Assembly: GCF_001078055.1 (NCBI RefSeq)
Contig: NZ_CP010777.1
Coordinates: forward strand, 2,192,408 to 2,256,407
Direction of reading: 5' to 3'
DNA from: Rufibacter radiotolerans
GTDB taxonomy: Bacteria > Bacteroidota > Bacteroidia > Cytophagales > Hymenobacteraceae
Length of the DNA stretch: 64,000 nt
The notes under the pieces are model-generated. The model was not told the DNA's origin and did not search any database. It was given only the letters and a program-made list of their open reading frames with translations. Of the stretch, positions 1 to 64,000 are shown piece after piece. The position numbers and the translations under genes were made by a program. Position 1 is the stretch's first letter, and each line of letters opens with the position of its first letter.

Positions 1-61
1 GACCAAACAGCCAGCCGGTCAGATTGAAAACATTTGCTAAAACAGGTGAAGTGGTAGTCAT
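1..61 (-). CDS. 5' end of an unidentified gene (partial)
   Basis: An ATG at 59-61 on the minus strand opens a frame that stays open to the window edge and gives 20 residues starting MTTTSPVLANVFNLTGWLFG. The leucine, tryptophan and phenylalanine content at the end suggests the start of a membrane segment. An A-rich stretch (AAAAGAAA) lies about 10 bases upstream. The gene would continue beyond the left end of the window. Too little is visible to name it. Confidence 0.35.
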   Translation of the reverse strand, partial: MTTTSPVLANVFNLTGWLFG

Positions 62-167
62 AACGATTTCTTTTAAAATTTTAGGGTTCTACTTGTTAAT
101 GGGCCAAGAACTATCTGCTTGGTTGTTGTACAACAGCAAATCAACGGGAGTGCCTATCAAAGTGATT

Positions 168-419
168 TCAAGGCTTGACTGGTGCCTTAGATGCGTTTTC
201 ATATTGGTCCAGGCAATTGCTTAGCGGCTGACAGTTTTGATGGATGCAATCACAGAAATCATAGCACGCCCCAGGGTTATCGCTCTCGGCACATTGGGCT
301 CTGCAATCTTTTAATGAGTTACGGGGCATCAGTTCACAGCCTGAGGTAAAAAGAAGACCTGCCATAAAGGCCAAGCCTACTTTTTTTAATTTCCTTTTAG
401 GGTTCATACAGACATTCAT
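168..419 (-). CDS. small cysteine-rich putative lipoprotein
   Basis: 83 codons; the real start may be the second methionine (MNPKRK). A basic N-terminus and hydrophobic segment end in TSGC, a plausible though weak lipobox (Thr rather than Leu/Val/Ile at -3), so this is probably an envelope lipoprotein. The mature part holds seven further cysteines spaced CxxxC-x7-CxxxCxC-x4-C-x5-C, which suggests disulfides or metal binding. I do not recognise the family. It stands alone, followed on the minus strand by the 1-61 gene start and preceded by the DoxX-like gene. Confidence 0.6.
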   Translation of the reverse strand: MNVCMNPKRKLKKVGLAFMAGLLFTSGCELMPRNSLKDCRAQCAESDNPGACYDFCDCIHQNCQPLSNCLDQYENASKAPVKP

Positions 420-482
420 GGTTAGGTAATCGTTAGGTACGACTTGTCGAACTTGATTTTCTATTTCTTACAGATAGCAAAA

Positions 483-944
483 TCAGTTGAGGTACACGTC
501 CCTTTGCTCCCACGGGAAAATGAATTTCAGCTTGTGGTAATCCCAGCAGAGCAGGTACAAATTAGCCAAGACTATGAGGGGTGCTGAGAGAAAAGATCCC
601 TCAAAACGAACCGCCCAAGACAATACCAAAATGTTTAAGATGATTGGGAAATAAATAACGGCGCCCAAGGTAGCCGTCCGCGGAATCAGCAGGAAGATGG
701 CTGCGGTCATCTGCATGATCCCAATGGAGGTGTAATAGTAGCCGGTGCGGTGCAAGGCTTCCAGGTAATGCCCCATAGGGTGGCAGACCGCCAGATCTGT
801 GAACCGTTCCCCGTTCACTTTCACAAAGCCGGAAGGTAAAAATCCCATGGCCAAGGCCACGCGGTTAAAGATCGCAAAGTCCCGGAGCCACCTATTTTTC
901 CGGGCTTTAAAATGTACCTTGCTAAGAGTTGAAGAGATAGACAT
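483..944 (-). CDS. DoxX-like integral membrane protein
   Basis: 153 residues with about four hydrophobic segments. After the first segment comes the FLPSGFVKVNGERF stretch, similar to the conserved GxxKL/V region of DoxX-family proteins; a GYYYTSIGIMQM helix and two more membrane helices follow. DoxX-like proteins are four-helix inner-membrane proteins, some linked to redox or thiosulfate:quinone activity, but no substrate can be assigned here. The start lies 6 bases after the end of the DUF4153 gene on the same strand, so the two are probably co-transcribed. Confidence 0.7.
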   Translation of the reverse strand: MSISSTLSKVHFKARKNRWLRDFAIFNRVALAMGFLPSGFVKVNGERFTDLAVCHPMGHYLEALHRTGYYYTSIGIMQMTAAIFLLIPRTATLGAVIYFPIILNILVLSWAVRFEGSFLSAPLIVLANLYLLCWDYHKLKFIFPWEQRDVYLN

Positions 945-950
945 ACCTGG

Positions 951-2195
951 TTATTTAAACCCGAAAAGCACCGGGAAAAGAAACGTCACAATGAGGGTCC
1001 ACAGGAAGTAAATGGGAAGATAGATGGCAATGGCCTTCCCCACCTCTCCCAGATGAGCTTTCTTGGCAAGTACCCTGAATAACTGGGTTCCCACCAAGAG
1101 CAGATTTACCAGGATAAGCAGGTTCCCGCCCAATACCGCCAGCCGGTTAGGGGTAATCCCCCACTCAGATATGCGGAACAAGATAGCTGACAAGGCAATA
1201 CCGTTTACCACAATGGTGACCACCGACAGTAGGAAAAGGACCCAGATCTCGGCCTGGGTTTTAGAGGCATTGGAAGTCTCAGCCACCGAGAAAAAGATAA
1301 TGGCCATTACGCCTATTAACAAGGCATTGAACATCAAGAGAAACTCGCGGTCATTGAAAGGGTCCATGCCCGAATACACCATGGCCACGAGGTAAATCAC
1401 GAGCATCACCAGCACCAACGGACTGAAAATTCTGGCGATAACCGGAGACACCTTTCCTACTAACTGCGGGTTGGTTTGGGTGAGGTAGGTTCCGACAATA
1501 GGCACCGCGGCCATACCCATAATGACCACATACTCAAAATAGAACTTCTCAATGTGGAAGCCAATCAATAAGAAAAGACCTATGGTGAGCCCAGTCATGA
1601 TTCCGCCGGAAATAAGGATTAGGGCAGTCATGACGGCCAGGTCGCCGTTGTAGCGTAAAAAGTAAAGGCGTTTAGGATAGTCTCTCAGATTATTGCCTAC
1701 AAAAGAAGCACCTAACAAAACCCACAACAGCAAGGGCAGATGAATGCAGGCCAAAATCAGGGTGTCACTGTTATTGGTGCCAGGCAACACATTGATGTAG
1801 ACCAATGAAAGGGCCATAATACCCCCAATCAGGGCTAGCTTCTTAAGTTGCAGGTTGTTTTTCCAGGCGAAATAGGCCGTGAGGAGCGGCAGGAAAATGA
1901 AGCCAATGTTTCTGGGGTAGAAATACTCCGGGTTTAGGGAGAAAATGGCTGGTATTTTAGCAATCAACCCGGCCAGGAGGGCTGCCAACCCCACGTACAA
2001 AAGCTCCCGCCCACTTCCCCAGTGAATGTCTTCCGTTTCATAGGTCAATCTTTGGTTCCAGAATTCAGCCACCGGGGTGCCTTTCAGGTCTGGGTACAGG
2101 GTACTGAACTCCCGCTTAAAGGGGCCCTTGTTGCTACGGTACAGTTTCTCCAGCTGGGCCGGGTCCTGCAAATGGGCAAGAATTTCGTCTTTCAT
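951..2195 (-). CDS. DUF4153-type polytopic membrane protein
   Basis: 414 residues. A hydrophilic N-terminal region of about 60 residues is followed by roughly eleven membrane helices. The overall pattern (soluble head, long hydrophobic body, FNDREFLLMFNALL loop) is that of Bacteroidota proteins annotated DUF4153; the function of that family is unknown. It is followed closely by the DoxX-like gene (6-base gap), suggesting an operon of two membrane proteins. The next gene upstream (2249-2584) is also a small membrane protein on the same strand, 53 bases away, so all three may be transcribed together. Confidence 0.7.
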   Translation of the reverse strand: MKDEILAHLQDPAQLEKLYRSNKGPFKREFSTLYPDLKGTPVAEFWNQRLTYETEDIHWGSGRELLYVGLAALLAGLIAKIPAIFSLNPEYFYPRNIGFIFLPLLTAYFAWKNNLQLKKLALIGGIMALSLVYINVLPGTNNSDTLILACIHLPLLLWVLLGASFVGNNLRDYPKRLYFLRYNGDLAVMTALILISGGIMTGLTIGLFLLIGFHIEKFYFEYVVIMGMAAVPIVGTYLTQTNPQLVGKVSPVIARIFSPLVLVMLVIYLVAMVYSGMDPFNDREFLLMFNALLIGVMAIIFFSVAETSNASKTQAEIWVLFLLSVVTIVVNGIALSAILFRISEWGITPNRLAVLGGNLLILVNLLLVGTQLFRVLAKKAHLGEVGKAIAIYLPIYFLWTLIVTFLFPVLFGFK

Positions 2196-2248
2196 AAGGG
2201 TAGGTGTTATTGGTGCCTCTATGTTTCTGCTTCAGTTTTCAAAGGAAT

Positions 2249-2584
2249 TTAATCCCACATGGTACCGGCCAACCCTAGCACGGTGCCCAGCCACAAGCCA
2301 ATAAAATACACCACCAGGCTGAGAAGAATTGCCACCGTCCGGTTAAAACCGCGGGAGCTTTGGTAATCCATGAATGCATAGAATGCGCCGCCCATGGCAC
2401 CAGCCAATGGGGTTATAATCAATGGCCTGATCCTCCAGAAGCTTCCCCATTCCGGATCAGGGGTATCCACTCCAAATACAAAGAAGGAGATCACGAGAAG
2501 TGCGGTGGCGGCCCCCACCAAAACAGGTTTCATAAAGGACCCTGAGTTCAGGGATGGTTTAGTAAAATCATTTTGCTGTGTCAT
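2249..2584 (-). CDS. small membrane protein of unknown function
   Basis: 111 residues with three predicted membrane helices (about residues 20-40, 55-72, 83-105). I recall similar Cytophagales proteins carrying the automatic name potassium transporter KefB, but nothing here resembles a transporter core and I would not use that name. A 19-bp perfect palindrome (2633-2651) lies 49 bases upstream and matches the one upstream of the regulator operon at 3823-3841. The gene is therefore probably controlled by the winged-helix protein encoded at 2890-3192. Confidence 0.65.
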   Translation of the reverse strand: MTQQNDFTKPSLNSGSFMKPVLVGAATALLVISFFVFGVDTPDPEWGSFWRIRPLIITPLAGAMGGAFYAFMDYQSSRGFNRTVAILLSLVVYFIGLWLGTVLGLAGTMWD

Positions 2585-2632
2585 GTCACTAAAGTTTTAG
2601 GTGTTATAAAAAATGTTAAGGTTTTCTTAAAG

Positions 2633-2651
2633 TACTTTGTATATCAAAGTA
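2633..2651. promoter_or_regulatory. operator palindrome TACTTTG-N5-CAAAGTA
   Basis: TACTTTGTATATCAAAGTA is a perfect inverted repeat with 7-bp arms and a 5-bp AT spacer. It sits 49 bp upstream of the small membrane protein gene (start 2584). A near-identical site lies upstream of the winged-helix regulator operon (3823-3841). Two matching sites next to a regulator gene suggest the binding site of that regulator; this is inference. Confidence 0.6.
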
Positions 2652-2889
2652 AATAGGCAAAAAAAATATCTTTTGTATCCTGGCCTTCATCTTCTCCTTT
2701 AAACACTTGCCAGGTTTGGTTTAAGGCCTTTGCGAACCAGGTACTTGATTTATTCCAAAAGTCAGGTCAATCAGGCCCAACCATTTGCTATCCATAGTAT
2801 TAATAGGTCCGCTTTTCTTGGGAGGTCATCTCCTCTCCTGCTTAGGTTATAAGTTGGTGCTCTGCTATTTTTTGGTTTAAACGCCTAAA
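2652..2889. other. intergenic, nothing recognised
   Basis: Apart from the palindrome at 2633-2651, the stretch between the small membrane protein gene and the regulator gene holds no convincing frame, repeat copy or terminator. Confidence 0.5.
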
Positions 2890-3192
2890 CTAAGAAGAAG
2901 CTCCCTTTATCAGTTTCTCCAGGGCAGACAAATGGTCACTAAACGCTTTTTTGCCCAGGGGTGTAACGGCATAGGTGGTATTGGGCTTTCTGCCTACAAA
3001 CGATTTCTCCACTTTTATAAACTCTTCTTTCTCCAAAGCCTTCAGGTGACTTGCCAGGTTGCCATCGGTCACATCCAGGTACTCCTTCAGGGCGTTGAAG
3101 TCCAGCATATCATTCACCGCCAGCGCTGACATAATTCCCAGCCTGATCCTACTTTCAAATGCTTTATGTAAACCATTAAGTAATATTTTCAC
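2890..3192 (-). CDS. winged-helix DNA-binding transcriptional regulator
   Basis: 100 residues spanning one winged-helix domain. The order is an N-terminal helix (LHKAFESRIRLGIMSAL), a recognition helix region (DGNLASHLKALEKEEFIKVEK) and a wing with FVGRKPNTTYAVTPLGKKAF. The TPLGKKAF ending is typical of the HTH_34/ArsR-like small regulators common in Bacteroidota. The gene overlaps the preceding membrane-protein gene by 4 bases, so the two are translationally coupled. The palindrome at 3823-3841 in front of the operon and its twin at 2633-2651 are the likely operators, implying autoregulation. Confidence 0.85.
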   Translation of the reverse strand: MKILLNGLHKAFESRIRLGIMSALAVNDMLDFNALKEYLDVTDGNLASHLKALEKEEFIKVEKSFVGRKPNTTYAVTPLGKKAFSDHLSALEKLIKGASS

Positions 3193-3815
3193 CGTTCGTA
3201 CTTGTAGTGCATATAAATACCATAAATAATATGGACCACCCCAAAGCCTATGGCCCAGAGCAGCAATCCATATCCCACGAAATAGGAGCCAAGCAAGCCT
3301 AACCCTATTTCAATTAGCCCCAGGCTTCTCATTTCGCCGTAGGTGAACTTGCTGGCATTATACAAAGCCAACCCATAGAACAGCAAGGTAAAGGGCGCCA
3401 CAAAGCCAATCAGCCCCTTTGAGATCATGATAAGGACCAGGATCCCACCCACCGCCAGGGGCACCGCCATATTGATCAGAACCCGGCGGGCCGTGGCATT
3501 CCAAAGCTTTTCCCCGCGTTTTTCTGCTTTCTTAGACGAAAGGAAAATGGCAGTCCCTACCGCCATGGCCAGGATAAAGACAGCCAGCAAAATGACATTA
3601 AGGAGCGTAGCCGAAATACCGGTCCCGGTCAAGGGAAGGTCTGAGCTGTGGTCAGGGTTAAAGCCGAAGACGGCGTAGGCAATGTAGGCCCCTACCAACG
3701 CGTAAATACCTGCCATGATGCCTGCCCAACCAGAGAGCGACAAAAATTTGGAAGAACGCTCCATCATGGAGCGAATTTCAGCAAGATCGCGGCTATAATC
3801 CTTTTCCTGTTTCAT
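3189..3815 (-). CDS. membrane protein coupled to winged-helix regulator
   Basis: 208 residues; a short soluble N-terminus (KDYSRDLAEIRSMMERSSKF) is followed by six predicted membrane helices. Proteins of this shape commonly precede HTH_34 regulators in Bacteroidota. Their role is not established; membrane control of the regulator by sequestration is possible. The stop codon overlaps the regulator start (4 bases). The operator palindrome at 3823-3841 lies only 8 bases in front of the start codon, so a bound protein would block initiation directly. Confidence 0.75.
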   Translation of the reverse strand: MKQEKDYSRDLAEIRSMMERSSKFLSLSGWAGIMAGIYALVGAYIAYAVFGFNPDHSSDLPLTGTGISATLLNVILLAVFILAMAVGTAIFLSSKKAEKRGEKLWNATARRVLINMAVPLAVGGILVLIMISKGLIGFVAPFTLLFYGLALYNASKFTYGEMRSLGLIEIGLGLLGSYFVGYGLLLWAIGFGVVHIIYGIYMHYKYER

Positions 3816-3822
3816 TTAAAAG

Positions 3823-3841
3823 TGCTTTGCGTTTCAAAGTA
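3823..3841. promoter_or_regulatory. operator palindrome TGCTTTG-N5-CAAAGTA
   Basis: This 19-bp inverted repeat differs from the site at 2633-2651 by one arm base and in the spacer. It lies 8 bp upstream of the membrane-protein/regulator operon (start 3815). Position and duplication suggest the binding site of the regulator encoded in that operon. Confidence 0.6.
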
Positions 3842-3965
3842 ATGATTAATAATTTTGAATTACAAGTGATTTAAGAATTAAATGTTATTTGGGTAGTGGC
3901 GATGAAAAATGAACCTTTGGTTCTGGGAGAATTACTCCTTATACGGTAGCGCCACAATTCCTATC

Positions 3966-4005
3966 CTGTTTTGAGCCTGTTTTTGGTAAAACGACCCTAA
4001 AACAG
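3966..4005. repeat. dispersed palindromic repeat, copy 1
   Basis: Nested palindrome starting CTGTTTTGAGCCTG and ending CCCTAAAACAG. It is one of 14 intergenic copies of the same family in this window and lies 27 bp from copy 2. Confidence 0.75.
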
Positions 4006-4031
4006 AATTTCGCGGCAGTCTTCTCTGCTAT

Positions 4032-4070
4032 CTGTTTTGAGCCTGTTTTCCGAAAAACTGGCTCAAAACG
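4032..4070. repeat. dispersed palindromic repeat, copy 2
   Basis: Starts CTGTTTTGAGCCTG and ends GGCTCAAAACG. Together with copy 1 it fills most of the 475-bp gap between the divergent genes at 3815 and 4292, in which I see no further gene. Confidence 0.8.
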
Positions 4071-4291
4071 CAAAATTCAGGTCTGGGCCCAGGCTAATAA
4101 AGTAAATGCCTTTGCCGCCTCTGTCTTTAACCTGTGCCGTTCTCCAAGGACTGCCCTCTCCTGCTTTTAAAGGTTAAAGCTAGCCAGCAATTCCATGTTT
4201 TTTCAAGAGACCAAATATTGTTAAAATTTAATTCTTTAATTTAAATGCAGGAAATTGCTTTGTCACCTTTGAGCCCTTACCCTAAAATATT

Positions 4292-4888
4292 ATGAAAGAC
4301 GCCCTATTCCCCCTTGATTTCACCTTTAAGGTGACCACCCTCTCCAATGATTTTACCGTGCAGGATGCCAGTGGCCTGACGGTGAGCTATGTAAAACAGA
4401 AACTCTTTAAACTGGTAGAGGAAGTAAAAGTCTTTAATGACGAATCACAAGCGGAGTTACTCTACTCCATTAAAGCCAATAAATGGATTGACTTTTCGGC
4501 GGCCTATACCTTCACCGATGGCGGGGGACGCGAAATTGGCCGGGTGGCCCGGAAAGGCTGGGCCTCTATGTGGAAGGCGCATTATGAGGTTTTTGACCAA
4601 AACCAGGACCAAGACTTTATTATTAGGGAGGAAAATGCCTGGATACGGGTAGGTGATGCCTTGCTGGGCCAGTTGCCGGTGGTTAGCCTGTTAACGGGTT
4701 ACTTCTTCAACCCTTCTTATCTTGTCACCAGACCAGACGGCACCACAGTAGCTAGGCTTAAGAAACAGCGGTCCTTCTTCGGCCGCAGGTTCACGGTCTC
4801 TCAGGAAGGAGAGTTCCAGGGCGAAGAGGCAGAAAGAGTTACCTTGAGCTTAATGATGATGATCCTACTGGAAAGACGCAGAGGCTAA
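4292..4888 (+). CDS. LURP-one-related (Tubby-like fold) protein
   Basis: 198 residues, no signal peptide. Successive beta-strand-rich segments (FTVQDASGLTVSYVKQKLFKLVEEVKVF, ELLYSIKANKWIDFSAAY, YEVFDQNQDQDFIIREE, YLVTRPDGTTVARLKKQRSFFGRRFTV) fit the LURP-one-related family, which folds like the Tubby/scramblase barrel. The bacterial role is unknown, possibly membrane or phospholipid association. The gene is single and ends just before a strong shared terminator that also serves the convergent permease gene. Confidence 0.65.
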   Translation: MKDALFPLDFTFKVTTLSNDFTVQDASGLTVSYVKQKLFKLVEEVKVFNDESQAELLYSIKANKWIDFSAAYTFTDGGGREIGRVARKGWASMWKAHYEVFDQNQDQDFIIREENAWIRVGDALLGQLPVVSLLTGYFFNPSYLVTRPDGTTVARLKKQRSFFGRRFTVSQEGEFQGEEAERVTLSLMMMILLERRRG

Positions 4889-4934
4889 TTAACAATTGCG
4901 CCTTCTCCGCTCCCATCAAAGGAGCCTTGCAGAA

Positions 4935-4993
4935 GCATTTTTACTTAAAAGGCCCGCAAAGCTAGACTTTGCGGGCCTTTTAAGTAAAAATGC
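4935..4993. terminator. bidirectional terminator, 27-bp perfect stem
   Basis: Two perfectly complementary 27-base arms (4935-4961 and 4967-4993) are separated by a 5-base loop (CTAGA). The core GGCCCGCAAAG/CTTTGCGGGCC is flanked by A- and T-rich ends. It sits between the convergent genes ending at 4888 and 5002 and can terminate transcription from both sides. Confidence 0.9.
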
Positions 4994-5001
4994 TGTTTCT
5001 C

Positions 5002-6783
5002 TTAGATGACTAAGCGTACCCCTCCCAATTCTTCCAGGCCATACGGGAAACGGTCTCCCGGTGAGCCGATGAACATGAAATTCTTAGGGATCTTCCACTT
5101 GTCTGACAGTTCCTGGATGAGCTCTGGCCCAAACTGCCCCCTGATAATCACAAAATCCACTTCCAGTTCAGGGTAGGCCAAATCCAGCACTTCTATCTCA
5201 TGCATCAGTTTTTTAGGCGGTTCCTCCCCTTCCTTGAGCACATTCACTATTTTAAGGCGGTTGGTATGCTCGTTCACTACAATGTAGCGCATGACCTTGT
5301 TGATGTTGGCAATGTTATCTCCCTTGGTAAAAAAGACAAACTCCTGCGACTTTATCTTCATCACCAACCGGATCATGTTATAAGATTTGAAAGGCAAAAT
5401 CTTGGCTATAGGGCGCCACACATGTTCCAGCAGATAAGTAAAGAAAAGCAGTAATTCTATCCGGTAGAGCATAATAAACACAACGGATACCGTTGGGATA
5501 AAATACTTGAGGAACACCCACACATAGGCAGGATTAAGGATGGCATTCCCCACCAGGGCCGCAACCACTGCTGAAATAGCTACTATTAAGACCCATCCAG
5601 ACGCCCGCACGGGCCGGGGAAGCCGGTTACGGCGCAATTTCAGAAGCACGTTCCCCACCCCAAACAAAGTCATCACAGACAAAAAGGAAATGGTGTACAC
5701 GCCGGCCAAAGCCCCAATATCGCCCCTGGTGATTAACAAAATAGACACGCACAGCAAAAAGAAGCTGATCATGATGAGGTAGGCAGATCCTTTTTTATTG
5801 GTAATAAGCAGGAACTGAGGTAGGCAACGGTCCAGGGTCATGCGTTGCACCAACCCAGTTACCCCCACGTAAGACGTGAGCACCGCCCCGCTTAGTACCA
5901 AGGCAGCATTTACAGACACCAGCGTGGCAAGCCAGGGCCCGCCGGCAATTTCCCCCAAATAAGCCAACAGGGCCGTAGAGTTCTGGGCCACGGCGGCCAT
6001 AGGTATAAGGGCGATGGCCAGAAATGCGGTAAGGGGGTTAAAAACCGTCACGGCCAGCCACATGTTGCGCAAAGTCTTCGGGAAAACGCCCGGGGCCTGC
6101 TCTTCCACAAAGTTAGCCGAGCTCTCAAACCCAGATATGCCCAGCATGGCGGCGGCAAAGCCGAAGTAAAGGGCCTTCCAGATGCTCCCCTGCAAAGGTT
6201 GGCTGTAATTGAGGATCAGGGTGTCAAACCCATGTGAAAACAGGTAGGCAAACCCAATGACCACCAGAATGGTAAGCGTGGAAATATGGGTGATAAAAAT
6301 GATGACCGCGACTATAGATGACTCGCCTATGCCCATAATGGTTAGCCCCATGAAGAAGGCAAGCAAAGCCACCGTAGCAATTAGAATAGGAAGCCCCTGC
6401 CACAGGTGGTGCACGTAATGCATGGCCTCACTGGCCGAAATAACGGCGGTGGCCATATAGGAAAGAAGGGTAAGGCAGGCGGCCAGGGAGGCGGTACTTT
6501 TGCTGGTGGTGTTCAGCAAGGCATTGTAGGCTCCCCCATTCAACGGAAGGGCGCCTACCACCTCGCCGTAAATACTCCTGAACAGAAACAAAACCCCGCC
6601 TACCATGAGTAGAGCCACCCAGGCATATTGCCCGGAATAGATAATGGCCAGCGCTGAAACATATAAGCAGGAAGAGGTGATATCATTCCCGCAAATGGCA
6701 GTAGCCGCCAGTTCCTTTAATTTATGCGGATGCGCTTTAGGTGCAGACGTGGGTGCAACACAAATAGCTGCCTCGTTTTCCAT
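5002..6783 (-). CDS. APC-superfamily amino acid permease with C-terminal soluble domain
   Basis: 593 residues. The first 430 or so carry about twelve membrane helices, including a first helix with the AATAICGNDITSSCLY stretch and a PLNGGAYNALLN motif in helix 2, both typical of APC-family amino acid transporters. The last 140 residues are soluble (EFVFFTKGDNIANINKVMRY through LEELGGVRLVI) and look like a cytoplasmic alpha/beta regulatory domain. The substrate is not determinable. It is a single gene that converges on the LURP-one-like gene and shares its terminator. Confidence 0.85.
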   Translation of the reverse strand: MENEAAICVAPTSAPKAHPHKLKELAATAICGNDITSSCLYVSALAIIYSGQYAWVALLMVGGVLFLFRSIYGEVVGALPLNGGAYNALLNTTSKSTASLAACLTLLSYMATAVISASEAMHYVHHLWQGLPILIATVALLAFFMGLTIMGIGESSIVAVIIFITHISTLTILVVIGFAYLFSHGFDTLILNYSQPLQGSIWKALYFGFAAAMLGISGFESSANFVEEQAPGVFPKTLRNMWLAVTVFNPLTAFLAIALIPMAAVAQNSTALLAYLGEIAGGPWLATLVSVNAALVLSGAVLTSYVGVTGLVQRMTLDRCLPQFLLITNKKGSAYLIMISFFLLCVSILLITRGDIGALAGVYTISFLSVMTLFGVGNVLLKLRRNRLPRPVRASGWVLIVAISAVVAALVGNAILNPAYVWVFLKYFIPTVSVVFIMLYRIELLLFFTYLLEHVWRPIAKILPFKSYNMIRLVMKIKSQEFVFFTKGDNIANINKVMRYIVVNEHTNRLKIVNVLKEGEEPPKKLMHEIEVLDLAYPELEVDFVIIRGQFGPELIQELSDKWKIPKNFMFIGSPGDRFPYGLEELGGVRLVI

Positions 6784-6978
6784 TGGCCTTGTAGTTGGGT
6801 AAACCTTATGGTTAAATATTAAGCAGTATACGGCTTTCTTTCATTTAGTTGCTGAAGGTTTTTTCCTAAATGAAGCTGGTAAATATCCTGCTTTAGGCCA
6901 GCTAAATTTCCGTTGCCGGTGGTAAATCTTTGTATGGGTCAAATTTCAATTAAACTGCCCAAATTATGAGCTTACTTG

Positions 6979-8604
6979 TTAATAGTGCAGGTTCCAGGGA
7001 CCTACCTGCTTTGTTTTTGTAAAGGCCCTCAGTAACCATTTCCGGTTGGGCGGTAATTTCCCTTTTACCATAACCACGGGTTTCTGCGCTAGTAGCTTGA
7101 CCAGGGCCGTGGAATCCTGGGCATTGCCACACTGCAAAAAGGCGCATCGCCAGGCCTCCGAATTCTCAAATTGGGTCTCGCGTTGCAGGCCCTTGTTAGA
7201 GTCGTACAGGGAGACTATGGTTCTTTTCTGTTCAAAGGCCAGCGAGGGCAGCAATTGATCATACACTACTACTTGCCTTTTGGCCAACCCTTTTTCTTTC
7301 AGAGCTGCTGCTACATGTTCGCTCCCAGGTAAGAGCGCCGCATTATCGGACAAAAGGTAGGTAGAGAAAGGCACAAGAAAAAGGGTGAAAGACAGGGCAC
7401 CCAACAGCAGTTTCTCATTGTTTTCCCAAAGGCTTTGGCCCAGGTACAGAAGGACTAGTAACGATAAAACCGGGAACAGAAAAGCACCCGGAGACAAGGC
7501 TACCCCAACCGGCAACAGAGGGGCACTCAACAAGGCTAAGGACATACACCCATAAAAAAGAAAGCCAATAATGACCGAATTCCGCCGTTGGGATTCTGTT
7601 AATTCAGACAGCAGCCAGGCCATGAGTAAAGCCAGCCCCGCAAACAAAGGCAAGATGTACAAAATAAGCTTGGAGCCCGATAGGGAGAAAAACAGCAGCG
7701 GAACCAGAATCCAGAGCCCGAAAAGCTTTCTGTGGAGCGGGACCAGGTCCCATAGTTTTCTAAAGTGAATACCTAGCATAACTGACCAGGGCAGGCTAAG
7801 GACCGGGGCCAACACCAGGTAATACCACCAAGGCTTGGACCGGTTAAAAGCCTCTGGATTGGCAAACCGTTCCACTGTCTGCCGGAATAAAAAGTAGTCC
7901 ACAAACCGTTGGTCCTGGAGCATTAGGTATACATACCAGGAGCTCCCCAGTCCCAGAAAGATCAATAGCCCCAACATCCACTGCCCTTTCCCTGCTTTAT
8001 AGCCACCGCTATTGGCAAAGGCCATCATTACCATGACTGGGAAAAGCAGTCCTACCGGCCCCTTCGTTAAAAAGGCCAGCGCCAGGGCAATGAAAAACAG
8101 AAATAGGAACCCCGGCTTACCCTGAAGTTTAAACTTTACCCAAGCCCAGATGGCCAATAATTCAAACGTGGCCAGAAAGGAATCGGTGGTGAGGTTACGG
8201 GCCGAAATGAGGGCTGCAGGCAGGGTTACATAGATGATGAGCGCCGTCATGGCCACTTTTCTGCTTTTGAAAAGCAGGCACCCAAGCCCGTAAACCAACC
8301 CCGCTTGCACCACAAAAGATACCTGCAGGAAAAACCGGGCCCCGAATTCATTTACGCCAAACACGGCCATGCCCACCGCGGTGATCATGTAGGTAAGGGG
8401 TGGCTTGTGGTAATGCAAAATACCCAGCAACCGGGGGTGCAACCAGTCCCCGGAGGCCAGCATTTCCCGGCTTATTTCGGCGTAGCGCGCCTCACTGGTT
8501 TCCAGTACTCCCCAGGCCCCCAATTGGAAAAGTAGCGCCCCTAAAAGCACCAGTAAAACCACCCAGAAGGCGTTGCGGCTATACAGCCAGTCTTTAACAA
8601 ACAT
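6979..8604 (-). CDS. ArnT-like glycosyltransferase, GT39/PMT superfamily
   Basis: 541 residues with about twelve membrane helices. The first periplasmic loop carries ETSEARYAEISREML and the HYHKPPLTYMI motif, diagnostic of ArnT/PMT-type transferases that move a sugar from undecaprenyl phosphate to a lipid or protein in the periplasm. The E and R residues of EARYAE are the usual catalytic/lipid-carrier residues. The gene is last in an operon with a LAB_N protein and a GT2 enzyme, so GT2 probably makes polyprenyl-phosphate-sugar and this enzyme transfers it, perhaps to lipid A. The sugar is unknown. Confidence 0.85.
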   Translation of the reverse strand: MFVKDWLYSRNAFWVVLLVLLGALLFQLGAWGVLETSEARYAEISREMLASGDWLHPRLLGILHYHKPPLTYMITAVGMAVFGVNEFGARFFLQVSFVVQAGLVYGLGCLLFKSRKVAMTALIIYVTLPAALISARNLTTDSFLATFELLAIWAWVKFKLQGKPGFLFLFFIALALAFLTKGPVGLLFPVMVMMAFANSGGYKAGKGQWMLGLLIFLGLGSSWYVYLMLQDQRFVDYFLFRQTVERFANPEAFNRSKPWWYYLVLAPVLSLPWSVMLGIHFRKLWDLVPLHRKLFGLWILVPLLFFSLSGSKLILYILPLFAGLALLMAWLLSELTESQRRNSVIIGFLFYGCMSLALLSAPLLPVGVALSPGAFLFPVLSLLVLLYLGQSLWENNEKLLLGALSFTLFLVPFSTYLLSDNAALLPGSEHVAAALKEKGLAKRQVVVYDQLLPSLAFEQKRTIVSLYDSNKGLQRETQFENSEAWRCAFLQCGNAQDSTALVKLLAQKPVVMVKGKLPPNRKWLLRAFTKTKQVGPWNLHY

Positions 8605-8616
8605 ACGAGAGACGTC

Positions 8617-9267
8617 TTATTGGGCTATTACTTGCGAGGCCTTCTGCTCGCGCATACCCAGCATTAAATTCCGGCTGTAGGCCACTATGCCAAAGGCCTG
8701 CCCCAGAAAAAGCACCGGGTCTAGCCGTAAAATAGCGTACAGGATGATCATCAGACTGCCCACCAGGCTGATGACCCAGAACCCGTTAGGCAAAACGGAG
8801 GCCTGGACTTTTTCTGAGTAATACCATTGGTACACAAACCGGAGGGTGAACACCGCCTGCCCTACCCCACCCCAGGCCACCAAGGCGCCAGAAATACTGC
8901 TGTGTTCCCAGATATACCCCAGGCTATAGACATTGCCAAACAATAACCAACCAGTGGCGGCCACTGGAAAAACAAGAGAGGGCCACCGTACCCACCAGGG
9001 TAAGCTTTGCCACACATTCTTAAACCTAAGGTTCCGCAGGTAAATAAAGTAGGAAACCATCTGCCCGGCCATGATCACAATGTCGTTTCTTAACACGCCA
9101 TACAGCATCAACAGGATAGAGGCAAGCAAACTGAAGGTCCAGAACGAGGTAGGTGAAAGTACTTTCCCGGCCCGTTCAGACTGAATCCATTGCACCAGAA
9201 TTCTGGAGGAAAACAGAAGCTGCGCCAGGAGCCCCAGGCAATAGATGGCTATCTCAGACCTGTTCAT
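8617..9267 (-). CDS. tandem LAB_N (lipid-A-disaccharide-synthase N-terminal domain) membrane protein
   Basis: 216 residues made of two related halves. Half one has FSSRILVQWIQSE and SPTSFWTFSLLAS, half two has FTLRFVYQWYYSE and LPNGFWVISLVGS, so the gene arose by internal duplication of a three-helix LAB_N unit. The domain is named after LpxB N-termini, but in stand-alone proteins it is a membrane carrier-like fold of unknown activity. It overlaps the GT2 gene by 14 bases and lies 12 bases before the ArnT-like gene, which points to a role in moving or presenting the lipid-linked sugar. Confidence 0.8.
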   Translation of the reverse strand: MNRSEIAIYCLGLLAQLLFSSRILVQWIQSERAGKVLSPTSFWTFSLLASILLMLYGVLRNDIVIMAGQMVSYFIYLRNLRFKNVWQSLPWWVRWPSLVFPVAATGWLLFGNVYSLGYIWEHSSISGALVAWGGVGQAVFTLRFVYQWYYSEKVQASVLPNGFWVISLVGSLMIILYAILRLDPVLFLGQAFGIVAYSRNLMLGMREQKASQVIAQ

Positions 9268-10006
9268 GGTGTTCCTGGGGTTTATGTATTTCCTGTTGTG
9301 CTACCTGGTAGGAAATGTAGCGTTTCCGCATCCATCTAAACGCAAAGGTGTCATTCAGGGGGCCCCAGAGACGGTTAAAGAGGTGGTATTTGGCGGTGCC
9401 GGCGTACCGTTCAAAGTGCTGTACCGGCAGCTGCTTTACTTTCCCTTTCTGCAATTGGATAAGGGCCGGCAAAAACCGGTGCATGCCATCAAAGAAGGGG
9501 ATGCGCCTGGCATATTCAGCGTTCAGGATTTTAAGTGGACAGCAGGTATCCTGAATGCCATCATTGATCATGAGCCTCCTGAACTTATTGGCTACTTTGG
9601 AAGATACTTTCTTGACCAGGGTGTCCTGCCGCTTCGCCCTTATGCCGTTCACCATCTGGAAGGCAGGGAGGTATTCAAAGAACCGCAGAAAATCCATGGG
9701 CGAGGTTTGCAGGTCTGAGTCAATATACCCAATGTAAGTGCTGTCTGCCTGGTCAATGCCGGCTTTAATGGCGGTGCTCAACCCGTAGTTTTTGTCAAAG
9801 GAGAGGTAGCTATACAAGGGGTTCTCACGGCAGATCTGACTTATCATGTCAAGGCTGCCGTCAGAGGAACCGTCATCTATAAACAACACCTGCGTTGGCA
9901 TGGGCGATAGTGGTAAAAACTCCTCCATAGATTCATAGAAATGAGGAAGGCACTCTATCTCATTGTAGACAGGTACAATGATGGTTAAGGTTTGCTTGTC
10001 TTTCAT
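9254..10006 (-). CDS. GT2 glycosyltransferase, polyprenyl-phosphate sugar synthase type
   Basis: 250 residues. GT-A fold motifs are in place: IIVPVYNE near the start, FIDDGSSDGS, and the DSD metal-binding motif in GYIDSDLQTSP. It lacks C-terminal membrane helices, so it resembles the soluble DPM1 class that makes polyprenyl-phosphate-sugar. First gene of the operon with the LAB_N protein and the ArnT-like transferase, which is the expected user of its product. The long upstream gap (10007-10572) should contain its promoter. Confidence 0.85.
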   Translation of the reverse strand: MKDKQTLTIIVPVYNEIECLPHFYESMEEFLPLSPMPTQVLFIDDGSSDGSLDMISQICRENPLYSYLSFDKNYGLSTAIKAGIDQADSTYIGYIDSDLQTSPMDFLRFFEYLPAFQMVNGIRAKRQDTLVKKVSSKVANKFRRLMINDGIQDTCCPLKILNAEYARRIPFFDGMHRFLPALIQLQKGKVKQLPVQHFERYAGTAKYHLFNRLWGPLNDTFAFRWMRKRYISYQVAQQEIHKPQEHHEQV

Positions 10007-10572
10007 ATCTCTGGTACAGCTAATTGACTCCCTCTTCTTAAGCTACCAATTCACTTTCCTCCCTGGTACTTTGCACCAAATGAGAATATCAAAATACATT
10101 TCCCTTCTGGTAAAGGCAGCATTTAGGTATTCCTTCTTCCGGATCAGAAGTGCAACCCCACCTAAGGAACACTTGCCGTCCTACAAGTTTTAAAGCACTT
10201 AAAAGGTTAAAGGGGTTTTAGTCTTAATGCGTAAAAAAAACCTGAAGGAAGGTCTTAGTAGTATACCCTTGCAAATATGATTAGTTGTACTATAAAAGCT
10301 ATTTATTAAATATTATAAAGACTTAGATGTGTTCTTAAAAAGAAAGTATGGTAGTAAACGCTGGTCTTATATTATACCCCTCCTTTCGGAATACCGTATT
10401 ATTCAGGAGAGAGTGGCAAAAGGAAACCTGGGAATTTATTTGGAGTCATAACGGATGAAACAGGAAGCCTCCTTTAAGGAGAGCATTTAAGACCTTGCCT
10501 TCTTTTTTTGACGGAACCCTAATCTCCTTCTTCCCTATTACCAGATTTCTACCAGCCAGAAAGAAAGCCATC
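10007..10572. other. intergenic region between divergent genes
   Basis: 566 bases between the GT2 gene and the AI-2E transporter. The middle (10230-10400) is AT-rich and probably holds divergent promoters. I see no gene, no copy of the dispersed palindrome and no clear terminator. Confidence 0.5.
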
Positions 10573-11715
10573 ATGGAGACTCTACCCATAACCGTGCGCC
10601 GGTCCATAGAATTTATGGGGCTGTTCTTTTTGGGTTGGCTATTGGTCAGTGGCGGAGGCATTATTGCGCCCATTTTCATTGCTTTTTTCTTCAGCATCAT
10701 GCTTCTGCCAGTCTACCGGTTTCTGGTGAGGAAAAGGTTGCCAGAGGTGGTGGCCATCACGCTGTGTATTATGCTTTTGCTGATCATCTTTGGCCTTATC
10801 CTTTGGTTTTTCTCGTCGCAGGTTAGAAATCTGGTGAATGATCTGCCGGTGATTCAGCAGAACATCAAAAACCATCTGGCAGCCTTGAGCGCCTGGATTA
10901 ACAGAAAAACCCATTTTTCCCCCAATGAGCAGCTCAATTTCATTGATGAGCAAAGTAATAGGCTTTTAAGCTATGCCGGTAAAATGCTTGGTGGTGCCGC
11001 AGGTTCTTTTACCTCAGCGGTGGTTTTCATAGGCTTGATGCCTATCTACGTCTTCCTAATTCTGTTCTATAAAAACATTCTGCTGCGGTTCATTTTTCTG
11101 TGGTTTCCTAAAAAAAGGCATACCCGGGTAAGAGACGCGCTCAGCGAGACCGAAGTGATTATAAAAAGCTACCTCATGGGCCTCCTGATCCAGATCAGTT
11201 ACATGACCGTGCTGGTGGGCGGCACTTTGTTTTTACTAGGCATTAAACACGCCCTGCTCATTGGTATCATCTTCGCCTTTCTCAACCTCATACCCTATGT
11301 AGGGGCCCTGATAGGGAATATTCTGGGGGTGCTCCTCACCCTGGCCTCCTCGCAGGAAATACTGCCTATTTTTCTGGTTTTGGGCACCATTGCCGTGGCG
11401 CAGATTTTAGACAACCATATTCTAATGCCGCGCATTGTGGGCTCTAAGGTTAAGATCAATGCGCTGGCCACCATTGTGGGGGTGCTGGTGGCCGGAAAGA
11501 TGGCCGGCATTGCGGGAATGTTTTTGTCATTGCCCCTGATTGCGGTGTTAAAAATAATCTTTGACCGAACCGACAGCTTGAAACAATGGGGCGTGCTGTT
11601 AGGTGATGAGCGACCCACGGCCACCCCCATGACCGCCCCTGAGCTAAGGCAGCAGACCGAAACCGTGAAAACCAAACTGGAGGAAGAAAACGAAATAAAA
11701 CCACCTGATGCGTAG
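10573..11715 (+). CDS. AI-2E family membrane transporter
   Basis: 380 residues from the ATG at 10573, which gives the usual family start (METLPITVRRSIEF); an upstream ATG at 10495 would add 26 atypical residues. About eight membrane helices with the family signature regions GIIFAFLNLIPYVGALIGN and DNHILMPRIVGSKVKINAL, and a charged C-terminal tail. The family includes TqsA and sodium/proton antiporters; the substrate here is unknown. A second member is at 19275-20375. It converges on the erythromycin-esterase-like gene with only 30 bases between. Confidence 0.85.
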   Translation: METLPITVRRSIEFMGLFFLGWLLVSGGGIIAPIFIAFFFSIMLLPVYRFLVRKRLPEVVAITLCIMLLLIIFGLILWFFSSQVRNLVNDLPVIQQNIKNHLAALSAWINRKTHFSPNEQLNFIDEQSNRLLSYAGKMLGGAAGSFTSAVVFIGLMPIYVFLILFYKNILLRFIFLWFPKKRHTRVRDALSETEVIIKSYLMGLLIQISYMTVLVGGTLFLLGIKHALLIGIIFAFLNLIPYVGALIGNILGVLLTLASSQEILPIFLVLGTIAVAQILDNHILMPRIVGSKVKINALATIVGVLVAGKMAGIAGMFLSLPLIAVLKIIFDRTDSLKQWGVLLGDERPTATPMTAPELRQQTETVKTKLEEENEIKPPDA

Positions 11716-11745
11716 AGCAAGCGCCAATAACTCCTGAAGGATTCT

Positions 11746-13047
11746 CTACATCCCGAAGGGATAGGTTTCGGGAGTGAGATGTCCGTCTGGAGAAAGGTGC
11801 AGGGGGTGGACCGCTTTGGTTTTGTCCAGGAAAAGGAAAGCATCATAGCGGCCCGACAGTTTAGTAGGCACATAATTGCCCCGGTCCCGTTCAGGTCTGT
11901 ACACGACCCCAATGGCCCGGTGCCCCATCCAGCCTTTAAAATATTCTTTCAAGGCCGGCTGCTGGTCAAAGAGCAAAAGCTTATTTTCTGGCGATGCAGC
12001 ATGCAGGATCTGCTCCACGCTTTTGGCAATAGCGGGTGGCACGGGCATTTCCTGCATGGGAGCATTCCAGCCCCGGCCGGCTATCACTTTTCCTTCATAT
12101 GACCCAAAGCCCACCAACACTACTTCTTCAAGGGCATGTTGTTCGCGCACTAGTTGCCCCACATTGATCTCTCCGCTGGCGCCCATGTCTGTAAACCGCG
12201 CATCGCCTATGTGGGTATTGTGTTCCCAGATAATTACTTTGGCCTCTGGGCCGTGGTACCGCATGAGGGTATTCAGGGCTTCCACCATGTGGGTGTCGCG
12301 CACGTTCCAGGAATTACCCCCGAAGGCGGACATGGTTCTGTAATATTTCTCTCCGTTGGCCGCTACCAGGGCATTTATCTCTGCGTTCAGACCGGCCTCT
12401 GGTGACTGGTTGTATTGGCCGGCCTTCTGCCTTACCTCCAGCAGGAGTTGCAGCACGGCCTCGCGGCAACTGGGTTTCATGGAACTCAGGCCCCTGGCAT
12501 AGGCTTCTTCTTCGCCGTAGGGCTCAAAGCAGTCAATAGCCCGGCGGGCGTATTCAGCCGCCTCAGGGTCTTCCTTTTCCAGATACTCCACTATTATTTT
12601 CAGGGAATCCCACATGCTGTACACGTCTAGCCCGTAAAAGCCAATCCGGCGGTCATGGGCCAGGGTAAGGTTGTGGTGCCGCAGCCAGTTGGCCAAGGCG
12701 GCAATTTCCCAATTAGCCCACATCCAGGTAGGCCACCGGTCAACCAGGGTTAAGACATCAGCAATGGATTCTGCCGTGTCTGGGTGGTTTTTCACCCACC
12801 GGTTAATCTCAAAACAGTCTGGCCAGTCGCCTTCCACGGCAATAAAGGAAAAGCCTTTCTCCAGGATAAGGCGCCGGGAGATTTCGCTCCGCCAGGTGTA
12901 GTATTCATGGGTGCCGTGTGAGGCCTCCCCTAGCAACACATACTTGGCATCTCCTATCCGGGCTAGCAGGGGGTCCAGGTCCTGGGCGTTCTGGAGCGGA
13001 AGGCAATATTTGGCCAGGCCGGTGGTAGAAGCAGTAGAAGTGGCCAT
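11746..13047 (-). CDS. erythromycin esterase family protein
   Basis: 433 residues, cytosolic. Conserved family motifs: LLGEASHGTHEYYTWR near residue 37, VEGDWPDCFEINRW near 70, and a WEHNTHIGDAR motif near 275. These supply the Glu and His residues used by Ere-type hydrolases (family PF05139). True Ere enzymes open macrolide lactones; most environmental members have unknown substrates, so a resistance role should not be assumed. Single gene, divergent from nothing nearby; it converges with the AI-2E gene. Confidence 0.85.
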   Translation of the reverse strand: MATSTASTTGLAKYCLPLQNAQDLDPLLARIGDAKYVLLGEASHGTHEYYTWRSEISRRLILEKGFSFIAVEGDWPDCFEINRWVKNHPDTAESIADVLTLVDRWPTWMWANWEIAALANWLRHHNLTLAHDRRIGFYGLDVYSMWDSLKIIVEYLEKEDPEAAEYARRAIDCFEPYGEEEAYARGLSSMKPSCREAVLQLLLEVRQKAGQYNQSPEAGLNAEINALVAANGEKYYRTMSAFGGNSWNVRDTHMVEALNTLMRYHGPEAKVIIWEHNTHIGDARFTDMGASGEINVGQLVREQHALEEVVLVGFGSYEGKVIAGRGWNAPMQEMPVPPAIAKSVEQILHAASPENKLLLFDQQPALKEYFKGWMGHRAIGVVYRPERDRGNYVPTKLSGRYDAFLFLDKTKAVHPLHLSPDGHLTPETYPFGM

Positions 13048-13271
13048 GGGTTTGTTGTGGCTAAAGGATATTTTCTAGATTCTGGTATGCCACATCTCCC
13101 CTGGCCCACCCCATGGAGCCAGTCCTTCGTATCATTTACAGCAGCTTTTTGTTGTTTTTTCCTGCCCGGTTGTATTCTTAAAAACGAAGGGGGTAAGCTT
13201 TGGTTAATGTAACCCGTAAAAGCTCTTGTTATTGCCGGGGCAAAAACCACCCTTCCTTTTTCATGCTGCCA

Positions 13272-13307
13272 TTTAAGGCCTGTTTTCTGAAAAACGGCTC
13301 TAAAACG
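13272..13307. repeat. dispersed palindromic repeat, copy 3
   Basis: TTTAAGGCCTGTTTT followed by AAAACGGCTCTAAAACG; family member with one imperfect arm, lying 25 bp beyond the end of the alcohol dehydrogenase gene at 13332. Confidence 0.7.
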
Positions 13308-13331
13308 CACTTGATTCAGTTAGGTAGCATT

Positions 13332-14351
13332 TTACATTACCAATACTGCTGCTCCTTGCAGTTTCCCATTCCGGAGGTCCTCCAGCGCTTGGTTGGCCTG
13401 TGCCAGCGGGTAGGGCCGGGTTTCGGTTTTTATGCCTACCCTGGGCGCCAGTGTCAGGAAATCTATCCCGTCCTGGCGGGTAAGGTTGGCCACCGACCTG
13501 ACTACCCGTTCCTCCCACAACAGGCGGTAAGGAAAAGCGGGAATGTCACTCATATGGATGCCGCCGCACACTACCACCCCGCCTTTGTCTACATCTGCCA
13601 GCGCCTTGGGCACCAGCGGTCCGGCCGGCGCAAAAATGATGGCCGCGTCCAGCTTGACCGGCGCGGGGTCTGAGGAATTACCCGCCCAGGTGGCACCTAA
13701 TTTCAGGGCAAACTGCTGGGCGGCCGTGTCTTCGTCTCTCGTGAAGGCGTAAATTTTAAGTCCCTGGAAGAGCGCCACCTGAATAAGGATATGGGCTGCG
13801 GCGCCAAAGCCATAGAGACCCAAAGTGGATACCCCTTCGCCTATCATGCCATAGGACCGGTACCCAATTAAGCCTGCACATAACAAAGGCGCAGAAGCCG
13901 GGGTCGCCACTAATGTTTCCAGCGGAAAGCAGTACCGCTCATCCACCACCGTAAATTCGGCGTAACCACCATCTAAAGTATAACCGGTAAAAAGGGCGTT
14001 CTCACAGAGATTCTCTTTCTTCTGAAGGCAGTATTTGCACTTCCCGCAGGTATACCCCAGCCAGGGCACGCCCACCGCTTCGCCTTCCTTTACCAGCGTC
14101 ACGCCTTCTCCGGCGCACACTACCATGCCCACAATCTCATGCCCCAGAATAAGCGGTAATTTAGGCTTGGGAAGTTCGCCGTCTAACACGTGCAAATCGG
14201 TGCGGCACACCCCGCAGGCGGTTACTTTTATCAGCACCTGCCGGGGCCCCGGCGAAGGTACTTTTGCCTGCCTGAGGACCAGAGGCTCACCGGGTTTTTC
14301 CAGCACCATTGCCTGCATGTACAGTGGTATTTCAGTGGGCATAACAATCAT
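13332..14351 (-). CDS. zinc-dependent alcohol dehydrogenase (medium chain)
   Basis: 339 residues; the start may be the second methionine (MPTEIP). The catalytic zinc ligands are visible in CGVCRTD and GHE, and all four structural-zinc cysteines are in CGKCKYCLQKKENLC. A nucleotide-binding region follows (GLYGFGAAAHILIQ), where the usual GxGxxG glycine pattern is kept as GFGAAA. It resembles AdhA/AdhP-type NAD(P)-dependent enzymes acting on primary alcohols or aldehydes. The pair of zinc enzymes in this window (also 18023-19069) are not close relatives. Confidence 0.85.
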   Translation of the reverse strand: MIVMPTEIPLYMQAMVLEKPGEPLVLRQAKVPSPGPRQVLIKVTACGVCRTDLHVLDGELPKPKLPLILGHEIVGMVVCAGEGVTLVKEGEAVGVPWLGYTCGKCKYCLQKKENLCENALFTGYTLDGGYAEFTVVDERYCFPLETLVATPASAPLLCAGLIGYRSYGMIGEGVSTLGLYGFGAAAHILIQVALFQGLKIYAFTRDEDTAAQQFALKLGATWAGNSSDPAPVKLDAAIIFAPAGPLVPKALADVDKGGVVVCGGIHMSDIPAFPYRLLWEERVVRSVANLTRQDGIDFLTLAPRVGIKTETRPYPLAQANQALEDLRNGKLQGAAVLVM

Positions 14352-14535
14352 TGAAGTTAAGAAGCAGCAAGTGGCAGGGTACCTTTCAGGTATATGGGCC
14401 TAACAAGGGAAAGGTTTATTTTTAACAGAACGGCTATCCACACATACTCTTCCTTTTATTGGAAAGTGCTTTTACCGGGAGGCGGCCCAAGATTTTTCGA
14501 GCTTTGATATGGGCTAAGATTTTAGAAGGTATCTG

Positions 14536-14574
14536 CTGTTTTGGGCCTGTTTTGGCCAAAACAGGCTCAAAACG
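14536..14574. repeat. dispersed palindromic repeat, copy 4
   Basis: CTGTTTTGGGCCTG...CAGGCTCAAAACG; close to the family consensus. It occupies part of the 330-bp gap between the divergent alcohol dehydrogenase and pseudouridine synthase genes. Confidence 0.85.
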
Positions 14575-14656
14575 CCGACTAGCTTGACTGCCCGGTCAAT
14601 CCCAGGCAAGGGCGGCATTGGGAATACTTCGGGTACCGGGCCCAAATTTATTTCCG

Positions 14657-14664
14657 TATTTTTG
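14657..14664 (+). promoter_or_regulatory. candidate Bacteroidota -7 element
   Basis: TATTTTTG fits the TAnnTTTG -7 consensus of Bacteroidota promoters and lies 18 bp before the ATG at 14682. No good TTTG -33 partner is visible at the usual distance, so the call is tentative. Confidence 0.3.
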
Positions 14665-14681
14665 TGGCTTCCTTAACACCA

Positions 14682-15431
14682 ATGCCCGTGCTGGAGATTA
14701 TTTATGAAGACGCGCAGTATGTAGCCATCAATAAGCCCAATGGCCTGTTGGTGCACCGCACGCGCATTGCGGAAGAGAAAAAAGAATTTGCGTTGCAGCT
14801 GCTGCGCGATCAGTTGGGGGTACGGGTGCATGCGGTGCACCGCCTGGACCGGGGAACCTCGGGGGTGCTTCTGTTCGCCAAATCTCCGGAGGCCACAGCC
14901 CCCTTTGTGAAAGCCTTCGCGGAGCGGCAACCAGACAAAACCTATTTTGCCATTGTGCGGGGCTACGCCCCTGAGGCCGGCACCATTGACAGCCCCATCA
15001 GGCCAGACAAAGACCACCAGCACAAAGAGGCCCAGGAAGCCGTCACCCATTTCAGCAGGGTTGCCACGGTAGAGCTCCCCATTCCCGTGGGCCGCTACCA
15101 GACGGCGCGCTACAGCCTGGTGAAGATAAAACCTGAGACGGGTCGCATGCACCAGATCCGGAAGCACTTCGCGCATTTGCGGCATTACATTGTTGGGGAC
15201 AAAAAGCACGGCGATTGGCGCCATAACCTCATGTTTCTGGAGCAGTTAGACAGCCCTTTTATGCTGCTGCATGCCGCCTCCCTGCGGTTTGAGCACCCTT
15301 TTACCGGCCAAACCCTTGAATTAAAGGCACCCTTGCCTGCCAATACGCTTCGGCTTTGCCAGAAATTTGGCTGGCTGCCGGCCCTGGCTGAAGAGCAGGA
15401 ACTTCCCCAACCTATAGCCATTGATTGGTAG
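14682..15431 (+). CDS. truC: TruC-like tRNA pseudouridine synthase
   Basis: 249 residues from ATG 14682 (a GTG at 14664 in the same frame overlaps the candidate promoter and is less likely). The catalytic aspartate is in HRLDRGTSG near residue 56, preceded by AINKPNGLLVHR. The later GRMHQIRKHFAHLRHYIVGDKKHGD stretch is typical of the RluA family, TruC branch, which lacks an S4 domain and modifies U65 of certain tRNAs. Cytosolic; single gene. Confidence 0.8.
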   Translation: MPVLEIIYEDAQYVAINKPNGLLVHRTRIAEEKKEFALQLLRDQLGVRVHAVHRLDRGTSGVLLFAKSPEATAPFVKAFAERQPDKTYFAIVRGYAPEAGTIDSPIRPDKDHQHKEAQEAVTHFSRVATVELPIPVGRYQTARYSLVKIKPETGRMHQIRKHFAHLRHYIVGDKKHGDWRHNLMFLEQLDSPFMLLHAASLRFEHPFTGQTLELKAPLPANTLRLCQKFGWLPALAEEQELPQPIAIDW

Positions 15432-15697
15432 ACAGCTGGTCATCTTACGCCTTCTATTTTAAGGTTATTATCTCTTGAATTGGGGCATTCTTTCCCGTTT
15501 CCAGAAAGGAATCCTATTGCCAAAAGGATTTTAACTTAAACTTCTGGGTAGGAATAAGTACATTTTTATATTGACTTCGTACAACTAAACTCACTCCCCC
15601 CTCCTCACTCCGCTGCACCTTCTCTGGAAGGGTATTTTGCTTGTATTGCCTATCCCCCAGGTATTTGGTCACGCTGGTTCTACATTTCACCAATAGC

Positions 15698-15706
15698 AAA
15701 GGAGGT
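15698..15706 (+). promoter_or_regulatory. unusually strong Shine-Dalgarno
   Basis: AAAGGAGGT sits 4 bases before the ATG at 15711. Such a full anti-16S complement is rare in Bacteroidota, where most genes in this window show no clear site. It settles the start of the oxidoreductase gene. Confidence 0.65.
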
Positions 15707-15710
15707 CCCC

Positions 15711-17150
15711 ATGGGCACATTTCTGGTAGGCAGAATGGACGGCTCCGTTCTGGAGCTTTCACAAGAAGAAGTAAATCACCTGGCAGAATCCTTGCATGGT
15801 CAACTTCTCACCCCCACCTCCCCTGACTTTGATAAGGTAAGAGCTATCTGGAACGGCATGATTGATAGAAAGCCGGGCCTTATTGTGCGGTGTACCAGCG
15901 CTACAGACGTGATGCAGGCAGTTGATTTTGCCAGACAACACCAGTTGCGCGTGTCTGTGCGCGGCGGCGGACATAATATTGCAGGAAGTGCCCTAAACGA
16001 GGGAGGCCTCATGATTGACCTGCAATTGATGCGGTCCGTGAGGATAGACCCGCAGAAAAGGATTGCCCGGGTAGAGCCAGGCTGCACCCTGGCAGACTTT
16101 GACCATGAGGCGCAGGTATTTGGGTTGGCCACCCCGGTTGGCATCAATTCCACTACTGGCATTGCCGGGCTTACTTTGGGCGGGGGCTTTGGGTGGCTCA
16201 GCCGTAAGTACGGCATGACCATAGATAACCTGCTCTCTGCAGACATAGTCACCGCCAACGGCCAGCTGGTTCAGGCCAGCCAAGACCAACATCCAGATCT
16301 TTTCTGGGCCATACGGGGCGGGGGCGGCAATTTTGGGATAGTGACCTCCTTTGAATTCAAGCTTCACCCGGTAGGGCCCGAGATCCTGTCGGGGCTCATT
16401 GTCCATCCTTTCCAGGACGCTAAAAAGGTCTTGCAGTTTTACCGCGAGTTTGCGGCCGGCTTGCCAGATGAAACCTCTGTCTGGGTGGTGTTACGGCTAG
16501 CCCCTCCACTGCCCTTTATTCCGGAGGAATGGCACGGCAAGCCCGTAGTGGTATTGGCTGCCTTTCATGGAGGCGACATGGGGGAAGGTGAGCGGGTACT
16601 GGAGCCGTTGCGCCGCTTTGGAAAACCTATTGCCGATGTGATTGGCCCTCACCCCTATGCCAAATGGCAGCAGGCGTTTGACCCATTGCTTACCGCCGGT
16701 GCCCGCAACTACTGGAAGTCCCATAATTTCACTGCCTTACCAGATGACCTGGTAAATATAATGCTTGACTATGTCAACCAGCTCCCCTCTTCTCAGACAG
16801 AGATCTTTGTAGGGCAGGTAGGCGGCCAGATGAAGCGGGTGCCAGACCAGGAAACTGCCTACCCGCACCGAAACGCCAATTTTGTCATGAATGTGCATAC
16901 CCGCTGGGAAACCGCGTCTGAAGATAAGGCCTGTATCCAATGGGCCCGGAACTTCTTTAAAGACTCAGCCCCATTTGCGACCGGCGGCGTGTACGTCAAT
17001 TTCCTGACGGAAGAGGAAACCGACCGGATACAAGCCGCCTATGGGCCAAACTATGCGCGCCTTGCAGAGGTAAAGGCAACCTATGACCCTGATAACCTTT
17101 TCAGATCTAACCAGAATATTATCCCTACCAAAGAAAAAGCCACCCATTAA
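15711..17150 (+). CDS. FAD-binding oxidoreductase, berberine-bridge-enzyme type
   Basis: 479 residues, no signal peptide. The PCMH FAD-binding fold spans about residues 40-215: RGGGHNIAGSA carries the histidine that binds FAD covalently, and TLGGGFGWLSRKYG follows. The second covalent position, a Cys in bicovalent enzymes (GVCPTVG), reads GINSTTG here, so attachment is probably through the histidine only. The C-terminal BBE motif region is visible as YGPNYARLAEVKATYDPDNLF. Such enzymes oxidise sugars or alcohols; the substrate is unknown. It has an unusually strong Shine-Dalgarno, hinting at acquisition from another lineage. Confidence 0.85.
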   Translation: MGTFLVGRMDGSVLELSQEEVNHLAESLHGQLLTPTSPDFDKVRAIWNGMIDRKPGLIVRCTSATDVMQAVDFARQHQLRVSVRGGGHNIAGSALNEGGLMIDLQLMRSVRIDPQKRIARVEPGCTLADFDHEAQVFGLATPVGINSTTGIAGLTLGGGFGWLSRKYGMTIDNLLSADIVTANGQLVQASQDQHPDLFWAIRGGGGNFGIVTSFEFKLHPVGPEILSGLIVHPFQDAKKVLQFYREFAAGLPDETSVWVVLRLAPPLPFIPEEWHGKPVVVLAAFHGGDMGEGERVLEPLRRFGKPIADVIGPHPYAKWQQAFDPLLTAGARNYWKSHNFTALPDDLVNIMLDYVNQLPSSQTEIFVGQVGGQMKRVPDQETAYPHRNANFVMNVHTRWETASEDKACIQWARNFFKDSAPFATGGVYVNFLTEEETDRIQAAYGPNYARLAEVKATYDPDNLFRSNQNIIPTKEKATH

Positions 17151-17307
17151 AGTCATCACAGTTTGTCCTGTAGTTCAAAACCCATTCTATTATAGGCTCA
17201 TTCTATTTTTTTATCATTTAATATAATTTTTCTTAAATTTTTTTAAGCTTTTCCAATAAAACTACGTACATAATACTGTTCCCCTGTAATGCTTAACTGT
17301 CTTTGCC

Positions 17308-17913
17308 ATGAAGAAACTCTTCTTCCTTCTCTTAGTGGTTATGGCTTGTGGGCTTCCCGGGCATAGCCAGACAAACATCACCCACACGCTGCAGAATCTG
17401 GAAAAAGCATACCAGGCAGAGGCTAACGCCACCCGGCGGTATGAGCAATTCGCGGCCAAGGCCACTGAGGAAAAGCAACTACAGATTGCCAAACTCTTTA
17501 GGGCCATTTCCAGGTCAGAGGCTATTCACATGAAAAACCATAAGGCCGCCATTATGAAACTGGGTGGCAAACCGGGTGCGTTGGTGTATGAACAGGTGCA
17601 GGTGAAAACCACCCGGGAAAACCTGAAAGAGCCCATTGAAGGTGAAAAGCAGGAAACAGAGGCGTCTTACCCGCAGTTTGTAAAAACAGCCAGGCAGGAA
17701 AAAGCCCCAGCGGCCGTTACCACCTTCACCTACGCCTTAAACGCCGAGGCCCAGCATGAAAAACTGCTGGAGGAGGCGCTGGATCACTTCGGGAAGAATA
17801 AAAAAATGGACTACTACGTGAGCAACGTGACCGGTTCCACCATTGCGGTGATCCCCGGCAATGCGGCGCCAAGGCCGGTACAGAAAGGAGAGAAATTCAT
17901 AAAAGTTCTATAG
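17308..17913 (+). CDS. exported rubrerythrin-like protein lacking rubredoxin cysteines
   Basis: 201 residues. A signal peptide (KKLFFLLLVVMACGLPGHSQ) is followed by a ferritin-like four-helix domain. Its di-iron motifs are recognisable: YQAEANATRRYEQF, SEAIHMKNH, ETEASYPQFVKTAR and NAEAQHEKLLEEAL. The C-terminal 35 residues align by eye with the rubredoxin domain of rubrerythrin (YYVCPVCG... to EKFIKV), but here read YYVSNVTG with all four iron-binding cysteines gone. It may therefore be a periplasmic peroxidase or iron protein that does not use a rubredoxin centre. Single gene after an AT-rich promoter region. Confidence 0.75.
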   Translation: MKKLFFLLLVVMACGLPGHSQTNITHTLQNLEKAYQAEANATRRYEQFAAKATEEKQLQIAKLFRAISRSEAIHMKNHKAAIMKLGGKPGALVYEQVQVKTTRENLKEPIEGEKQETEASYPQFVKTARQEKAPAAVTTFTYALNAEAQHEKLLEEALDHFGKNKKMDYYVSNVTGSTIAVIPGNAAPRPVQKGEKFIKVL

Positions 17914-18022
17914 CCGCTTTTTCGCCGGTAAATGTAGAGAGGCAGTTATAGCAATTAAAAAAGCATTCTGTTCACAGCCATACCAAACTTAAAACCACAC
18001 CACCTACCCTATTCCTACCACT

Positions 18023-19069
18023 ATGAAGGAAACCATGAAAGGACTTGTTTACGGCGGGCCAGGTAAGATAGAGTTGAAAGAAGTACCCATGCCTACCTTG
18101 GAGAAACCTACTGATGCGCTGGTAAAAATCTTGAAAACCACCATCTGCGGCACCGACCTGGGCATCTTGCATGGGAAAACCCCTTCCTGTAAACCTGGCA
18201 CCACCCTGGGTCATGAGGGCGTAGGCATGATAGCAGAGGTGGGCCCCGGAGTAAGGAGCTTTAAGAAAGGCGACCACGTGATCATTTCCTGCATTACCTC
18301 AGACGGCACCTGTGAGTACTGCAAAAAGCAAATGTATGGCCACTGCGAAGACGGCGGCTGGATTCTGGGCCACCTCATTAACGGCACCCAGGCCGAGTAC
18401 GTCCGCATTCCGCACGCAGACAACAGCCTGCACCATATTCCGGCGGGCTCAGATGAGGAAGCCCTGGTCATGCTAAGTGATATCCTGCCCACCGGCCATG
18501 AGATAGGCGTGTTGAACGGCACCGTGAAGCCCGGAGACATCGTTGCCATTGTGGGCGCTGGCCCCATAGGCATGTCGGTGCTGCTGACGGCGCTTTTCTA
18601 CTCCCCCGCCAGAATTTTCATGGTAGACCTGGACCAAAACCGCCTGGAGGTAGCCAAAAAGTTTGGGGCCACAGACATCATCAATTCAGGCAAGGAAGAT
18701 GCAGTGCAGAAGATCCTGTCTGAAACCAAGGACGGCGTAGACGTAGCCGTTGAGGCCGTGGGTTTCCCGGGCACGTTTGACATCTGCCAGCGTATCATCC
18801 GCCCCGGCGGGCACGTGGCTAACGTGGGCGTACACGGCAAGCCGGTAGACTTGCAACTGCAGGACCTCTGGATCAAAAACATCACCATTACTACCGGCCT
18901 GGTGAACACCAACACCACGCCCATGCTTCTGAAAACGGTCATGTCTGGGCGTATTGACCCTAAAAAACTGATCACCCACCATTTTAAACTAGATGATGTG
19001 CTGCATGCCTATGAGGTTTTCGGCAACGCCTCGCAGGAAAAAGCCATGAAGGTAATCATTGAACCTTAA
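18023..19069 (+). CDS. zinc-dependent alcohol dehydrogenase (Thermoanaerobacter-type)
   Basis: 348 residues. Catalytic zinc residues are in CGTDLGILHG and LGHEGVG; the Rossmann motif is VGAGPIGMSVL. The structural-zinc loop reads SDGTCEYCKKQMYGHC, with three cysteines and an Asp where the first Cys normally is. The C-terminal part (GGHVANVGVHGKPVDLQLQDLW, TTGLVNTNT) matches secondary-alcohol dehydrogenases and 2,3-butanediol dehydrogenase-like enzymes. Cytosolic; single gene. It converges on an AI-2E gene across a symmetric palindrome that could act as terminator. Confidence 0.85.
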   Translation: MKETMKGLVYGGPGKIELKEVPMPTLEKPTDALVKILKTTICGTDLGILHGKTPSCKPGTTLGHEGVGMIAEVGPGVRSFKKGDHVIISCITSDGTCEYCKKQMYGHCEDGGWILGHLINGTQAEYVRIPHADNSLHHIPAGSDEEALVMLSDILPTGHEIGVLNGTVKPGDIVAIVGAGPIGMSVLLTALFYSPARIFMVDLDQNRLEVAKKFGATDIINSGKEDAVQKILSETKDGVDVAVEAVGFPGTFDICQRIIRPGGHVANVGVHGKPVDLQLQDLWIKNITITTGLVNTNTTPMLLKTVMSGRIDPKKLITHHFKLDDVLHAYEVFGNASQEKAMKVIIEP

Positions 19070-19177
19070 CCGCAGTTGGAAAGCAAAGAGGTGGTAAAGA
19101 CATAAAGGAAAACCAGGTCAGGCCCTTCGGGCGAAGTAATTTAAGGAATCCGTTGCTCATTTATAGGGGCAATGGAG

Positions 19178-19227
19178 AAAAGGCGTTTAAAGGCCGTTTT
19201 GGGGAAAACGGCTTTAAAACGCCTTTT
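19178..19227. repeat. dispersed palindromic repeat, copy 5 (extended)
   Basis: The longest copy: arms AAAAGGCGTTTAAAGGCCGTTTT and AAAACGGCTTTAAAACGCC extend the usual palindrome to about 50 bp. It lies between convergent genes (ends 19069 and 19275) where it could fold as a terminator in either direction. Confidence 0.8.
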
Positions 19228-19274
19228 CGACATTTACACCTTGGCTGAAAGCAAGGTAGAACAGGAACCTGTTT

Positions 19275-20375
19275 CTATTTCTTGGCTTCGGGCTGCACTG
19301 CCATCATTGGTTTAACAGAACCCTGCCCGGGGTAAGAATCCGGGATCTGTTCCCCCAGCAATTTCCCCCAGGGCTTGAGTTCCTCAATGCGATCAAACAC
19401 GATCTTGACCACCGCCATAAACGGAATAGACAGGAACATACCAGACACGCCCCACAAGGCGCCGCCCAGCAATACCGCCAGAATGGACACCAAGGCATTC
19501 AACTGCACCTTGCTGGACACAATGCGGGGCACCAGCACGTTGTTGTCAATAAACTGAATGACGGCATAAGCCCCTATAATGGCCAATTGGGTGGTGTAGC
19601 CTTCCTGGGAGACCGTCGCGATTAAGACGGGCAGCAAGATGGCCACCAACCCGCCAATGTAGGGAATCATGTTCAGGATGGCCCCAATCACGCCCAGCAG
19701 AATGGCGTAGGGCACTCCTAAAAGCGTGAGGGCAACAGAGTTCATGACCGCCACAATAGACGCCTCAATCAATAGCCCCACAATATAGCTCTGCACCGCA
19801 GATTTGGTCTCATGAAGGATTTCGGCTACGTAGCGGGTATTCTTATTGGAAAACACCTCAAACAGGAAGTTCAGGATAAGGGGTTTGTACAGCAGGAACA
19901 GGAAAATGTACACCGGAATAAGGAACAGCAAGCTGAAGATGCCCAGCACGCTGCTCACTGTCTGGCCTACCAGGGCCTTTCCGCTGCTGGCGGTGTCTTT
20001 CAGGAACTGGGTCTGCTTCTGGATACTGATCCCGAACGTGGTTTCGGCGTAGCGCTGGATATCTGATAAGATCTGACTGAACTTCAGCTTTAAGGCCGGC
20101 ACCATTTCCCCAAACTGGATGATCTGGGTGGAAAGAAAATAGAGGATTATGCCCAGCGCCGTAATAGCGATCAGGAGGGTAAGTAAAATAGCCACCACCT
20201 TCGGGATGCCCATGCGCTGGAACCGGTTGTTCAAGGGGTTCAGCAAAATAGCCAACAGCAGGGAGAACGCCACCGGGATGAGAATATCGGCCATGATAAA
20301 CATCACGTACACCAACAGGATAATCCCCAACAGAATAATGGTGGACTTTTTATAGAAAGGGTCAGAATAGGTCAT
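19275..20375 (-). CDS. AI-2E family membrane transporter (second copy)
   Basis: 366 residues, about eight membrane helices. Family regions: GVIGAILNMIPYIGGLVAILL and DNNVLVPRIVSSKVQLNAL, equivalent to those in the 10573-11715 protein but with clearly diverged sequence. The soluble C-terminus is Lys/Pro-rich. Function in this clade is unsettled (autoinducer, sodium or proton export). It is single, followed by palindrome copy 5, and divergent from the stress-protein cluster. Confidence 0.85.
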   Translation of the reverse strand: MTYSDPFYKKSTIILLGIILLVYVMFIMADILIPVAFSLLLAILLNPLNNRFQRMGIPKVVAILLTLLIAITALGIILYFLSTQIIQFGEMVPALKLKFSQILSDIQRYAETTFGISIQKQTQFLKDTASSGKALVGQTVSSVLGIFSLLFLIPVYIFLFLLYKPLILNFLFEVFSNKNTRYVAEILHETKSAVQSYIVGLLIEASIVAVMNSVALTLLGVPYAILLGVIGAILNMIPYIGGLVAILLPVLIATVSQEGYTTQLAIIGAYAVIQFIDNNVLVPRIVSSKVQLNALVSILAVLLGGALWGVSGMFLSIPFMAVVKIVFDRIEELKPWGKLLGEQIPDSYPGQGSVKPMMAVQPEAKK

Positions 20376-20540
20376 GCAGCGTTGTACTAATTAACCACAA
20401 AATTGTTTCCTGAGGAAGAAGAATCACGTTGCCGCCTAATAATCTAACCTTTTCCCTGGACCCGCTTTTCAGAAACCTGCTACAAGAAAATTTGTAAGTG
20501 AGCAACTTGCCACGAGAATGCATTACCCTTTTTTGATTTC

Positions 20541-20578
20541 CGTTTTGGGCCTGTTTTAGCCAAAACGGCCTTAAAACG
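20541..20578. repeat. dispersed palindromic repeat, copy 6
   Basis: CGTTTTGGGCCTG...ACGGCCTTAAAACG. It lies in the 399-bp gap between the divergent AI-2E and PRC-barrel genes, which shows no other feature. Confidence 0.85.
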
Positions 20579-20774
20579 AAAAAAGGCGTTTCCCTCCAGC
20601 TGGGTCAGGCGGGTTCAAATTCCCTCAACCCCTCCGTCACCGTACCGTAAGCGTATAAGCTTTCTTGTCATGCAGAAGGAACTTCTTCTTTTTTAAGATA
20701 GGAACAACTACCACCTCATTTAACTGGGCAAAACCCTTTAAATACCCTATTAAAAGATTTAAAAGAATCATAGT

Positions 20775-22037
20775 ATGGAAAGAAGTGAAGGAGCAAATTG
20801 GAGCAGTGAATTAAAGGAGCTGGGTGACAGCTCTTACCAGTTAGCCAAAGGCGAGCCAGACATTAGAGGCTGGAATATTTTTGATGGCCAGGGAAAAAGG
20901 ATAGGCGAGGTGAAAGAACTGCTCTGTGACGCCCATGCCCGCAAGGTCAGGTACCTGGTAGTAGACCTGGAAGGCAACCTCCTGGACCTAGAGCCCAGAG
21001 ACATTCTGGTTCCTATTAGCCTTGCCGAGCTCCACCCTTCTGAAAAGGCAGTGATTATTCCGCAGGTCTCATCAAGGCAATTCCAGGCTCTGCCAGCCTA
21101 TCACCGTGACCAACTCACCCCAGAAATGCAAACCCAGGTCCAGCGCATTTTCGTGGGCGACTATGTCTATCGTCCGGGAGTGGCCCAGGGTTCTGGCCTT
21201 TCTACTTCTGAAACCTACCCCCTGGACGAGACCATGAACAAGCATGCGGAGGGAGAAACCCAGCGGGCCCAGCATGTGATTGGTTTGTTCACTACCCCAC
21301 AGGAAGTAGACCGAAGGGTGCAGGCCCTGTCTAACCACGGCTTTCCGAAGGAGCAGGTGGAGGTTGCCATGCGCCAGTCCATTGACCCGCAGAGAGGGCT
21401 TTCTCCCAAGGACTTTGAAGCCTATTTCCGGCAACTGTTCTCCACGCAGGCAGAGGCGGACCAGAACTTTGAGAAATTCAGGCAAAGCAACGCGCTGGTG
21501 GTTGTGAAAGCCTACCATCTGGAGGAAGCCAACGCCGCCGCCCGTCTGTTAGATGCCTCCCGCGCCCCAGAGACAGAGATTATGGTGGAACCATTAAGGC
21601 AACCAGAACCTAATGCTGCCCCTGATATTTCTCCGGCAGACCAATACTCCACTGCTTCTACAGAAGGCCGTAGGCCTTACCAGGAGAACGAGGTGGAGAT
21701 ACGCGTCACCCACCAAAAACCTCATACTCCCCTCCCAGAAATACCTCTGAAAGAAAATAGGAGCCGCCAGGAAGAGAATACCCAACCAGAGCCCACCCAG
21801 GCTCAACCTCCAGCTGCTGAGTTTGGAAGCTTCCAGGAAGGTTCTATTGAATTGAAGGAGTTTGCAGAGATTCCTATTGTGTCAAAAGAACCACATGTAG
21901 TGGAGGAAATCAATATTGCCAAAAAGGTAGAGGAACGGGAAGAAACCGTTAGAGACTCAGTTATAAGGACGGAGATTGACATTGAGAAAATCAGGAAAGA
22001 CCCACCCCGGCAGGCTCCTCCTCCGCCCTCTTTCTAA
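20775..22037 (+). CDS. PRC-barrel / YflT-like / DUF2382 general stress protein
   Basis: 420 residues in three parts. Residues 1-100 are a PRC-barrel (GWNIFDGQGKRIGEVKELL, KVRYLVVDLEGNLLDLEPRDILVPI). Residues 165-275 resemble the heat-induced stress protein YflT fold (HVIGLFTTPQEVDRRVQALSNHGF). Residues 340-410 are DUF2382 (FQEGSIELKEFAEIPIVSKE, VEEINIAKKVEEREETV). A Pro/Glu-rich linker joins them. First gene of a stress cluster; the same domains recur at 22556, 23108 and 24841. No signal peptide, so cytosolic. A GC stem at 22049-22088 may end its transcript. Confidence 0.8.
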   Translation: MERSEGANWSSELKELGDSSYQLAKGEPDIRGWNIFDGQGKRIGEVKELLCDAHARKVRYLVVDLEGNLLDLEPRDILVPISLAELHPSEKAVIIPQVSSRQFQALPAYHRDQLTPEMQTQVQRIFVGDYVYRPGVAQGSGLSTSETYPLDETMNKHAEGETQRAQHVIGLFTTPQEVDRRVQALSNHGFPKEQVEVAMRQSIDPQRGLSPKDFEAYFRQLFSTQAEADQNFEKFRQSNALVVVKAYHLEEANAAARLLDASRAPETEIMVEPLRQPEPNAAPDISPADQYSTASTEGRRPYQENEVEIRVTHQKPHTPLPEIPLKENRSRQEENTQPEPTQAQPPAAEFGSFQEGSIELKEFAEIPIVSKEPHVVEEINIAKKVEEREETVRDSVIRTEIDIEKIRKDPPRQAPPPPSF

Positions 22038-22048
22038 TACATTTATTT

Positions 22049-22088
22049 GGGTTTGCGCAAGGGCCATCCGTTGCCATTGCGCAAACCT
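22049..22088 (+). terminator. stem-loop after PRC-barrel gene
   Basis: GGGTTTGCGCAA (22049-22060) pairs with TTGCGCAAACCT (22077-22088). There is no T tract, so it is only a possible terminator or mRNA end structure. Confidence 0.5.
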
Positions 22089-22100
22089 AAAGCTTCACTC

Positions 22101-22138
22101 TATTTTAGGCCAATTTTCAAAAAAACGGGCCTAAAACA
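22101..22138. repeat. dispersed palindromic repeat, copy 7
   Basis: TATTTTAGGCC...GGGCCTAAAACA; a more diverged member, 12 bp after the stem-loop at 22049-22088. Confidence 0.75.
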
Positions 22139-22474
22139 CCTGAGTACCTTGGCCCTGAATCTATAAGGCAGAAAGTACCTTGGGGCAACCTAGCTTTTAC
22201 TCAAAAGACCGGTAATTCAACTGCCTTACGCTAAGGAATAAATATTGAAACATAACCTGCTTTAAGGTGAGGCCAGATTTCATCCCCCTAAATTTCTGGC
22301 AGCAGGGTACCGCAACAGTACAAATACACCATTCTTAATATATTTACATTTTAACATATTTCACTAGCTTATAAAGAAGCTCTTTATTCAATTTTAACTT
22401 ATTGATTTACAGACTTTTATATTTTTTCATGCGTTAAAAACTCATTTTTAGCAGCACCCAACCCGTTACCTTAT

Positions 22475-22508
22475 TTTGGATTTTTACAATTTTTATATAG
22501 TAGTTTAG
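22475..22508 (+). promoter_or_regulatory. candidate Bacteroidota promoter
   Basis: TTTG (22475-22478) and TAGTTTAG (22501-22508, one mismatch to TAnnTTTG) are 22 bases apart, slightly wide of the usual 19-21. They lie about 47 bp before the ATG at 22556 within a very AT-rich 200-bp stretch. The rest of the 518-bp gap holds the stem-loop and palindrome copy 7. Confidence 0.3.
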
Positions 22509-22555
22509 CAACTTATGAATAACAGGTACGTTTAGCAATCCAAAGAAATAATGAT

Positions 22556-23035
22556 ATGAATCAGAGATCAGACTTAAACCAGGAACCTACGCAGGGTGGC
22601 CACCCATCTCCGGTGGGAGACGCCAATCGGCAGGGTAATTTCTCCCAAACCATTCCGGTAATTGAAGAGAAGGTAAATCTGGACAAGGAGGTAGTGGAGA
22701 AAGGGAGCGTGCGCATAACCAAAGTGGTGAGTGAGCAGGAGGTACCTGTGAATATTCCCCTTCTTCAAGAGGACCATGATATACAGCGCGTGGCCGTAAA
22801 CCAGTACGTAGACACGCCTCCGCCTCCCCTTCGCTATGAAGGGGACACCATGATTATCCCTATTCTACAAGAGGTTTTGGTAGTGGAGAAACGGCTGCTG
22901 GTGGTGGAGGAATTACGCATTACCAAACACCAGGTCCAGACCCATGAAACGCAGCATATTAGCCTCCGCAAGGAAGAGATCAAGATAGAACGGGTCTCCC
23001 CTAATACGGCAGATAACAGCAGCAACCCGGTTTAA
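22556..23035 (+). CDS. DUF2382 (YsnF/AvaK-like) protein
   Basis: 159 residues. DUF2382 core: FSQTIPVIEEKVNLDKEVVEKGSVRI, EVPVNIPLLQEDHDIQRVAVNQYVD, then a second half-unit MIIPILQEVLVVEKRLLVVEELRI. The repeated PIxxExxxxxKxxVExGxxxI pattern is the signature of this family of stress-associated proteins, which has no known biochemical role. Hydrophilic, cytosolic. Second gene of the stress cluster, preceded by an AT-rich leader likely to hold its promoter. Confidence 0.8.
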   Translation: MNQRSDLNQEPTQGGHPSPVGDANRQGNFSQTIPVIEEKVNLDKEVVEKGSVRITKVVSEQEVPVNIPLLQEDHDIQRVAVNQYVDTPPPPLRYEGDTMIIPILQEVLVVEKRLLVVEELRITKHQVQTHETQHISLRKEEIKIERVSPNTADNSSNPV

Positions 23036-23107
23036 ACGCCCTGGTTTATATCACTTCATTTCTTTTTAATTATTAATCCTATACCTAACTAATCAACAAG
23101 TAAAACT

Positions 23108-24007
23108 ATGGCACAAACAGTAATTGGTATTTTCGATAATTCAGCAGAAGCACAGAAAGCAGTACAGGAATTGAAAAGCCTTGGCATTAGCAATGACAGA
23201 ATAGATGTGTCAAGCGCCAAAGCAGGTTCTTCCGCTTCTACTACTGGTTCTTCTTCCTCCTATACAGGCACCTCTAATTCACATTTAGGGGACACGCCTA
23301 ATGAGTCCCTGGCCCATGACGCCACCGACAATGATGGCATCTCAGGCTTCTTTAAGTCTTTGTTCTCAGATGATGACTACTCAGCAAGAGCTTATTCTAA
23401 TGTAGCCCGCACCAGTGATTGCGTGGTGACCGTGCATGCCCATTCACAGGAGGAGGCGCAACGTGCCGGCCAAATCCTGGACCAATACGGATCAGTAGAT
23501 TTAGACCAACGCGCCACTGAGTATGGCTTTTCCCGTGACAACGCTACCGGAACTCAAGCTATTCCCATTATTCAGGAAAACCTGGAAGTTGGAAAGCGCG
23601 AGGTAGAAACCGGCGGAGCCCGTTTGCGCAGCAGAATTGTGGAGCGTCCGGTAGAAGAGCACCTGCGCCTTAAGTCTGAGCACGTGCGGGTAGAACGCAA
23701 CGCCGTGAACCGCCCGGCCACGGAGGCAGACTTTAACCGTTTTCAGGAAGGTGATATTGAACTGACTGAGCGGGCCGAAGTGCCGGTAGTAAATAAATAT
23801 GCCCGCGTAGTGGAAGAAGTGTCTTTAGGCAAAGAAGTGCATGAACGCGATGAGGTGATCAGAGACACCGTGCGCTCTACAGAGGTAGACGTAGACAATC
23901 TCAACAAAGACCGCACCCGTCTGGACAGTGATCGCACTAATGACCTTAACAAGGACAACGACCGTGACAGACTGGACCTGGATAACGACCGGACTACTAG
24001 AATCTAA
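23108..24007 (+). CDS. YflT-like / DUF2382 general stress protein
   Basis: 299 residues. Residues 1-130 form a YflT-like domain (MAQTVIGIFDNSAEAQKAVQELKSLGI is split by a Ser/Thr-rich insert); residues 150-260 are DUF2382 (IPIIQENLEVGKREVETGG, VEEHLRLKSEHVRVERNAVNR). The tail of about 40 residues (VDVDNLNKDRTRLDSDRTND and on, Asp/Arg/Asn-rich) is nearly identical to that of the protein at 24841-25860. Third gene of the cluster, ended by a good terminator at 24024-24056. Confidence 0.8.
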   Translation: MAQTVIGIFDNSAEAQKAVQELKSLGISNDRIDVSSAKAGSSASTTGSSSSYTGTSNSHLGDTPNESLAHDATDNDGISGFFKSLFSDDDYSARAYSNVARTSDCVVTVHAHSQEEAQRAGQILDQYGSVDLDQRATEYGFSRDNATGTQAIPIIQENLEVGKREVETGGARLRSRIVERPVEEHLRLKSEHVRVERNAVNRPATEADFNRFQEGDIELTERAEVPVVNKYARVVEEVSLGKEVHERDEVIRDTVRSTEVDVDNLNKDRTRLDSDRTNDLNKDNDRDRLDLDNDRTTRI

Positions 24008-24023
24008 CCGTTTTCAAAATACC

Positions 24024-24056
24024 AAAAAAGCGACCTTCAAAAGGGGTCGCTTTTTT
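24024..24056 (+). terminator. rho-independent terminator
   Basis: AAAAAAGCGACC (24024-24035) pairs with GGTCGCTTTTTT (24045-24056), giving a 12-bp stem ending in six T, 17 bp after the DUF2382 gene. Confidence 0.9.
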
Positions 24057-24120
24057 AACCCTTTCCTGTTATCAAATGGTGGCAGGAATTACCCATTCTA
24101 ACCTTAAACAAAATAAAACT

Positions 24121-24765
24121 ATGGCTAATTTAGATGTACAACCAAAAAGCAGCAGACCCTGGTGGTTGTGGCTTTTGCTGGCCCTTGTGGCTCTTGCCTT
24201 ACTGTTCTTCTTAATGCGCGGCTGTGATCGTAATGACGCAGACGTAGACAGAACCACCACTACTGAAACCACCACTACTGAAACTACCGCGGTAACCACC
24301 GATGATGATGGCGACGATGATGACTGGAACGATCTGAACCTTGACGCCCCCGCCGCCGCCTATGAAGAGATTACTGATAAAGACATAGACGTACGCGGTA
24401 CAGACAATTACGCCGTGTATAGCCTGGATGAAACCATCCTCTTTGGAAGTGACAAAAGCACAATCCAGCCGCAGGCCGCTGACAAATTAAAACAAGTGGC
24501 CGCATCCTTAAATAAACGCTTTGCCAATGGCAAGGTACGTATCTATGGGTACACAGACGCCCAGGGCAGCGCCAGCTACAACAAAGAGTTAGCCGAAGAG
24601 CGCACCAAGGCCGTGCAGGCCTGGTTAACTGAAAATGGCAATGTTTCTAAAGACAACGTTTCTATGCACCCCGTTGGAGAGTCAAAACCAGTGGCTACCA
24701 ATGAAACCGCCGCCGGACGCCAACAAAACCGCAGGGTTCAGATTGTAGCCCGCAAGGTTAAATAA
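24121..24765 (+). CDS. OmpA-family protein with N-terminal membrane anchor
   Basis: 214 residues from ATG 24121. An N-terminal anchor (WWLWLLLALVALALLFFLM) is followed by a low-complexity Thr/Glu then Asp-rich linker (residues 40-75). The C-terminal OmpA domain binds peptidoglycan: FGSDKSTIQPQAADKLKQVA, YGYTDAQGSASYNKELAEER and the GRQQNRRVQIV ending. The anchor lacks a cleavage site or lipobox, so it is probably an inner-membrane protein reaching into the periplasm. It lies within the DUF2382 stress cluster and may link that response to the envelope. Confidence 0.85.
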   Translation: MANLDVQPKSSRPWWLWLLLALVALALLFFLMRGCDRNDADVDRTTTTETTTTETTAVTTDDDGDDDDWNDLNLDAPAAAYEEITDKDIDVRGTDNYAVYSLDETILFGSDKSTIQPQAADKLKQVAASLNKRFANGKVRIYGYTDAQGSASYNKELAEERTKAVQAWLTENGNVSKDNVSMHPVGESKPVATNETAAGRQQNRRVQIVARKVK

Positions 24766-24840
24766 GTCGGGGATTCCCGTAAACTACTTTGTTTTAATTT
24801 GTAAAACCGGTGTTGCCCGCAACACCCTAAAAATAAAACC

Positions 24841-25860
24841 ATGGAAAGAAACCCTAATTATAATGAATCAAACCGCCTGCAGGAGTTGGGCGGCAGTGAC
24901 TTTGAAATTGTAGACAACCAACCCAATATCAAAGGGTGGACCGTTAAAAACCAGCAAGGCCAGACCATTGGCGAAGTAGAGGAACTCATCTTTGATACCC
25001 AGGCCCGCAAGGTGCGTTACATGGTAGTAGACATTGAAGGAGACGTGTTGGACCTGGAACCACGTGATGTGCTTATCCCTATAGGGGTAGCCCAACTGCA
25101 TGAGGCAGATAATGACGTGATTTTGCCAAACGTGACCGTGGAACAACTCAGGGCTTTACCCACCTACGAATCCGGAAGCCTGGGCCGTGAGGTAGAGTCT
25201 GCCGTTTGCTCTGTGTTTGGAAGCGTTGCGGGCGCCGCCGCAAGTGCTGGTGCCGCCCTGACTGGCTCTAACCGTACCTCAGACACAGATGACTTCTATA
25301 ACCAGAAAGTTTTCTCTGACCAATCTTACCGCAACCGTGGCACTGCCACTGATTACACCTCCAATGAGTATACCTCAGAAACCACCGGTACCCGCCGTGA
25401 TGGCGACACCGTGATCCCCATCATTGAGGAGAACCTGGAAGTTGGAAAGCGTGAAGTGGAAACCGGTGGTGTGCATGTAAGTAGCAGAATGATGGAGCAG
25501 CCCGTAGAAGAGCACGTTCGCCTGAGAGAAGAACGCGTGATTGTGGAACGCAATACCGTTGACCGCCCGGCCACTGAAGCAGATTTGAACGCCTTCAAAG
25601 AAGGTGAAGTGGAACTGACTGAGCGTGCCGAGGTTCCCGTGGTAAACAAAGAAGCCCGCGTGGTGGAAGAGATTACCCTGGACAAGGAAGTGGAAGAACG
25701 CGATGAGGTAATCAGAGGCACCGTGCGCTCTACAGAGGTAGACGTGGACAATCTCAACAAAGACCGGACCCGCCTGGACAGTGACCGCACCAATGACTTA
25801 AACAAAGACAATGACCGCGACAGACTAGACCTGGACAATGACCGGACCACCAAAATCTAA
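24841..25860 (+). CDS. PRC-barrel / DUF2382 stress protein
   Basis: 339 residues. Residues 15-105 are a PRC-barrel very like that of the 20775 protein (GWTVKNQQGQTIGEVEELIF, VRYMVVDIEGDVLDLEPRDVL). An Ala/Gly-rich linker follows, then DUF2382 (IPIIEENLEVGKREVETGG, VEEHVRLREERVIVERNTVDR, FKEGEVELTERAEVPVVNKE). The Asp/Arg/Asn tail is almost identical to that of the 23108 protein, pointing to recent duplication or gene conversion. Last gene of the cluster; closed by a 20-bp perfect-stem terminator. Confidence 0.85.
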   Translation: MERNPNYNESNRLQELGGSDFEIVDNQPNIKGWTVKNQQGQTIGEVEELIFDTQARKVRYMVVDIEGDVLDLEPRDVLIPIGVAQLHEADNDVILPNVTVEQLRALPTYESGSLGREVESAVCSVFGSVAGAAASAGAALTGSNRTSDTDDFYNQKVFSDQSYRNRGTATDYTSNEYTSETTGTRRDGDTVIPIIEENLEVGKREVETGGVHVSSRMMEQPVEEHVRLREERVIVERNTVDRPATEADLNAFKEGEVELTERAEVPVVNKEARVVEEITLDKEVEERDEVIRGTVRSTEVDVDNLNKDRTRLDSDRTNDLNKDNDRDRLDLDNDRTTKI

Positions 25861-25876
25861 CCGGTAACCGGTTTAT

Positions 25877-25920
25877 TAAAAGAAAAGGCGACCCCAAAGT
25901 TGGGGTCGCCTTTTCTTTTA
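25877..25920. terminator. bidirectional terminator, 20-bp perfect stem
   Basis: Arms 25877-25896 and 25901-25920 are perfectly complementary around a 4-base loop (AAGT); core GGCGACCCCA/TGGGGTCGCC. It separates the stress cluster from the convergent M20 peptidase gene. Confidence 0.9.
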
Positions 25921-25946
25921 CCCTATATTTTTAAGGAACTAAGCTA

Positions 25947-27476
25947 TTACTTCATCTGCATGATGGCGGCAATGGATTCTATTCCTTCCCAGAGAAACTT
26001 AATCTTTACATTTTCATTCTCTGCGTGTTGGTTGTTGTCATAGTTCACAATGGGCACGGTAATGACTTTGGTTCCCAGGATCTCCTCAAACAAATACAGC
26101 GGCAGACTGCCTCCCATAGACGGGATGAGCACCAGCGATTCTTTGGAAGTACTTTGCAGAGCGGCTTGAATGGTTTTGGCTATGGGTAAATCCATGGGCG
26201 TGCGTTGGGCGTTGTACCCGTGCTCTATTTCAATTTTTGCCAGGTTTGGGTATTTGGCCCGCTCCGCTTCCGTAGGTTCTTGGGTTAATACATGATACCC
26301 CCGGCTTTTTACATGGGCAATCACCTTTTCTACCTGCCGTTGGTAGTCATTTCCTTTCACCAGGCGCAAGTCAAGGGTAGCCACCGCCTTTGTAGGAATT
26401 ACATTGCTGGCCATGGCGCCTACATTGGCGCTTTGCATGCCGTTAATATTAAGGGTGGGCTTCATGAGCGCCTCTACCAACGGCTGCTCCGGGTTCTCGG
26501 AGGCGTAAATGCCAAGTTCTTTTTTCAGGAGGGCATCCTGGCTAGGAATCTGGGCCAGGGCTTTTTTCTCAGAAGCGGTAAGCGGGGTCACATCCTCATA
26601 AAAGCCTTTGACCAATACCTTCCCTTTTTCGTCTTTCATGGATGCCAGGAGATGGGCAAGTTTAAGAGCGGGGTTAGGAGCCCAGTTACCGTAGTTTCCG
26701 CTGTGCAATGGGCGCTTGGCGCCATACACGGTCAGTTCTATATTCACATCTCCGCGCACGCCATACACAATGGTCTTTCTTCCGGAGACATGCCGGGGGC
26801 CATCAATGATCACCCAGCAGTCGGCCTTCAATTTCTCTTTATGCTTTTTGAAAATTTCATTTAGGTGTATGGAGCCTACCTCTTCCTCGCCCTCAAACAG
26901 AAACTTTATGTTTACCCCCAAACGCTGACCAGTTTCCACCAACGCCTGATAGGCATTCAGAATGGCCATAACGCCGGCTTTGTCATCGGCGGCTCCCCTG
27001 CCCAAAAGGCGCCACTCAGGGTTAATTTCCGCTCCGCTTTTGTAAGGCCCCAGTATCTTGCCTCCGCTTTCAAGGGGCGCGGTGATCAACACCGGTTTAA
27101 ATGGATCTACCCCGGCGTACCATTGCTTGGGGTTCACGGGCTGCCCGTCATAATGGGCATAAAACCCGATGGTCTTGCTGGCGCCCGGGGTTTTTATTTC
27201 CCCAAAAACAGCCGGCGTCACCTTAGGGGTGGTACCTGTCAGGAGTTCCGCCTTTATTCCCCGGTCCGCCATGAGATCCTCCAGGTAAGCGGCATTTTTC
27301 AGGATATTAACCGTGTCTGTGGACACGTTGGGAATGGAGAGAAACGTGATGTAGCTTTCCAGCAAGGCCTTCTCCTTCTTTTTAAGGTACTCCTGAAGGG
27401 ATTGGCCCTGCGCTGTGCCGCCATAAAGAACTAACAGAAATAAAAAGCTAAAGGAATAACAGAAGCGGCTTTTCAT
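25947..27476 (-). CDS. secreted M20 family dipeptidase/carboxypeptidase
   Basis: 509 residues from the methionine of MKSRFCYSF, which gives a proper signal peptide ending near GGTAQGQS; an upstream start at 27515 would add 13 residues before it. Di-zinc M20 ligands: GFYAHYDGQPV (His, Asp), RGAADDKAGVMA (bridging Asp), FEGEEEVGS (Glu-Glu) and a late HAENENVKIKF. It belongs to the CNDP-like dipeptidase branch, active in the periplasm. Single gene followed by palindrome copy 8 upstream. Confidence 0.85.
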   Translation of the reverse strand: MKSRFCYSFSFLFLLVLYGGTAQGQSLQEYLKKKEKALLESYITFLSIPNVSTDTVNILKNAAYLEDLMADRGIKAELLTGTTPKVTPAVFGEIKTPGASKTIGFYAHYDGQPVNPKQWYAGVDPFKPVLITAPLESGGKILGPYKSGAEINPEWRLLGRGAADDKAGVMAILNAYQALVETGQRLGVNIKFLFEGEEEVGSIHLNEIFKKHKEKLKADCWVIIDGPRHVSGRKTIVYGVRGDVNIELTVYGAKRPLHSGNYGNWAPNPALKLAHLLASMKDEKGKVLVKGFYEDVTPLTASEKKALAQIPSQDALLKKELGIYASENPEQPLVEALMKPTLNINGMQSANVGAMASNVIPTKAVATLDLRLVKGNDYQRQVEKVIAHVKSRGYHVLTQEPTEAERAKYPNLAKIEIEHGYNAQRTPMDLPIAKTIQAALQSTSKESLVLIPSMGGSLPLYLFEEILGTKVITVPIVNYDNNQHAENENVKIKFLWEGIESIAAIMQMK

Positions 27477-27548
27477 AGATAAAAGGCTAAAGTAAGATGG
27501 AGATAGAACAGGCAAGAATAATAGGCACCAGCCCTCAGGGTGATTGTT

Positions 27549-27588
27549 CCGTTTTAGGCCTTTTTTCCGGAAAACAGGCCTAAAACGG
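27549..27588. repeat. dispersed palindromic repeat, copy 8
   Basis: CCGTTTTAGGCCTT...AAGGCCT-type symmetric copy ending GGCCTAAAACGG; a nearly perfect palindrome between the M20 and penicillin-acylase genes. Confidence 0.85.
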
Positions 27589-27671
27589 AAATGCTGTTTT
27601 TAAGTAAAAAAATTCGTGATACCATAGCGAGCTAAACAGTAAAAGTCATTTACAAAGGCCTTCACTTCAGC

Positions 27672-29885
27672 TTATTTCTTCCCATGTTTCTCACCTGGGT
27701 GGTAGGTGGCTTCGGCGCGTTTCTCCACGTCTTGGCGGTAGTAGGCGGCGTCTTTGAATTTCACGTCGGCGTAGCGTTGGCCCTGGTCAAAAAAGTGCGG
27801 GGAGGCTGGGTCTCCGCTTTGCCCGCCGGCCAGCATGGTCTTAGCTTTTACCTTATCGCCAAACTCCACCACGGCCACAAAGCTGTTGCCCAGGGTGCCG
27901 TACAACTTTTTGGTGTTGTAGGTACTGGACCCGAAGGAGGCCAAGGCTCCCCAGTTACCTGAGGCCATGCCAATGGGAAGGCTGGGCAGGGCATCATTGA
28001 AGGGCTGCTTGATCTCCCCGTTCACGCGCTGGAACCGGTTAATCTCTCCCCAGGGCATTTTCCAAGTGCCAAAATCTTTTTCCAGCTGGTCCATGCTTTG
28101 GCTGAACAGCGCCAGGCGCTCTTTCTCCAGGGCTACGTTGGCGTAATAATTCATCCGGTCCATAAGCGCCAGGCTTTTGGGGGCGCTGCCGTTCTTAAAG
28201 GCGTTGGTAGCGTAAAAATGCGCCAAAGACATAGCCACTGATTCTTTAGACACCGCGTAATCCCAGCGGCGCATCACGTCTATGGCTTCCTTCAATTTTG
28301 GGTCAGTGGGCTTTTGGGCATCAAAGGCTTTCACCAGGCCCGGCACCAACACTTCAAAAGCAGGAAGATAGGGGTCATAGGCTAAATTGATGAGTTTATC
28401 CAGGGTCAGGTTATTAGCTTTCTTGAGTAACCGGATGGCGTGCACCCCTCTGAAGTTCTCGGGGGCCGGGGCCATGTAGGCGGGGTAATCTTCTTTTTTA
28501 GGGCTGTACTCTCCGGCACCGGTATAAGGCGTGGAATTACAGTTCTGGATCCAGCCATTGGGCGGGTTTTTGATGATGATGGTTTCTTCCAGCGGATGCA
28601 GTCCTTGCCAGTCGGTTTTGGGGTTGCTGCCATCTACCGGTTTGGTGTAGTCAAAGGAGGTGTCCCGTCTGGGGAAGAAGTTGCCGTGGTAGTAGGCGAT
28701 GTTACCGTCTGCATCTGCGTAGACCGTTCCGTTAGAGGAGTTAGTACGCATCTGCATCATCTGGTTAAACTCTTTCAGATTGCTCTGCTTAGTCCGTATA
28801 AAGGATTGGGTAAGGGCTTCCACGGGTTTCCACATTAAGGCGGTGGCTACCCATTTGTCGCCGTTCTGGTGGGTAATGGGCCCGTGGTGAGTGCGGTAGG
28901 TAGTGAAGGTTTTCTGCTTCACCTCATTGCCGGTTTTATAAGCCAGCGTCACGCTGGAAGAGGTCACCGGGCGCTTTTCCTGGCCATAGCGGTAAAAAAG
29001 CTTGCCATCTTCCTTCACAATGGTTTCCTCAAACTCATCTATCACATCGGTGTACGCCGAGGTATGCATCCAGCCGGTTTTCTCATTGAAGCCCTGGTAG
29101 ATAAAGAACTGCCCCCAGGTGACGGCCCCGTAGGCATTCAGGCCTTCTTCACTGACGGCGTGCACCTCTCCCCTGAAAAAGAACGAGGTGTGGGGATTGA
29201 TCAACAGCATGGCCTTGCCCGAGGCGGTGTGTTTACCCGAAATGGTAAAGCCATTGGAGCCCTGCGGTTCCTGCAAAATGCCAGGCTTCACCAGTCCACT
29301 CTGGCCCTGGAGGAACCCCATGGAATTCTTGGTGCCGTAGAAGGCTTTGATCCTTTCCGTGGAGACACTTTCAATATCGCCGCCAATAGAACCCTCACTG
29401 AAGTACATGGGCATCCAGGGCTCAAACCGGGTGAGGAGTTTCGGCTTTACCTCGGGGTGGGTGAGCAGGTAATAGTTAATACCGTCGGCGAAGGAGTTAC
29501 AGAGGGCTTTAAGCCATTCGGGGCTTTTCTCATAGTGCTGCACCGCTTCCTCTTTGCTCATATACAACCTGGCCCTCAGGTCACTGTAGAGCATCTCCTC
29601 CCCTTCCACTTCGGCCAAACGGCCGATGGCCCACAGGTAATTACGCTCCACCCGGTTAAAGTCATCCTCGCACTGCGCGTATAACAATCCGAAAACGGCA
29701 TCGGCATCGGTTTTCCCGTACACGTGCGGCACGCCAAAATCATCCCGGATGATGGTGACCCGGGCAGCCTGTTCCTGCCACCTTTTAAGGTCCTGGGCAG
29801 AAGAAGCCTGTTCCTTTACCGAGCAGGAGAAGAGAAAGGTTAAAAGCAGGAAATAAGAGAAGAGTTGTTTGCTGAGATGTGTCAT
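27672..29885 (-). CDS. penicillin acylase family lipoprotein
   Basis: 737 residues from ATG 29885. The N-terminus ends in FLFSC at Cys21, a lipobox, so it is anchored in the envelope. This Ntn-hydrolase family cleaves itself before a catalytic serine; here the nucleophile is probably Ser210 in EPQGSNGFTISG, with the SNG motif conserved. Alpha part: VTIIRDDFGVPHVYGKTDADAVFG. Members cleave acyl-homoserine lactones, aculeacin or penicillin; substrate unknown. Single gene; the next gene (PRPP synthase) lies 84 bases upstream on the same strand, so possible read-through. Confidence 0.85.
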   Translation of the reverse strand: MTHLSKQLFSYFLLLTFLFSCSVKEQASSAQDLKRWQEQAARVTIIRDDFGVPHVYGKTDADAVFGLLYAQCEDDFNRVERNYLWAIGRLAEVEGEEMLYSDLRARLYMSKEEAVQHYEKSPEWLKALCNSFADGINYYLLTHPEVKPKLLTRFEPWMPMYFSEGSIGGDIESVSTERIKAFYGTKNSMGFLQGQSGLVKPGILQEPQGSNGFTISGKHTASGKAMLLINPHTSFFFRGEVHAVSEEGLNAYGAVTWGQFFIYQGFNEKTGWMHTSAYTDVIDEFEETIVKEDGKLFYRYGQEKRPVTSSSVTLAYKTGNEVKQKTFTTYRTHHGPITHQNGDKWVATALMWKPVEALTQSFIRTKQSNLKEFNQMMQMRTNSSNGTVYADADGNIAYYHGNFFPRRDTSFDYTKPVDGSNPKTDWQGLHPLEETIIIKNPPNGWIQNCNSTPYTGAGEYSPKKEDYPAYMAPAPENFRGVHAIRLLKKANNLTLDKLINLAYDPYLPAFEVLVPGLVKAFDAQKPTDPKLKEAIDVMRRWDYAVSKESVAMSLAHFYATNAFKNGSAPKSLALMDRMNYYANVALEKERLALFSQSMDQLEKDFGTWKMPWGEINRFQRVNGEIKQPFNDALPSLPIGMASGNWGALASFGSSTYNTKKLYGTLGNSFVAVVEFGDKVKAKTMLAGGQSGDPASPHFFDQGQRYADVKFKDAAYYRQDVEKRAEATYHPGEKHGKK

Positions 29886-29969
29886 GGCTGCCAGAATTGG
29901 ATGTACCAATTTAGGCAGAATTGTCTGATTCTGTATACCCGGTTTAATTCTCCTTTTACCGTTTGAGAA

Positions 29970-30863
29970 TCAGGCTTTCCGGAGCAGACTTACCAGCGCC
30001 TTCTCAAGCAGCGGAGCTACCTTAATACCGTTGGAAGGATGCGAAATAGTGTCACAGGTGATAATTTTTGCAGCACCCGCCGCTATTGACTCTTCAAAAG
30101 AATTGTCACTGAAAATTGGGTGTATGCCCAGGCAAATGGGCGGTTGGAAGCCTTGGGTAATTAACTGCTGTGTGGCCATGATCATGGTTCTGGCGGTAGA
30201 GATAATGTCATCCACTAAAATGGGTTGGTGCTGTTCCCAGCCTTCAGCTGGCGGGACTTTTATTTCTACCTCACGGTCCCCTTTCCGGTGTTTTTCCAGC
30301 ACTAAATAAGGCGCGCTGGCGGCCTGGGCCACTTGCCTTACCCATTGTTCGCTTTCACTGTCGGGCCCTACCAGCAGCGGGTTCTTTACGTTTTCTATCA
30401 CCCACGCAGAAAGCAGCGGAGCGGCATGCAGCACCGTCACCGGCACAGAATAGATCTCCTCCATGCCTTTCACCCGGTGCAGGTGTGGGTCAATGGTTAC
30501 GATTAAATCTACCACGCTGCTCAGTAACTTGGCAAACTGGCGGGAGGTAACGGCTTCCCCCGGATTGAATTGCTTGTCTTGCCGCATGTACGCCAGATAG
30601 GGCGCCACCAACCCAATCTTACGGGCACCTGCTTCCCGGGCCGTTTGGCAAAAGAAGAACAGCGGCAGAAACTTGTCATTGGGGTGATCAAGGGTCAGGA
30701 CAATTAGCACGTTTTTGTTTTGTACCTCAGAAAGAAGACGCACGTAACTTTCGCCATCTGGAAAGGCTCTGATGGTGGCTTGGCCCACCGGAATCTGTAA
30801 CTGTTCTGCGAGTTGCGCGGCCAGCGGTTCATTGCCCGGGAAACCAAAGATCAGCCAATCCAT
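29970..30863 (-). CDS. ribose-phosphate pyrophosphokinase-like protein
   Basis: 297 residues, slightly shorter than typical PrsA (about 310). Two phosphoribosyltransferase-type folds: an N-terminal half with FPDGESYVRL, an ATP-site region YLAYMRQDKQFNPGEAVTSRQF, and the divalent-metal histidines VTIDPHLHR. The PRPP loop reads PILVDDIISTARTM, where the canonical ending is TGGT, a notable change at the pyrophosphate site. It starts 12 bases after the thymidine phosphorylase-like gene, so the two form an operon linking nucleotide breakdown to PRPP. Confidence 0.85.
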   Translation of the reverse strand: MDWLIFGFPGNEPLAAQLAEQLQIPVGQATIRAFPDGESYVRLLSEVQNKNVLIVLTLDHPNDKFLPLFFFCQTAREAGARKIGLVAPYLAYMRQDKQFNPGEAVTSRQFAKLLSSVVDLIVTIDPHLHRVKGMEEIYSVPVTVLHAAPLLSAWVIENVKNPLLVGPDSESEQWVRQVAQAASAPYLVLEKHRKGDREVEIKVPPAEGWEQHQPILVDDIISTARTMIMATQQLITQGFQPPICLGIHPIFSDNSFEESIAAGAAKIITCDTISHPSNGIKVAPLLEKALVSLLRKA

Positions 30864-30875
30864 TTTGTTCTATGT

Positions 30876-32441
30876 CTAAGCAATAGTGATGATGTCTTTT
30901 TCATTGTTCACATACTCCAGGGCATAGGCCAGTTCTCCCTCAGATTCTGAGAAAATGGTAAATAGCAGGTCACCAGGCGCCACCGTTTTACCCAGGGGAG
31001 CGGCAAAAAGAACACCCGCCATGGTATCTTCCGGGGCGCCGGCCAGCTTGGCCACTTTTGACAAGCGCCGGTTATCAATCCGGATAATGGTGCCTGCCTG
31101 GGCGGCGGTTACCTCATGGCAAAAGGGAGCATAATTGGGCACCGTAAAGCCACCCTGCGCCAGGCAAATGGCTTTAAATTTTTGATAAGCCTCCCCAGAT
31201 TCTAAAATAGCCTGCGCTACTTTGATACCATTGCCTGCAGGCTCCTTGCCAGCCAACTCCAGCAGACAACCGGCAAACACCAGTGCTTTTTCTTTTAAAT
31301 CCTGGGGAGCCGCCGGGTCATTCTGGAGCACCGCTAACACATCCATGGCCTCCAGGGCTGGGCCAATTCCCCGGCCAACCGGCTGCGTGCCATCTGTCAG
31401 AAGGACCTCTAGTTTCAAACCTAAGGCCCTGGCTACCTGCTCCAGATGGGTTTTCAGCCTTTCGGCGTTTTTGTGGCTCCTGATCTTAGCGGTTTCGCCT
31501 ACGGGTACATCTATCACCACATGGGTAGCCCCCACGGATACTTTTTTAGAGAGCACCGAGGCAATCAGTTGCCCTTCGCTGTCAATATCCAATGCCCTTT
31601 CCACCCTGATCAGGACATCATCTGCCGGGCTTAGCTTTACGGCCCCGCCCCAGGCAAAACAGCCGCCCTCTTTCTGCACCACCTGTTTTATCTCCTCTAT
31701 GTCCAGGTTCACCCGGGTAAGGGTGCCCAGGGTATCGGCGGTGCCGGCCGGTGAGGTAATAGCCCGGGAGGAAGTTTTAGGGATAGGCAACCCATAAGCA
31801 GCCACAATGGCCACCACAATGGGGGTAGTGCGGTTGCCGGGCAATCCGCCAACGCTGTGTTTGTCTACCACTAAGGGAAAATCCCAGGTAATTTTCTCTC
31901 CTACCCCAATCATGGCCTGGGTCAGGCCCACTATCTCCTGCACGCTCATCTGCACCGCGCACCCCGTTATGAAAGCCGCAATGTCTACATTAGAATAATT
32001 GCCCTGCACCAGATCCTGCATAATGGCCCTGTAAGCAGCCGTAGGAAGCTGGTTGCCAAAGATCTTGGCGCGCACGTATTTCATAGACTCTACAGGAGAC
32101 AAATGGGAAACCGCCAAAAGCGCCCCTTCGCTTACCTGCAACGTTTCGCGGGCCCCTTTTGAGAGACTGATTTCGCCGGGAGAAAGGATATCTGTTTCAA
32201 TGACGTTGAGGCTGGCCACAATGGATTTTTGCTGGTCCCAGACCTTGATCCTGGTTAGCGCAGAAAACCCCTCTGACTTACAGACATGGCAGTCGGCGCG
32301 CATGTATACCACATGCTCCTGCTGCGTATCTATTCCCAGATCCTTGAATGCTAGTTCATACCCGTACATAAAACTGTTGGAGAGAAAAGGGTAAACAGAA
32401 ACAGGATAGCCTTTCAATATTTTAACTGGTTTACCAATCAC
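30876..32441 (-). CDS. thymidine/AMP phosphorylase family protein
   Basis: 521 residues from a GTG start. This length and an N-terminal beta domain of about 80 residues match the archaeal-type AMP phosphorylase (DeoA-like) rather than the 440-residue bacterial thymidine phosphorylase. Motifs: DKHSVGGLPGNRTTPIV (phosphate-binding loop), SSRAITSPAGTADTLG, and a late GTIIRIDNRRLSKVAKLAGAP domain. It should split a nucleoside or nucleoside monophosphate with phosphate, giving a base and ribose 1-phosphate or ribose 1,5-bisphosphate. Paired with the PRPP synthase-like gene. Confidence 0.85.
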   Translation of the reverse strand: MIGKPVKILKGYPVSVYPFLSNSFMYGYELAFKDLGIDTQQEHVVYMRADCHVCKSEGFSALTRIKVWDQQKSIVASLNVIETDILSPGEISLSKGARETLQVSEGALLAVSHLSPVESMKYVRAKIFGNQLPTAAYRAIMQDLVQGNYSNVDIAAFITGCAVQMSVQEIVGLTQAMIGVGEKITWDFPLVVDKHSVGGLPGNRTTPIVVAIVAAYGLPIPKTSSRAITSPAGTADTLGTLTRVNLDIEEIKQVVQKEGGCFAWGGAVKLSPADDVLIRVERALDIDSEGQLIASVLSKKVSVGATHVVIDVPVGETAKIRSHKNAERLKTHLEQVARALGLKLEVLLTDGTQPVGRGIGPALEAMDVLAVLQNDPAAPQDLKEKALVFAGCLLELAGKEPAGNGIKVAQAILESGEAYQKFKAICLAQGGFTVPNYAPFCHEVTAAQAGTIIRIDNRRLSKVAKLAGAPEDTMAGVLFAAPLGKTVAPGDLLFTIFSESEGELAYALEYVNNEKDIITIA

Positions 32442-32623
32442 CTGCTTTCAGGAAAGGGCCCTCTGAAAGTATACGGTCTTGTTAAAATTCGGCCTTGCGG
32501 AGATTAAAAATTACGTAAGTTATCAGGAACCCTTTTTTGTAACCCTTGCACTTCTCCCCTTACCTTGCCGGTCAAAATTTATGTTTGCTTTTTGCTACCT
32601 TTAATATTACAAAACCTGTCTCT

Positions 32624-34504
32624 ATGAAAAATATAATAGCGCTATTGTTAAGCTTTGCCGTAGTGGTGCCAACCCTGGCCCAGCAAACCCAGAAGCCCCC
32701 CTTGCATGGAAAGAACTGGATGGCCATAACGGGCAAGCCCCTGGCGGCTACGGCCGGCGCCATGACCTTCCAGAAAGGCGGTAACGCGGTAGACGCGGCC
32801 TGTGCCATGTTGGCAGCCACCTGTACCATGTGGGATGTGCTCAGCTGGGGGGGCGAAACCCAGGCCCTGATCTACAACCCCAAAACCAAAAAAGTCATTG
32901 CTATCAATGCCATGGGCGTTGCTCCTACGGGTGCCACACCCGAATTCTTTAAAAGCAAAGGCTATAACTTTCCGCCGGAATACGGTCCCCTAGCCGCTAC
33001 CACCCCCGGTACGCCCGGCGGGCTACTCTATATGCTGGCCAACTACGGGACTTTAAGCCTGGAACAGGTGATTGCCCCTGCCATGGAAATGGCGGCCGGT
33101 TACCCCATAGAAGCCCAGACCGCCAACAGCATTGAGCGCGAAAAAGAACGCATTAAACAGTGGCCCTACAGCAAAAAGGTATTCCTGACCCATCCAGGCC
33201 AGAAAAGGGAAGCTCCGGAAGCCGGGGAAATCTTTGTGCAGAAAGACCTGTTGGCCACGCTCACCAAAATGGTGGAAGCCGAAAGAGCCGCCCTTAAAAA
33301 AGGCAAGAGCCGCAAGGAAGCCATCATGGCCGCCTATGACCGCTTCTACACCGGCGACATTGCCCAGGAATTTGTGCGCGGCTCCAAAGAGCAAGGCGGC
33401 CTGATCACCATGCAGGACTTGGCCAAATGGAAACCCATAGAGGAAGATCCTCTCATGGTGACCTACAAGGGAATAGACGTCTATAAGTTACAGCCCTGGA
33501 CCCAGGGTCCGGTTATGCTGCAAGCCCTGAACATTCTGGAGAACTTTGATCTAAAAAAGATGGGCTACAACAGTACCCAATACATTCATACGGTGTACCA
33601 GGCGATGAACCTCTCCTTCGCGGACCGCGATTTTTATTACGGAGACCCTGCCTTTGCTCCGCAGGAGCCTATCAAAGGGCTTTTGAGCAAGGAATACGCC
33701 AAACAACGCGCCAGCCTCATTCAGCAAAACCAGAACAACCCCAAGATTGGCCCTGGCGACCCCTATCCTTTTGAAGGCCGCAAAAACCCCTACCTGAAAC
33801 TGCTCAAAGAAAGAGGCTATGAAATGGACACCACCAAGCGGAATTTCGCGCCGTCGCATGACATCAGAAACGGTTCTTCAATGGTGGATTACCAAAACAG
33901 GCTCTTGCTGGGTACTACCACAGTAGAAGCCGCTGATAAAGATGGTTGGGTGGTTTCTATCACGCCAAGCGGCGGATGGCTGCCTGCCTGCATTGCCGGC
34001 AACACGGGGGTAGGTATGAGCCAACGCATGCAGAGCTTTGTGCTGGATGCTCAATTGAACCCGTTCAACGTGGTGGCGCCGGGTAAACGACCACGGGTTA
34101 CCCTAACGCCCTCCATGGCCCTGAAAGACGGCCAGCCCTTCCTTTCCTTCGCGGTGCAGGGCGGCGACACCCAGGACCAGAACCTTCTGCAGTTCTTCCT
34201 GAACATGGCTGAATTTGGGATGACCGTGCAGCAGGCATCAGAGGCAGCCAACTTTAATACCAACCAACTGTGGCTTTCTTTGGGCGGCTCCAAAACTAAT
34301 GACCGAAAACCCAAGCCAGGCCATATTCTGCTGCATGACAGCACCCCGGCGGCCGTGCGGGACCAATTGAAGAAAATGGGCTATACCCTTACCTTTGATG
34401 ATCGCACCAGCGGTCCTATCAATGCCATCTATTTTGACCGCGCTCACGGCAGTTTCTGGGGCGGCTCCAGCAACCATGGCGAAGATTATGGCATTGGTTG
34501 GTAA
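32624..34504 (+). CDS. gamma-glutamyltransferase family protein, periplasmic
   Basis: 626 residues from ATG 32624, which opens a clean signal peptide (KNIIALLLSFAVVVPTLAQQ). An upstream frame from 32546 adds 26 unlikely residues. GGT landmarks: GKPLAATAGAMTFQKGGNAVDAA near the N-terminus, TPGTPGGLLYML, and the catalytic threonine region GTTTVEAADKDGWVVSITPS around residue 430, which becomes the N-terminus of the small subunit after self-cleavage. The glycine pair for the oxyanion hole is in SGGWLP. Likely acts on glutathione or gamma-glutamyl peptides. A terminator follows at 34543. Confidence 0.85.
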   Translation: MKNIIALLLSFAVVVPTLAQQTQKPPLHGKNWMAITGKPLAATAGAMTFQKGGNAVDAACAMLAATCTMWDVLSWGGETQALIYNPKTKKVIAINAMGVAPTGATPEFFKSKGYNFPPEYGPLAATTPGTPGGLLYMLANYGTLSLEQVIAPAMEMAAGYPIEAQTANSIEREKERIKQWPYSKKVFLTHPGQKREAPEAGEIFVQKDLLATLTKMVEAERAALKKGKSRKEAIMAAYDRFYTGDIAQEFVRGSKEQGGLITMQDLAKWKPIEEDPLMVTYKGIDVYKLQPWTQGPVMLQALNILENFDLKKMGYNSTQYIHTVYQAMNLSFADRDFYYGDPAFAPQEPIKGLLSKEYAKQRASLIQQNQNNPKIGPGDPYPFEGRKNPYLKLLKERGYEMDTTKRNFAPSHDIRNGSSMVDYQNRLLLGTTTVEAADKDGWVVSITPSGGWLPACIAGNTGVGMSQRMQSFVLDAQLNPFNVVAPGKRPRVTLTPSMALKDGQPFLSFAVQGGDTQDQNLLQFFLNMAEFGMTVQQASEAANFNTNQLWLSLGGSKTNDRKPKPGHILLHDSTPAAVRDQLKKMGYTLTFDDRTSGPINAIYFDRAHGSFWGGSSNHGEDYGIGW

Positions 34505-34542
34505 GCTCCTTGGGCTATTGCGCCTAAATTGAAGTATAGAAA

Positions 34543-34586
34543 AAGAAAGCCCGGGCCGCATGCAAAACAGCGGCCCGGGCTTTCTT
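34543..34586. terminator. terminator, 17-bp stem
   Basis: AAGAAAGCCCGGGCCGC (34543-34559) is perfectly complementary to GCGGCCCGGGCTTTCTT (34570-34586) around a 10-base loop. It ends the GGT transcript and faces the small gene at 34634. Confidence 0.9.
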
Positions 34587-34633
34587 ATTTTCTCTGCAGT
34601 CCTTTCGGAAACTTTTCCAGAGGGGTTAATGGC

Positions 34634-34840
34634 TTATTTCTTACCTTTTAAAATAGCACAATACAACACCGGGCTGAAAAACCGCAAGTTTTCAATAAGA
34701 CACGCCATGTTATAAAACTTCTCCGGGGCAATCTCACTGTTCTCAGCCATGGCCACCAGGATATTCTCCAAGGCATCGGCGTAATTGGCGTCAAATTCTT
34801 CTTCAGTCATTATTCTTTGGTTTGCCTCTTTGGTCGGCAA
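34634..34840 (-). CDS. small hypothetical protein
   Basis: 68 codons, or 58 if the second methionine (MTEEEFDANYADALENIL) is used. Acidic amphipathic helices at the N-terminus and a more hydrophobic end (FFSPVLYCAILKGKK). No known domain seen. It lies between a terminator and a long repeat-rich gap, and no other frame competes over this stretch, so I consider it a real but unassigned gene. Confidence 0.5.
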   Translation of the reverse strand: MPTKEANQRIMTEEEFDANYADALENILVAMAENSEIAPEKFYNMACLIENLRFFSPVLYCAILKGKK

Positions 34841-35035
34841 AAACTTAACGCAAACATCAGGATTTTAATTTCATTTCTATCAGGTTGGGGCTTCTAATTG
34901 CCATTAACTTCTTGGCGTTTCCCTGAGGAAAAGGAGATGATAGCGTGCTGAATTTTTGCCCTGATGACCTTGGGCTAAAGAATTTGTTTGTGCCTTGAAG
35001 TAATGGCTTGTCTAAGGTTTCATGGACTAGGTTGT

Positions 35036-35200
35036 TCCATCTTCTCGCTCCGAGCGCTCACGGCCGCGGGGCCCCGCCTTCCGCCCTCGCGCTGTACCCT
35101 CTAGCCTGGCCCCGCAGGGCCTGCCGCATCCGCGGCACCGGGTCGAGTGCTAGGCGCTCAGACGAAAGGCTGGAAACGGGGAAGGCGCGGGAATTCATTT
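35036..35200. other. GC-rich block of unusual composition
   Basis: About 165 bases of strikingly GC-rich sequence rich in short palindromes (GAGCGCTC, CCGCGGGGCCCCGC, CCGCATCCGCGG). It sits in AT-rich intergenic DNA. No credible protein is encoded. It could be a structured RNA, a mobile miniature element or an insertion scar. Confidence 0.5.
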
Positions 35201-35213
35201 TCAGGTTGTTGGT

Positions 35214-35250
35214 GTTTTAAGGGTATTTTAAGAAAAACAGCCTCAAAACG
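35214..35250. repeat. dispersed palindromic repeat, copy 9
   Basis: GTTTTAAGGGTATTTTA...CAGCCTCAAAACGC; diverged copy at the left edge of the composite repeat at 35276-35520. Confidence 0.65.
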
Positions 35251-35275
35251 CAGTTACCGCTAACAAAGCCCAGAC

Positions 35276-35520
35276 TCCCCCCTTGAGGGGGGCGAAGGGG
35301 GGTGTTTACACAGGAGAGCACATTTGCTAGTAAAATTCCCAAACTAAAAAGATACCATAAAGGGGATTACAAATCCCCCTTTCAGAACTTCCGGATTGCA
35401 AATCCTGAAGAGCAATGTGAACACTGTGAGAATGATTCCGTAGGGGCGTATCGCATACCCCCAACGCATTGCCCTTTTCCTTCTCCCCCAATGAAGGGGT
35501 TGGGGGAGGACCTACTCGAG
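35276..35520 (+). repeat. composite intergenic repeat, copy A
   Basis: Modules in order: a C/G-run (CCCCCCTTGAGGGGGGCGAAGG), TTACACAGGAGAGC, a GGGGATTnCAAATCCCC palindrome with GAACTTCCGG, a GTAGGGGCG module, and CATTGCCC...GGGGTTGGGGG. The same modules occur inverted at 39930-40325, and each copy is flanked by two dispersed palindromes. The 34841-35652 gap holds this repeat, copies 9 and 10 and the GC-rich block, and no gene. Confidence 0.75.
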
Positions 35521-35532
35521 TAAATCAAATTC

Positions 35533-35572
35533 CTGTTTCCAGCCCATTTTTCGCAAAACAACCTCAAAACGC
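35533..35572. repeat. dispersed palindromic repeat, copy 10
   Basis: CTGTTTCCAGCCCATTTTT...ACAACCTCAAAACGC; degenerate copy on the right flank of composite repeat A. Confidence 0.6.
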
Positions 35573-35652
35573 AATCCGCCGCCCAGGGAACCAGGAATTA
35601 ACCGGGTTACGAAAGGCGGCAGATGGAAGTGCAAGTACAGAAGCAAGCCCTA

Positions 35653-36678
35653 TTAATTCAGCATGTTTTCTACGTTAGGCAGAAAGCTGGGGAAGACCTC
35701 GTTTCTGAGGGGTTGGCCCTGCTCAAAGCCGGTGATGTTCTTGAGTGTAACCTGGGCAATGGTGTAGAGCGCTTCCTCGGTGAAGAAGGCCTGGTGACCC
35801 GTAATCAGGACGTTGTTGAAAGAGAGCAGGCGCATGAAGACATCGTCCTGGATGACACGGCCGGACAGGTCTTCGTAGAAAAGGTCTCCTTCGTCTTCGT
35901 ACACGTCTATGCCCAGGCTTTTGATCTTGCCTGACTTGAGGCCTCTGGTGACCGCCTGGGTATTGATAATGGCGCCGCGGCTGGTATTGATGAGCATCAC
36001 GCCATCTTTCATTTGGGCAATGGACTCTTCATTGATCAGGTGGAAGGTTTGCGGGGTAAGCGGACAGTGCAGGGAGATGATGTCAGATTGGGCGTACAAC
36101 TCTTCCAGGGCCACAAACTCCACACCGGCGTCAGCGGCTTCGGGGCTGTTGTAGAGGTCATAGCCCAGCACGCGGCACCCAAACCCTTTTAAAATGCGGG
36201 CAGTTACCAGGCCAATATTCCCCAGGCCAATCAGCCCCACGGTTTTGCCGTGCAGGTCGAAGCCCATGAGGCCGGTGAGGGCGAAGTTTCCTTCGCGCAC
36301 GCGGTTGTAGGCACGGTGTATTTTGCGATTCAGGGTTAAGATAAGGGCCAAAGTATGTTCGGCCACGGCATAAGGCGAATAGTCTGGTACGCGCACCACT
36401 TTTATGCCCACCTGGGCGGCGGCGGCCATGTCTACGTTGTTATACCCGGCGCAGCGCAGGGCCAATAGTTTTACGCCCGCCTCGGCTAAATGCCGCAGAA
36501 TAGAAGCGCTTACTTTATCATTCACAAACACACAGACCGCCGTGGCGCCTTTGGCCAGAATAGCGGTGTTCTCGTTTAGGGGCACCTCTAGGAACCGAAG
36601 TTGGTGGCCTTGCACCTGATTGGCTTCGGTGAAGAACTGCTTGTCATATGGCTTGGTATTGTAGAAGGTTACTTTCAT
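35653..36678 (-). CDS. ldhA: D-lactate dehydrogenase-like 2-hydroxyacid dehydrogenase
   Basis: 341 residues, cytosolic. The NAD-binding motif is GLIGLGNIGLVTA. The catalytic triad is visible: Arg in LINTSRGAIINT, Glu in DVYEDEGDLFYED, and His in ITGHQAFFTEEAL. The LRCAGYNNVDMAAA stretch and the FYED segment are characteristic of the fermentative D-lactate dehydrogenase branch (pyruvate + NADH to D-lactate). It is the outermost gene inside the inverted composite repeats and is not in an operon; its mRNA would start in the region of the stem at 36870. Confidence 0.85.
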   Translation of the reverse strand: MKVTFYNTKPYDKQFFTEANQVQGHQLRFLEVPLNENTAILAKGATAVCVFVNDKVSASILRHLAEAGVKLLALRCAGYNNVDMAAAAQVGIKVVRVPDYSPYAVAEHTLALILTLNRKIHRAYNRVREGNFALTGLMGFDLHGKTVGLIGLGNIGLVTARILKGFGCRVLGYDLYNSPEAADAGVEFVALEELYAQSDIISLHCPLTPQTFHLINEESIAQMKDGVMLINTSRGAIINTQAVTRGLKSGKIKSLGIDVYEDEGDLFYEDLSGRVIQDDVFMRLLSFNNVLITGHQAFFTEEALYTIAQVTLKNITGFEQGQPLRNEVFPSFLPNVENMLN

Positions 36679-36869
36679 GGCGCAGTGGCTTTATAGTTCT
36701 GTTTAATATGGGCAAGTTGGGAAGAACCGCAGGCCCTTAAAATGACTTTTGCCAGCCAGAAAAGTGATGTACGTTCAGGTTTAGAAGTTTAGATAGATTC
36801 TCTTTTGTGCGGAAGCTGCCAGCAAGGAAAGCCATTTGGGGAGTCTTTTCCCGGCTGAATGCAGCAAAA

Positions 36870-36914
36870 AAAATCCCTGCCCCATGAAGAGCATTTTCAT
36901 GGGGCAGGGATTTT
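36870..36914. terminator. strong terminator, 19-bp stem
   Basis: Arms 36870-36888 and 36896-36914 (AAAATCCCTGCCCCATGAA / TTCATGGGGCAGGGATTTT) are perfectly complementary with a 7-base loop. It follows the DUF2188 gene (end 36931) on the minus strand. Confidence 0.9.
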
Positions 36915-36930
36915 GGGAGATTTCTTTATT

Positions 36931-37164
36931 TTATCCTTTGGTTTTAGGATCGCTGGCCCTTGGGAAGGTACGTTCTTCCTCAATTTTCCCATCCTTGGTA
37001 TGGATAATCACCGAGCTTTTTTCCTGGTTTTTGGCCAGATCAATGGTTTTGCTCACTACCTCTTCTTTGGTGGAACCCGTGACAGATGCTCTTTGTCCGC
37101 CTTCCAGTTTCCCTTCCCAACCCTCTTCGGTTTTGTTCACATGATATATCTTTCTATCTGCCAT
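36931..37164 (-). CDS. DUF2188 small protein
   Basis: 77 residues from ATG 37164 (MADRKIYHVNKTEEGWEGKL), preferred over 37206 because DUF2188 proteins begin with this strand. The pattern W-x-V-K/G-x-x-G-A-x-R-A-S-x-x..T..E-A-V...A is recognisable (ERASVTGSTKEEVVSKTIDLA, SSVIIHTKDGKIEEERTF). Function unknown; often seen near stress genes. Followed by a strong terminator. Single gene. Confidence 0.8.
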   Translation of the reverse strand: MADRKIYHVNKTEEGWEGKLEGGQRASVTGSTKEEVVSKTIDLAKNQEKSSVIIHTKDGKIEEERTFPRASDPKTKG

Positions 37165-37369
37165 AAGAATTGAAATTAATGGTGTCTGGTAATCTACTGG
37201 CCGCACCGCCTTAAAGTTTCAATTATGCACGGCAAGAAAGCAGACCAAAAAACTGACAAGAAATTAGTTACCAGAAAGAAAAGCCAAAGGTGAAATAGAA
37301 AATAGTAGAAGAGACCAACTATTGGCCCATATGGTTCTTAACCAAAGCCTTAATGAGGGGACTTTGGCT

Positions 37370-38071
37370 TTAGGAAGATTGTTTAAGCTGCTTAAGTTCT
37401 TCTTCGTGGAGCGCCCGCCATTCCCCGGGCTGCAACTGCCCCAAGGATAGGGTTACTATGCGCACCCGCACCAATTGCTCCACCGCATACCCTAGCTTAT
37501 GACACATGCGCCTGATCTGGCGGTTTAGCCCCTGCGTGAGAATAATCCTGAATTGATTCTCCCCTGTTTGGGAAACCTGGGCAGGCCGGGTCTTCTGGCC
37601 CATAATCACCACTCCTTCTGCCAGGTGTTCAAGCGCCTCAGGGGTTAGGGGCTTATCTACGGTAATGATATATTCTTTTTCCTGGTGGTGTTCTGCGCTG
37701 GCAATGCGGTCATAGAGTTGGCCGTCATTGGTGAGCAGCATGAGCCCTTCAGATTCTTTGTCCAGCCGACCAACCGGGAAAAGACGCAAGTTAAAGGAAA
37801 GGGCCTGGGCAAGATTGTTTTGGATAAGTAGGTTGAGGGTGGACTCCACCCCGCGGGGCTTGTAATACGCCAGATAGGTAAAGGTCTGGGAAGGTTTAAG
37901 CACGTGGCCATCCAGGGTTACTTCATCTTCCGGCAGCAAAGGCTGACTCAACTGCCCTTTTTTTCCGTTCACTAACACCCGGCCCAGCAAAATGCATTGC
38001 ACGGCCTCCTTGTTGGACATCCTTCCCTTCTGAACCACAAAATGCTGAAGCGAGGAAGAAAGGTTTTTCAT
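37370..38071 (-). CDS. rluF: 23S rRNA pseudouridine synthase, RluB/RluE/RluF type
   Basis: 233 residues. An N-terminal S4 domain (VVQKGRMSNKEAVQCILLGRVLVNG) precedes the synthase fold. The catalytic aspartate is in FPVGRLDKESEGLMLLTNDG, and the C-terminal ILTQGLNRQIRRMCHKLGY is the family RNA-binding motif. The S4 plus the GRLDKESEG form favour RluF (U2604) over RluB, but this is only a family assignment. Single gene next to the tetranucleotide array. Confidence 0.8.
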   Translation of the reverse strand: MKNLSSSLQHFVVQKGRMSNKEAVQCILLGRVLVNGKKGQLSQPLLPEDEVTLDGHVLKPSQTFTYLAYYKPRGVESTLNLLIQNNLAQALSFNLRLFPVGRLDKESEGLMLLTNDGQLYDRIASAEHHQEKEYIITVDKPLTPEALEHLAEGVVIMGQKTRPAQVSQTGENQFRIILTQGLNRQIRRMCHKLGYAVEQLVRVRIVTLSLGQLQPGEWRALHEEELKQLKQSS

Positions 38072-38173
38072 GGGATCAGAAAAGATTGGCTTCCATATAA
38101 CGGGTTGTCACCGCAAAAGTAACTGAACCTGTCCATAAACCCGAACCCGTTTTTACCGGACTACTTTTGCTTT

Positions 38174-38214
38174 CCTGTTTCGGACCTGTTATCCTGAAAA
38201 CGGCTCCAAAACGC
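38174..38214. repeat. dispersed palindromic repeat, copy 11
   Basis: CCTGTTTCGGACCTG...GGCTCCAAAACGC; imperfect copy that ends one base before the (ACTC)n array. Confidence 0.7.
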
Positions 38215-38215
38215 A

Positions 38216-38292
38216 ACTCACTCACTCACTCACTCACTCACTCACTCACTCACTCACTCACTCACTCACTCACTCACTCACTCACTCACTCA
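38216..38292. repeat. tetranucleotide microsatellite (ACTC)19
   Basis: 77 bases of uninterrupted 4-bp repeat. On the minus strand it reads (GAGT)n, and the stop codon of the porin gene (TGA at 38286-38288) lies in its first units, so length change would not alter that protein. Array length may nevertheless vary by slippage. Confidence 0.95.
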
Positions 38293-39572
38293 TTTTTAAA
38301 AAGTACCGGCTTGAAGGTGATCATCAGCCAGGCCCATTGGTTCAGGCCAGTGCTCTGTTTTCCTTTGATTGCCTCCAAGGTATTAGTCTCAAAAAGCTGC
38401 GAATACCCCAGTTTCACGTTGAAGTCTGAACCTACATTCTGGTTGAAGACGAGATCAATTTCCTCTCCCAAGCGGGGGCCTAATTTTCGGTTGGCCGGGC
38501 CCGGCTCATACACCCGCACCGGCGAGGTGAAATGGTGCAAATGCACCAGCATGGAGTTGGTGGCCCCGGTTTTGAAATTAGTCTTCAGATAATAGTCCAC
38601 CAGACCGGTGTTGCGGCCCTCCTGCCCATGGTTATTGCCCACGTAGAAATAGTCCATGAAGCCGTAAAAAGCATGGTTGGTGCCGTACAAAGGCACAAAG
38701 CTTTTGTTTTTTGCCTCGCCCCTCCCGGTACCCGACAGGTAATCCACGCCCAGCGTAACCGGGGTCAACGGGGTAGTCACGGTCAGGTTGGCGGCTGCCA
38801 GAAAGGCCTGCACTATTTTACTGCCTACGTCCTTTCCTCCCTGGTAATAGAATTCGCTGCCCAGTTTTACCGGCCCTAGTTTGGTGTCGCCTACCACGCC
38901 ATAAGTCTGCCTGTAAGCCACCGTGCTATCTGGTTTCTGCCGGCCATCATTAAACACCAGTAAAGACAGCTTGGCGGTGCTCCAGTCCTGGTGCAGCCAT
39001 AAGTACTGCATGGTTTTGTAGTTGTCTCCGCCGGCATAATAGGTATCAAACAGTTTGGTGGGCTCTGACGGCACTACCTGGTTATAGCCTGCCCCGGCGT
39101 GCGCCGAAAACCCCGAACTATCAGAGAACATAACCCTGACGGCGTCGTGGCTTCGGCCCTGCTGGGCCCAGTCCAGGTTGCCCAGGAAACGGGCGTTATC
39201 ATAGTCCAGCTCCTGCCGGCCCACGCGCACCGCCAACTGGGGTGTGAACAGATAATCGCCGTAGGCCTCATACACATTGAAAAGCGTAGGATCCGATTTA
39301 TAAACCTGGCTGGTGCTGCCCCACACCCGCACATCCTGCAAAGACAGCTTCAACCGTATTTTCTCCTTCTGAAACTGGGTAATGAGCCGTGACCGCTGCT
39401 CCACAAAAAAAGCGGGGTTATCTTTTTCCCCTTTCAGGGTTTTGAACCCATTTCTAAACTCGGCCCGGGGCCTAATCTCCGCGGAAAGGGAAAACTGAGC
39501 AAACGCATTACAAGTGGTGACCGCCAATACGGCAGTCAACAGCAGGGCCTTAGTAAAAGAGATGGGTTTCAT
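38286..39572 (-). CDS. alginate-export-type outer-membrane porin
   Basis: 428 residues. A signal peptide ends near CNAFAQFS. The body is a run of amphipathic beta strands ending in a strand of WLMITFKPVLFKNE, consistent with a 16- to 18-stranded barrel. Family regions are RPRAEFRNGFKTLKGEKDNP, FVEQRSRLITQFQKEKIRLKLSLQDVRVWG and AVRVGRQELDYDNARFLGNLDW, as in Bacteroidota alginate-export family proteins (PF13372). The transported ligand is unlikely to be alginate specifically. The stop codon lies inside the (ACTC)n array. Confidence 0.8.
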   Translation of the reverse strand: MKPISFTKALLLTAVLAVTTCNAFAQFSLSAEIRPRAEFRNGFKTLKGEKDNPAFFVEQRSRLITQFQKEKIRLKLSLQDVRVWGSTSQVYKSDPTLFNVYEAYGDYLFTPQLAVRVGRQELDYDNARFLGNLDWAQQGRSHDAVRVMFSDSSGFSAHAGAGYNQVVPSEPTKLFDTYYAGGDNYKTMQYLWLHQDWSTAKLSLLVFNDGRQKPDSTVAYRQTYGVVGDTKLGPVKLGSEFYYQGGKDVGSKIVQAFLAAANLTVTTPLTPVTLGVDYLSGTGRGEAKNKSFVPLYGTNHAFYGFMDYFYVGNNHGQEGRNTGLVDYYLKTNFKTGATNSMLVHLHHFTSPVRVYEPGPANRKLGPRLGEEIDLVFNQNVGSDFNVKLGYSQLFETNTLEAIKGKQSTGLNQWAWLMITFKPVLFKNE

Positions 39573-39877
39573 AAAAAGGAATTCTGGTTCTAGCTTTCAG
39601 TCCTAGCCTTGCCCCTGCGCGTTGGGTCTTCTCTTTTCTTTCCCTTGGTGCCAATTTTATGAAACAGACCCAATTCCCTAACCGGCTAAGGGTTGCCGGT
39701 GTTCTGCAGCTACAAAGCTTCTATAGGGGCTCAAGGTAGCGGGTTTCACCATTGCTTGGTGCATATAGTGAGGTTATTTTTCTTGAGGGAATATTGGTGT
39801 TTTGATAGGCTTTGAGGGGTAGCAGGGAAGTACTTAATCCTTAGATTGGAAGGAAGATAAACCGAAATTAGCTTTTG

Positions 39878-39916
39878 GCGTTTTGAGGCTATTTTGGGGA
39901 AAACGTGCCCAAAACG
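39878..39916. repeat. dispersed palindromic repeat, copy 12
   Basis: GCGTTTTGAGGCTATTTT...AAAACGTGCCCAAAACG; copy at the left edge of composite repeat B. Confidence 0.75.
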
Positions 39917-39929
39917 GATGGATCAGCAA

Positions 39930-40325
39930 GAGTATTCATCCCCCTACCCCCTTCAAAGGGGGACGAAAAAGAAGGCAGAAGAGGGCAATACATGCGGACA
40001 GGTTAAGCCCTGTCCCTACACCAAATGCTTTAGACATAGATGTTGTGCGTAGAGTTAGCGGCAGCGCTCTACGCACTGAACGGTGAGCCAATCTCCCGAT
40101 TGGCGTTAGGGGAAAACGCTCTTCCGGATTTGCCATCCGGAAGTTCCGAAAGGGGGATTTGCAATCCCCGGTGGTTGCATCTTAAAGTAGTAAAGGAGAG
40201 GTTGGCAACGGCTTTTCTATGGCGCGGAAGTTACTTCCGTGACTTGGATGTGCATAGGTTTATCCTGCAGATGCGCTCTCCTGTGTAACCCCCCCCCTTC
40301 GCCCTCTCAAGGAGGGAGTTTGCGG
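39930..40325 (-). repeat. composite intergenic repeat, copy B (inverted)
   Basis: Reverse complement shows the same modules in the same order as copy A at 35276-35520: C/G run with GAGGGCGAAGG, TTACACAGGAGAGCGC, GGGGATTGCAAATCCCC with GAACTTCCGG, GTAGGGAC, TTGCCC and GAAGGGGG. Copy B is longer (an extra 60-base insert near 40200-40260). It fills most of the 820-bp gap between the porin and glycoside hydrolase genes. Confidence 0.75.
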
Positions 40326-40340
40326 TGAATAGGTGAAGTT

Positions 40341-40380
40341 GCGCTTTGGGCCTGTTTTCAAAAAACCAAGCCCAAAACTG
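40341..40380. repeat. dispersed palindromic repeat, copy 13
   Basis: GCGCTTTGGGCCTG...CAAGCCCAAAACTG; follows composite repeat B directly and abuts the end of the glycoside hydrolase gene. Confidence 0.75.
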
Positions 40381-40392
40381 GAATTGCAGCTT

Positions 40393-42981
40393 CTACTGCT
40401 TTTTCTTCTCCAACCACACAGACTCAATCTCCAGAGTGATAGGCCCAGAAACAGACGTCCCTTCCGTCAGGTAAATTTGAAGTTTATCCAGGTCCTGGAG
40501 AGAGAAGGTACCGGGCTTTTCAGACTTGAACCAGAAGGGGTGAAAGCCGGGGTACGGCCGGGGAAGCAGCATGAAAGCGCCCGGCCGCAAGGAGCTTAAG
40601 GGTACTTCTATGTTCTGGAAGGTATTGGCAACCTGTAATTGTGCCGTGAAAGCAGACGCGTTTTTGTTGACCAGGGCCACCGTTACCGGTACTGCTTTTG
40701 GTTGCGAGGTTCTTATCCGGACCACCAGTTTGTCAAAGGAGGCTAACTCAGGTTGCCGGCCTTTCAGTTTGTCCGCAATGGCGTGCTGGAACCCGAAGGT
40801 GCCTTCCTTGGGCAATTCTTTGGCCGTAAGCTGCAGGATAAGCTGGCCGGTTTTTTGGCCGGTAATGAGTTGGCGCTCGTCGCTTCGCCAGAGATTAGGG
40901 AAAACGTTGAGGGCCCGGTCATGGGTGGCGTTGAAGAGCTCCAGTTGGCCTTGCGCTGCGGCTACAAACACCTGGTAAGAGTCAGTGCGGTAATTGTCCC
41001 AGGCCCAGGGGTCTCCTTCATGGCCCCCCGGAAAAGTAATCTGCCGACCGGCCTCCTGCACCATGATCCGGTAGGTGACCAAGCCTGGAGTAAGCAAGTC
41101 CACTGGTAGTTGCGCGGTGAAGTCATAGGCGCCGGCTTTCTCCATGCCAATGGTTTTAAACACGCCCGCCAGGTTGTTGGCCTGCACAGTTACTTTCGCT
41201 CCCGGCGACACGCCCACGATTTGCGCCTTTAGAGTAAAAGCCTTGCCGGAAGAAACTTCCGTTATGGGTTGGTGGTCTACAAAAACAGATTTGTCAAACG
41301 GTTGCGGGGCCACAAATTCCTTTACCTGCAGGTTCAGGAAGGTACGGTCGCCGGTCCAGGTGCTTTTGACTTTTTTGGAAAGCAGATAGGCACCGGGTTG
41401 AATCTGGAAGCTACCTCCTTTGGCCGTGGCCTGGTGTTGGTTGCCCTCGTTTACGGCGGTAATAGTAAAGCTATTCCCCAATTCGGGGAGGTTGATTTGC
41501 ATGTCCTGGATTTGCCACTGAATGCGGGTCACTTCTTTGCCCGGCGAGGCTTTGGCGAATGGGTCTCTGATGTGCACCGCATCTGGCATTACCTCCAGGC
41601 GCCACACGCCATTTTCCAGTTTGTCCAGGAAATAAGCCCCGGTTCCGCTGTAGCGCACCACCGGTGAAGTCCCAACGCCCGCCACATGAGCCAGTTTTTT
41701 GGCATTGACCGGCTTGGTGGAGGTAGTGTTGGAGTAATAGAATTCCTGAGCCGTGTTCATCTCACTTAAATTGCCGGCGTAACTCACCCTGAACGCGCCA
41801 AATACACTGTCGGCGGGGTAGGTCCCGAAGTTCTTGCGCAAAGGCAGCGCATGAAACGCCTTGGAGGCAATTAAAAGACTAATGGCTTTGTCCGGAGTAT
41901 AGGCCAGGTTGAGGTAATGGGTCTGGTATTCGGTGTTGCCGTAGGCGGTCGCCAGAGGATCATAGGCAAACTGAGTTGCCCACTGCATGCCCGCCTGCCG
42001 GAAACTCTTCGCCATGGCGGGGTACATGTATGAGCCCAGCACATCGCCGGCGTCAAACTCATACACCATCAATGATTTGTTCTTGAACTCTGGAATGGTG
42101 TCAAAGGGAATTTGGTACCGGTCTACGTGCGGCAGGTAATTGCCCTGTAAAGTATGGTTGGCCACCAGCCCCGTGGGGTACCACTGAAAACTCACCCCGT
42201 CTATCTGAGCTTTGGCTACGGCATCTGCGTAGGTAGGCGACTCACTGATGTTGTAATACACCGGTTTAGTCCAGCCGGTAGCCCTGATGGCCGCCACCAT
42301 GCGGTTCACATATTCCGTGGTGCGGGCCTTGGGACCGGAGTGCTGGGGTTCATTGTTGACTTCGGCGCCAATGATATTGGCATCTGCCCCGTAAGTTAGC
42401 TTAGTGTAGGGGTTAACGTGGTTCAGGAACTGCCTGAGGTAATTCTCCTGGGCCACGAAGGCCCTCTCTTCCACCAATGCGCGCTTTTTGCCGTACAGGT
42501 GCGAGAAACCGGGTGTGGCCTCATCTTTTTCGGGGTAGCCGTTGCCCCAGAACGCAATGGGCGTGAGCATGATTCTGATGTTGCGCTGCTTAAGTTTATA
42601 GACCAGGTAATCAAAAAGCCGCAGGTGCTCGTTCTCCAGCAAATTGCCCAGCGTATCTGATATCTCCGTGTCCCAGACGTGCACCCTAAACGCGTCTAAC
42701 CCCAACCTGGCCAGGTGGTACACGTCCTGGTCAATAGCTTTCTCCGGGTCCATTCCCCGCGCCTTGACAGACCGGTATCCGTAGGCAAACGGCACAGTGT
42801 AGTTCACCCCGAAGAACGCCGCCTCCTGGTTGTTTTTCTTCCAACGCAAAACCCCTTTCCCGTCTATATACACCAGTTCTGTTTCCTTGGCCGGCTTGGT
42901 CTGGGCCACCAACACACCAGGGGCGCAGAAACTAAAAGCAAGGAGACAGATACAGGTGAAGAGCTTGGCGGCCTTTTTCAT
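40393..42981 (-). CDS. secreted clan-A glycoside hydrolase (GH5/GH2-like)
   Basis: 862 residues. A signal peptide ends near GVLVAQT. The catalytic (beta/alpha)8 domain spans about residues 35-370: VNYTVPFAYGYRSVK, LGLDAFRVHVWDTEIS, the acid/base glutamate in VNNEPQHSG, and the likely nucleophile in MVYEFDAGD. The second half is beta-rich (sandwich domains), ending with a domain like PF11721-type sugar-binding modules (LELEIESVWLEKKKQ-like strand). Bacteroidota proteins of this design are annotated membrane or secreted protein; the glycan is unknown. Single gene. Confidence 0.75.
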   Translation of the reverse strand: MKKAAKLFTCICLLAFSFCAPGVLVAQTKPAKETELVYIDGKGVLRWKKNNQEAAFFGVNYTVPFAYGYRSVKARGMDPEKAIDQDVYHLARLGLDAFRVHVWDTEISDTLGNLLENEHLRLFDYLVYKLKQRNIRIMLTPIAFWGNGYPEKDEATPGFSHLYGKKRALVEERAFVAQENYLRQFLNHVNPYTKLTYGADANIIGAEVNNEPQHSGPKARTTEYVNRMVAAIRATGWTKPVYYNISESPTYADAVAKAQIDGVSFQWYPTGLVANHTLQGNYLPHVDRYQIPFDTIPEFKNKSLMVYEFDAGDVLGSYMYPAMAKSFRQAGMQWATQFAYDPLATAYGNTEYQTHYLNLAYTPDKAISLLIASKAFHALPLRKNFGTYPADSVFGAFRVSYAGNLSEMNTAQEFYYSNTTSTKPVNAKKLAHVAGVGTSPVVRYSGTGAYFLDKLENGVWRLEVMPDAVHIRDPFAKASPGKEVTRIQWQIQDMQINLPELGNSFTITAVNEGNQHQATAKGGSFQIQPGAYLLSKKVKSTWTGDRTFLNLQVKEFVAPQPFDKSVFVDHQPITEVSSGKAFTLKAQIVGVSPGAKVTVQANNLAGVFKTIGMEKAGAYDFTAQLPVDLLTPGLVTYRIMVQEAGRQITFPGGHEGDPWAWDNYRTDSYQVFVAAAQGQLELFNATHDRALNVFPNLWRSDERQLITGQKTGQLILQLTAKELPKEGTFGFQHAIADKLKGRQPELASFDKLVVRIRTSQPKAVPVTVALVNKNASAFTAQLQVANTFQNIEVPLSSLRPGAFMLLPRPYPGFHPFWFKSEKPGTFSLQDLDKLQIYLTEGTSVSGPITLEIESVWLEKKKQ

Positions 42982-43230
42982 AGGTTGGAATTAATAGCGT
43001 TAGGTAACTGGTGACCTGCGCAAAAGTACACAGGAAAGCTTTCCCCATCCCCATGAATCCTTCAGACCCTGGTCAGTAGGCTTATATTGCTTCAAAGGAA
43101 TCCTTCAAACGGGTATGCGTTATTTCAGGTCATACGTATAACATATCAAATATTATTTATGGTTTAAATTATTACATTAGAGTATCAGGTGTCCCTCATT
43201 GCTCCTGCATAAGGCCTTAATTTGTTCACC

Positions 43231-43983
43231 ATGGAAAAACAATTTGACAACAAGGTGGCACTCATTACCGGAGCGAGCTTCGGCATTGGCAGGTCCACCG
43301 CTCTTTTATTCGCGAAACGCGGAGCCAAAGTAGCTCTGGTAGATTGGGTGGAGAACCAGGAAACCCTGGAGAGTATCAAAGCCATGGGTGGCGAGGCCCT
43401 CTTTCTCAAGTGTGATGTCTCTAAAGCCAGCGAGGTACAAACCATGGTGGAGAAAACGGTGAGCACCTTTGGCCGCATAGATTTCGCCTTTAACAACGCG
43501 GGTATTGAAGGCCTCGGGGTACCCACCCATGAAATAACTGAAGAAAACTGGGAGAAGGTGATCAACGTGAACCTGAAGGGGGTTTGGCTCTGCATGAAAT
43601 ATGAAATCCGGCAAATGCTGACCCAAGGCAAGGGAGCCATTGTCAACAATTCCTCTATTGCCGGGATTATTGGCTTTCAGGGATTAGCCGGTTATACCGC
43701 CTCCAAGCACGGGGTGATTGGCCTTACCAAAACCGCCGCCCTGGAATATGCCCGCCAGGGAATACGGGTCAATGCCGTGTGCCCGGGCGTGATCCAGACG
43801 CCCATGGTTGACCGGTTTATAAAAGACGACGCTACCCGGCAGGCGATGACCAATTCAGAGCCTATAGGCCGGTTTGGCGCCCCGGAAGAAATAGCCGAAG
43901 CCGCCATTTGGCTTTGTTCTGATGCCGCTTCCTTTACCACGGGCCATTCCCTTGTGGTTGATGGTGGCTGGGTGGCCCAGTAA
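43231..43983 (+). CDS. SDR-family oxidoreductase
   Basis: 250 residues from ATG 43231. Classical SDR motifs: cofactor loop [14 protein letters not shown], and the catalytic set Ser ([10 protein letters not shown]), Tyr-Lys (YTASK), plus the PGVIQTPM adenine-pocket ending. It is closest to glucose 1-dehydrogenase/3-oxoacyl-ACP-reductase-like enzymes. First gene of the operon; the acyl-CoA synthetase gene begins 30 bases later. With an acyl carrier protein at the end of the operon, a 3-oxoacyl-ACP or aldehyde/alcohol substrate is possible. Confidence 0.8.
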
Positions 43984-44012
43984 TAAAAGCAACACACTCA
44001 AAAGCTAAATGT

Positions 44013-45731
44013 ATGGCTGTTGCTCCCAACTTAGAAGATTATGCTACTTTCTCCGCTGGCTTCAGTTGGGAAAAGGAACGGACCGGCCTTACGGGGTTAC
44101 CCAACGGGCAGGGGCTTAACATAGGCTTTGAGGCCATTGACCGCCATGCCAACGGTCCGCTGCGCGACCAAACTGCCCTGCGTTGGGTCAAGAAAGACCA
44201 CTCCACCATGGACTGCTCTTACCAGGATATGAAGGAGCTTACCAATCGTTTTGCCAATGTGTTAACCGCTCTGGGCCTGCAAAAGGGAGACCGGGTGTTT
44301 TCCTTCCTGGGCCGGGTGCCAGAGCTTTATGTCAGTGCCCTGGGTACCCTTAAGAAAGTAGCGGTCTTCTGCCCCTTGTTCAATGTGTTCGGCCCGGAAC
44401 CCGTGTTCCAGCGCCTTAGCCGCGGCGATGCCCTGGTGCTGGTCACCACGCAGGACCAGTTTGAGAAGAAGATACGGCAATTGCTAGACCGCCTGCCGCA
44501 GTTACGCTACATCCTCCTCACAGACGCCGCAGCCCATGAGAACGACCAAGTCCGGTCCCTACCCCGCCTCATGGAAGAGGCCTCCCCTGAGTTCAACATT
44601 CCGCCTGCTGATGCTGAAGACCCCGCCCTGCTGCATTTTACCAGCGGCACCACTGGCCTGCCCAAAGGCGCCTTGCACGTGCACAAAGCCGTCTTGGTGC
44701 ACTACGTGACAGGCAAATACGTGCTGGACTTCCACCCCGGTGACATCTACTGGTGCACGGCAGATCCCGGTTGGGTGACCGGTACCACTTATGGCATCAT
44801 TGCGCCCCTGGTTAACGGAGTTACCAACATAGTAGACGAGAAAGAGTTTGATGCTACCCGTTGGTATTCCATTTTGCAGGACCAAAAGGTAAACATCTGG
44901 TACACTGCTCCCACTGGCATCCGGCGTTTGATGCGCATGAACATAAAGCCCCGTGAGGAATACCACCTGGAGCATCTGCGCCTCATGTTAAGCGTGGGAG
45001 AACCCCTGCACGCTGAGGCGGTGATCTGGGGCGAGAAGACCTTTGGCATGCCTTTCCTGGATAACTGGTGGCAGACCGAGACCGGAGGCATCATGATCGC
45101 TAATTACCGGTCTATGCCTGTAAGGCCTGGGTCCATGGGCAAACCCTTGCCTGGCGTAGAAGCAGCCGTAGCCCAAGTAACCGATGACAGTTTCCAGCTT
45201 CTTACCGAGCCCGGCAAAGACGGGCACCTAGTTCTGAAGCGGGGCTGGCCCTCTATGTTCCGCACCTACCTGCATGACGAGGAACGCTACCAGAAATGCT
45301 TCCGGGGAGACTGGTACCTGACCGGGGACTTGGCAAAAAAAGATGCAGACGGCTACTATTGGTTTATCGGCCGCGCCGATGATATCATCAAGACCTCCGG
45401 GCACATGGTGGGTCCGTTTGAGGTAGAAAGTGCCTTGATGGAGCATCCGGCGGTAGCCGAGGCAGCCGTGATAGGGAAACCAGACGCCCTTATTGGGGAA
45501 CTGGTGAAAGCCTTTGTGGTGCTCAAGCCAGACTATACCCCAGATGACGCCCTTAAAATGGATATTACCGCCCATGCCCGCCGGAAACTAGGCCCCGCCG
45601 TGGCGCCCAAGGAAATAGCCTTCATAGACACGCTGCCCAAAACCCGAAGCGGTAAAATTTTGCGTCGGCTGCTTAAAGCCCGGGAACTGGGCCTTCCGGA
45701 AGGCGACCTCTCCACGCTGGAGCAATCTTAA
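44013..45731 (+). CDS. acsA: acetyl-/acyl-CoA synthetase (ANL family)
   Basis: 572 residues, shorter than the 650 of typical Acs. Adenylation motifs are complete: [14 protein letters not shown] (A3), NWWQTETGG (A5), [18 protein letters not shown] (A7), [20 protein letters not shown] (A8) and [10 protein letters not shown] with the A10 lysine. It is a cytosolic acetate- or short-acyl-CoA ligase. Second gene of the SDR-E1-E2-ACP operon, just 18 bases before E1alpha. Supplying acyl groups to or from the 2-oxoacid dehydrogenase is inferred. Confidence 0.85.
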
Positions 45732-45749
45732 GTTGTAAGGACTCAGACC

Positions 45750-46754
45750 ATGGCACAAGACCCCACTTCCGCAACCGCCCCTTTTCTGCCGCCCAAAGAG
45801 CAGGCGCAGAAGCTGCTGTACCAGATGATTTTGATTCGAAGGTTTGAGGAAAAGGCCGCTGAGATGTATACCAAAACCAAGATCAGGGGTTTCCTGCATC
45901 TCTACATTGGCGAGGAAGCCGTAGCCGTAGGGGTGCTGCAGGCACTTACCCCTGAAGATAATGTGCTTTGCACCTACCGGGAGCATGGCCATGCCCTGGT
46001 GCGGGGCCTGGAACCCGGTGCCATTATGGCCGAAATGTACGGGAAGCAGGAAGGGTGCAGCAAAGGCAGAGGCGGCTCTATGCACCTGTTCAATGCGAAG
46101 GCAAAGTTCTACGGAGGAAACGCCATTGTGGCAGGCCACCTGGCCCTGGCAGTTGGGCTGGCGCTGGCCGATAAAAAAAGAAAACGCCCCCAAATCACCT
46201 GCTGCTTTTTTGGGGAAGGCGCCATGGCCGAAGGGGCTTTCCATGAGGCTATGAACCTGGCAGCCCTGTGGCAGGTGCCGGTGCTCTTTGTCTGCGAGAA
46301 CAACCTGTACGCCATGGGCACCGCCCTGCGCTACACCCACGCCATGACAGAACTGGAGAAGAAAGGAGCTGCCTATGACATCACTTCCGCCGCGGTAGAC
46401 GGCATGGATTTACCAGCCGTCATGCAGGCTGCCACTGCCGCCGCCCAAACCGTGCGCGAAACCGGCAAGCCTTTTTTCCTGGTCTGCAACACCTACCGCT
46501 TTAGGGCGCACTCTATGTTTGACGCCGAGCTTTACCGTGAAAAAAGCGAGGTTGACCAATGGAAACTGCGGGACCCTATCCAGGCTTATTCCAACCTGCT
46601 CCTGCAACAACAATTGGTTTCAGAACCAGAACTGGCAACCATGGAAACCCAGATTGACCAGGAAATTCAGGGAGCCGTTGACTTTGCCGAAGCCTGCAGT
46701 TGGGAACCCCTTGAAGAACTCACCAGATACACCTACAGTGAAAGAACCCCCTGA
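45750..46754 (+). CDS. pdhA: 2-oxoacid dehydrogenase E1 alpha subunit
   Basis: 334 residues. ThDP-binding motif FFGEGAMAEGAFHEAMNLAALW...VCENN is present, but the metal-binding Asp of GDG is a Glu (GEG) here. Upstream HLYIGEEAVAVGV and YREHGHALVRG match pyruvate/acetoin dehydrogenase E1 alpha; the loop RGGSMHLFNAKAKFYGG is also typical. Substrate (pyruvate, acetoin or branched-chain) cannot be fixed. The gene ends 3 bases before E1 beta. Note that no E3 (lipoamide dehydrogenase) gene is in the operon. Confidence 0.85.
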   Translation: MAQDPTSATAPFLPPKEQAQKLLYQMILIRRFEEKAAEMYTKTKIRGFLHLYIGEEAVAVGVLQALTPEDNVLCTYREHGHALVRGLEPGAIMAEMYGKQEGCSKGRGGSMHLFNAKAKFYGGNAIVAGHLALAVGLALADKKRKRPQITCCFFGEGAMAEGAFHEAMNLAALWQVPVLFVCENNLYAMGTALRYTHAMTELEKKGAAYDITSAAVDGMDLPAVMQAATAAAQTVRETGKPFFLVCNTYRFRAHSMFDAELYREKSEVDQWKLRDPIQAYSNLLLQQQLVSEPELATMETQIDQEIQGAVDFAEACSWEPLEELTRYTYSERTP

Positions 46755-46757
46755 CCC

Positions 46758-47744
46758 ATGGAAACCCCGCTCCTCACTTACCGCGAATGCCTGAAGCAGT
46801 CTATAAGGGAAGCCTTGCTTTCTGACGATCGGGTGTTTCTGATGGGCGAAGACGTGGGGCATTACGGCGGAGCCTTTGCCGTGAGCAAGAACCTGCTGCA
46901 GGAATTTGGGCCGGAGCGTATCATGGATACCCCCTTGTCCGAAGGAGGATTTGTAGGAGCAGGCATTGGCGCCGCGTTAGGGGGCATGCGGCCCATAGTA
47001 GAGATCATGACCGTTAATTTCAGCTTGCTGGCCCTGGACCAGATTGCCAATAACGCAGCTACTCTGCTTCACATGAGTGGCGGCCAACTCAATGTGCCCT
47101 TGGTGATCAGGATGAGTACTGGTATTGGTCGCCAGCTGGCCGCCCAGCACTCGCACAGCTGGGAACCGCTGTTTGCCCATATCCCGGGCTTACGGGTACT
47201 GTCTGCCGGCACCCATGAAGACGCCCGCTACATGCTTGCACCGGCGTTACTAGACCCAGACCCCATCATCATCTTTGAATACACCTCCATGCTAAACCTG
47301 GAGAGAGAGCTACCCTCCAATTCGGGTCCAGTAGACATCACCAAGGCTAAAATAAGACACCCCGGAAACGACATCTCCATTATCACCTACGGCACAGGCG
47401 TGTACAAAGCCCTGGAGGCTGTTCCGCTATTAGCACAGGCGGGAATTGACGCCGAGGTGCTAGATTTAAGGATTCTACGCCCATTGGATGAGGAGACGAT
47501 AGTGGCTTCCGTGGCCAAAACCCATAGAGCCCTGCTGGTGGAAGACGCCAGCAGATCGGTGAGCATTTCCTCTGAGGTAAGTACCCGAATCATGGAAAAG
47601 GCCTTTTATGAATTAGACGCACCCGTTCAGCGGCTATGCGGAGTAGAAGTTCCTATACCCTACCCCAAACACCTGGAAGACGCCGCCGTTCCGCAAACTG
47701 ACCAGATTGTTTCTACCATAAAAAAAATGCTGCAACATGATTGA
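46758..47744 (+). CDS. pdhB: 2-oxoacid dehydrogenase E1 beta subunit
   Basis: 328 residues. Family landmarks: [12 protein letters not shown] (ThDP glutamate), [20 protein letters not shown], and [20 protein letters not shown], followed by the C-terminal transketolase domain with [13 protein letters not shown] and [16 protein letters not shown]. With E1 alpha it makes the alpha2beta2 decarboxylase. Its stop overlaps the E2 start by 8 bases, so translation is coupled. Confidence 0.9.
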
Positions 47745-49044
47745 ATACCGGATGCCCAGCCTGGGGGCTGATATGGAAAGTGGCTTTCTGCGTGAATGGC
47801 ACGTGCGGCCCGGGGATAAGATCAAGAAAGGAGACATTATTGCGGAGGTAGAGACCCAGAAAGGAATCATAGAAATAGAAGTGTTTGATGAAGGTACAAT
47901 TGGGGAATTGTTGGTTCAGGTTGATGAGAAAGTTCCAGTGGGTATGCTCATGGCCACCATTATGCCTCCGGGAGAAGAGAAAGCGGGTCCGGTTGCAGCG
48001 CCAGCACCAACAGCGGCAGCGGCAGAGAGCCCGGTAGCAGCTATGCCTGGCCCTCCGCCAGCGGTGGAGAAAGCCGCCCTACCGGAGAACCATATTCGGG
48101 CTTCTCCCCTGGCCAAAAGGATTGCCGAAGAAAAAGGAATAGACCTGGCCACCGTAAAGGGCACCGGCCCAGAGGGAGCTATCACCCGCGACGATGTGGA
48201 ACACGCCCTGGCCGCCCAGGTGGCCCCACCGGTTTCACCATCTCAAAAGGAAGCAGCCTTGCCTACCCATCCATCAGAAGCACAGGCCGCGGCTCCCATT
48301 CCTCAGGCAGCAGTTCAACCCCTAGAGCAAATTACCATGCAACCCGGAGAAGTTGCTCCTAAACCGGCAGGTCCCGGATTTTCCCCGGAAACCATCCGGA
48401 TGGCTGTGGCAGCCGCCATGAGCAAGTCTAACCGCGAAGTGCCGCATTACTACTTGGAGACGAAAATTGACATGAGCAAAGCGCTGGCCTGGCTCACGGA
48501 GGCCAACAAACAGCGCCCCGTCAAAGAGCGCCTTTTACCCGCGGTCCTTCTTTTGAAAGCGGTGGCCAAGGCGCTCAATGACGTGCCGGACCTGAATGCC
48601 TGGTGGGAAAACGGGCTGCAGCGCAAAAACAGCATCAATATTGGGTATGTGGTTTCGCTGCGTACGGGCGGCATTATTGTCCCGGCCATTCATGAGGCAG
48701 ATTCTAAAACGGTAGACGAGCTGATGTTTGCCTTGAACGACTTAATTCCCAGGGCGCGGGCCTTACGCTTGCGCAGCTCTGAACTAGCTGACTCCACCAT
48801 TACCGTTACCAGCCTGGGAGAAGGCGCCGTGGAAACCGTCTATGGCGTTATTTACCCGCCACAGGTGGCCTTGGTAGGCTTCGGGGGAATTACTCCCCAA
48901 CCCTGGACCGAGAATGGCATGCTGGACGTACGCCCGGTTCTTACCGCCACCTTGGCCGCTGATCACCGGGCCTCTGACGGCAGCACCGGAAGCCGTTTTC
49001 TGACCGCCATCAAACAATACCTTCAAGAACCCGAGAAATTATGA
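47737..49044 (+). CDS. pdhC: dihydrolipoamide acyltransferase E2
   Basis: 435 residues in three parts. One lipoyl domain (residues 1-78) with the lipoyl-lysine Lys42 in [12 protein letters not shown]; an Ala/Pro linker; a peripheral subunit-binding domain (about 122-160, [17 protein letters not shown]); another long linker; and the acyltransferase core from about 210. The active-site His410 and Asp414 are in [13 protein letters not shown]. The core is complete. It overlaps the ACP start by 4 bases. Confidence 0.9.
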
Positions 49045-49295
49045 CAGAAGCAGAAATAAAACAGACCCTGGTCCTACGGCTTAAAACTATTGCCCCCGAT
49101 ACAGAACCTGGCCAACTTCAGCCAAATGACAATATCCGGCAAACGCTGGGCATCGATTCCTATGATTACCTGCAGTTCATAGTGGCCCTGGATGAGGAAT
49201 TTGGTCTGCAGACGCCCGAGGAGGATTACGGGAAAATTCAGACTATGAAGGAGTTGGTGAGGTATATTCAGGGACACGCGAAGGCTAAGACATAA
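49041..49295 (+). CDS. acyl carrier protein
   Basis: 84 residues. The phosphopantetheine serine is Ser40 in LGIDSYDYLQF, followed by helix II and a typical acidic ALDEEFGLQTPEED helix III. The usual DSL is DSY here. It overlaps the E2 stop by 4 bases (ATGA), so it is translated with E2. A carrier protein tied to E2 suggests the acyl group leaves the lipoamide for ACP instead of, or as well as, CoA. Last gene of the operon. Confidence 0.85.
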   Translation: MTEAEIKQTLVLRLKTIAPDTEPGQLQPNDNIRQTLGIDSYDYLQFIVALDEEFGLQTPEEDYGKIQTMKELVRYIQGHAKAKT

Positions 49296-49370
49296 ACTAA
49301 AGCTTTCAAATAGTCTTCACTTTGGTAAGGCAGCAACAGTCTGCCTATGACTTTTCTATAGTAACTCTTC

Positions 49371-49410
49371 CGTTTTAAGCCTGTTTTCCTAAAAATAGCC
49401 CCAAAATAGG
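49371..49410. repeat. dispersed palindromic repeat, copy 14
   Basis: CGTTTTAAGCCTG...TAGCCCCAAAATAGG; diverged and the last copy seen. None was found from here to the window end. Confidence 0.7.
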
Positions 49411-49568
49411 ACTTCATTCACACGCTTGTCACAGAGTAATTCTAAAAAAAGAGATCAAATTATTTACAAGGGGTGAAGCAGGGAAAATGTTAAAAGAGTA
49501 GCAGGTACTTCCAATAGTGCCTTTTTTGAGGCGGTGTAACATTTATAAGCCACCAACTGTCCGAAAAC

Positions 49569-49606
49569 AAAAAAGCCTCTCCACGTAAAGTGAAGAGGCT
49601 TTTTTT
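49569..49606. terminator. terminator downstream of the tRNA 3' end
   Basis: AAAAAAGCCTCT (49569-49580) pairs with AGAGGCTTTTTT (to 49606), with further pairing of CCAC/GTG inside. It lies 11 bp from the 3' end of the tRNA fragment and was probably the original tRNA terminator; it also ends the preceding operon in the plus direction. Confidence 0.85.
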
Positions 49607-49616
49607 ACCGGTTTTG

Positions 49617-49660
49617 TGATCCCATTTGGATTCGAACCAAAGACCTACTGCTTAGAAGGC
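49617..49660 (-). other. attachment site: 3' half of tRNA-Arg(UCU)
   Basis: On the minus strand this reads from the anticodon loop (GCCTTCTAAGCAGT, anticodon TCT) through the variable loop, T stem (TTTGG / CCAAA around loop TTCGAAT) and acceptor strand TGGGATC plus A. Everything before position 32 is missing: the adjoining sequence does not pair with the 3' anticodon stem. This is the typical displaced 3' end left by integration into a tRNA gene, so the intact tRNA should lie at the far end of the element. Confidence 0.8.
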
Positions 49661-49809
49661 GTAAGGTCAACAGTAATTGTTATTTATTGATATTTATAAT
49701 TAACTGCTTACTAAGCAATTAGTAAATTCTTCTTTATAAATACTTATGAATATTAGTCGTATTTTTGGATAAATGTTTGCAAATTGCTTGCAAATAAACC
49801 TGAGTTACT

Positions 49810-51102
49810 ATGGCATCAGCAAGTGTATCTATTGTTCAAGACACTAGAAGGGCAAAGAAGGACGGAAAATTCCCGGTTAAAATCAGGGTCATATATAACC
49901 GGAAGGCAAAGGATTTTCCCACAAGACACAGCTTGACTGCCGATGATTTCGGGAAGGCCCTGAGTGCCAAGCCGGGCAAGAAGTTGGAAGAGACAGGAAT
50001 TGAGCTTAACGCACTCAAGGGTAAGGCGCTGGGGATAATAGAAACTCTTTCTGTATTCTCCTTTGAGGCCTTCACCAAGAGATTCCGTGACAACCTAGCC
50101 AAGGACGATGTGTTTGACGCATTTGTCGCCAAGGTCAGCTTATTTATGGCGGAGGGTCAGGTAGGTACCGCCAAGAACTATGAGACAGCCCTCGTCTCCC
50201 TCCTCTCCTTTATGAAGCAAAAGCCTTCATCAAGCGGCAAGGGGATGAGCTTGGAGAAGATCAAGGCCGACAGGGCCGCTATCATCGCCGAAAGGAAACC
50301 TATGGCCTTCTCAGAGGTGACGCCCGATTTCCTCAGAAGGTATGATAAATGGATGGTTCAAAACGGAAAGTCCGCCACAACCGTGAGCATGTACCTTCGC
50401 ACGCTCAGGACTCTCTTCAACGAGGCGATGGCCGAGGGGAATGTTCACCCAGACCTATATCCCTTCGGAAAGCGGAAATACCAGGTGCCGGCCAGCAGAA
50501 ACATAAAGAAGGCCCTGTCCAAGCATGATTTGAAGAAGATCTTCGAATATCAGCCCAAGTCGGACAGCGAGGCGAGGGCTAGGGACTACTGGTGGTTCTC
50601 CTATCTGTGCAACGGCATCAACATGAAGGACATCGCCAGGCTCAAATACCGGCAGGTCGGAAAAGACTCCATCACCTTCGTAAGGGCAAAGACGGAGAGG
50701 ACCACCCGGCATGACCAGAGAGCCATTACCGTGGAGATTGAGCCTGAGGTCGCTGAGATCATCCGGCGGTGGGGCAACAAGCCCTCTCTCCCCGACGCCT
50801 ACGTGTTCCCGATCCTCACCGCAGGCATAACCCCGGAACGGGAGAAGGCGGCGGTCAACCAGGCAACCAAAACGACCAACAAGTACATGAAGCGGATCGC
50901 CGTGGAACTGGGTATAGAAGCGAACGTCACCACATACGCGGCCAGGCACTCCTTCTCCACGGGCATGATGAGAGCCGGTGCCCCTACGGGAATGATATCT
51001 GAACTCTTGGGCCACTCCTCTGAGAAGACGACGCAGAACTACCTGGCCGGCTTTGAGGACGACGAGAAGCGGCAGTTTAAGAGGCGCCTGATGGACTTCT
51101 AA
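49810..51102 (+). CDS. int: tyrosine recombinase integrase, Bacteroidota type
   Basis: 430 residues. N-terminal arm-binding domain (residues 1-80), a SAM-like core-binding domain (100-215, NYETALVSLLSFMKQ and FSEVTPDFLRRYDKWM), then the catalytic domain. Arg379 and His380 (YAARHSF), His402 (LGHSS) and the nucleophile Tyr411 (QNY) are present, with a Lys in AKTERTT. The first catalytic arginine is not present; the region reads YLCNGINMKDIARL, as in CTnDOT-type integrases. It lies 150 bases from the attachment site. Confidence 0.9.
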   Translation: MASASVSIVQDTRRAKKDGKFPVKIRVIYNRKAKDFPTRHSLTADDFGKALSAKPGKKLEETGIELNALKGKALGIIETLSVFSFEAFTKRFRDNLAKDDVFDAFVAKVSLFMAEGQVGTAKNYETALVSLLSFMKQKPSSSGKGMSLEKIKADRAAIIAERKPMAFSEVTPDFLRRYDKWMVQNGKSATTVSMYLRTLRTLFNEAMAEGNVHPDLYPFGKRKYQVPASRNIKKALSKHDLKKIFEYQPKSDSEARARDYWWFSYLCNGINMKDIARLKYRQVGKDSITFVRAKTERTTRHDQRAITVEIEPEVAEIIRRWGNKPSLPDAYVFPILTAGITPEREKAAVNQATKTTNKYMKRIAVELGIEANVTTYAARHSFSTGMMRAGAPTGMISELLGHSSEKTTQNYLAGFEDDEKRQFKRRLMDF

Positions 51103-51148
51103 CCTATCAGCGCAACAAAATCCAAGGAAAACCCATAATAGGGTAATT

Positions 51149-52150
51149 ATGGACGAGCAAGACGACTGGGAGGTAAATGACGATTACGATCCGCAGGACT
51201 GGGAGGACGAACCCATTCTAAATCATGACTATTATGTCAGGAAGTTCACCTCTTTGGTCTACCATCACCCGTTTTTCACCTATCACTCTGTACCCCCTGA
51301 CAAGTACAGGTCCGTTCCTTCCTTCTCTGAGCAGAATCCCTTCTCGATACCTCTCTTTACAATGGAAAGCAAGGAGTGGGGCCAGACGGGGATATACCCG
51401 AGCGACTTCAACGAGAAATCGGTGCAGGGAGGGTTCTGTTTTTATATCCAAAGGCATGACCATGCGGAGATTGCCGAATTCCTGGATTACCAGTTTGCCT
51501 CATATGTGGAGAGAGCGGCCCCTAAAGAGGATGCGACTGCTTTCCTGGACTACCTTATTACTACCATAGAGACATTCGGGGAAGCCTCTAGGTATGACAT
51601 GTGGCGCGACACAGACTTCCATAGCCTACGCGCCGTGGGTAGTTGGGTAAGGTCGCACAGAGGGTACATTGATGCATTCGAGCAAAGACTATGGGACTGG
51701 GTAAACCTAAACCGCGACTTCGGGGAAATGGCTAAAAAAGAAAATGCTAAGCGGAAAAAAGAAAAGACTGAGGAGAAGTATTTAGCCAATCCAGATATAA
51801 AGAAGGCAGATGAGGAGGATGCGGCCCTAGAGAGGATCTATGCCAAGAAACCAGAACAGGCGATCTTAGCCCTTTGTTTCTTGTATCTCCAAGATGCAGG
51901 GTATGTTCCTTTTTTTCAAAACCATGAAGGTGGAAAATTGAAGGCCATAGCGGAGGTGGTTAGCAGAAGCCACCTAAAGAGTGTCAAGTCATTTCAAAAC
52001 CACTACAATTTCATTAATAATAATGAAAGAAGAATTACACTCTCAAATATACCAAACCTTAAAAAGGTGATGGCACTTCTAGTAGAGTTCCCCAAGGCTC
52101 AGAGACTAGTTGAGACTGAGATAAAGGCCGCTGATTTGGGTAGGGCCTAA
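51149..52150 (+). CDS. hypothetical protein of the integrative element
   Basis: 333 residues; no family recognised. The N-terminal 30 residues are very acidic (DEQDDWEVNDDYDPQDWEDE). The middle has aromatic-rich stretches (HHPFFTYHSVPPDKYRSV) and a lysine-rich helix (KKENAKRKKEKTEEKY); the C-terminal third is helical. The gene lies between integrase and excisionase genes, 46 bases after the integrase, a position often held by accessory genes of Bacteroidota elements. Start is ATG 51149. Confidence 0.6.
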   Translation: MDEQDDWEVNDDYDPQDWEDEPILNHDYYVRKFTSLVYHHPFFTYHSVPPDKYRSVPSFSEQNPFSIPLFTMESKEWGQTGIYPSDFNEKSVQGGFCFYIQRHDHAEIAEFLDYQFASYVERAAPKEDATAFLDYLITTIETFGEASRYDMWRDTDFHSLRAVGSWVRSHRGYIDAFEQRLWDWVNLNRDFGEMAKKENAKRKKEKTEEKYLANPDIKKADEEDAALERIYAKKPEQAILALCFLYLQDAGYVPFFQNHEGGKLKAIAEVVSRSHLKSVKSFQNHYNFINNNERRITLSNIPNLKKVMALLVEFPKAQRLVETEIKAADLGRA

Positions 52151-52230
52151 CGTCAGGCCTTACCTAGGGTAAGCTCCAGCTGTATTTTGGACATTTGTAT
52201 ATCATTAACAATTAACCCAAAATAGAGAGA

Positions 52231-52554
52231 ATGGACAACCCATTTATTAAAATCGATGAGAGGCTCAGCGGCCTAGAGAAGATAGCGCTGGAGCTGTACA
52301 ACATTTATCAGGCCAAGGCAAAAAATAGTGCCGAGTCTGATAAACCACTTAACGCCATGGAGGCCGCTGAGTTCCTCGGCATTCCCAAGAACACCTTATA
52401 TGCGCTCACGAGCCGAAGGGAGATTACACACTGTAAGAGAGGGAAGCAACTTTTCTTTCAAAAGAAGGACTTGTTAGATTGGCTAGAGGCAGGGCGGCAG
52501 AGAACAGTTGCCGAAATTCAGTTGGATACAAGAAAGGGGGTGCGCCGTGCATAG
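52231..52554 (+). CDS. excisionase-type helix-turn-helix protein
   Basis: 107 residues. A MerR-like/excisionase (HTH_17) domain spans about residues 40-85: PLNAMEAAEFLGIPKNTLYAL, TSRREITHCKRGKQLFFQKKDLLDWLE. This shape is typical of excision-control and regulatory proteins of conjugative and mobilizable elements. The end overlaps the start of the DUF3987 gene by 8 bases. Placement between integrase and primase genes matches the usual module order. Confidence 0.8.
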   Translation: MDNPFIKIDERLSGLEKIALELYNIYQAKAKNSAESDKPLNAMEAAEFLGIPKNTLYALTSRREITHCKRGKQLFFQKKDLLDWLEAGRQRTVAEIQLDTRKGVRRA

Positions 52555-53899
52555 TGCCTTCAACCTGCGGGAGTACCTTTCCGCCACCTCTTCCCAAGAG
52601 ACCCTGGAGTTCCCGCTCCTGGCGTTCCCGGCCCCCATCAGGCGCATCATCGAGGCCACCAGGGACAGCCTGCTCTACCCGGTGGATTTCATGGGTTCCG
52701 CCATCCTGGTCGCTATCAGCGTCGCGGTCGGCAATGCCCTCAAGGTGCAGGTGAAGCGGGCCTGGCAGGAGGGCTGCACCCTCTTCATGGCGCTGGTGGG
52801 AAGGCCCGGCACCGCCAAGAGCCACCCGCTCTCCTTCGCGCTCGCCCCCTTCTTCAAACGGGACAGGGCGCTATACCAGGAATACCGGGAGGAGATGGAG
52901 GAATACAAGGCAGCGTTGGCCCTCCACAAGAAGATTAAGGACGGCAGCCCTCCCCCGGAGAAGCCGGTGATACGCAAGAGCCTGGTCCAGGACAGCACGC
53001 CGGAGGCCCTGCTGGAGATCCACCAGCGCAATCCCCGGGGCCTGGGCCTGTACATGGACGAGCTGATGGGCTTCCTCAACAACTTCAACCGCTACAGCCA
53101 GGGCAGCGAGCAGGAGACCTGGCTCACGGTCTGGAGCGGCAAGCCCCTGATCCAGGACCGCAAGTCCGGGGAGCCCCTCAACATCATGGACCCCAGCGTC
53201 TCCGTGGTGGGCACGATCCAGAACGGGCTTCTGGGGCAACTCGCCCAGGGGAACCGCAGCGTGAACGGCTTCATGGACCGCATCCTTTTCGCCTTCCCGC
53301 CTAACCTGGTGAAGGAATATTGGTCACAGACGGAGATCGACCCCATGGTGGCCGTGGACTGGGAGAGGTACATTGGTAACCTGTTCGACATTTCCTTGGA
53401 GGTTAGGGAGGACGGAAGCCTTGAGCCCAGGGTTGTCCAGTTCTCCCCCGGGGCGCGGGCCCTCCTCTCGGAGTGGCAGGTCCACAACACGGACCTTATC
53501 AACAATGCCCCCACCGAATCCCTAGGGGGCCTTTATGTCAAATTGGAGACTTACTGCATCCGGCTTAGCCTGGTCTTGCAGGCCGCCATGTGGGCCACAG
53601 GCGAGTGGGACCGAGACGCTGTCAGTGAGGAGGCAGTCCAGGGGTCCATAATGCTCACGGAGTATTACCGCCGCACTGGGACTATGGTCAACGATACCAT
53701 CAACAGCTACAGTCCCCTGGAGAACTTGCGGGAGGACCGGCGCGCCTTCTATGAGTCCCTGCCGGTGGAGTTCTCCACCAAGGAAGCCAAGGCCATCGCA
53801 TCGGGTCAGGGGATTGCCCACAGGACGCTCCATGAGATACTGAAGGACAAGACCCTGTTCATGCACCTAAGGCACGGTAAATATCAGAAACTCATCTAG
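52547..53899 (+). CDS. DUF3987 helicase/primase-like protein
   Basis: 450 residues from a GTG at 52547, which has a good AAGGGGG site about 9 bases upstream and overlaps the excisionase stop; a TTG at 52508 is the alternative. Walker A GRPGTAKSHP near residue 87 and a Walker B-like LYMDELMGFL near 170, both in the DUF3987 domain found in replication genes of mobile elements. It probably acts as an ATP-dependent replication protein together with the following primase-like gene. A GC-rich, different codon use from the neighbours is visible. Confidence 0.8.
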   Translation: MHSAFNLREYLSATSSQETLEFPLLAFPAPIRRIIEATRDSLLYPVDFMGSAILVAISVAVGNALKVQVKRAWQEGCTLFMALVGRPGTAKSHPLSFALAPFFKRDRALYQEYREEMEEYKAALALHKKIKDGSPPPEKPVIRKSLVQDSTPEALLEIHQRNPRGLGLYMDELMGFLNNFNRYSQGSEQETWLTVWSGKPLIQDRKSGEPLNIMDPSVSVVGTIQNGLLGQLAQGNRSVNGFMDRILFAFPPNLVKEYWSQTEIDPMVAVDWERYIGNLFDISLEVREDGSLEPRVVQFSPGARALLSEWQVHNTDLINNAPTESLGGLYVKLETYCIRLSLVLQAAMWATGEWDRDAVSEEAVQGSIMLTEYYRRTGTMVNDTINSYSPLENLREDRRAFYESLPVEFSTKEAKAIASGQGIAHRTLHEILKDKTLFMHLRHGKYQKLI

Positions 53900-53907
53900 C
53901 AACTGGC

Positions 53908-53981
53908 TGCACTTCCCGCACTTTATGCACTTCCCCTCCCGCTAGAGGTTATGAAGTGCGGATAGTGCGGATAGTGCGGCA
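53908..53981. repeat. iteron-like array, three inverted plus three direct 9-bp units
   Basis: Left set (53908-53934): TGCACTTCC, CGCACTTTA, TGCACTTCC. Right set (53953-53979): GAAGTGCGG, ATAGTGCGG, ATAGTGCGG. All share an AAGTGC/TAGTGC core at 9-bp spacing, with the left set inverted relative to the right. It lies between the helicase-like and primase-like genes and is a candidate replication origin or regulatory site. Confidence 0.6.
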
Positions 53982-53996
53982 CAACTCAAGAAGAAG

Positions 53997-54968
53997 ATGA
54001 GCGACTATGCATTTAACCTGCAGAGATACGGCGGGCCCAAGACCCGTTTCGACTGCCCAGGGTGCGGGAAGAGGCAATGCTTCACCCGCTACGTTGACAA
54101 CGCCACCGGTGAGCCGGTAGGCCCTTCGGTGGGCAGGTGTAACCGGGAGACCAGTTGCGGCTACCACCTGAAGCCCGGGGAATACTTCAAGGCGCAGGGT
54201 ATCCCTTATATACCCAATCCGAGGCCAATTCCTAAGAAGGAGAAGCCCAATCCAGCCTCCTATATCCGTCCCTCCCTGCTAGAGAGTAGCAGGAAGGCAT
54301 TCCAGAGGAATAACTTAGCCGTCTTCCTTACCGGGCTGCTTGGGAAAGTGAAGGCGAGGGAACTGATCGATAGGTATTTGGTCGGTACCTCAAAATACTG
54401 GCCCGGGGCCACGGTGTTCTGGCAGGTGGACAGCGAAAACAACATCCGGACCGGCAAGATCATGCTCTACGACCCAGTGACAGGTAGGCGCGTAAAGGAG
54501 CCGGTGAGCAGAATCCACTGGGCGCACCGCTTCTCAAACGACCCCCACTTCTGCCTCAGCCAGTGCCTCTTCGGGGAGCACCTGCTCAGGCTGGAGCCAG
54601 AAAAGCCGGTGGCCATCGTGGAGAGCGAGAAGACGGCCATCATCGCCAGCGCCTTCTACCCGCAGTATCTCTGGCTGGCCTGCGGGGGTATTTCCCAGCT
54701 CAGCCTAGATAGGTGCCTGCCCCTGAGGGGAAGGGATGTAACACTCATCCCTGATGTCGATGCCCTCCAGGCCTGGCAGGACAGGGCAAGGAGACTGGAG
54801 GATGGGCTGCTCCAAAGGATAAAGGTGACAGAAGTATTGAAAGGAATGGCTTCGGAGGGGGAAATGGAGGCGGGCTGGGACATAGCGGATTTCCTGGTGG
54901 AAGGAAGGATTGGAATGATTGAATCCGCAAGTATGTCAGAACCAAGGAATGCAACGCCAAGTTCCTGA
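53997..54968 (+). CDS. primase-like protein with zinc finger and Toprim domain
   Basis: 323 residues. A zinc-binding N-terminus (CPGCGKRQCF, then GRCNRETSCGYH) is like that of DUF6371 primases of Bacteroidota elements. A Toprim core follows: VAIVESEKTAIIAS (catalytic Glu) and TLIPDVDALQAW (Asp motif). The ending is abrupt: after ADFLVEGRIGMIES the frame shifts away from a coding-looking sequence that continues in another frame to 55063. Start ATG 53997 at the end of the iteron array. Confidence 0.8.
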   Translation: MSDYAFNLQRYGGPKTRFDCPGCGKRQCFTRYVDNATGEPVGPSVGRCNRETSCGYHLKPGEYFKAQGIPYIPNPRPIPKKEKPNPASYIRPSLLESSRKAFQRNNLAVFLTGLLGKVKARELIDRYLVGTSKYWPGATVFWQVDSENNIRTGKIMLYDPVTGRRVKEPVSRIHWAHRFSNDPHFCLSQCLFGEHLLRLEPEKPVAIVESEKTAIIASAFYPQYLWLACGGISQLSLDRCLPLRGRDVTLIPDVDALQAWQDRARRLEDGLLQRIKVTEVLKGMASEGEMEAGWDIADFLVEGRIGMIESASMSEPRNATPSS

Positions 54969-55063
54969 ACCGCAAGCAGAATAGCACCTGGAAGCCCACT
55001 TTCATAGGCTTGTATGACTGCCAAACCCCCATCCATGTAGGAAATGAAATAGAAACAGTTTAA
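54921..55063 (+). pseudogene. possible continuation of primase gene in another frame
   Basis: From just after a TGA near 54918, frame +2 relative to the primase gene reads IRKYVRTKECNAKFLNRK and on to PTFIGLYDCQTPIHVGNEI..., stopping at 55061-55063. It looks like real coding sequence (regular amino acid content) and could be the original C-terminus separated by a frameshift. It is too short to prove. Confidence 0.35.
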
Positions 55064-55078
55064 AATCTTTTTAAAGAC

Positions 55079-55393
55079 ATGAATATTGATCAATTGATTG
55101 AGGCACTGAAGAATGACCACAACCGAAACCACCCTGTGATGCGTGGGTTGAGGGAGGAAATAGTAAAATACGAGTACTTTCAGTTCGTAATGGAGACGTG
55201 CCTGGATTTGGCCAGGAATGACCTAGACACCCTCAGTGAGAGAATCCACGTGATTAAGATAATGGAGGGGGATGTCTATCCCTCGTCAAAATATTTTTCT
55301 GAGTTCCTGGAATCCATACAAAAGGCCGACAACCTTCGCGTACTCATCGAAAGTTTGGAGGAGGCAAAAGTAAAAGGATCCTTTAGCGTATGA
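55079..55393 (+). CDS. hypothetical helical protein
   Basis: 104 residues, mostly helical and charged (HPVMRGLREEIVKYEYFQFVM, ESIQKADNLRVLIESLEEAK). No family recognised. Last gene of the replication module, about 15 bases after the frame ending at 55063. The downstream DNA to 56552 looks degenerate. Confidence 0.55.
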   Translation: MNIDQLIEALKNDHNRNHPVMRGLREEIVKYEYFQFVMETCLDLARNDLDTLSERIHVIKIMEGDVYPSSKYFSEFLESIQKADNLRVLIESLEEAKVKGSFSV

Positions 55394-55570
55394 CCAAGTA
55401 AGGATAGGGCCAACAGAATGGGCTTTCCTCTTGCTGCTTACCTCAAGGACTGGCAATCATTAGATGAACTTCGAAGTAATATCTTAGTTTAGGAGACAGC
55501 ACGGCCTCCTCAATTTCCTGTCGGCAAGAGAGCTGATTTCTTCTAGTATTTATATTTGGTTCCCGAGGAA

Positions 55571-55648
55571 ATGGAGTTTAGGGTGCATGTTGACAAGTTT
55601 CGAAAAAAAGCCGGGTTTGAATTCGATTTCCTACGCGACCACAGTTAA
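55571..55648 (+). CDS. possible 25-residue peptide or gene remnant
   Basis: ATG after a GAGGAA stretch; product MEFRVHVDKFRKKAGFEF and so on, ending DHS. A clear terminator begins 7 bases later. Too short to judge; it may be the tail of a decayed gene. Confidence 0.2.
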   Translation: MEFRVHVDKFRKKAGFEFDFLRDHS

Positions 55649-55654
55649 GTTCAG

Positions 55655-55693
55655 AAACGCCTGTTTTGCAATACATTACAGGCGTTTTTTTTT
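55655..55693 (+). terminator. rho-independent terminator
   Basis: AAACGCCTGT (55655-55664) pairs with ACAGGCGTTT (55678-55687), followed by a run of T. It faces the plus strand. Confidence 0.85.
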
Positions 55694-56085
55694 AATACGT
55701 ACATATATCCTCACCCACTGTAATGCATCCCTTAAAAAGACCTGTTTTAGTATGTATAATTTTCTGCGGATCGGCAACTTGTATTCAGTAGGTGGGAGTA
55801 TGGTCTCTCGATTGGAACGCTTTGGGTAAGACCGGGTGGGTCCGTTTTCACAGACTGCCCTTTTAGATGGGCGGCAGGCAAGTCAGGGGAATAGAGGCTG
55901 CCTGAGGGGTTTTGGAACCTCCCCTTTTCCTCAGGCAAAGGTTGTGTGCCTGGGCAGTCATAGGATGGCAGGCGAGGTTCGGTTTGGGCTGGGCCGCATT
56001 ATCTGCACTTTCCGCCCTGAAGGCGCGTCTAGTCTCCATTAAGGACCGGTTACCTTTTATCTTCATCCTTCCGCCAGTGCCCTCT

Positions 56086-56400
56086 TTACCTTAGAGAAGG
56101 TTTAGGGAGCGGCACCGTCAGCTTGTTGATTTCCTTATAAGACCTGCCTAGTTTCAGGTCCTTAATTACTTCTTTATGCTTGCCCAAGAACTTCTCATGG
56201 CACTCCGTAGAGCCCACCTTTAGGCCCGTGTGCAGGCTGCTGGCCTTCCGGTTCTTTATCACCCTATTAACCCTGAGCTTCAACCTACGTGCATCACTAC
56301 CCAGCCGAGGTGCAGCATATTGGAGATTGTCAGCTAAGTGAAGAAGAAATGTTTGACATATTAAAGTTAAGTAAACAACCAGCTTTATATGTAGACGCAT
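56086..56400 (-). pseudogene. degenerate serine recombinase (resolvase) C-terminus
   Basis: 104 codons. The central part (RRLKLRVNRVIKNRKASS, then GLKVGSTECHEKFLGKHKEV, IKDLKLGRSYKEINKLT) matches the tail of resolvase-family recombinases, where a helix with ER..REGI is followed by K/RLGRP.GS and the helix-turn-helix KxGxSYREIAKLT. The catalytic N-terminus is absent and the end (VPLPKPSLR) no longer resembles a helix-turn-helix. A remnant of a mobile gene; family judged by eye only. Confidence 0.4.
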
Positions 56401-56552
56401 TTTTTAGGGAACGGCATTTGTTTTGCATAGGCGGGTTAGTTAAAACCAGAGAATTCTAAAAAACAAGGGGTACCTTTACTTTCCATTGCTTCCTTTGGCA
56501 ATAAGTTCAATTGCTATTTAAGACATTAGGCTTGACATTTGACGCATAAATC

Positions 56553-57062
56553 ATGGAAAATACATTCGGATTGCCCATAATTCCCTCCAATGAGGAGCAA
56601 CGGCTGGAAAAGCTTCATAGCTTGGACCTAATCGGCTCCTATCAGGAGGAGGGTAACTTCAAGCACATCGCCGGAATGGCCTCCAGGATGTTCAATGTCC
56701 CGATCGCTCTCGTTAACTTTGTTGACAGAGATTATGTGCTGACGAAAGCCAGCCAAGGGTTAGAGGAGCCACAGCCTGTGCCACGAGGCACCAGCCTCTG
56801 TTCCCTTGCCATCCTGAGGGACAGCACCACAGTGTTTGAGAATGCGCTGCACGAGCCCTGCCTGCTGGCCAACCCCATGGTGACGGGTGAGTTCGGACTG
56901 CGGTTCTACGCAGCGGCTCCTTTGACTACTTCAGACGGATACAATATCGGAGCGCTGTGTATCTTAGATAAAGAGCCCCGCGAGTTCTCTGAGATAGACC
57001 AAAGAATCTTGGAGAACCTGGCTTCAATCATCATCAATGATATTGAGACCGGGGCTGCTTGA
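56553..57062 (+). CDS. stand-alone GAF domain protein
   Basis: 169 residues, essentially one GAF domain: FKHIAGMASRMFNVPIALVNFVDRDYVLTKA, GTSLCSLAILRDST, LRFYAAAPLTTSDGYNIGALCI. This arrangement is typical of GAF sensors that bind small molecules or act as photosensor-like partners; no kinase or output domain is present. Cytosolic. First of the plus-strand sensory genes, followed 43 bases later by an H-NOX protein. Confidence 0.85.
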   Translation: MENTFGLPIIPSNEEQRLEKLHSLDLIGSYQEEGNFKHIAGMASRMFNVPIALVNFVDRDYVLTKASQGLEEPQPVPRGTSLCSLAILRDSTTVFENALHEPCLLANPMVTGEFGLRFYAAAPLTTSDGYNIGALCILDKEPREFSEIDQRILENLASIIINDIETGAA

Positions 57063-57104
57063 TAAGGCCTAAATAATGAAGACTTTACTTTTGAGAGAAA
57101 CAAT

Positions 57105-57683
57105 ATGGAAGGAGTAGAACATGGGCAGGACGTAATGCACGGCTCAATTTTCGTATTGCTGAAGCGTTATGTAGAGAACACGTTTGACTACAGCACCTGG
57201 ATAAGGCTTTTGGAGTCGGTAGGCATAGAACGCACCTCCTACCTCATGCACGAGATGTACCCGACGGACGAGCTGTTCGCTATTGTAGGAAAGGCATCCG
57301 AGGCAACCGGTACCCCGGCCTATGACTTGATGGAGAGCTTCGGCGAGTTCCTGGTCCCTGACCTGCTGCTGGTGTACAAAAAATACGTGAAGCCTGAATG
57401 GCGCACCTATGAGATGCTGCTCAACACCGAGGTGGCCATGCACGGCGCCGTCAAGAAAGAAGACGCCAGGACCTCCCCTCCTAAGCTACTGGTGACCAAA
57501 CAGGGACCTAGCAGGTTGATTGTAGACTACTACTCCAAACGCCGTATGGCCGGGGTCGCGGTTGGCATCATCAGAGGCATCGCAAAGCACTACCATGAGA
57601 GCGACAAGGTAAGCGTGACCCGCCTTACCGAGCCGCATGCGGAAAGGGTGCAGATTTTGGTAGATTTCAGGAACCGGACTTAA
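57105..57683 (+). CDS. H-NOX (heme NO/O2-binding) domain protein
   Basis: 192 residues from ATG 57105; the family normally begins MxGxIF, which here is the internal Met11 (MHGSIF), ATG 57135. Numbering from Met11, the proximal heme ligand is His103 (AMHGAV) and the heme-propionate motif YxSxR is Tyr132-Ser134-Arg136 (YYSKRRM), almost exactly the known positions 102 and 131-135. It is thus a stand-alone H-NOX sensor of nitric oxide or oxygen, cytosolic. Neighbours are GAF and STAS-like genes rather than the more usual kinase or cyclase. Confidence 0.85.
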   Translation: MEGVEHGQDVMHGSIFVLLKRYVENTFDYSTWIRLLESVGIERTSYLMHEMYPTDELFAIVGKASEATGTPAYDLMESFGEFLVPDLLLVYKKYVKPEWRTYEMLLNTEVAMHGAVKKEDARTSPPKLLVTKQGPSRLIVDYYSKRRMAGVAVGIIRGIAKHYHESDKVSVTRLTEPHAERVQILVDFRNRT

Positions 57684-57699
57684 TAAAGAAGAGTCCGCC

Positions 57700-58093
57700 A
57701 TGATTATCTACGAAAACGGGTTTGTAAGGCTTCTCTATGAACCTGCAAACGACGTCATCCACGCCACACTGCCTGGGCTCGACAACAACCTTTTCACGGA
57801 AGCAAGGCGTTCTTACGACATAGTGGTGGACCATGTCAAAAGTTATGAAGCCTGGACTCCTGCTTGACTCCTCCCAGATACAGGTAACTGTGCCGGAGGA
57901 AGTATTGTTGCCGATCCTATCCGACTTTTTCAGGCCACTAGGCACTTCCCGGCTCCAGAGGCTGGCCCGGGTCCTTTCCCCTCTCGCCTCCAGAGAAAGA
58001 GCCATAGAGCAGGCTTTAATGGGCTTTACCCCCCAATTCGATTATAAATGCTTTCCACACCCCGCCCAAGCACTTAGTTGGTTGGAGGCATAG
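57700..58093 (+). pseudogene. frameshifted STAS-like (SpoIIAA-fold) gene
   Basis: Frame A from ATG 57700 gives 55 residues (MIIYENGFVRLLYEPANDVI and on) and stops at 57865-57867. Frame B (57833-58093) carries PGLLLDSSQIQVTVPEE and the ALSWLEA ending. Joined near 57848, the two halves match the layout of the STAS-like genes at 62201 and 62865 (N-terminal strand with E.. and LGDSR-like centre, WL ending). One extra base near GAAGCCTGG would explain the break. It is an inactivated or programmed-frameshift member. Confidence 0.6.
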
Positions 58094-58610
58094 CCCATTA
58101 CTTTAGCCTCTGATCAAGGGCTAAAATAGAAATCCAAAGGAGTGGCCATTGCGAGTGGCACCTTTGTGGGGGGGAACTGCTTCTGAGGAATTTTCCCTGT
58201 TCGCCGGGGAAAAACTATCACCTTGTCGTCTCCTCACATAGCAAGTGTATGGCAAAGGGATTATCTCCATAAATAGTTATTTCCCAATTCAGGCAATATG
58301 AGACACCTTTTAGATATTGAAGGGCTAAAATCTAAATAGAAACCCTGCATTAGTTTAATGGAACATTTTCCAAAACTCAGCGTATTGAGACTGTGCTATA
58401 TTTTACTTACCGAAGAGAAGGTGACCCATATTTTAGGGTTACCTTCTTTTTTCGTTTGAATCTAACACATAACCATCTAAATCCTGACCATTAAATTGGG
58501 TGTCACTATACTGCTGTGGAAGTAGTGAAATCACCAAAAACAGGTTGGATTTGATTAGGAGAATGTAATTGAAGAAATTTCGGTTTCTGGGTTTTGCCGC
58601 AAGGTTTGGC
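58094..58610. other. intergenic region between convergent genes
   Basis: About 500 bases with no gene. A terminator lies at 58416-58452. The rest is AT-rich with no recognisable repeat. Confidence 0.5.
58416..58452 (+). terminator. rho-independent terminator
   Basis: AGAAGGTGACCC (58416-58427) pairs with GGGTTACCTTCT followed by T residues to 58452; one G:T pair. It would end the plus-strand GAF/H-NOX/STAS transcript. Confidence 0.75.
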
Positions 58611-59048
58611 TTAGCCGGCTTGGGAAAGGAGCCAAGTCAGGGCCTTTTGTTCATCGTCGAAGGTCCTGATCTCAAAAGTATCATCTATTCGCTGTATCAG
58701 GGACTCGACTGTCATAATAGCGTAGATACTGGTTGGAACTACATAAGCCAGGTATTGCAGACCTTCTTTCCTCATTTGGGGCGCCCACTCACTCTGGACC
58801 CATTCCAGCGCCATATCCCAAGAACCTATCACTTCCCTGTTGCAATTGAGAAGCTTGGCATAGGGCTTCCCCGACATCAATTCGAGAAGCTTTTGCCCCC
58901 CCTCTTTGACTGTCTCCTCAGACTGAGGCCCGAACCAGCGGGCATGCACGATGGAGTTTTCGCTGTTTCTGGAGATGCGACAAAATACGTTACCGTACAC
59001 TCTCTTCAACTCTACCTGTTCCTCCGGTTCCATTCCTATAGGGCTCAT
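58611..59048 (-). CDS. STAS-like protein
   Basis: 145 residues. A SpoIIAA/STAS-like fold is suggested by strand-helix alternation and the segments VYGNVFCRISRNSENSIVHARWFG, KLLNCNREVIGSWDMALEWVQSEWAP and TFDDEQKALTWL. The same landmarks (VIGSWD, WAP, KxGL, ending WL) occur in the neighbouring 59045-59467 protein, with which it overlaps by 4 bases. No partner is visible next to it; such proteins may be antagonists or switches in signalling. Confidence 0.65.
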   Translation of the reverse strand: MSPIGMEPEEQVELKRVYGNVFCRISRNSENSIVHARWFGPQSEETVKEGGQKLLELMSGKPYAKLLNCNREVIGSWDMALEWVQSEWAPQMRKEGLQYLAYVVPTSIYAIMTVESLIQRIDDTFEIRTFDDEQKALTWLLSQAG

Positions 59049-59467
59049 ATGGTGACGTTGCTAAGGCTGTATTGCCGTAGCCACTGGCGTGCTTCCTGGA
59101 TATTGTCAAATACCCTCGCCTCAAAGTCTTTCAGACTGGAGTAGAAGGCAGAGGCAGAGCCCTCGGCAAAGGATTGGGGGGCGGTGACCATGGCGAAGTG
59201 CCTCAGGCCTGCTTTCGCCGCCATGGGCGCCCACTGGTTCACCACCCAGTCCACAGAATGGTCCCAGCTCCCTATAACCTTGGTGGTGTCATTCAATACG
59301 CAAAAGAGATCCGCTTTACGTAGGGCGTCAGTGTAGGCCAGGGCGCCGGCCTTGACGCTCTCCTCGGTCAGGTACCCCATCCAATCCGTATGCACCCATC
59401 TATTCTCGCTGTCCACCGTCACCGTCAGGTAGACATTGCCGAACGCGTTCCTATATTCTTGTGTCAT
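59045..59467 (-). CDS. STAS-like protein (paralogue)
   Basis: 140 residues. Landmarks: NVYLTVTVDSENRWVHTDWMG, LFCVLNDTTKVIGSWDHSVDWVVNQWAP, AKAGLRHFAMVTA and ARQWLRQY. It is a tandem duplicate of the 58611-59048 gene (4-base overlap, ATGA). Neither protein has a kinase, GGDEF or other output domain. Function inferred only from fold. Confidence 0.65.
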   Translation of the reverse strand: MTQEYRNAFGNVYLTVTVDSENRWVHTDWMGYLTEESVKAGALAYTDALRKADLFCVLNDTTKVIGSWDHSVDWVVNQWAPMAAKAGLRHFAMVTAPQSFAEGSASAFYSSLKDFEARVFDNIQEARQWLRQYSLSNVTI

Positions 59468-59706
59468 AATGACTACCTAGACGTAAGTCGCTGTCCAGGG
59501 TTACGGAGACATTGTAAATAAAAAATATCCCTTACAATCATCGGCAATAAGAATTTTAAAGGCTGGAATACAAAATGTATTGGCTTTTCACCTAGAAAGT
59601 AATAGCAGTGTTTCAGAAAGTAATAGGCTGTCCTAGCCTAAGCAACAACGGTTTATTAGGTGATTGCAATTGCCTGACATTCAAAACAGGAAAACCATAA
59701 GTACCA

Positions 59707-60069
59707 TCAGACTTTGCTTTCAATCTCCTCCAGAAGGCGTATAAGTTCCCTCTCGCTCCCGTCTAGGTGCGTCAGCCCCGCGCGGGCTTCGTCTATCTTA
59801 CCCCCGTTATAAAGGTTAACCAAATCCTTGGCTTTGCCGGTGATGGATAGATTTATCTTTTCGATCTCCCTTATCTCCGGCAGGTGGCCATATTTCGTCA
59901 GTGCGGAACTATAGAGCCATTGGCCTAGGGAGTTTTCCCGGGCTGAAAACAATGAATCATCCGTGGAGCTTCCGTACAGGATGGAACGCAGCTTTGACTT
60001 GAACAGGATGAATTTCACCCTGGCCTGCTTTATGTCTAAACTCTGAAGGCTATCCTGGCTTTTTAACAT
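59707..60069 (-). CDS. CZB-like helical protein without zinc ligands
   Basis: 120 residues from ATG 60069; a TTG at 60111 would extend it. Four-helix layout: LDIKQARVKFILFKSKLRSIL, SLGQWLYSSALTKYGHLPE, EKINLSITGKAKDLVNLY. This is the pattern of chemoreceptor zinc-binding (CZB) domains, including the LGQW motif, but the zinc-binding His, Cys and HxxxH are replaced (Phe, Asn, Asn and Thr). A second such protein is at 61851. It directly follows the PAS protein gene (60-base gap). Confidence 0.6.
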   Translation of the reverse strand: MLKSQDSLQSLDIKQARVKFILFKSKLRSILYGSSTDDSLFSARENSLGQWLYSSALTKYGHLPEIREIEKINLSITGKAKDLVNLYNGGKIDEARAGLTHLDGSERELIRLLEEIESKV

Positions 60070-60128
60070 GTTGGGAGATTGTCCAAGGGGAACGCCACCG
60101 GCGCTAAACAAGTTTATTATTACCTATC

Positions 60129-61421
60129 TTATTTAACTTGGATGGCTTGCTTTGACTTTACCAAGTCAGTTACCTCAAACCCAAAGGTCACGATACCCGC
60201 AACTTTCCCGTCCTCCTTGAAGGCCTGGTACACGAAATTATAGTAGGTCTCCTCCATTTGCCCATTGTCGTGCCTGTCGATTTGGGCCAGCATCTCATTC
60301 CCGATATAAGGCTCTCCGGTTTGGAATACCTGGTCCAGCAAATTGAAGAAACCTTGACCTTTCAACTCCGGCCATGCCTGCTCTACGGTTTTCCCTATGA
60401 ATTGCCTGCTGGGGGCCAACCTCTGGTAGTTCGGGTTCACCAATTCGTAGATATGCTCAGGACCTCTTTGGATGGCCACTAAGGCGGGGGCCTGCATGAA
60501 CAGGTCATGCAGCATCTGGCGCTGGGATTCTACTTTCCGTGCGGCCTCCACCTCACGGTCGAAGGAGGCCAACAGTTCCTCATTGGTCGCCACGAGTTCC
60601 TCCACCATGCTTTTCTGCTCATGGTAGTCGGTGGTGCTCCCCACCCACATCACAACCTGCCCACGCTCATCCAGACGGGGCATACCCTTGGTCAGGTGCC
60701 AGCGATAGACGCCATCGTGCCGCCGCACCCGGTACTCCACCTGGTAGGCTGCCTTGGTTTCCACGGCCCTGCTCCAGGCATAGCTGGCATTCTGCGCATC
60801 AGCCGGATGGACGGCCTGCAGCCACCCGTAGCCGTACAGTCTATCAAGCGGTATCCCGGTGAAGTCCACCCATCTCTGGTTGTAGTAGTCGCAGTATCCA
60901 TCGGGCCGGGTGGTCCAGAACATCTGGGGCATGGACTCGGCCATGAACCTGAACTTCTCCTCGCTTTCCCGTAGCGCTTTTTCGGCGGCCTTCTCCTCCG
61001 TGAGGTCTTTCACCTCGATGACCGTGGCAACGGGAACCCCGTTCTCGAAGATCGGGCTGGCCGCACAGCTCACCGGGAAAAACGCGCCGTCCTTCCTGAT
61101 GAAAACGTCCAGGTGCGCCCGTACGCTGTTGTTGGTGGGGAGCGCCCTGTCTATGGGGCAATCTTCCATGGGGTAAGGGGTGCCGTCCGGGTGATGGTGA
61201 TGGATGATATCATGTAGCGGCTTGTCCTGCACCTCGGCAAAAGTGAAGCCGGTCATCTTCTCGGCCGCCGGGTTCATGAACGTGCAGTAGCCTTTGTCAT
61301 TCATCATGAACATGGCGACCGTGGCGTTATCGGTGATGGTGTTGGTTATCTTCAGCTGTTTCTCCAGCGCTGATTCATAATCATTATGTTTGGTCGTCTT
61401 CTCAGATATGTTGTTTTCCAT
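60129..61421 (-). CDS. triple-PAS sensor protein without output domain
   Basis: 430 residues from ATG 61421. PAS 1 (about 15-140): NATVAMFMMNDKGYCTFMNPAAE with MTGFTFAEVQDKP; PAS 2 (150-275): MPQMFWTTRPDGYCDYYNQRW, GIPLDRLYGYGWLQAVHPAD; PAS 3 (310-425): ALVAIQRGPEHIYELVNPNY. A helical linker with ELVATNEELLASFDREVEAA lies between PAS 2 and 3. The protein stops after PAS 3, where related proteins continue with a histidine kinase. It may signal by partner proteins, or be truncated. A PAS-only reading is supported by the absence of any frame for a kinase downstream. Confidence 0.75.
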   Translation of the reverse strand: MENNISEKTTKHNDYESALEKQLKITNTITDNATVAMFMMNDKGYCTFMNPAAEKMTGFTFAEVQDKPLHDIIHHHHPDGTPYPMEDCPIDRALPTNNSVRAHLDVFIRKDGAFFPVSCAASPIFENGVPVATVIEVKDLTEEKAAEKALRESEEKFRFMAESMPQMFWTTRPDGYCDYYNQRWVDFTGIPLDRLYGYGWLQAVHPADAQNASYAWSRAVETKAAYQVEYRVRRHDGVYRWHLTKGMPRLDERGQVVMWVGSTTDYHEQKSMVEELVATNEELLASFDREVEAARKVESQRQMLHDLFMQAPALVAIQRGPEHIYELVNPNYQRLAPSRQFIGKTVEQAWPELKGQGFFNLLDQVFQTGEPYIGNEMLAQIDRHDNGQMEETYYNFVYQAFKEDGKVAGIVTFGFEVTDLVKSKQAIQVK

Positions 61422-61850
61422 TTGATATGGGAATATGTCGTCAATCGGATTATTACAGGGTACAAGATAAACAATTAAGGTTAGCAAAGCCTTTGAATGT
61501 CCAGCAGGTAGCATGAGAATAAGTCATACTTTGCTTTAAGCAACAGCCGGCTTTGGCTCCAAATGTAAATCCAAGACCAAGCAATCTAGTATAAAAAGGG
61601 AGTAACTTTTTAGGTGTGCTCCATACGTCCTTCTAATAGCTTTGGTTCTTCCCTTATACTTAACTAAACAGCAATCTAGGGAGGATAACACTTTAATCCC
61701 TTAGCCAGGTCATATCTCTGAATTTGCCGAACTAACTTCAAAGTGTTTCTAAATCAATCTAGATTCTTGGACACAAAGTGCAAATGCCAAAATATGCACT
61801 AAGCTGTAACATCACGCATTTGCTTTGAATAACTACTATAAAGCCATGAT
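61422..61850. other. intergenic region, nothing recognised
   Basis: 429 bases between the PAS gene start and the end of the second CZB-like gene. AT-rich; presumably holds the PAS gene promoter. No gene, repeat or terminator identified. Confidence 0.5.
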
Positions 61851-62198
61851 TTACCTATTGACCATTCGCTTCTCCAGACGGGAAAGTGTATCCATGAACT
61901 GCTCCCCCGTAGACTCTATCTCCAGAAACTTCTCCTTGGCTTCTGATTCTTTACCGCTGTTCCAGAACTTTATCAATCCATTCGTCTTATCGGTGAGTTC
62001 GTTATGTAGGTAGTTCGCCTCCATTACCTCATCCGTCTCAAGGTGGAAGCGGGTGGCGAGCGCCTCCACCCAGGACCCGAGTTCCTTCAGGTAGGCTTTG
62101 AAGTTTTCCGGGTTCGCCTCGCTGCCCAGGAGGAAGCCCCTCACCCTAGCCTTAAAAAACATGTGCTTGGTCCGGGCCTGGTTGAAATCTATGGACAT
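61851..62198 (-). CDS. CZB-like helical protein
   Basis: 115 residues from ATG 62198, 2 bases after the STAS-like gene ends. CZB pattern: FNQARTKHMFFKARVRGFLLG (first zinc His kept), LKELGSWVEALATRF (Cys replaced by Lys), ANYLHNELTDKTNGLI (one of the late histidines kept). So about two of four zinc ligands remain, in contrast to none in the 59707 protein. It forms a pair with the STAS-like gene at 62201, and the arrangement repeats (PAS or STAS gene followed by CZB gene). Confidence 0.6.
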   Translation of the reverse strand: MSIDFNQARTKHMFFKARVRGFLLGSEANPENFKAYLKELGSWVEALATRFHLETDEVMEANYLHNELTDKTNGLIKFWNSGKESEAKEKFLEIESTGEQFMDTLSRLEKRMVNR

Positions 62199-62200
62199 GT

Positions 62201-62617
62201 CTATTGGGAAAGGATTGCAGGGTCGACTCCTAGCCAATGGCACGCTTCCTTTAGGGAGTCAAAATATTGGAACTCAAATGGGATTCGGTCACCGATGGTC
62301 TGCAGGATATTCTTGGTGGCCATCCTGTTGAAGACGTCCGTGGACTCGATGGAGGCCGATTTTCGGATTTTGGACAGTCTAAGAAACTCCGGAAACCAAA
62401 CCGTGTTGATGTATTCCTGGTCGGCGGGCCGGATTACTTTCATGTTGCGGCTGTCACCCAGCCCCAGTTCTACCTCCTTGGTGGAGACCAAATCCAATAC
62501 CGCAGCAAGGATTCTACGCAGTTCCTCGCTTGGGGTGAAACCATGGTACTGGGTAAAGACCAGCCTTTCCCGCTCGAAGTATTTCATGGTCGCGTATTCC
62601 GACTCGTAGTAAACCAT
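62201..62617 (-). CDS. STAS-like protein
   Basis: 138 residues. Landmarks: YFERERLVFTQYHGFTPSEEL, VELGLGDSRNMKVIRPADQEY, VWFPEFLRLSKIRKSASI, EFQYFDSLKEACHWL. It is close to the 62865 protein (LWLGDYRLARVV, DWFPRFLPFSKG) and to the frameshifted copy at 57700. The consensus LGDSR/LGDYR and F/WFPxF are unlike the 58611/59045 pair, so there are two subfamilies. Two bases before the CZB-like gene, hence probably co-transcribed. Confidence 0.65.
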   Translation of the reverse strand: MVYYESEYATMKYFERERLVFTQYHGFTPSEELRRILAAVLDLVSTKEVELGLGDSRNMKVIRPADQEYINTVWFPEFLRLSKIRKSASIESTDVFNRMATKNILQTIGDRIPFEFQYFDSLKEACHWLGVDPAILSQ

Positions 62618-62864
62618 TTAGACTGTTATTAATAAAAAGCTTAATAAGGAAAACCCTTTTAGCACCAAGTGCTTGTAACCAAAGGTAAGACTTATAATAA
62701 GCGCCGCGGTGAATTTATGGTAATGGCTTTCATTAAGGACACATTAAGCTGGCTTTGCATCTGACATTTACAGCTTCAAAAGGGCTTACGCTTACAGAAC
62801 TGTCGCACGCCCTCGCCTAGGCCCAATGTTACGATGCAACTGATTGTAAACCCTAATTTAGGGT
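62618..62864. other. intergenic, nothing recognised
   Basis: 247 bases between two STAS-like genes. A small CCCTAAT/ATTTAGGG inverted repeat near 62852 is the only visible structure. Confidence 0.4.
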
Positions 62865-63281
62865 TTAGTGTATTAGATTATCCTCTAAAAGCCATGCTTT
62901 AGCGGCATCGTAATTCTTGAACTCGCTGAAGAGAAAAGGCAGGCCCTCGATATCGAGTTTTTCTTTTATGCCATCCGAACTGATCTGGCTGAAGATATCC
63001 TGCGCCTGCACGCGGGCCATCTTAGTTATTCCTTTGGAGAAAGGGAGGAACCTGGGAAACCAATCCTTGGCCGCCCACTCCTGGTCTTCCAGCCTCACGA
63101 CCCGGGCCAACCGGTAGTCACCCAGCCACAGCCGGATATCATTCCCGCCCACTGCCTGCAGGTACTGGTTCAGCCCTTCTCGGTATTCGTCACTGGAGGC
63201 GAACCCGAGCCATCTCGTCTCTATCAAGTTGTGTTGTCCGTGGTATTCAATTTCGAGGCACTCGGATTTATATAAAAGCAT
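62865..63281 (-). CDS. STAS-like protein
   Basis: 138 residues from ATG 63281 (MLLYKSECLEIEYHGQHNL), chosen because its paralogue at 62201 starts at the equivalent point. The frame is open upstream to ATG 63434, which overlaps the histidine kinase stop and would add a 51-residue N-terminal region with no counterpart; coupling to the kinase makes that start possible too. Landmarks: LGDYRLARVVRLEDQEW, DWFPRFLPFSKG, FKNYDAAKAWL. Subfamily of 62201. Confidence 0.65.
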   Translation of the reverse strand: MLLYKSECLEIEYHGQHNLIETRWLGFASSDEYREGLNQYLQAVGGNDIRLWLGDYRLARVVRLEDQEWAAKDWFPRFLPFSKGITKMARVQAQDIFSQISSDGIKEKLDIEGLPFLFSEFKNYDAAKAWLLEDNLIH

Positions 63282-63424
63282 GGTAAGGATTCTCTTTAGC
63301 CAACCACTCGCTTCCTCCACTACAGAAGTTCGGTGGGATCGGTAGAAATACGGCTGAACCTGCCAGAAGGATTTGGTAAAATCCTTCAAATTCAGATTTA
63401 CCTTCTGGCCATATTTGGCGTGAT

Positions 63425-64000
63425 TCAAGGACATACCGCGTCTTTCCTAAACTTTATGCTCACCTTGGTTCCCTTGGATGGGATAGACTCCAGTCTTATC
63501 TTGCCTCCGAGTGCATCCGCGTAGGTCTTCGAGAGGAAAAGGCCTGCTCCTCTTCCCGCGTACCCCCTATGGAATTTCTTGTACAGCCTGAACAGATTGG
63601 GCTCGACTACGCCCATGTCCATGCCGATGCCATTGTCCACCACCGCCAGTTCCATATTTTTGCCTTTTATGGCCGCCTTCAGGGAAATGTGGAGTGGCAC
63701 ATCCGGCCTCCGGAACTTAATGGCGTTGGAGAGCAGGCATTTAAGGATTTCGTACAGGTACGCTTTGTTGGTATAGATGACTGGCAGCTCTTCGAATTCC
63801 ACCCTAGGCGCAGGCTCTACCCCAAGTAGGTCAACGCGGAAGTCCGCGACCACCTCCCTGCAGAATACGTTGAGGTCGACCTGCTCCCTGTTTGGCGCGG
63901 ACCTACTGTCTTTCACCGACAGTACATTATTCATGTCCAGGATGACCCCGTCAAGTCGGTGCGCGCACTCCCCAACCATGCCCAACAGGCGGCCGAAGTC
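63425..64000 (-). CDS. histidine kinase, C-terminal part (partial)
   Basis: The frame is open to the window end. The visible C-terminal 190 residues contain a HATPase domain: N-box ILKCLLSNAIKFRRPDVPLHI, G1-box AVVDNGIGMDMG, F-box/G2 region FHRGYAGRGAGLFLSKTYADALGG, and the ending GTKVSIKF. The DHp region begins before the window edge (RLDGVILDMNNVL). The visible G2 (GRGAGLFLSK) is fairly standard. It heads the minus-strand sensory genes and may supply the output missing in the PAS and STAS-like proteins. Confidence 0.8.
   Translation of the reverse strand, partial: DFGRLLGMVGECAHRLDGVILDMNNVLSVKDSRSAPNREQVDLNVFCREVVADFRVDLLGVEPAPRVEFEELPVIYTNKAYLYEILKCLLSNAIKFRRPDVPLHISLKAAIKGKNMELAVVDNGIGMDMGVVEPNLFRLYKKFHRGYAGRGAGLFLSKTYADALGGKIRLESIPSKGTKVSIKFRKDAVCP

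Follow-up and report, generated by a model that had tools for sequence, protein, structure and literature searches.

Gene content of the locus

The window analysed here is a 64,000-nucleotide stretch of the Rufibacter radiotolerans genome. Between positions 43231 and 49295 it carries six adjacent plus-strand genes, encoding an SDR oxidoreductase, an AMP-forming ligase, the E1α, E1β and E2 components of a 2-oxoacid dehydrogenase, and an acyl carrier protein (ACP) (Table 1). In gene order, the first three junctions are gaps of 29, 18 and 3 nt and the last two are overlaps of 8 and 4 nt. Coordinates and profile matches bear out the preliminary description of this locus as six genes in a row with an ATGA overlap between E2 and ACP; as it had also noted, a search of the operon for an E3 gene found none. 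The motifs it listed as intact (ETQKG, the HRASDG core and GIDSYDY) were all found in the sequence. The SDR start was placed at the ATG at 43231; the open reading frame call opens at a TTG at 43222.

Table 1 Features of the operon in the window.
Feature	Position	Strand	Basis
SDR oxidoreductase, PRK06172 family, accessory	43231..43983	+	PRK06172 360 bits, cut-off 336
AMP-forming acetate--CoA ligase (PRK04319 family), module gene 1, candidate acetyl-ACP ligase	44013..45731	+	NF003313 886 bits, cut-off 729
E1α, thiamine-diphosphate 2-oxoacid dehydrogenase, module gene 2	45750..46754	+	TIGR03182 435 bits, cut-off 394
E1β, module gene 3	46758..47744	+	NF006667 368 bits, cut-off 321
E2 dihydrolipoamide acyltransferase, module gene 4	47737..49044	+	lipoyl, E3-binding and catalytic Pfam domains
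E2 domains: lipoyl, residues 5-75; E3-binding, 120-155; catalytic, 219-435, with DHRASDG			
Lipoyl-lysine motif ETQKG, E2 residues 39-43; Lys42 lipoylation site by homology	47851..47865	+	sequence
ACP, module gene 5; Ser40 in GIDSYDY phosphopantetheine serine by homology	49041..49295	+	PF00550 32 bits, cut-off 20.8
ATGA overlap, E2 stop / ACP start	49041..49044	+	sequence; kept across phyla

E1α, which carries the motif YRFRAHSMFD, and E1β both exceed the cut-offs of their models, which places them in the pyruvate dehydrogenase (PDH) type. None of the NCBIfam E2 models passes its own cut-off on the window E2: the best, TIGR01349, scores 244 bits against 445, and the acetoin-family model NF011457 scores 76 bits against 307.

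A five-gene module found in many phyla

The ligase, E1α, E1β, E2 and ACP genes form a module that occurs in the same order in bacteria of many phyla. All five were present in order at 65 of 80 named loci, which had been selected through E2 alone, and contig ends truncate 12 of the 15 that do not show the full set. The pairing of E2 with ACP is particularly constant, with an ACP gene at 88 of 90 loci and its start codon exactly -4 nt from the E2 stop at 81 of 90; the same spacing was found, as annotated, at seven of eight plasmid loci. The preliminary description would have been refuted by relatives in which ACP stands by itself or next to genes of other kinds; this objection fails, since ACP stays within the E2 operon across phyla. 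Since the arrangement recurs across phyla, it is not due to chance. No E3 gene was found in the module loci, nor did a search of their flanks yield a constant neighbour gene beyond the five.

The SDR gene is accessory and lies outside the conserved five, occurring in the 1 kb that precedes the ligase at only 10 of the 80 named loci, all ten in Bacteroidota. It is not part of the unit, and the earlier suggestion that it reduces a product is therefore not general.

An apparent ligase-E1α fusion at one locus (L087) was rejected: the end of the ligase partly matches in another frame (a 57-aa ORF at 2161-2334), and the long frame seems to be an artefact of a frame break. Apparent ACP fusions at some loci were taken as ORFs with an upstream start because they overlap E2. 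The E2 also matched 18 records of a phage collection, with an identity of at most 31% among the 10 matches listed. A tRNA gene and direct repeats were sought beside the integrase, and none were found.

The module E2s form a clade separate from 25 other E2s and share the catalytic motif form DHR[AV][ST]DG. Lys42, His410 and Asp414 are kept in at least 95% of alignment rows, and the second catalytic residue is absent from two copies in Alphaproteobacteria (DHRVSGG and DHRVSHG). Positions that separate module E2s from other E2s exist, such as Ala227 versus Arg. We considered whether they reflect a change in the CoA pocket, and no assignment was possible from the published passages, which name few CoA contacts; we build no claim on these positions because the link to the CoA site could not be made. 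The R. radiotolerans genome encodes three other E2 cores and, outside the operon, two E3 genes above the TIGR01350 cut-off. Three other places in the genome match PF00550, none of them near the three other E2 cores.

The ACP co-varies most strongly with the ligase

The ACP has both the Asp-Ser attachment motif and the ACP fold (PF00550). Asp39-Ser40 is kept in at least 95% of alignment rows, the predicted structure is helical with a mean pLDDT of 90, and mitochondrial ACPs are among its solved relatives. In the ligase, WWQTETG was found in 66 of the 66 rows with residues at that place; this is the acetate-ligase form of the motif. The best solved relative of the ligase is 9g79 (545 bits). Ligase differences were seen against only four short stand-alone relatives, and we draw no claim from them.

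The five module proteins co-vary across 61 cassettes, with Spearman coefficients of 0.69-0.87 and a top permutation value of 0.19. Distances between ACPs track those of the ligase best, at 0.806 versus 0.700 for the E2 core (bootstrap difference 0.06-0.17), and at equal column numbers the values are 0.746 and 0.645, respectively. ACP co-variation with E2 is weaker than with either the ligase or E1α, and the lead of ACP-ligase over ACP-E1α overlaps zero (bootstrap -0.01 to 0.09). Because the ligase belongs to the acetate--CoA ligase family and ACP co-varies more with it than with E2, the ACP itself may be its substrate. Thus, the synthetase of the preliminary description, proposed there to load acyl-CoA, stands as a module gene, and its role shifts to that of an acetate--CoA ligase family member, perhaps with ACP as its partner.

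Comparison with known systems

In textbook accounts, the pyruvate dehydrogenase complex yields acetyl-CoA. The module resembles that complex in its E1α/E1β pair, in the lipoyl, E3-binding and catalytic domains of E2 and in the D-H-R...D-G motif, whereas it differs in having an operon without E3, an ACP and ligase of its own, the DHR[AV][ST]DG form and a separate E2 clade. The acetoin dehydrogenase (aco) operons are likewise second E1αβ-E2 operons beside housekeeping complexes; unlike them, the module has an E2 below the cut-off of the acetoin model, no E3 gene in its operon, and both ACP and ligase.

Loading in quinocarcin biosynthesis has reportedly been treated by Peng et al. For SclQ1-4 and QncL/M/N, the passages of PMC6335953 on these genes give E1-E2-ACP loading of a C2 acyl group as reported or proposed. 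As described there, these systems, like the module, encode a ThDP E1, a lipoyl E2 and a small ACP together, but they feed peptide assembly lines (scleric acid, quinocarcin) and have a proposed ketose phosphate source. The module differs in its acetate ligase, PDH-type E1, occurrence in many phyla and lack of a constant assembly-line neighbour. No NRPS assembly-line genes were found among 20 scanned window proteins. The transfer from E2 to ACP that the preliminary description inferred has a published precedent in Qnc/Scl. Among the titles and abstracts listed by our literature search, which covered few subscription papers, none described the five-gene module with a ligase.

Proposed function and alternatives

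By analogy with Qnc/Scl, we propose, with a probability of about 0.5, that the PDH-type E1/E2 acetylates the module's holo-ACP from pyruvate and that the ligase exchanges the acetyl group between ACP and acetate + AMP. Family and motif point to pyruvate as the probable substrate. A host enzyme would phosphopantetheinylate the ACP, and E1/E2 would then pass the pyruvate-derived acetyl group to holo-ACP rather than to CoA, as the Qnc/Scl precedent suggests. A host E3, docked at the E3-binding domain, would reoxidise the lipoyl group. The ligase would work on the ACP in an exchange between acetyl-ACP and acetate + AMP: the acetate-forming direction would convert pyruvate into NADH + ATP without CoA, and the opposite one would use acetate to charge the ACP. 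E2 and the ligase may each use CoA instead.

The complex may instead make acetyl-CoA like an ordinary PDH, with the ACP serving as acceptor or donor of the ligase (an acetyl-ACP ligase) or as an adaptor of the complex. The PDH-like E1/E2 families and E3-binding domain favour this, as does the ligase being the strongest co-variation partner of ACP. We nonetheless regard it as unlikely, given that the overlap joins ACP to E2 (81/90 loci) with the ligase the most distant of the five genes, and that three further E2 cores are already encoded in the genome. Mitochondrial ACP supplies octanoate for the lipoyl lysine, and the module ACP could similarly carry octanoate for lipoylation of the module E2. 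Its mitochondrial solved relatives fit such a role, and at one locus (L081) a lipoyl-protein-ligase-family gene lies directly 3' of ACP, but this is one of ten ACP-proximal proteins scanned. The other three E2s of the genome have no PF00550 gene nearby, and a ligase with the acetate-type WWQTETG would stay unexplained; octanoate delivery thus seems improbable.

The module could also load a C2 unit (glycolyl or acetyl) on ACP for delivery to an assembly line, as in Qnc/Scl, whose E1, E2 and ACP parts are the same as far as the published passages describe them. Two neighbourhoods are suggestive: two AMP-binding genes (591 and 939 aa) immediately precede a Cupriavidus plasmid copy, and a Rhodococcus copy has a ketoacyl-ACP-synthase-III-like gene ~8 kb away. 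However, no assembly-line gene emerged as a constant neighbour when 120 proteins from the flanks of 28 non-Bacteroidota loci were compared, Usp with 6 being the commonest among the best 25 of 151 Pfam families, and the C2-unit genes in the published Scl table include no ligase counterpart, which makes this use of the module very unlikely in our view.

If acetylation of ACP from pyruvate is correct, central metabolism would gain a second acetyl carrier through a widespread, patchy and often plasmid-borne PDH variant with a carrier protein and acetate ligase of its own. We can further envisage, as a doubtful extension, a CoA-free acetyl economy in which E1/E2 oxidise pyruvate and place the acetyl group on a dedicated ACP, from which an acetyl-ACP ligase yields acetate + ATP. 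In many phyla, bacteria that are dormant or starved of oxygen would then have a private pyruvate-to-acetate energy path beside the CoA pool. An AMP-forming acetyl-CoA synthetase running towards ATP is described for Acs1 of Syntrophus aciditrophicus in PMC4992975. As presented there, Acs1 is like the module ligase an AMP-forming acetate ligase, and the latter could also run towards acetate + ATP; Acs1 uses acetyl-CoA, whereas the thioester partner proposed here is ACP. With five genes, the function of the module is directly testable.

Genomic setting and upstream sites

The plasmid copies lie in stress-type surroundings. A Usp or Hsp20 gene was found within flanks of 12-14 kb in eight of the eight copies examined, a count uncontrolled for the plasmid background rate, and neighbours include Usp, Hsp20, PEP synthase, nitroreductase or nicotinate phosphoribosyltransferase. 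Away from plasmids there is little sign of a stress context: Usp was the commonest Pfam family in the flanks of 28 non-Bacteroidota loci (best 25 of 151 families), yet accounted for 6 of 120 proteins. Among 20 scanned window proteins, neither Usp nor Hsp20 was found.

A perfect FNR-like site (TTGA-N6-TCAA) was present upstream of four of ten proteobacterial copies, against an average of 0.31 in random windows of the same loci (P 0.0002), and at 1 of 63 non-proteobacterial loci; the 249 nt upstream of the window operon held none. Two OsdR-like boxes lie upstream of the Streptomyces copy, and such boxes were missing from four of five actinobacterial loci. Neighbours and upstream sites suggest that low-oxygen expression may occur in some hosts, the window being without such sites. 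The stress-type neighbours of the plasmid copies and the boxes of the Streptomyces copy recall the OsdR/DosR (DevR) dormancy islands, whereas the scanned neighbours in the window are of other kinds; neither "acyl carrier" nor "acetyl-CoA" occurs in the main text of the OsdR paper. Placement in stress-type islands would tie the module to survival without oxygen. The module genes of the eight plasmid copies bear commonplace annotations (acsA, pdhA, acyl carrier protein), and the module is therefore easily missed.

The operon in its genome

The six genes lie where the preliminary description had placed them, all on the forward strand, separated in gene order by gaps of 29, 18 and 3 nt and then by overlaps of 8 and 4 nt, and the operon is indeed without an E3 gene. 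None of the NCBIfam E2 models matched the window E2 above its cut-off. Elsewhere in the 4.82-Mb genome of this organism are two E3 genes over cut-off and three further E2 cores; three further PF00550 places were found in the same genome, none near these other E2s.

Genes of the window operon
Gene	Coordinates	Strand	Basis
SDR	43231-43983	+	window operon gene
Ligase (acetate--CoA ligase, PRK04319 family)	44013-45731	+	family model search
E1α	45750-46754	+	above its NCBIfam cut-off
E1β	46758-47744	+	above its NCBIfam cut-off
E2 with lipoyl, E3-binding and catalytic domains	47737-49044	+	domain search
ACP	49041-49295	+	window operon, last gene

A five-gene module across phyla

The genes from ligase to ACP form a real and widespread module. 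An E2-alignment scan of named genomes matched at least 593 stretches, at least 556 of them encoding a relative; our locus sample, the best 80 of these, covers the nearer relatives, with more distant ones outside it. The order ligase-E1α-E1β-E2-ACP on a single strand was found in 65 of these best 80 loci, in many phyla. Going by the titles of the records, the host groups are Bacteroidota, deltaproteobacterial groups, Nitrospira, Chloroflexi, Verrucomicrobia, Betaproteobacteria, Actinomycetes and relatives, Acidobacteria, Trueperaceae and others. Many of the 80 source records are metagenome-assembled genomes, where misbinning is possible; isolates or complete genomes with a module E2 include Flavobacterium, Niastella, Algoriphagus, Desulforhabdus, Desulfoprunum, Candidatus Nitrospira defluvii and Kitasatospora.

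In 11 of the 15 incomplete loci the sequence ends upstream (L049, L053, L057, L068, L080, L085, L093, L094, L108, L114, L117), with 311 nt lacking a ligase match still present before E1α in L057. L099 is cut off on its downstream side, E1α of L087 sits within a reading frame labelled ligase, and L121 has no recognised E1α and ends before any ligase. L089 (Flavobacterium sp. AED, 7847-9293), with a module E2 and an E1β piece and without an ACP, is likely a module remnant. Module genes are split by a gap of >200 nt, mostly holding other ORFs, in 16 of the 65 ordered loci. In 10/80 loci an SDR gene is found no more than 1 kb upstream of the ligase, and a search of 90 loci for E3, with the own-genome E3 as query (E 1e-5), gave no match.

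Coupling of E2 and ACP

The spacing of E2 and ACP was examined in 90 loci (the 80 plus ten further ones). Since E2 alone selected the loci, E2/ACP coupling was not built into the sample. ACP was present in 88 of the 90. Taking the start codon closest to -4, 81 of the 90 loci have one in frame with the ACP that is spaced exactly -4 from the stop of E2. Other spacings were seen in L046, L063, L071, L093, L098 and L107; a contig end cuts the ACP in L052, and L089 and L099 have none. Of the 8 plasmid loci, 7 are annotated with a 4-nt overlap, and the Rhodococcus locus has a 9-nt gap. Beyond the module ACP we observed a second PF00550 gene directly 3' in a Desulfobacterales record (L101, 9598-9873), a lipoyl-protein-ligase-family gene (L081, 9559-10254) and, in two Nitrospira loci, an RlaP-type (RNA repair) gene overlapping the ACP end (L100, 9427-10107; L116, 9424-10104).

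When compared with 25 other E2s, those of the cassettes group as a single clade (support 0.967). DHR[AV][ST]DG is found in 89/91 aligned module E2s (exceptions: one gap, one DHRAIDG), and the position of Ala412 is Val in 24 of the 25 others. The catalytic residues of E. coli E2p are described as Ser551, His603 and Asp607, with the inner side of the core as the entrance for CoA. In a Leisingera locus (L130, 13992-15152, DHRVSGG) and a Sinorhizobium locus (L131, 12001-13158, DHRVSHG), a residue other than Asp takes the second catalytic position. ACP, predicted as four helices (mean pLDDT 90), keeps Asp39-Ser40-x-Asp42 and Glu60-x-Asp62-Tyr63 in at least 95% of aligned rows, and YRFRAHSMFD occurs in 56/80 E1α rows. 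All 66 ligase rows with residues there (of 68) carry WWQTETG; the pocket of solved acetyl-CoA synthetases is restricted to acetate and propionate by the second Trp.

Co-variation and proposed mechanism

Over 61 cassettes, correlations for each of the ten protein pairs fall between 0.69 and 0.87 (top permutation value 0.19), which shows that the module genes travel together, correlation itself being no proof of contact. ACP correlates with the ligase at 0.806, E1α at 0.772, E1β at 0.712, the E2 core at 0.700, the lipoyl domain at 0.629 and the E3-binding domain at 0.570. The lead of the ligase over the E2 core holds in bootstrap (0.06-0.17) and that over E1α fails (-0.01 to 0.09). For ligase, E1α, E1β and E2 core, respectively, ACP correlations were 0.746, 0.717, 0.671 and 0.645 (means with 100 random variable columns each), 0.656, 0.612, 0.558 and 0.616 within Bacteroidota (n=34), and 0.698, 0.535, 0.417 and 0.616 outside them (n=27). 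This pattern hints modestly at contact between ligase and ACP and argues against E2 as the sole ACP partner.

In this enzyme family, as described, E1 removes CO2 from a 2-oxoacid and attaches the acyl group to the lipoyl moiety, E2 hands the acyl group to a thiol, and E3 reoxidises the lipoyl group. The thiol carrier encoded by the module would be ACP, after modification; acetyl-lipoyl E2 would yield acetyl-ACP, which would pass to the ligase. From acetate, the ligase could make the same C2 thioester; if reversed, it could yield acetate and ATP from the thioester. Acs1, the Syntrophus aciditrophicus AMP-forming acetyl-CoA synthetase, is reported to run backwards, with acetyl-CoA (PMC4992975). 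Because the ligase would form or use the same C2 thioester as the E1/E2 product, we propose that E2 and ligase share one ACP.

For E1-E2-ACP loading the precedent is Scl/Qnc: similar parts are described as loading a C2 unit onto ACP in the scleric acid and quinocarcin pathways (PMC6335953). In scl, residual product reportedly remains after sclQ1-4 deletion and glycolic acid feeding restores product, so that Scl loading is proposed from homology, not isolated (PMC6335953). Our literature search turned up no account of a ligase-containing form in stress islands.

Distribution and genomic setting

Among 200 family genomes, the window's included, the E2 query found operon-type E2s (72-80% identical) in 7 genomes besides the window's, which all belong to a single other genus; the remaining 55 family matches, only 34-38% identical, are taken as ordinary E2s. 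The operon-type E2 was absent from all 15 same-genus genomes among the matches listed, and 4/395 phylum genomes, the window counted, matched at E 1e-66. This sparse distribution in genus, family and phylum makes acquisition by the window's lineage probable. Named relatives of the window ACP and E2 include Pontibacter, Botryobacter, Adhaeribacter and others.

Module flanks are variable, Usp being the commonest Pfam family (6/120 flanking proteins, 28 non-Bacteroidota loci). PEP-synthase-like neighbours, so named from the first residues of the cluster, occur in 15/90 loci, and annotated ppsA genes are present among plasmid loci. A plasmid collection gave 593 matching records; all 8 loci examined among the 40 matches listed carry the module. 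In two Roseobacter-group plasmids one ~666-aa gene annotated pdhA, by length and position a putative E1α-E1β fusion, replaces both subunits (L130, 11993-13990; L132, 12001-14004). The stretch around the plasmid copies holds Usp in 6/8, Hsp20 in 5/8 and either in 8/8, as raw counts without a large-plasmid background rate; genes for FabI, phosphate acetyltransferase and acetate kinase are found in the vicinity of the Sulfitobacter copy.

A perfect FNR-like TTGA-N6-TCAA site stands 5' of the ligase in 4/10 proteobacterial loci, against an average of 0.31 in random windows of those loci (P 0.0002, post hoc, computed once the hits were known), and in 1/63 other loci, some with <400 nt upstream. Several Bacteroidota loci have one-mismatch sites, partly within the coding start. 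In the Streptomyces copy there are two distinct OsdR-like boxes, GGGGCCGTCAGGCCCC and GGGGCCGTCCGGCCCT (three matches to the pattern versus 0.21 expected, P 0.0018), resembling published OsdR sites, which include AGGGCCGTCCGGCCCC; four other actinobacterial loci searched had no such box. In the window, the 20 scanned proteins included no Usp or Hsp20, and the 249 nt upstream had no perfect FNR-like site.

About 500 bp past the ACP stop begins a stretch (49810-54968) with a tyrosine integrase (49810-51102) and DUF3987 and DUF6371 proteins, probably an integrated mobile element adjoining the operon. No direct repeats of at least 20 bases were found beside the integrase, and ARAGORN found no tRNA in the window from 49300 on; a tRNA-like 3' part was seen by eye near 49620-49660. 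An erythromycin-esterase family gene and two PRC-barrel/DUF2382 genes (11746-13047; 20775-22037; 24841-25860) lie ~17-32 kb upstream of the operon.
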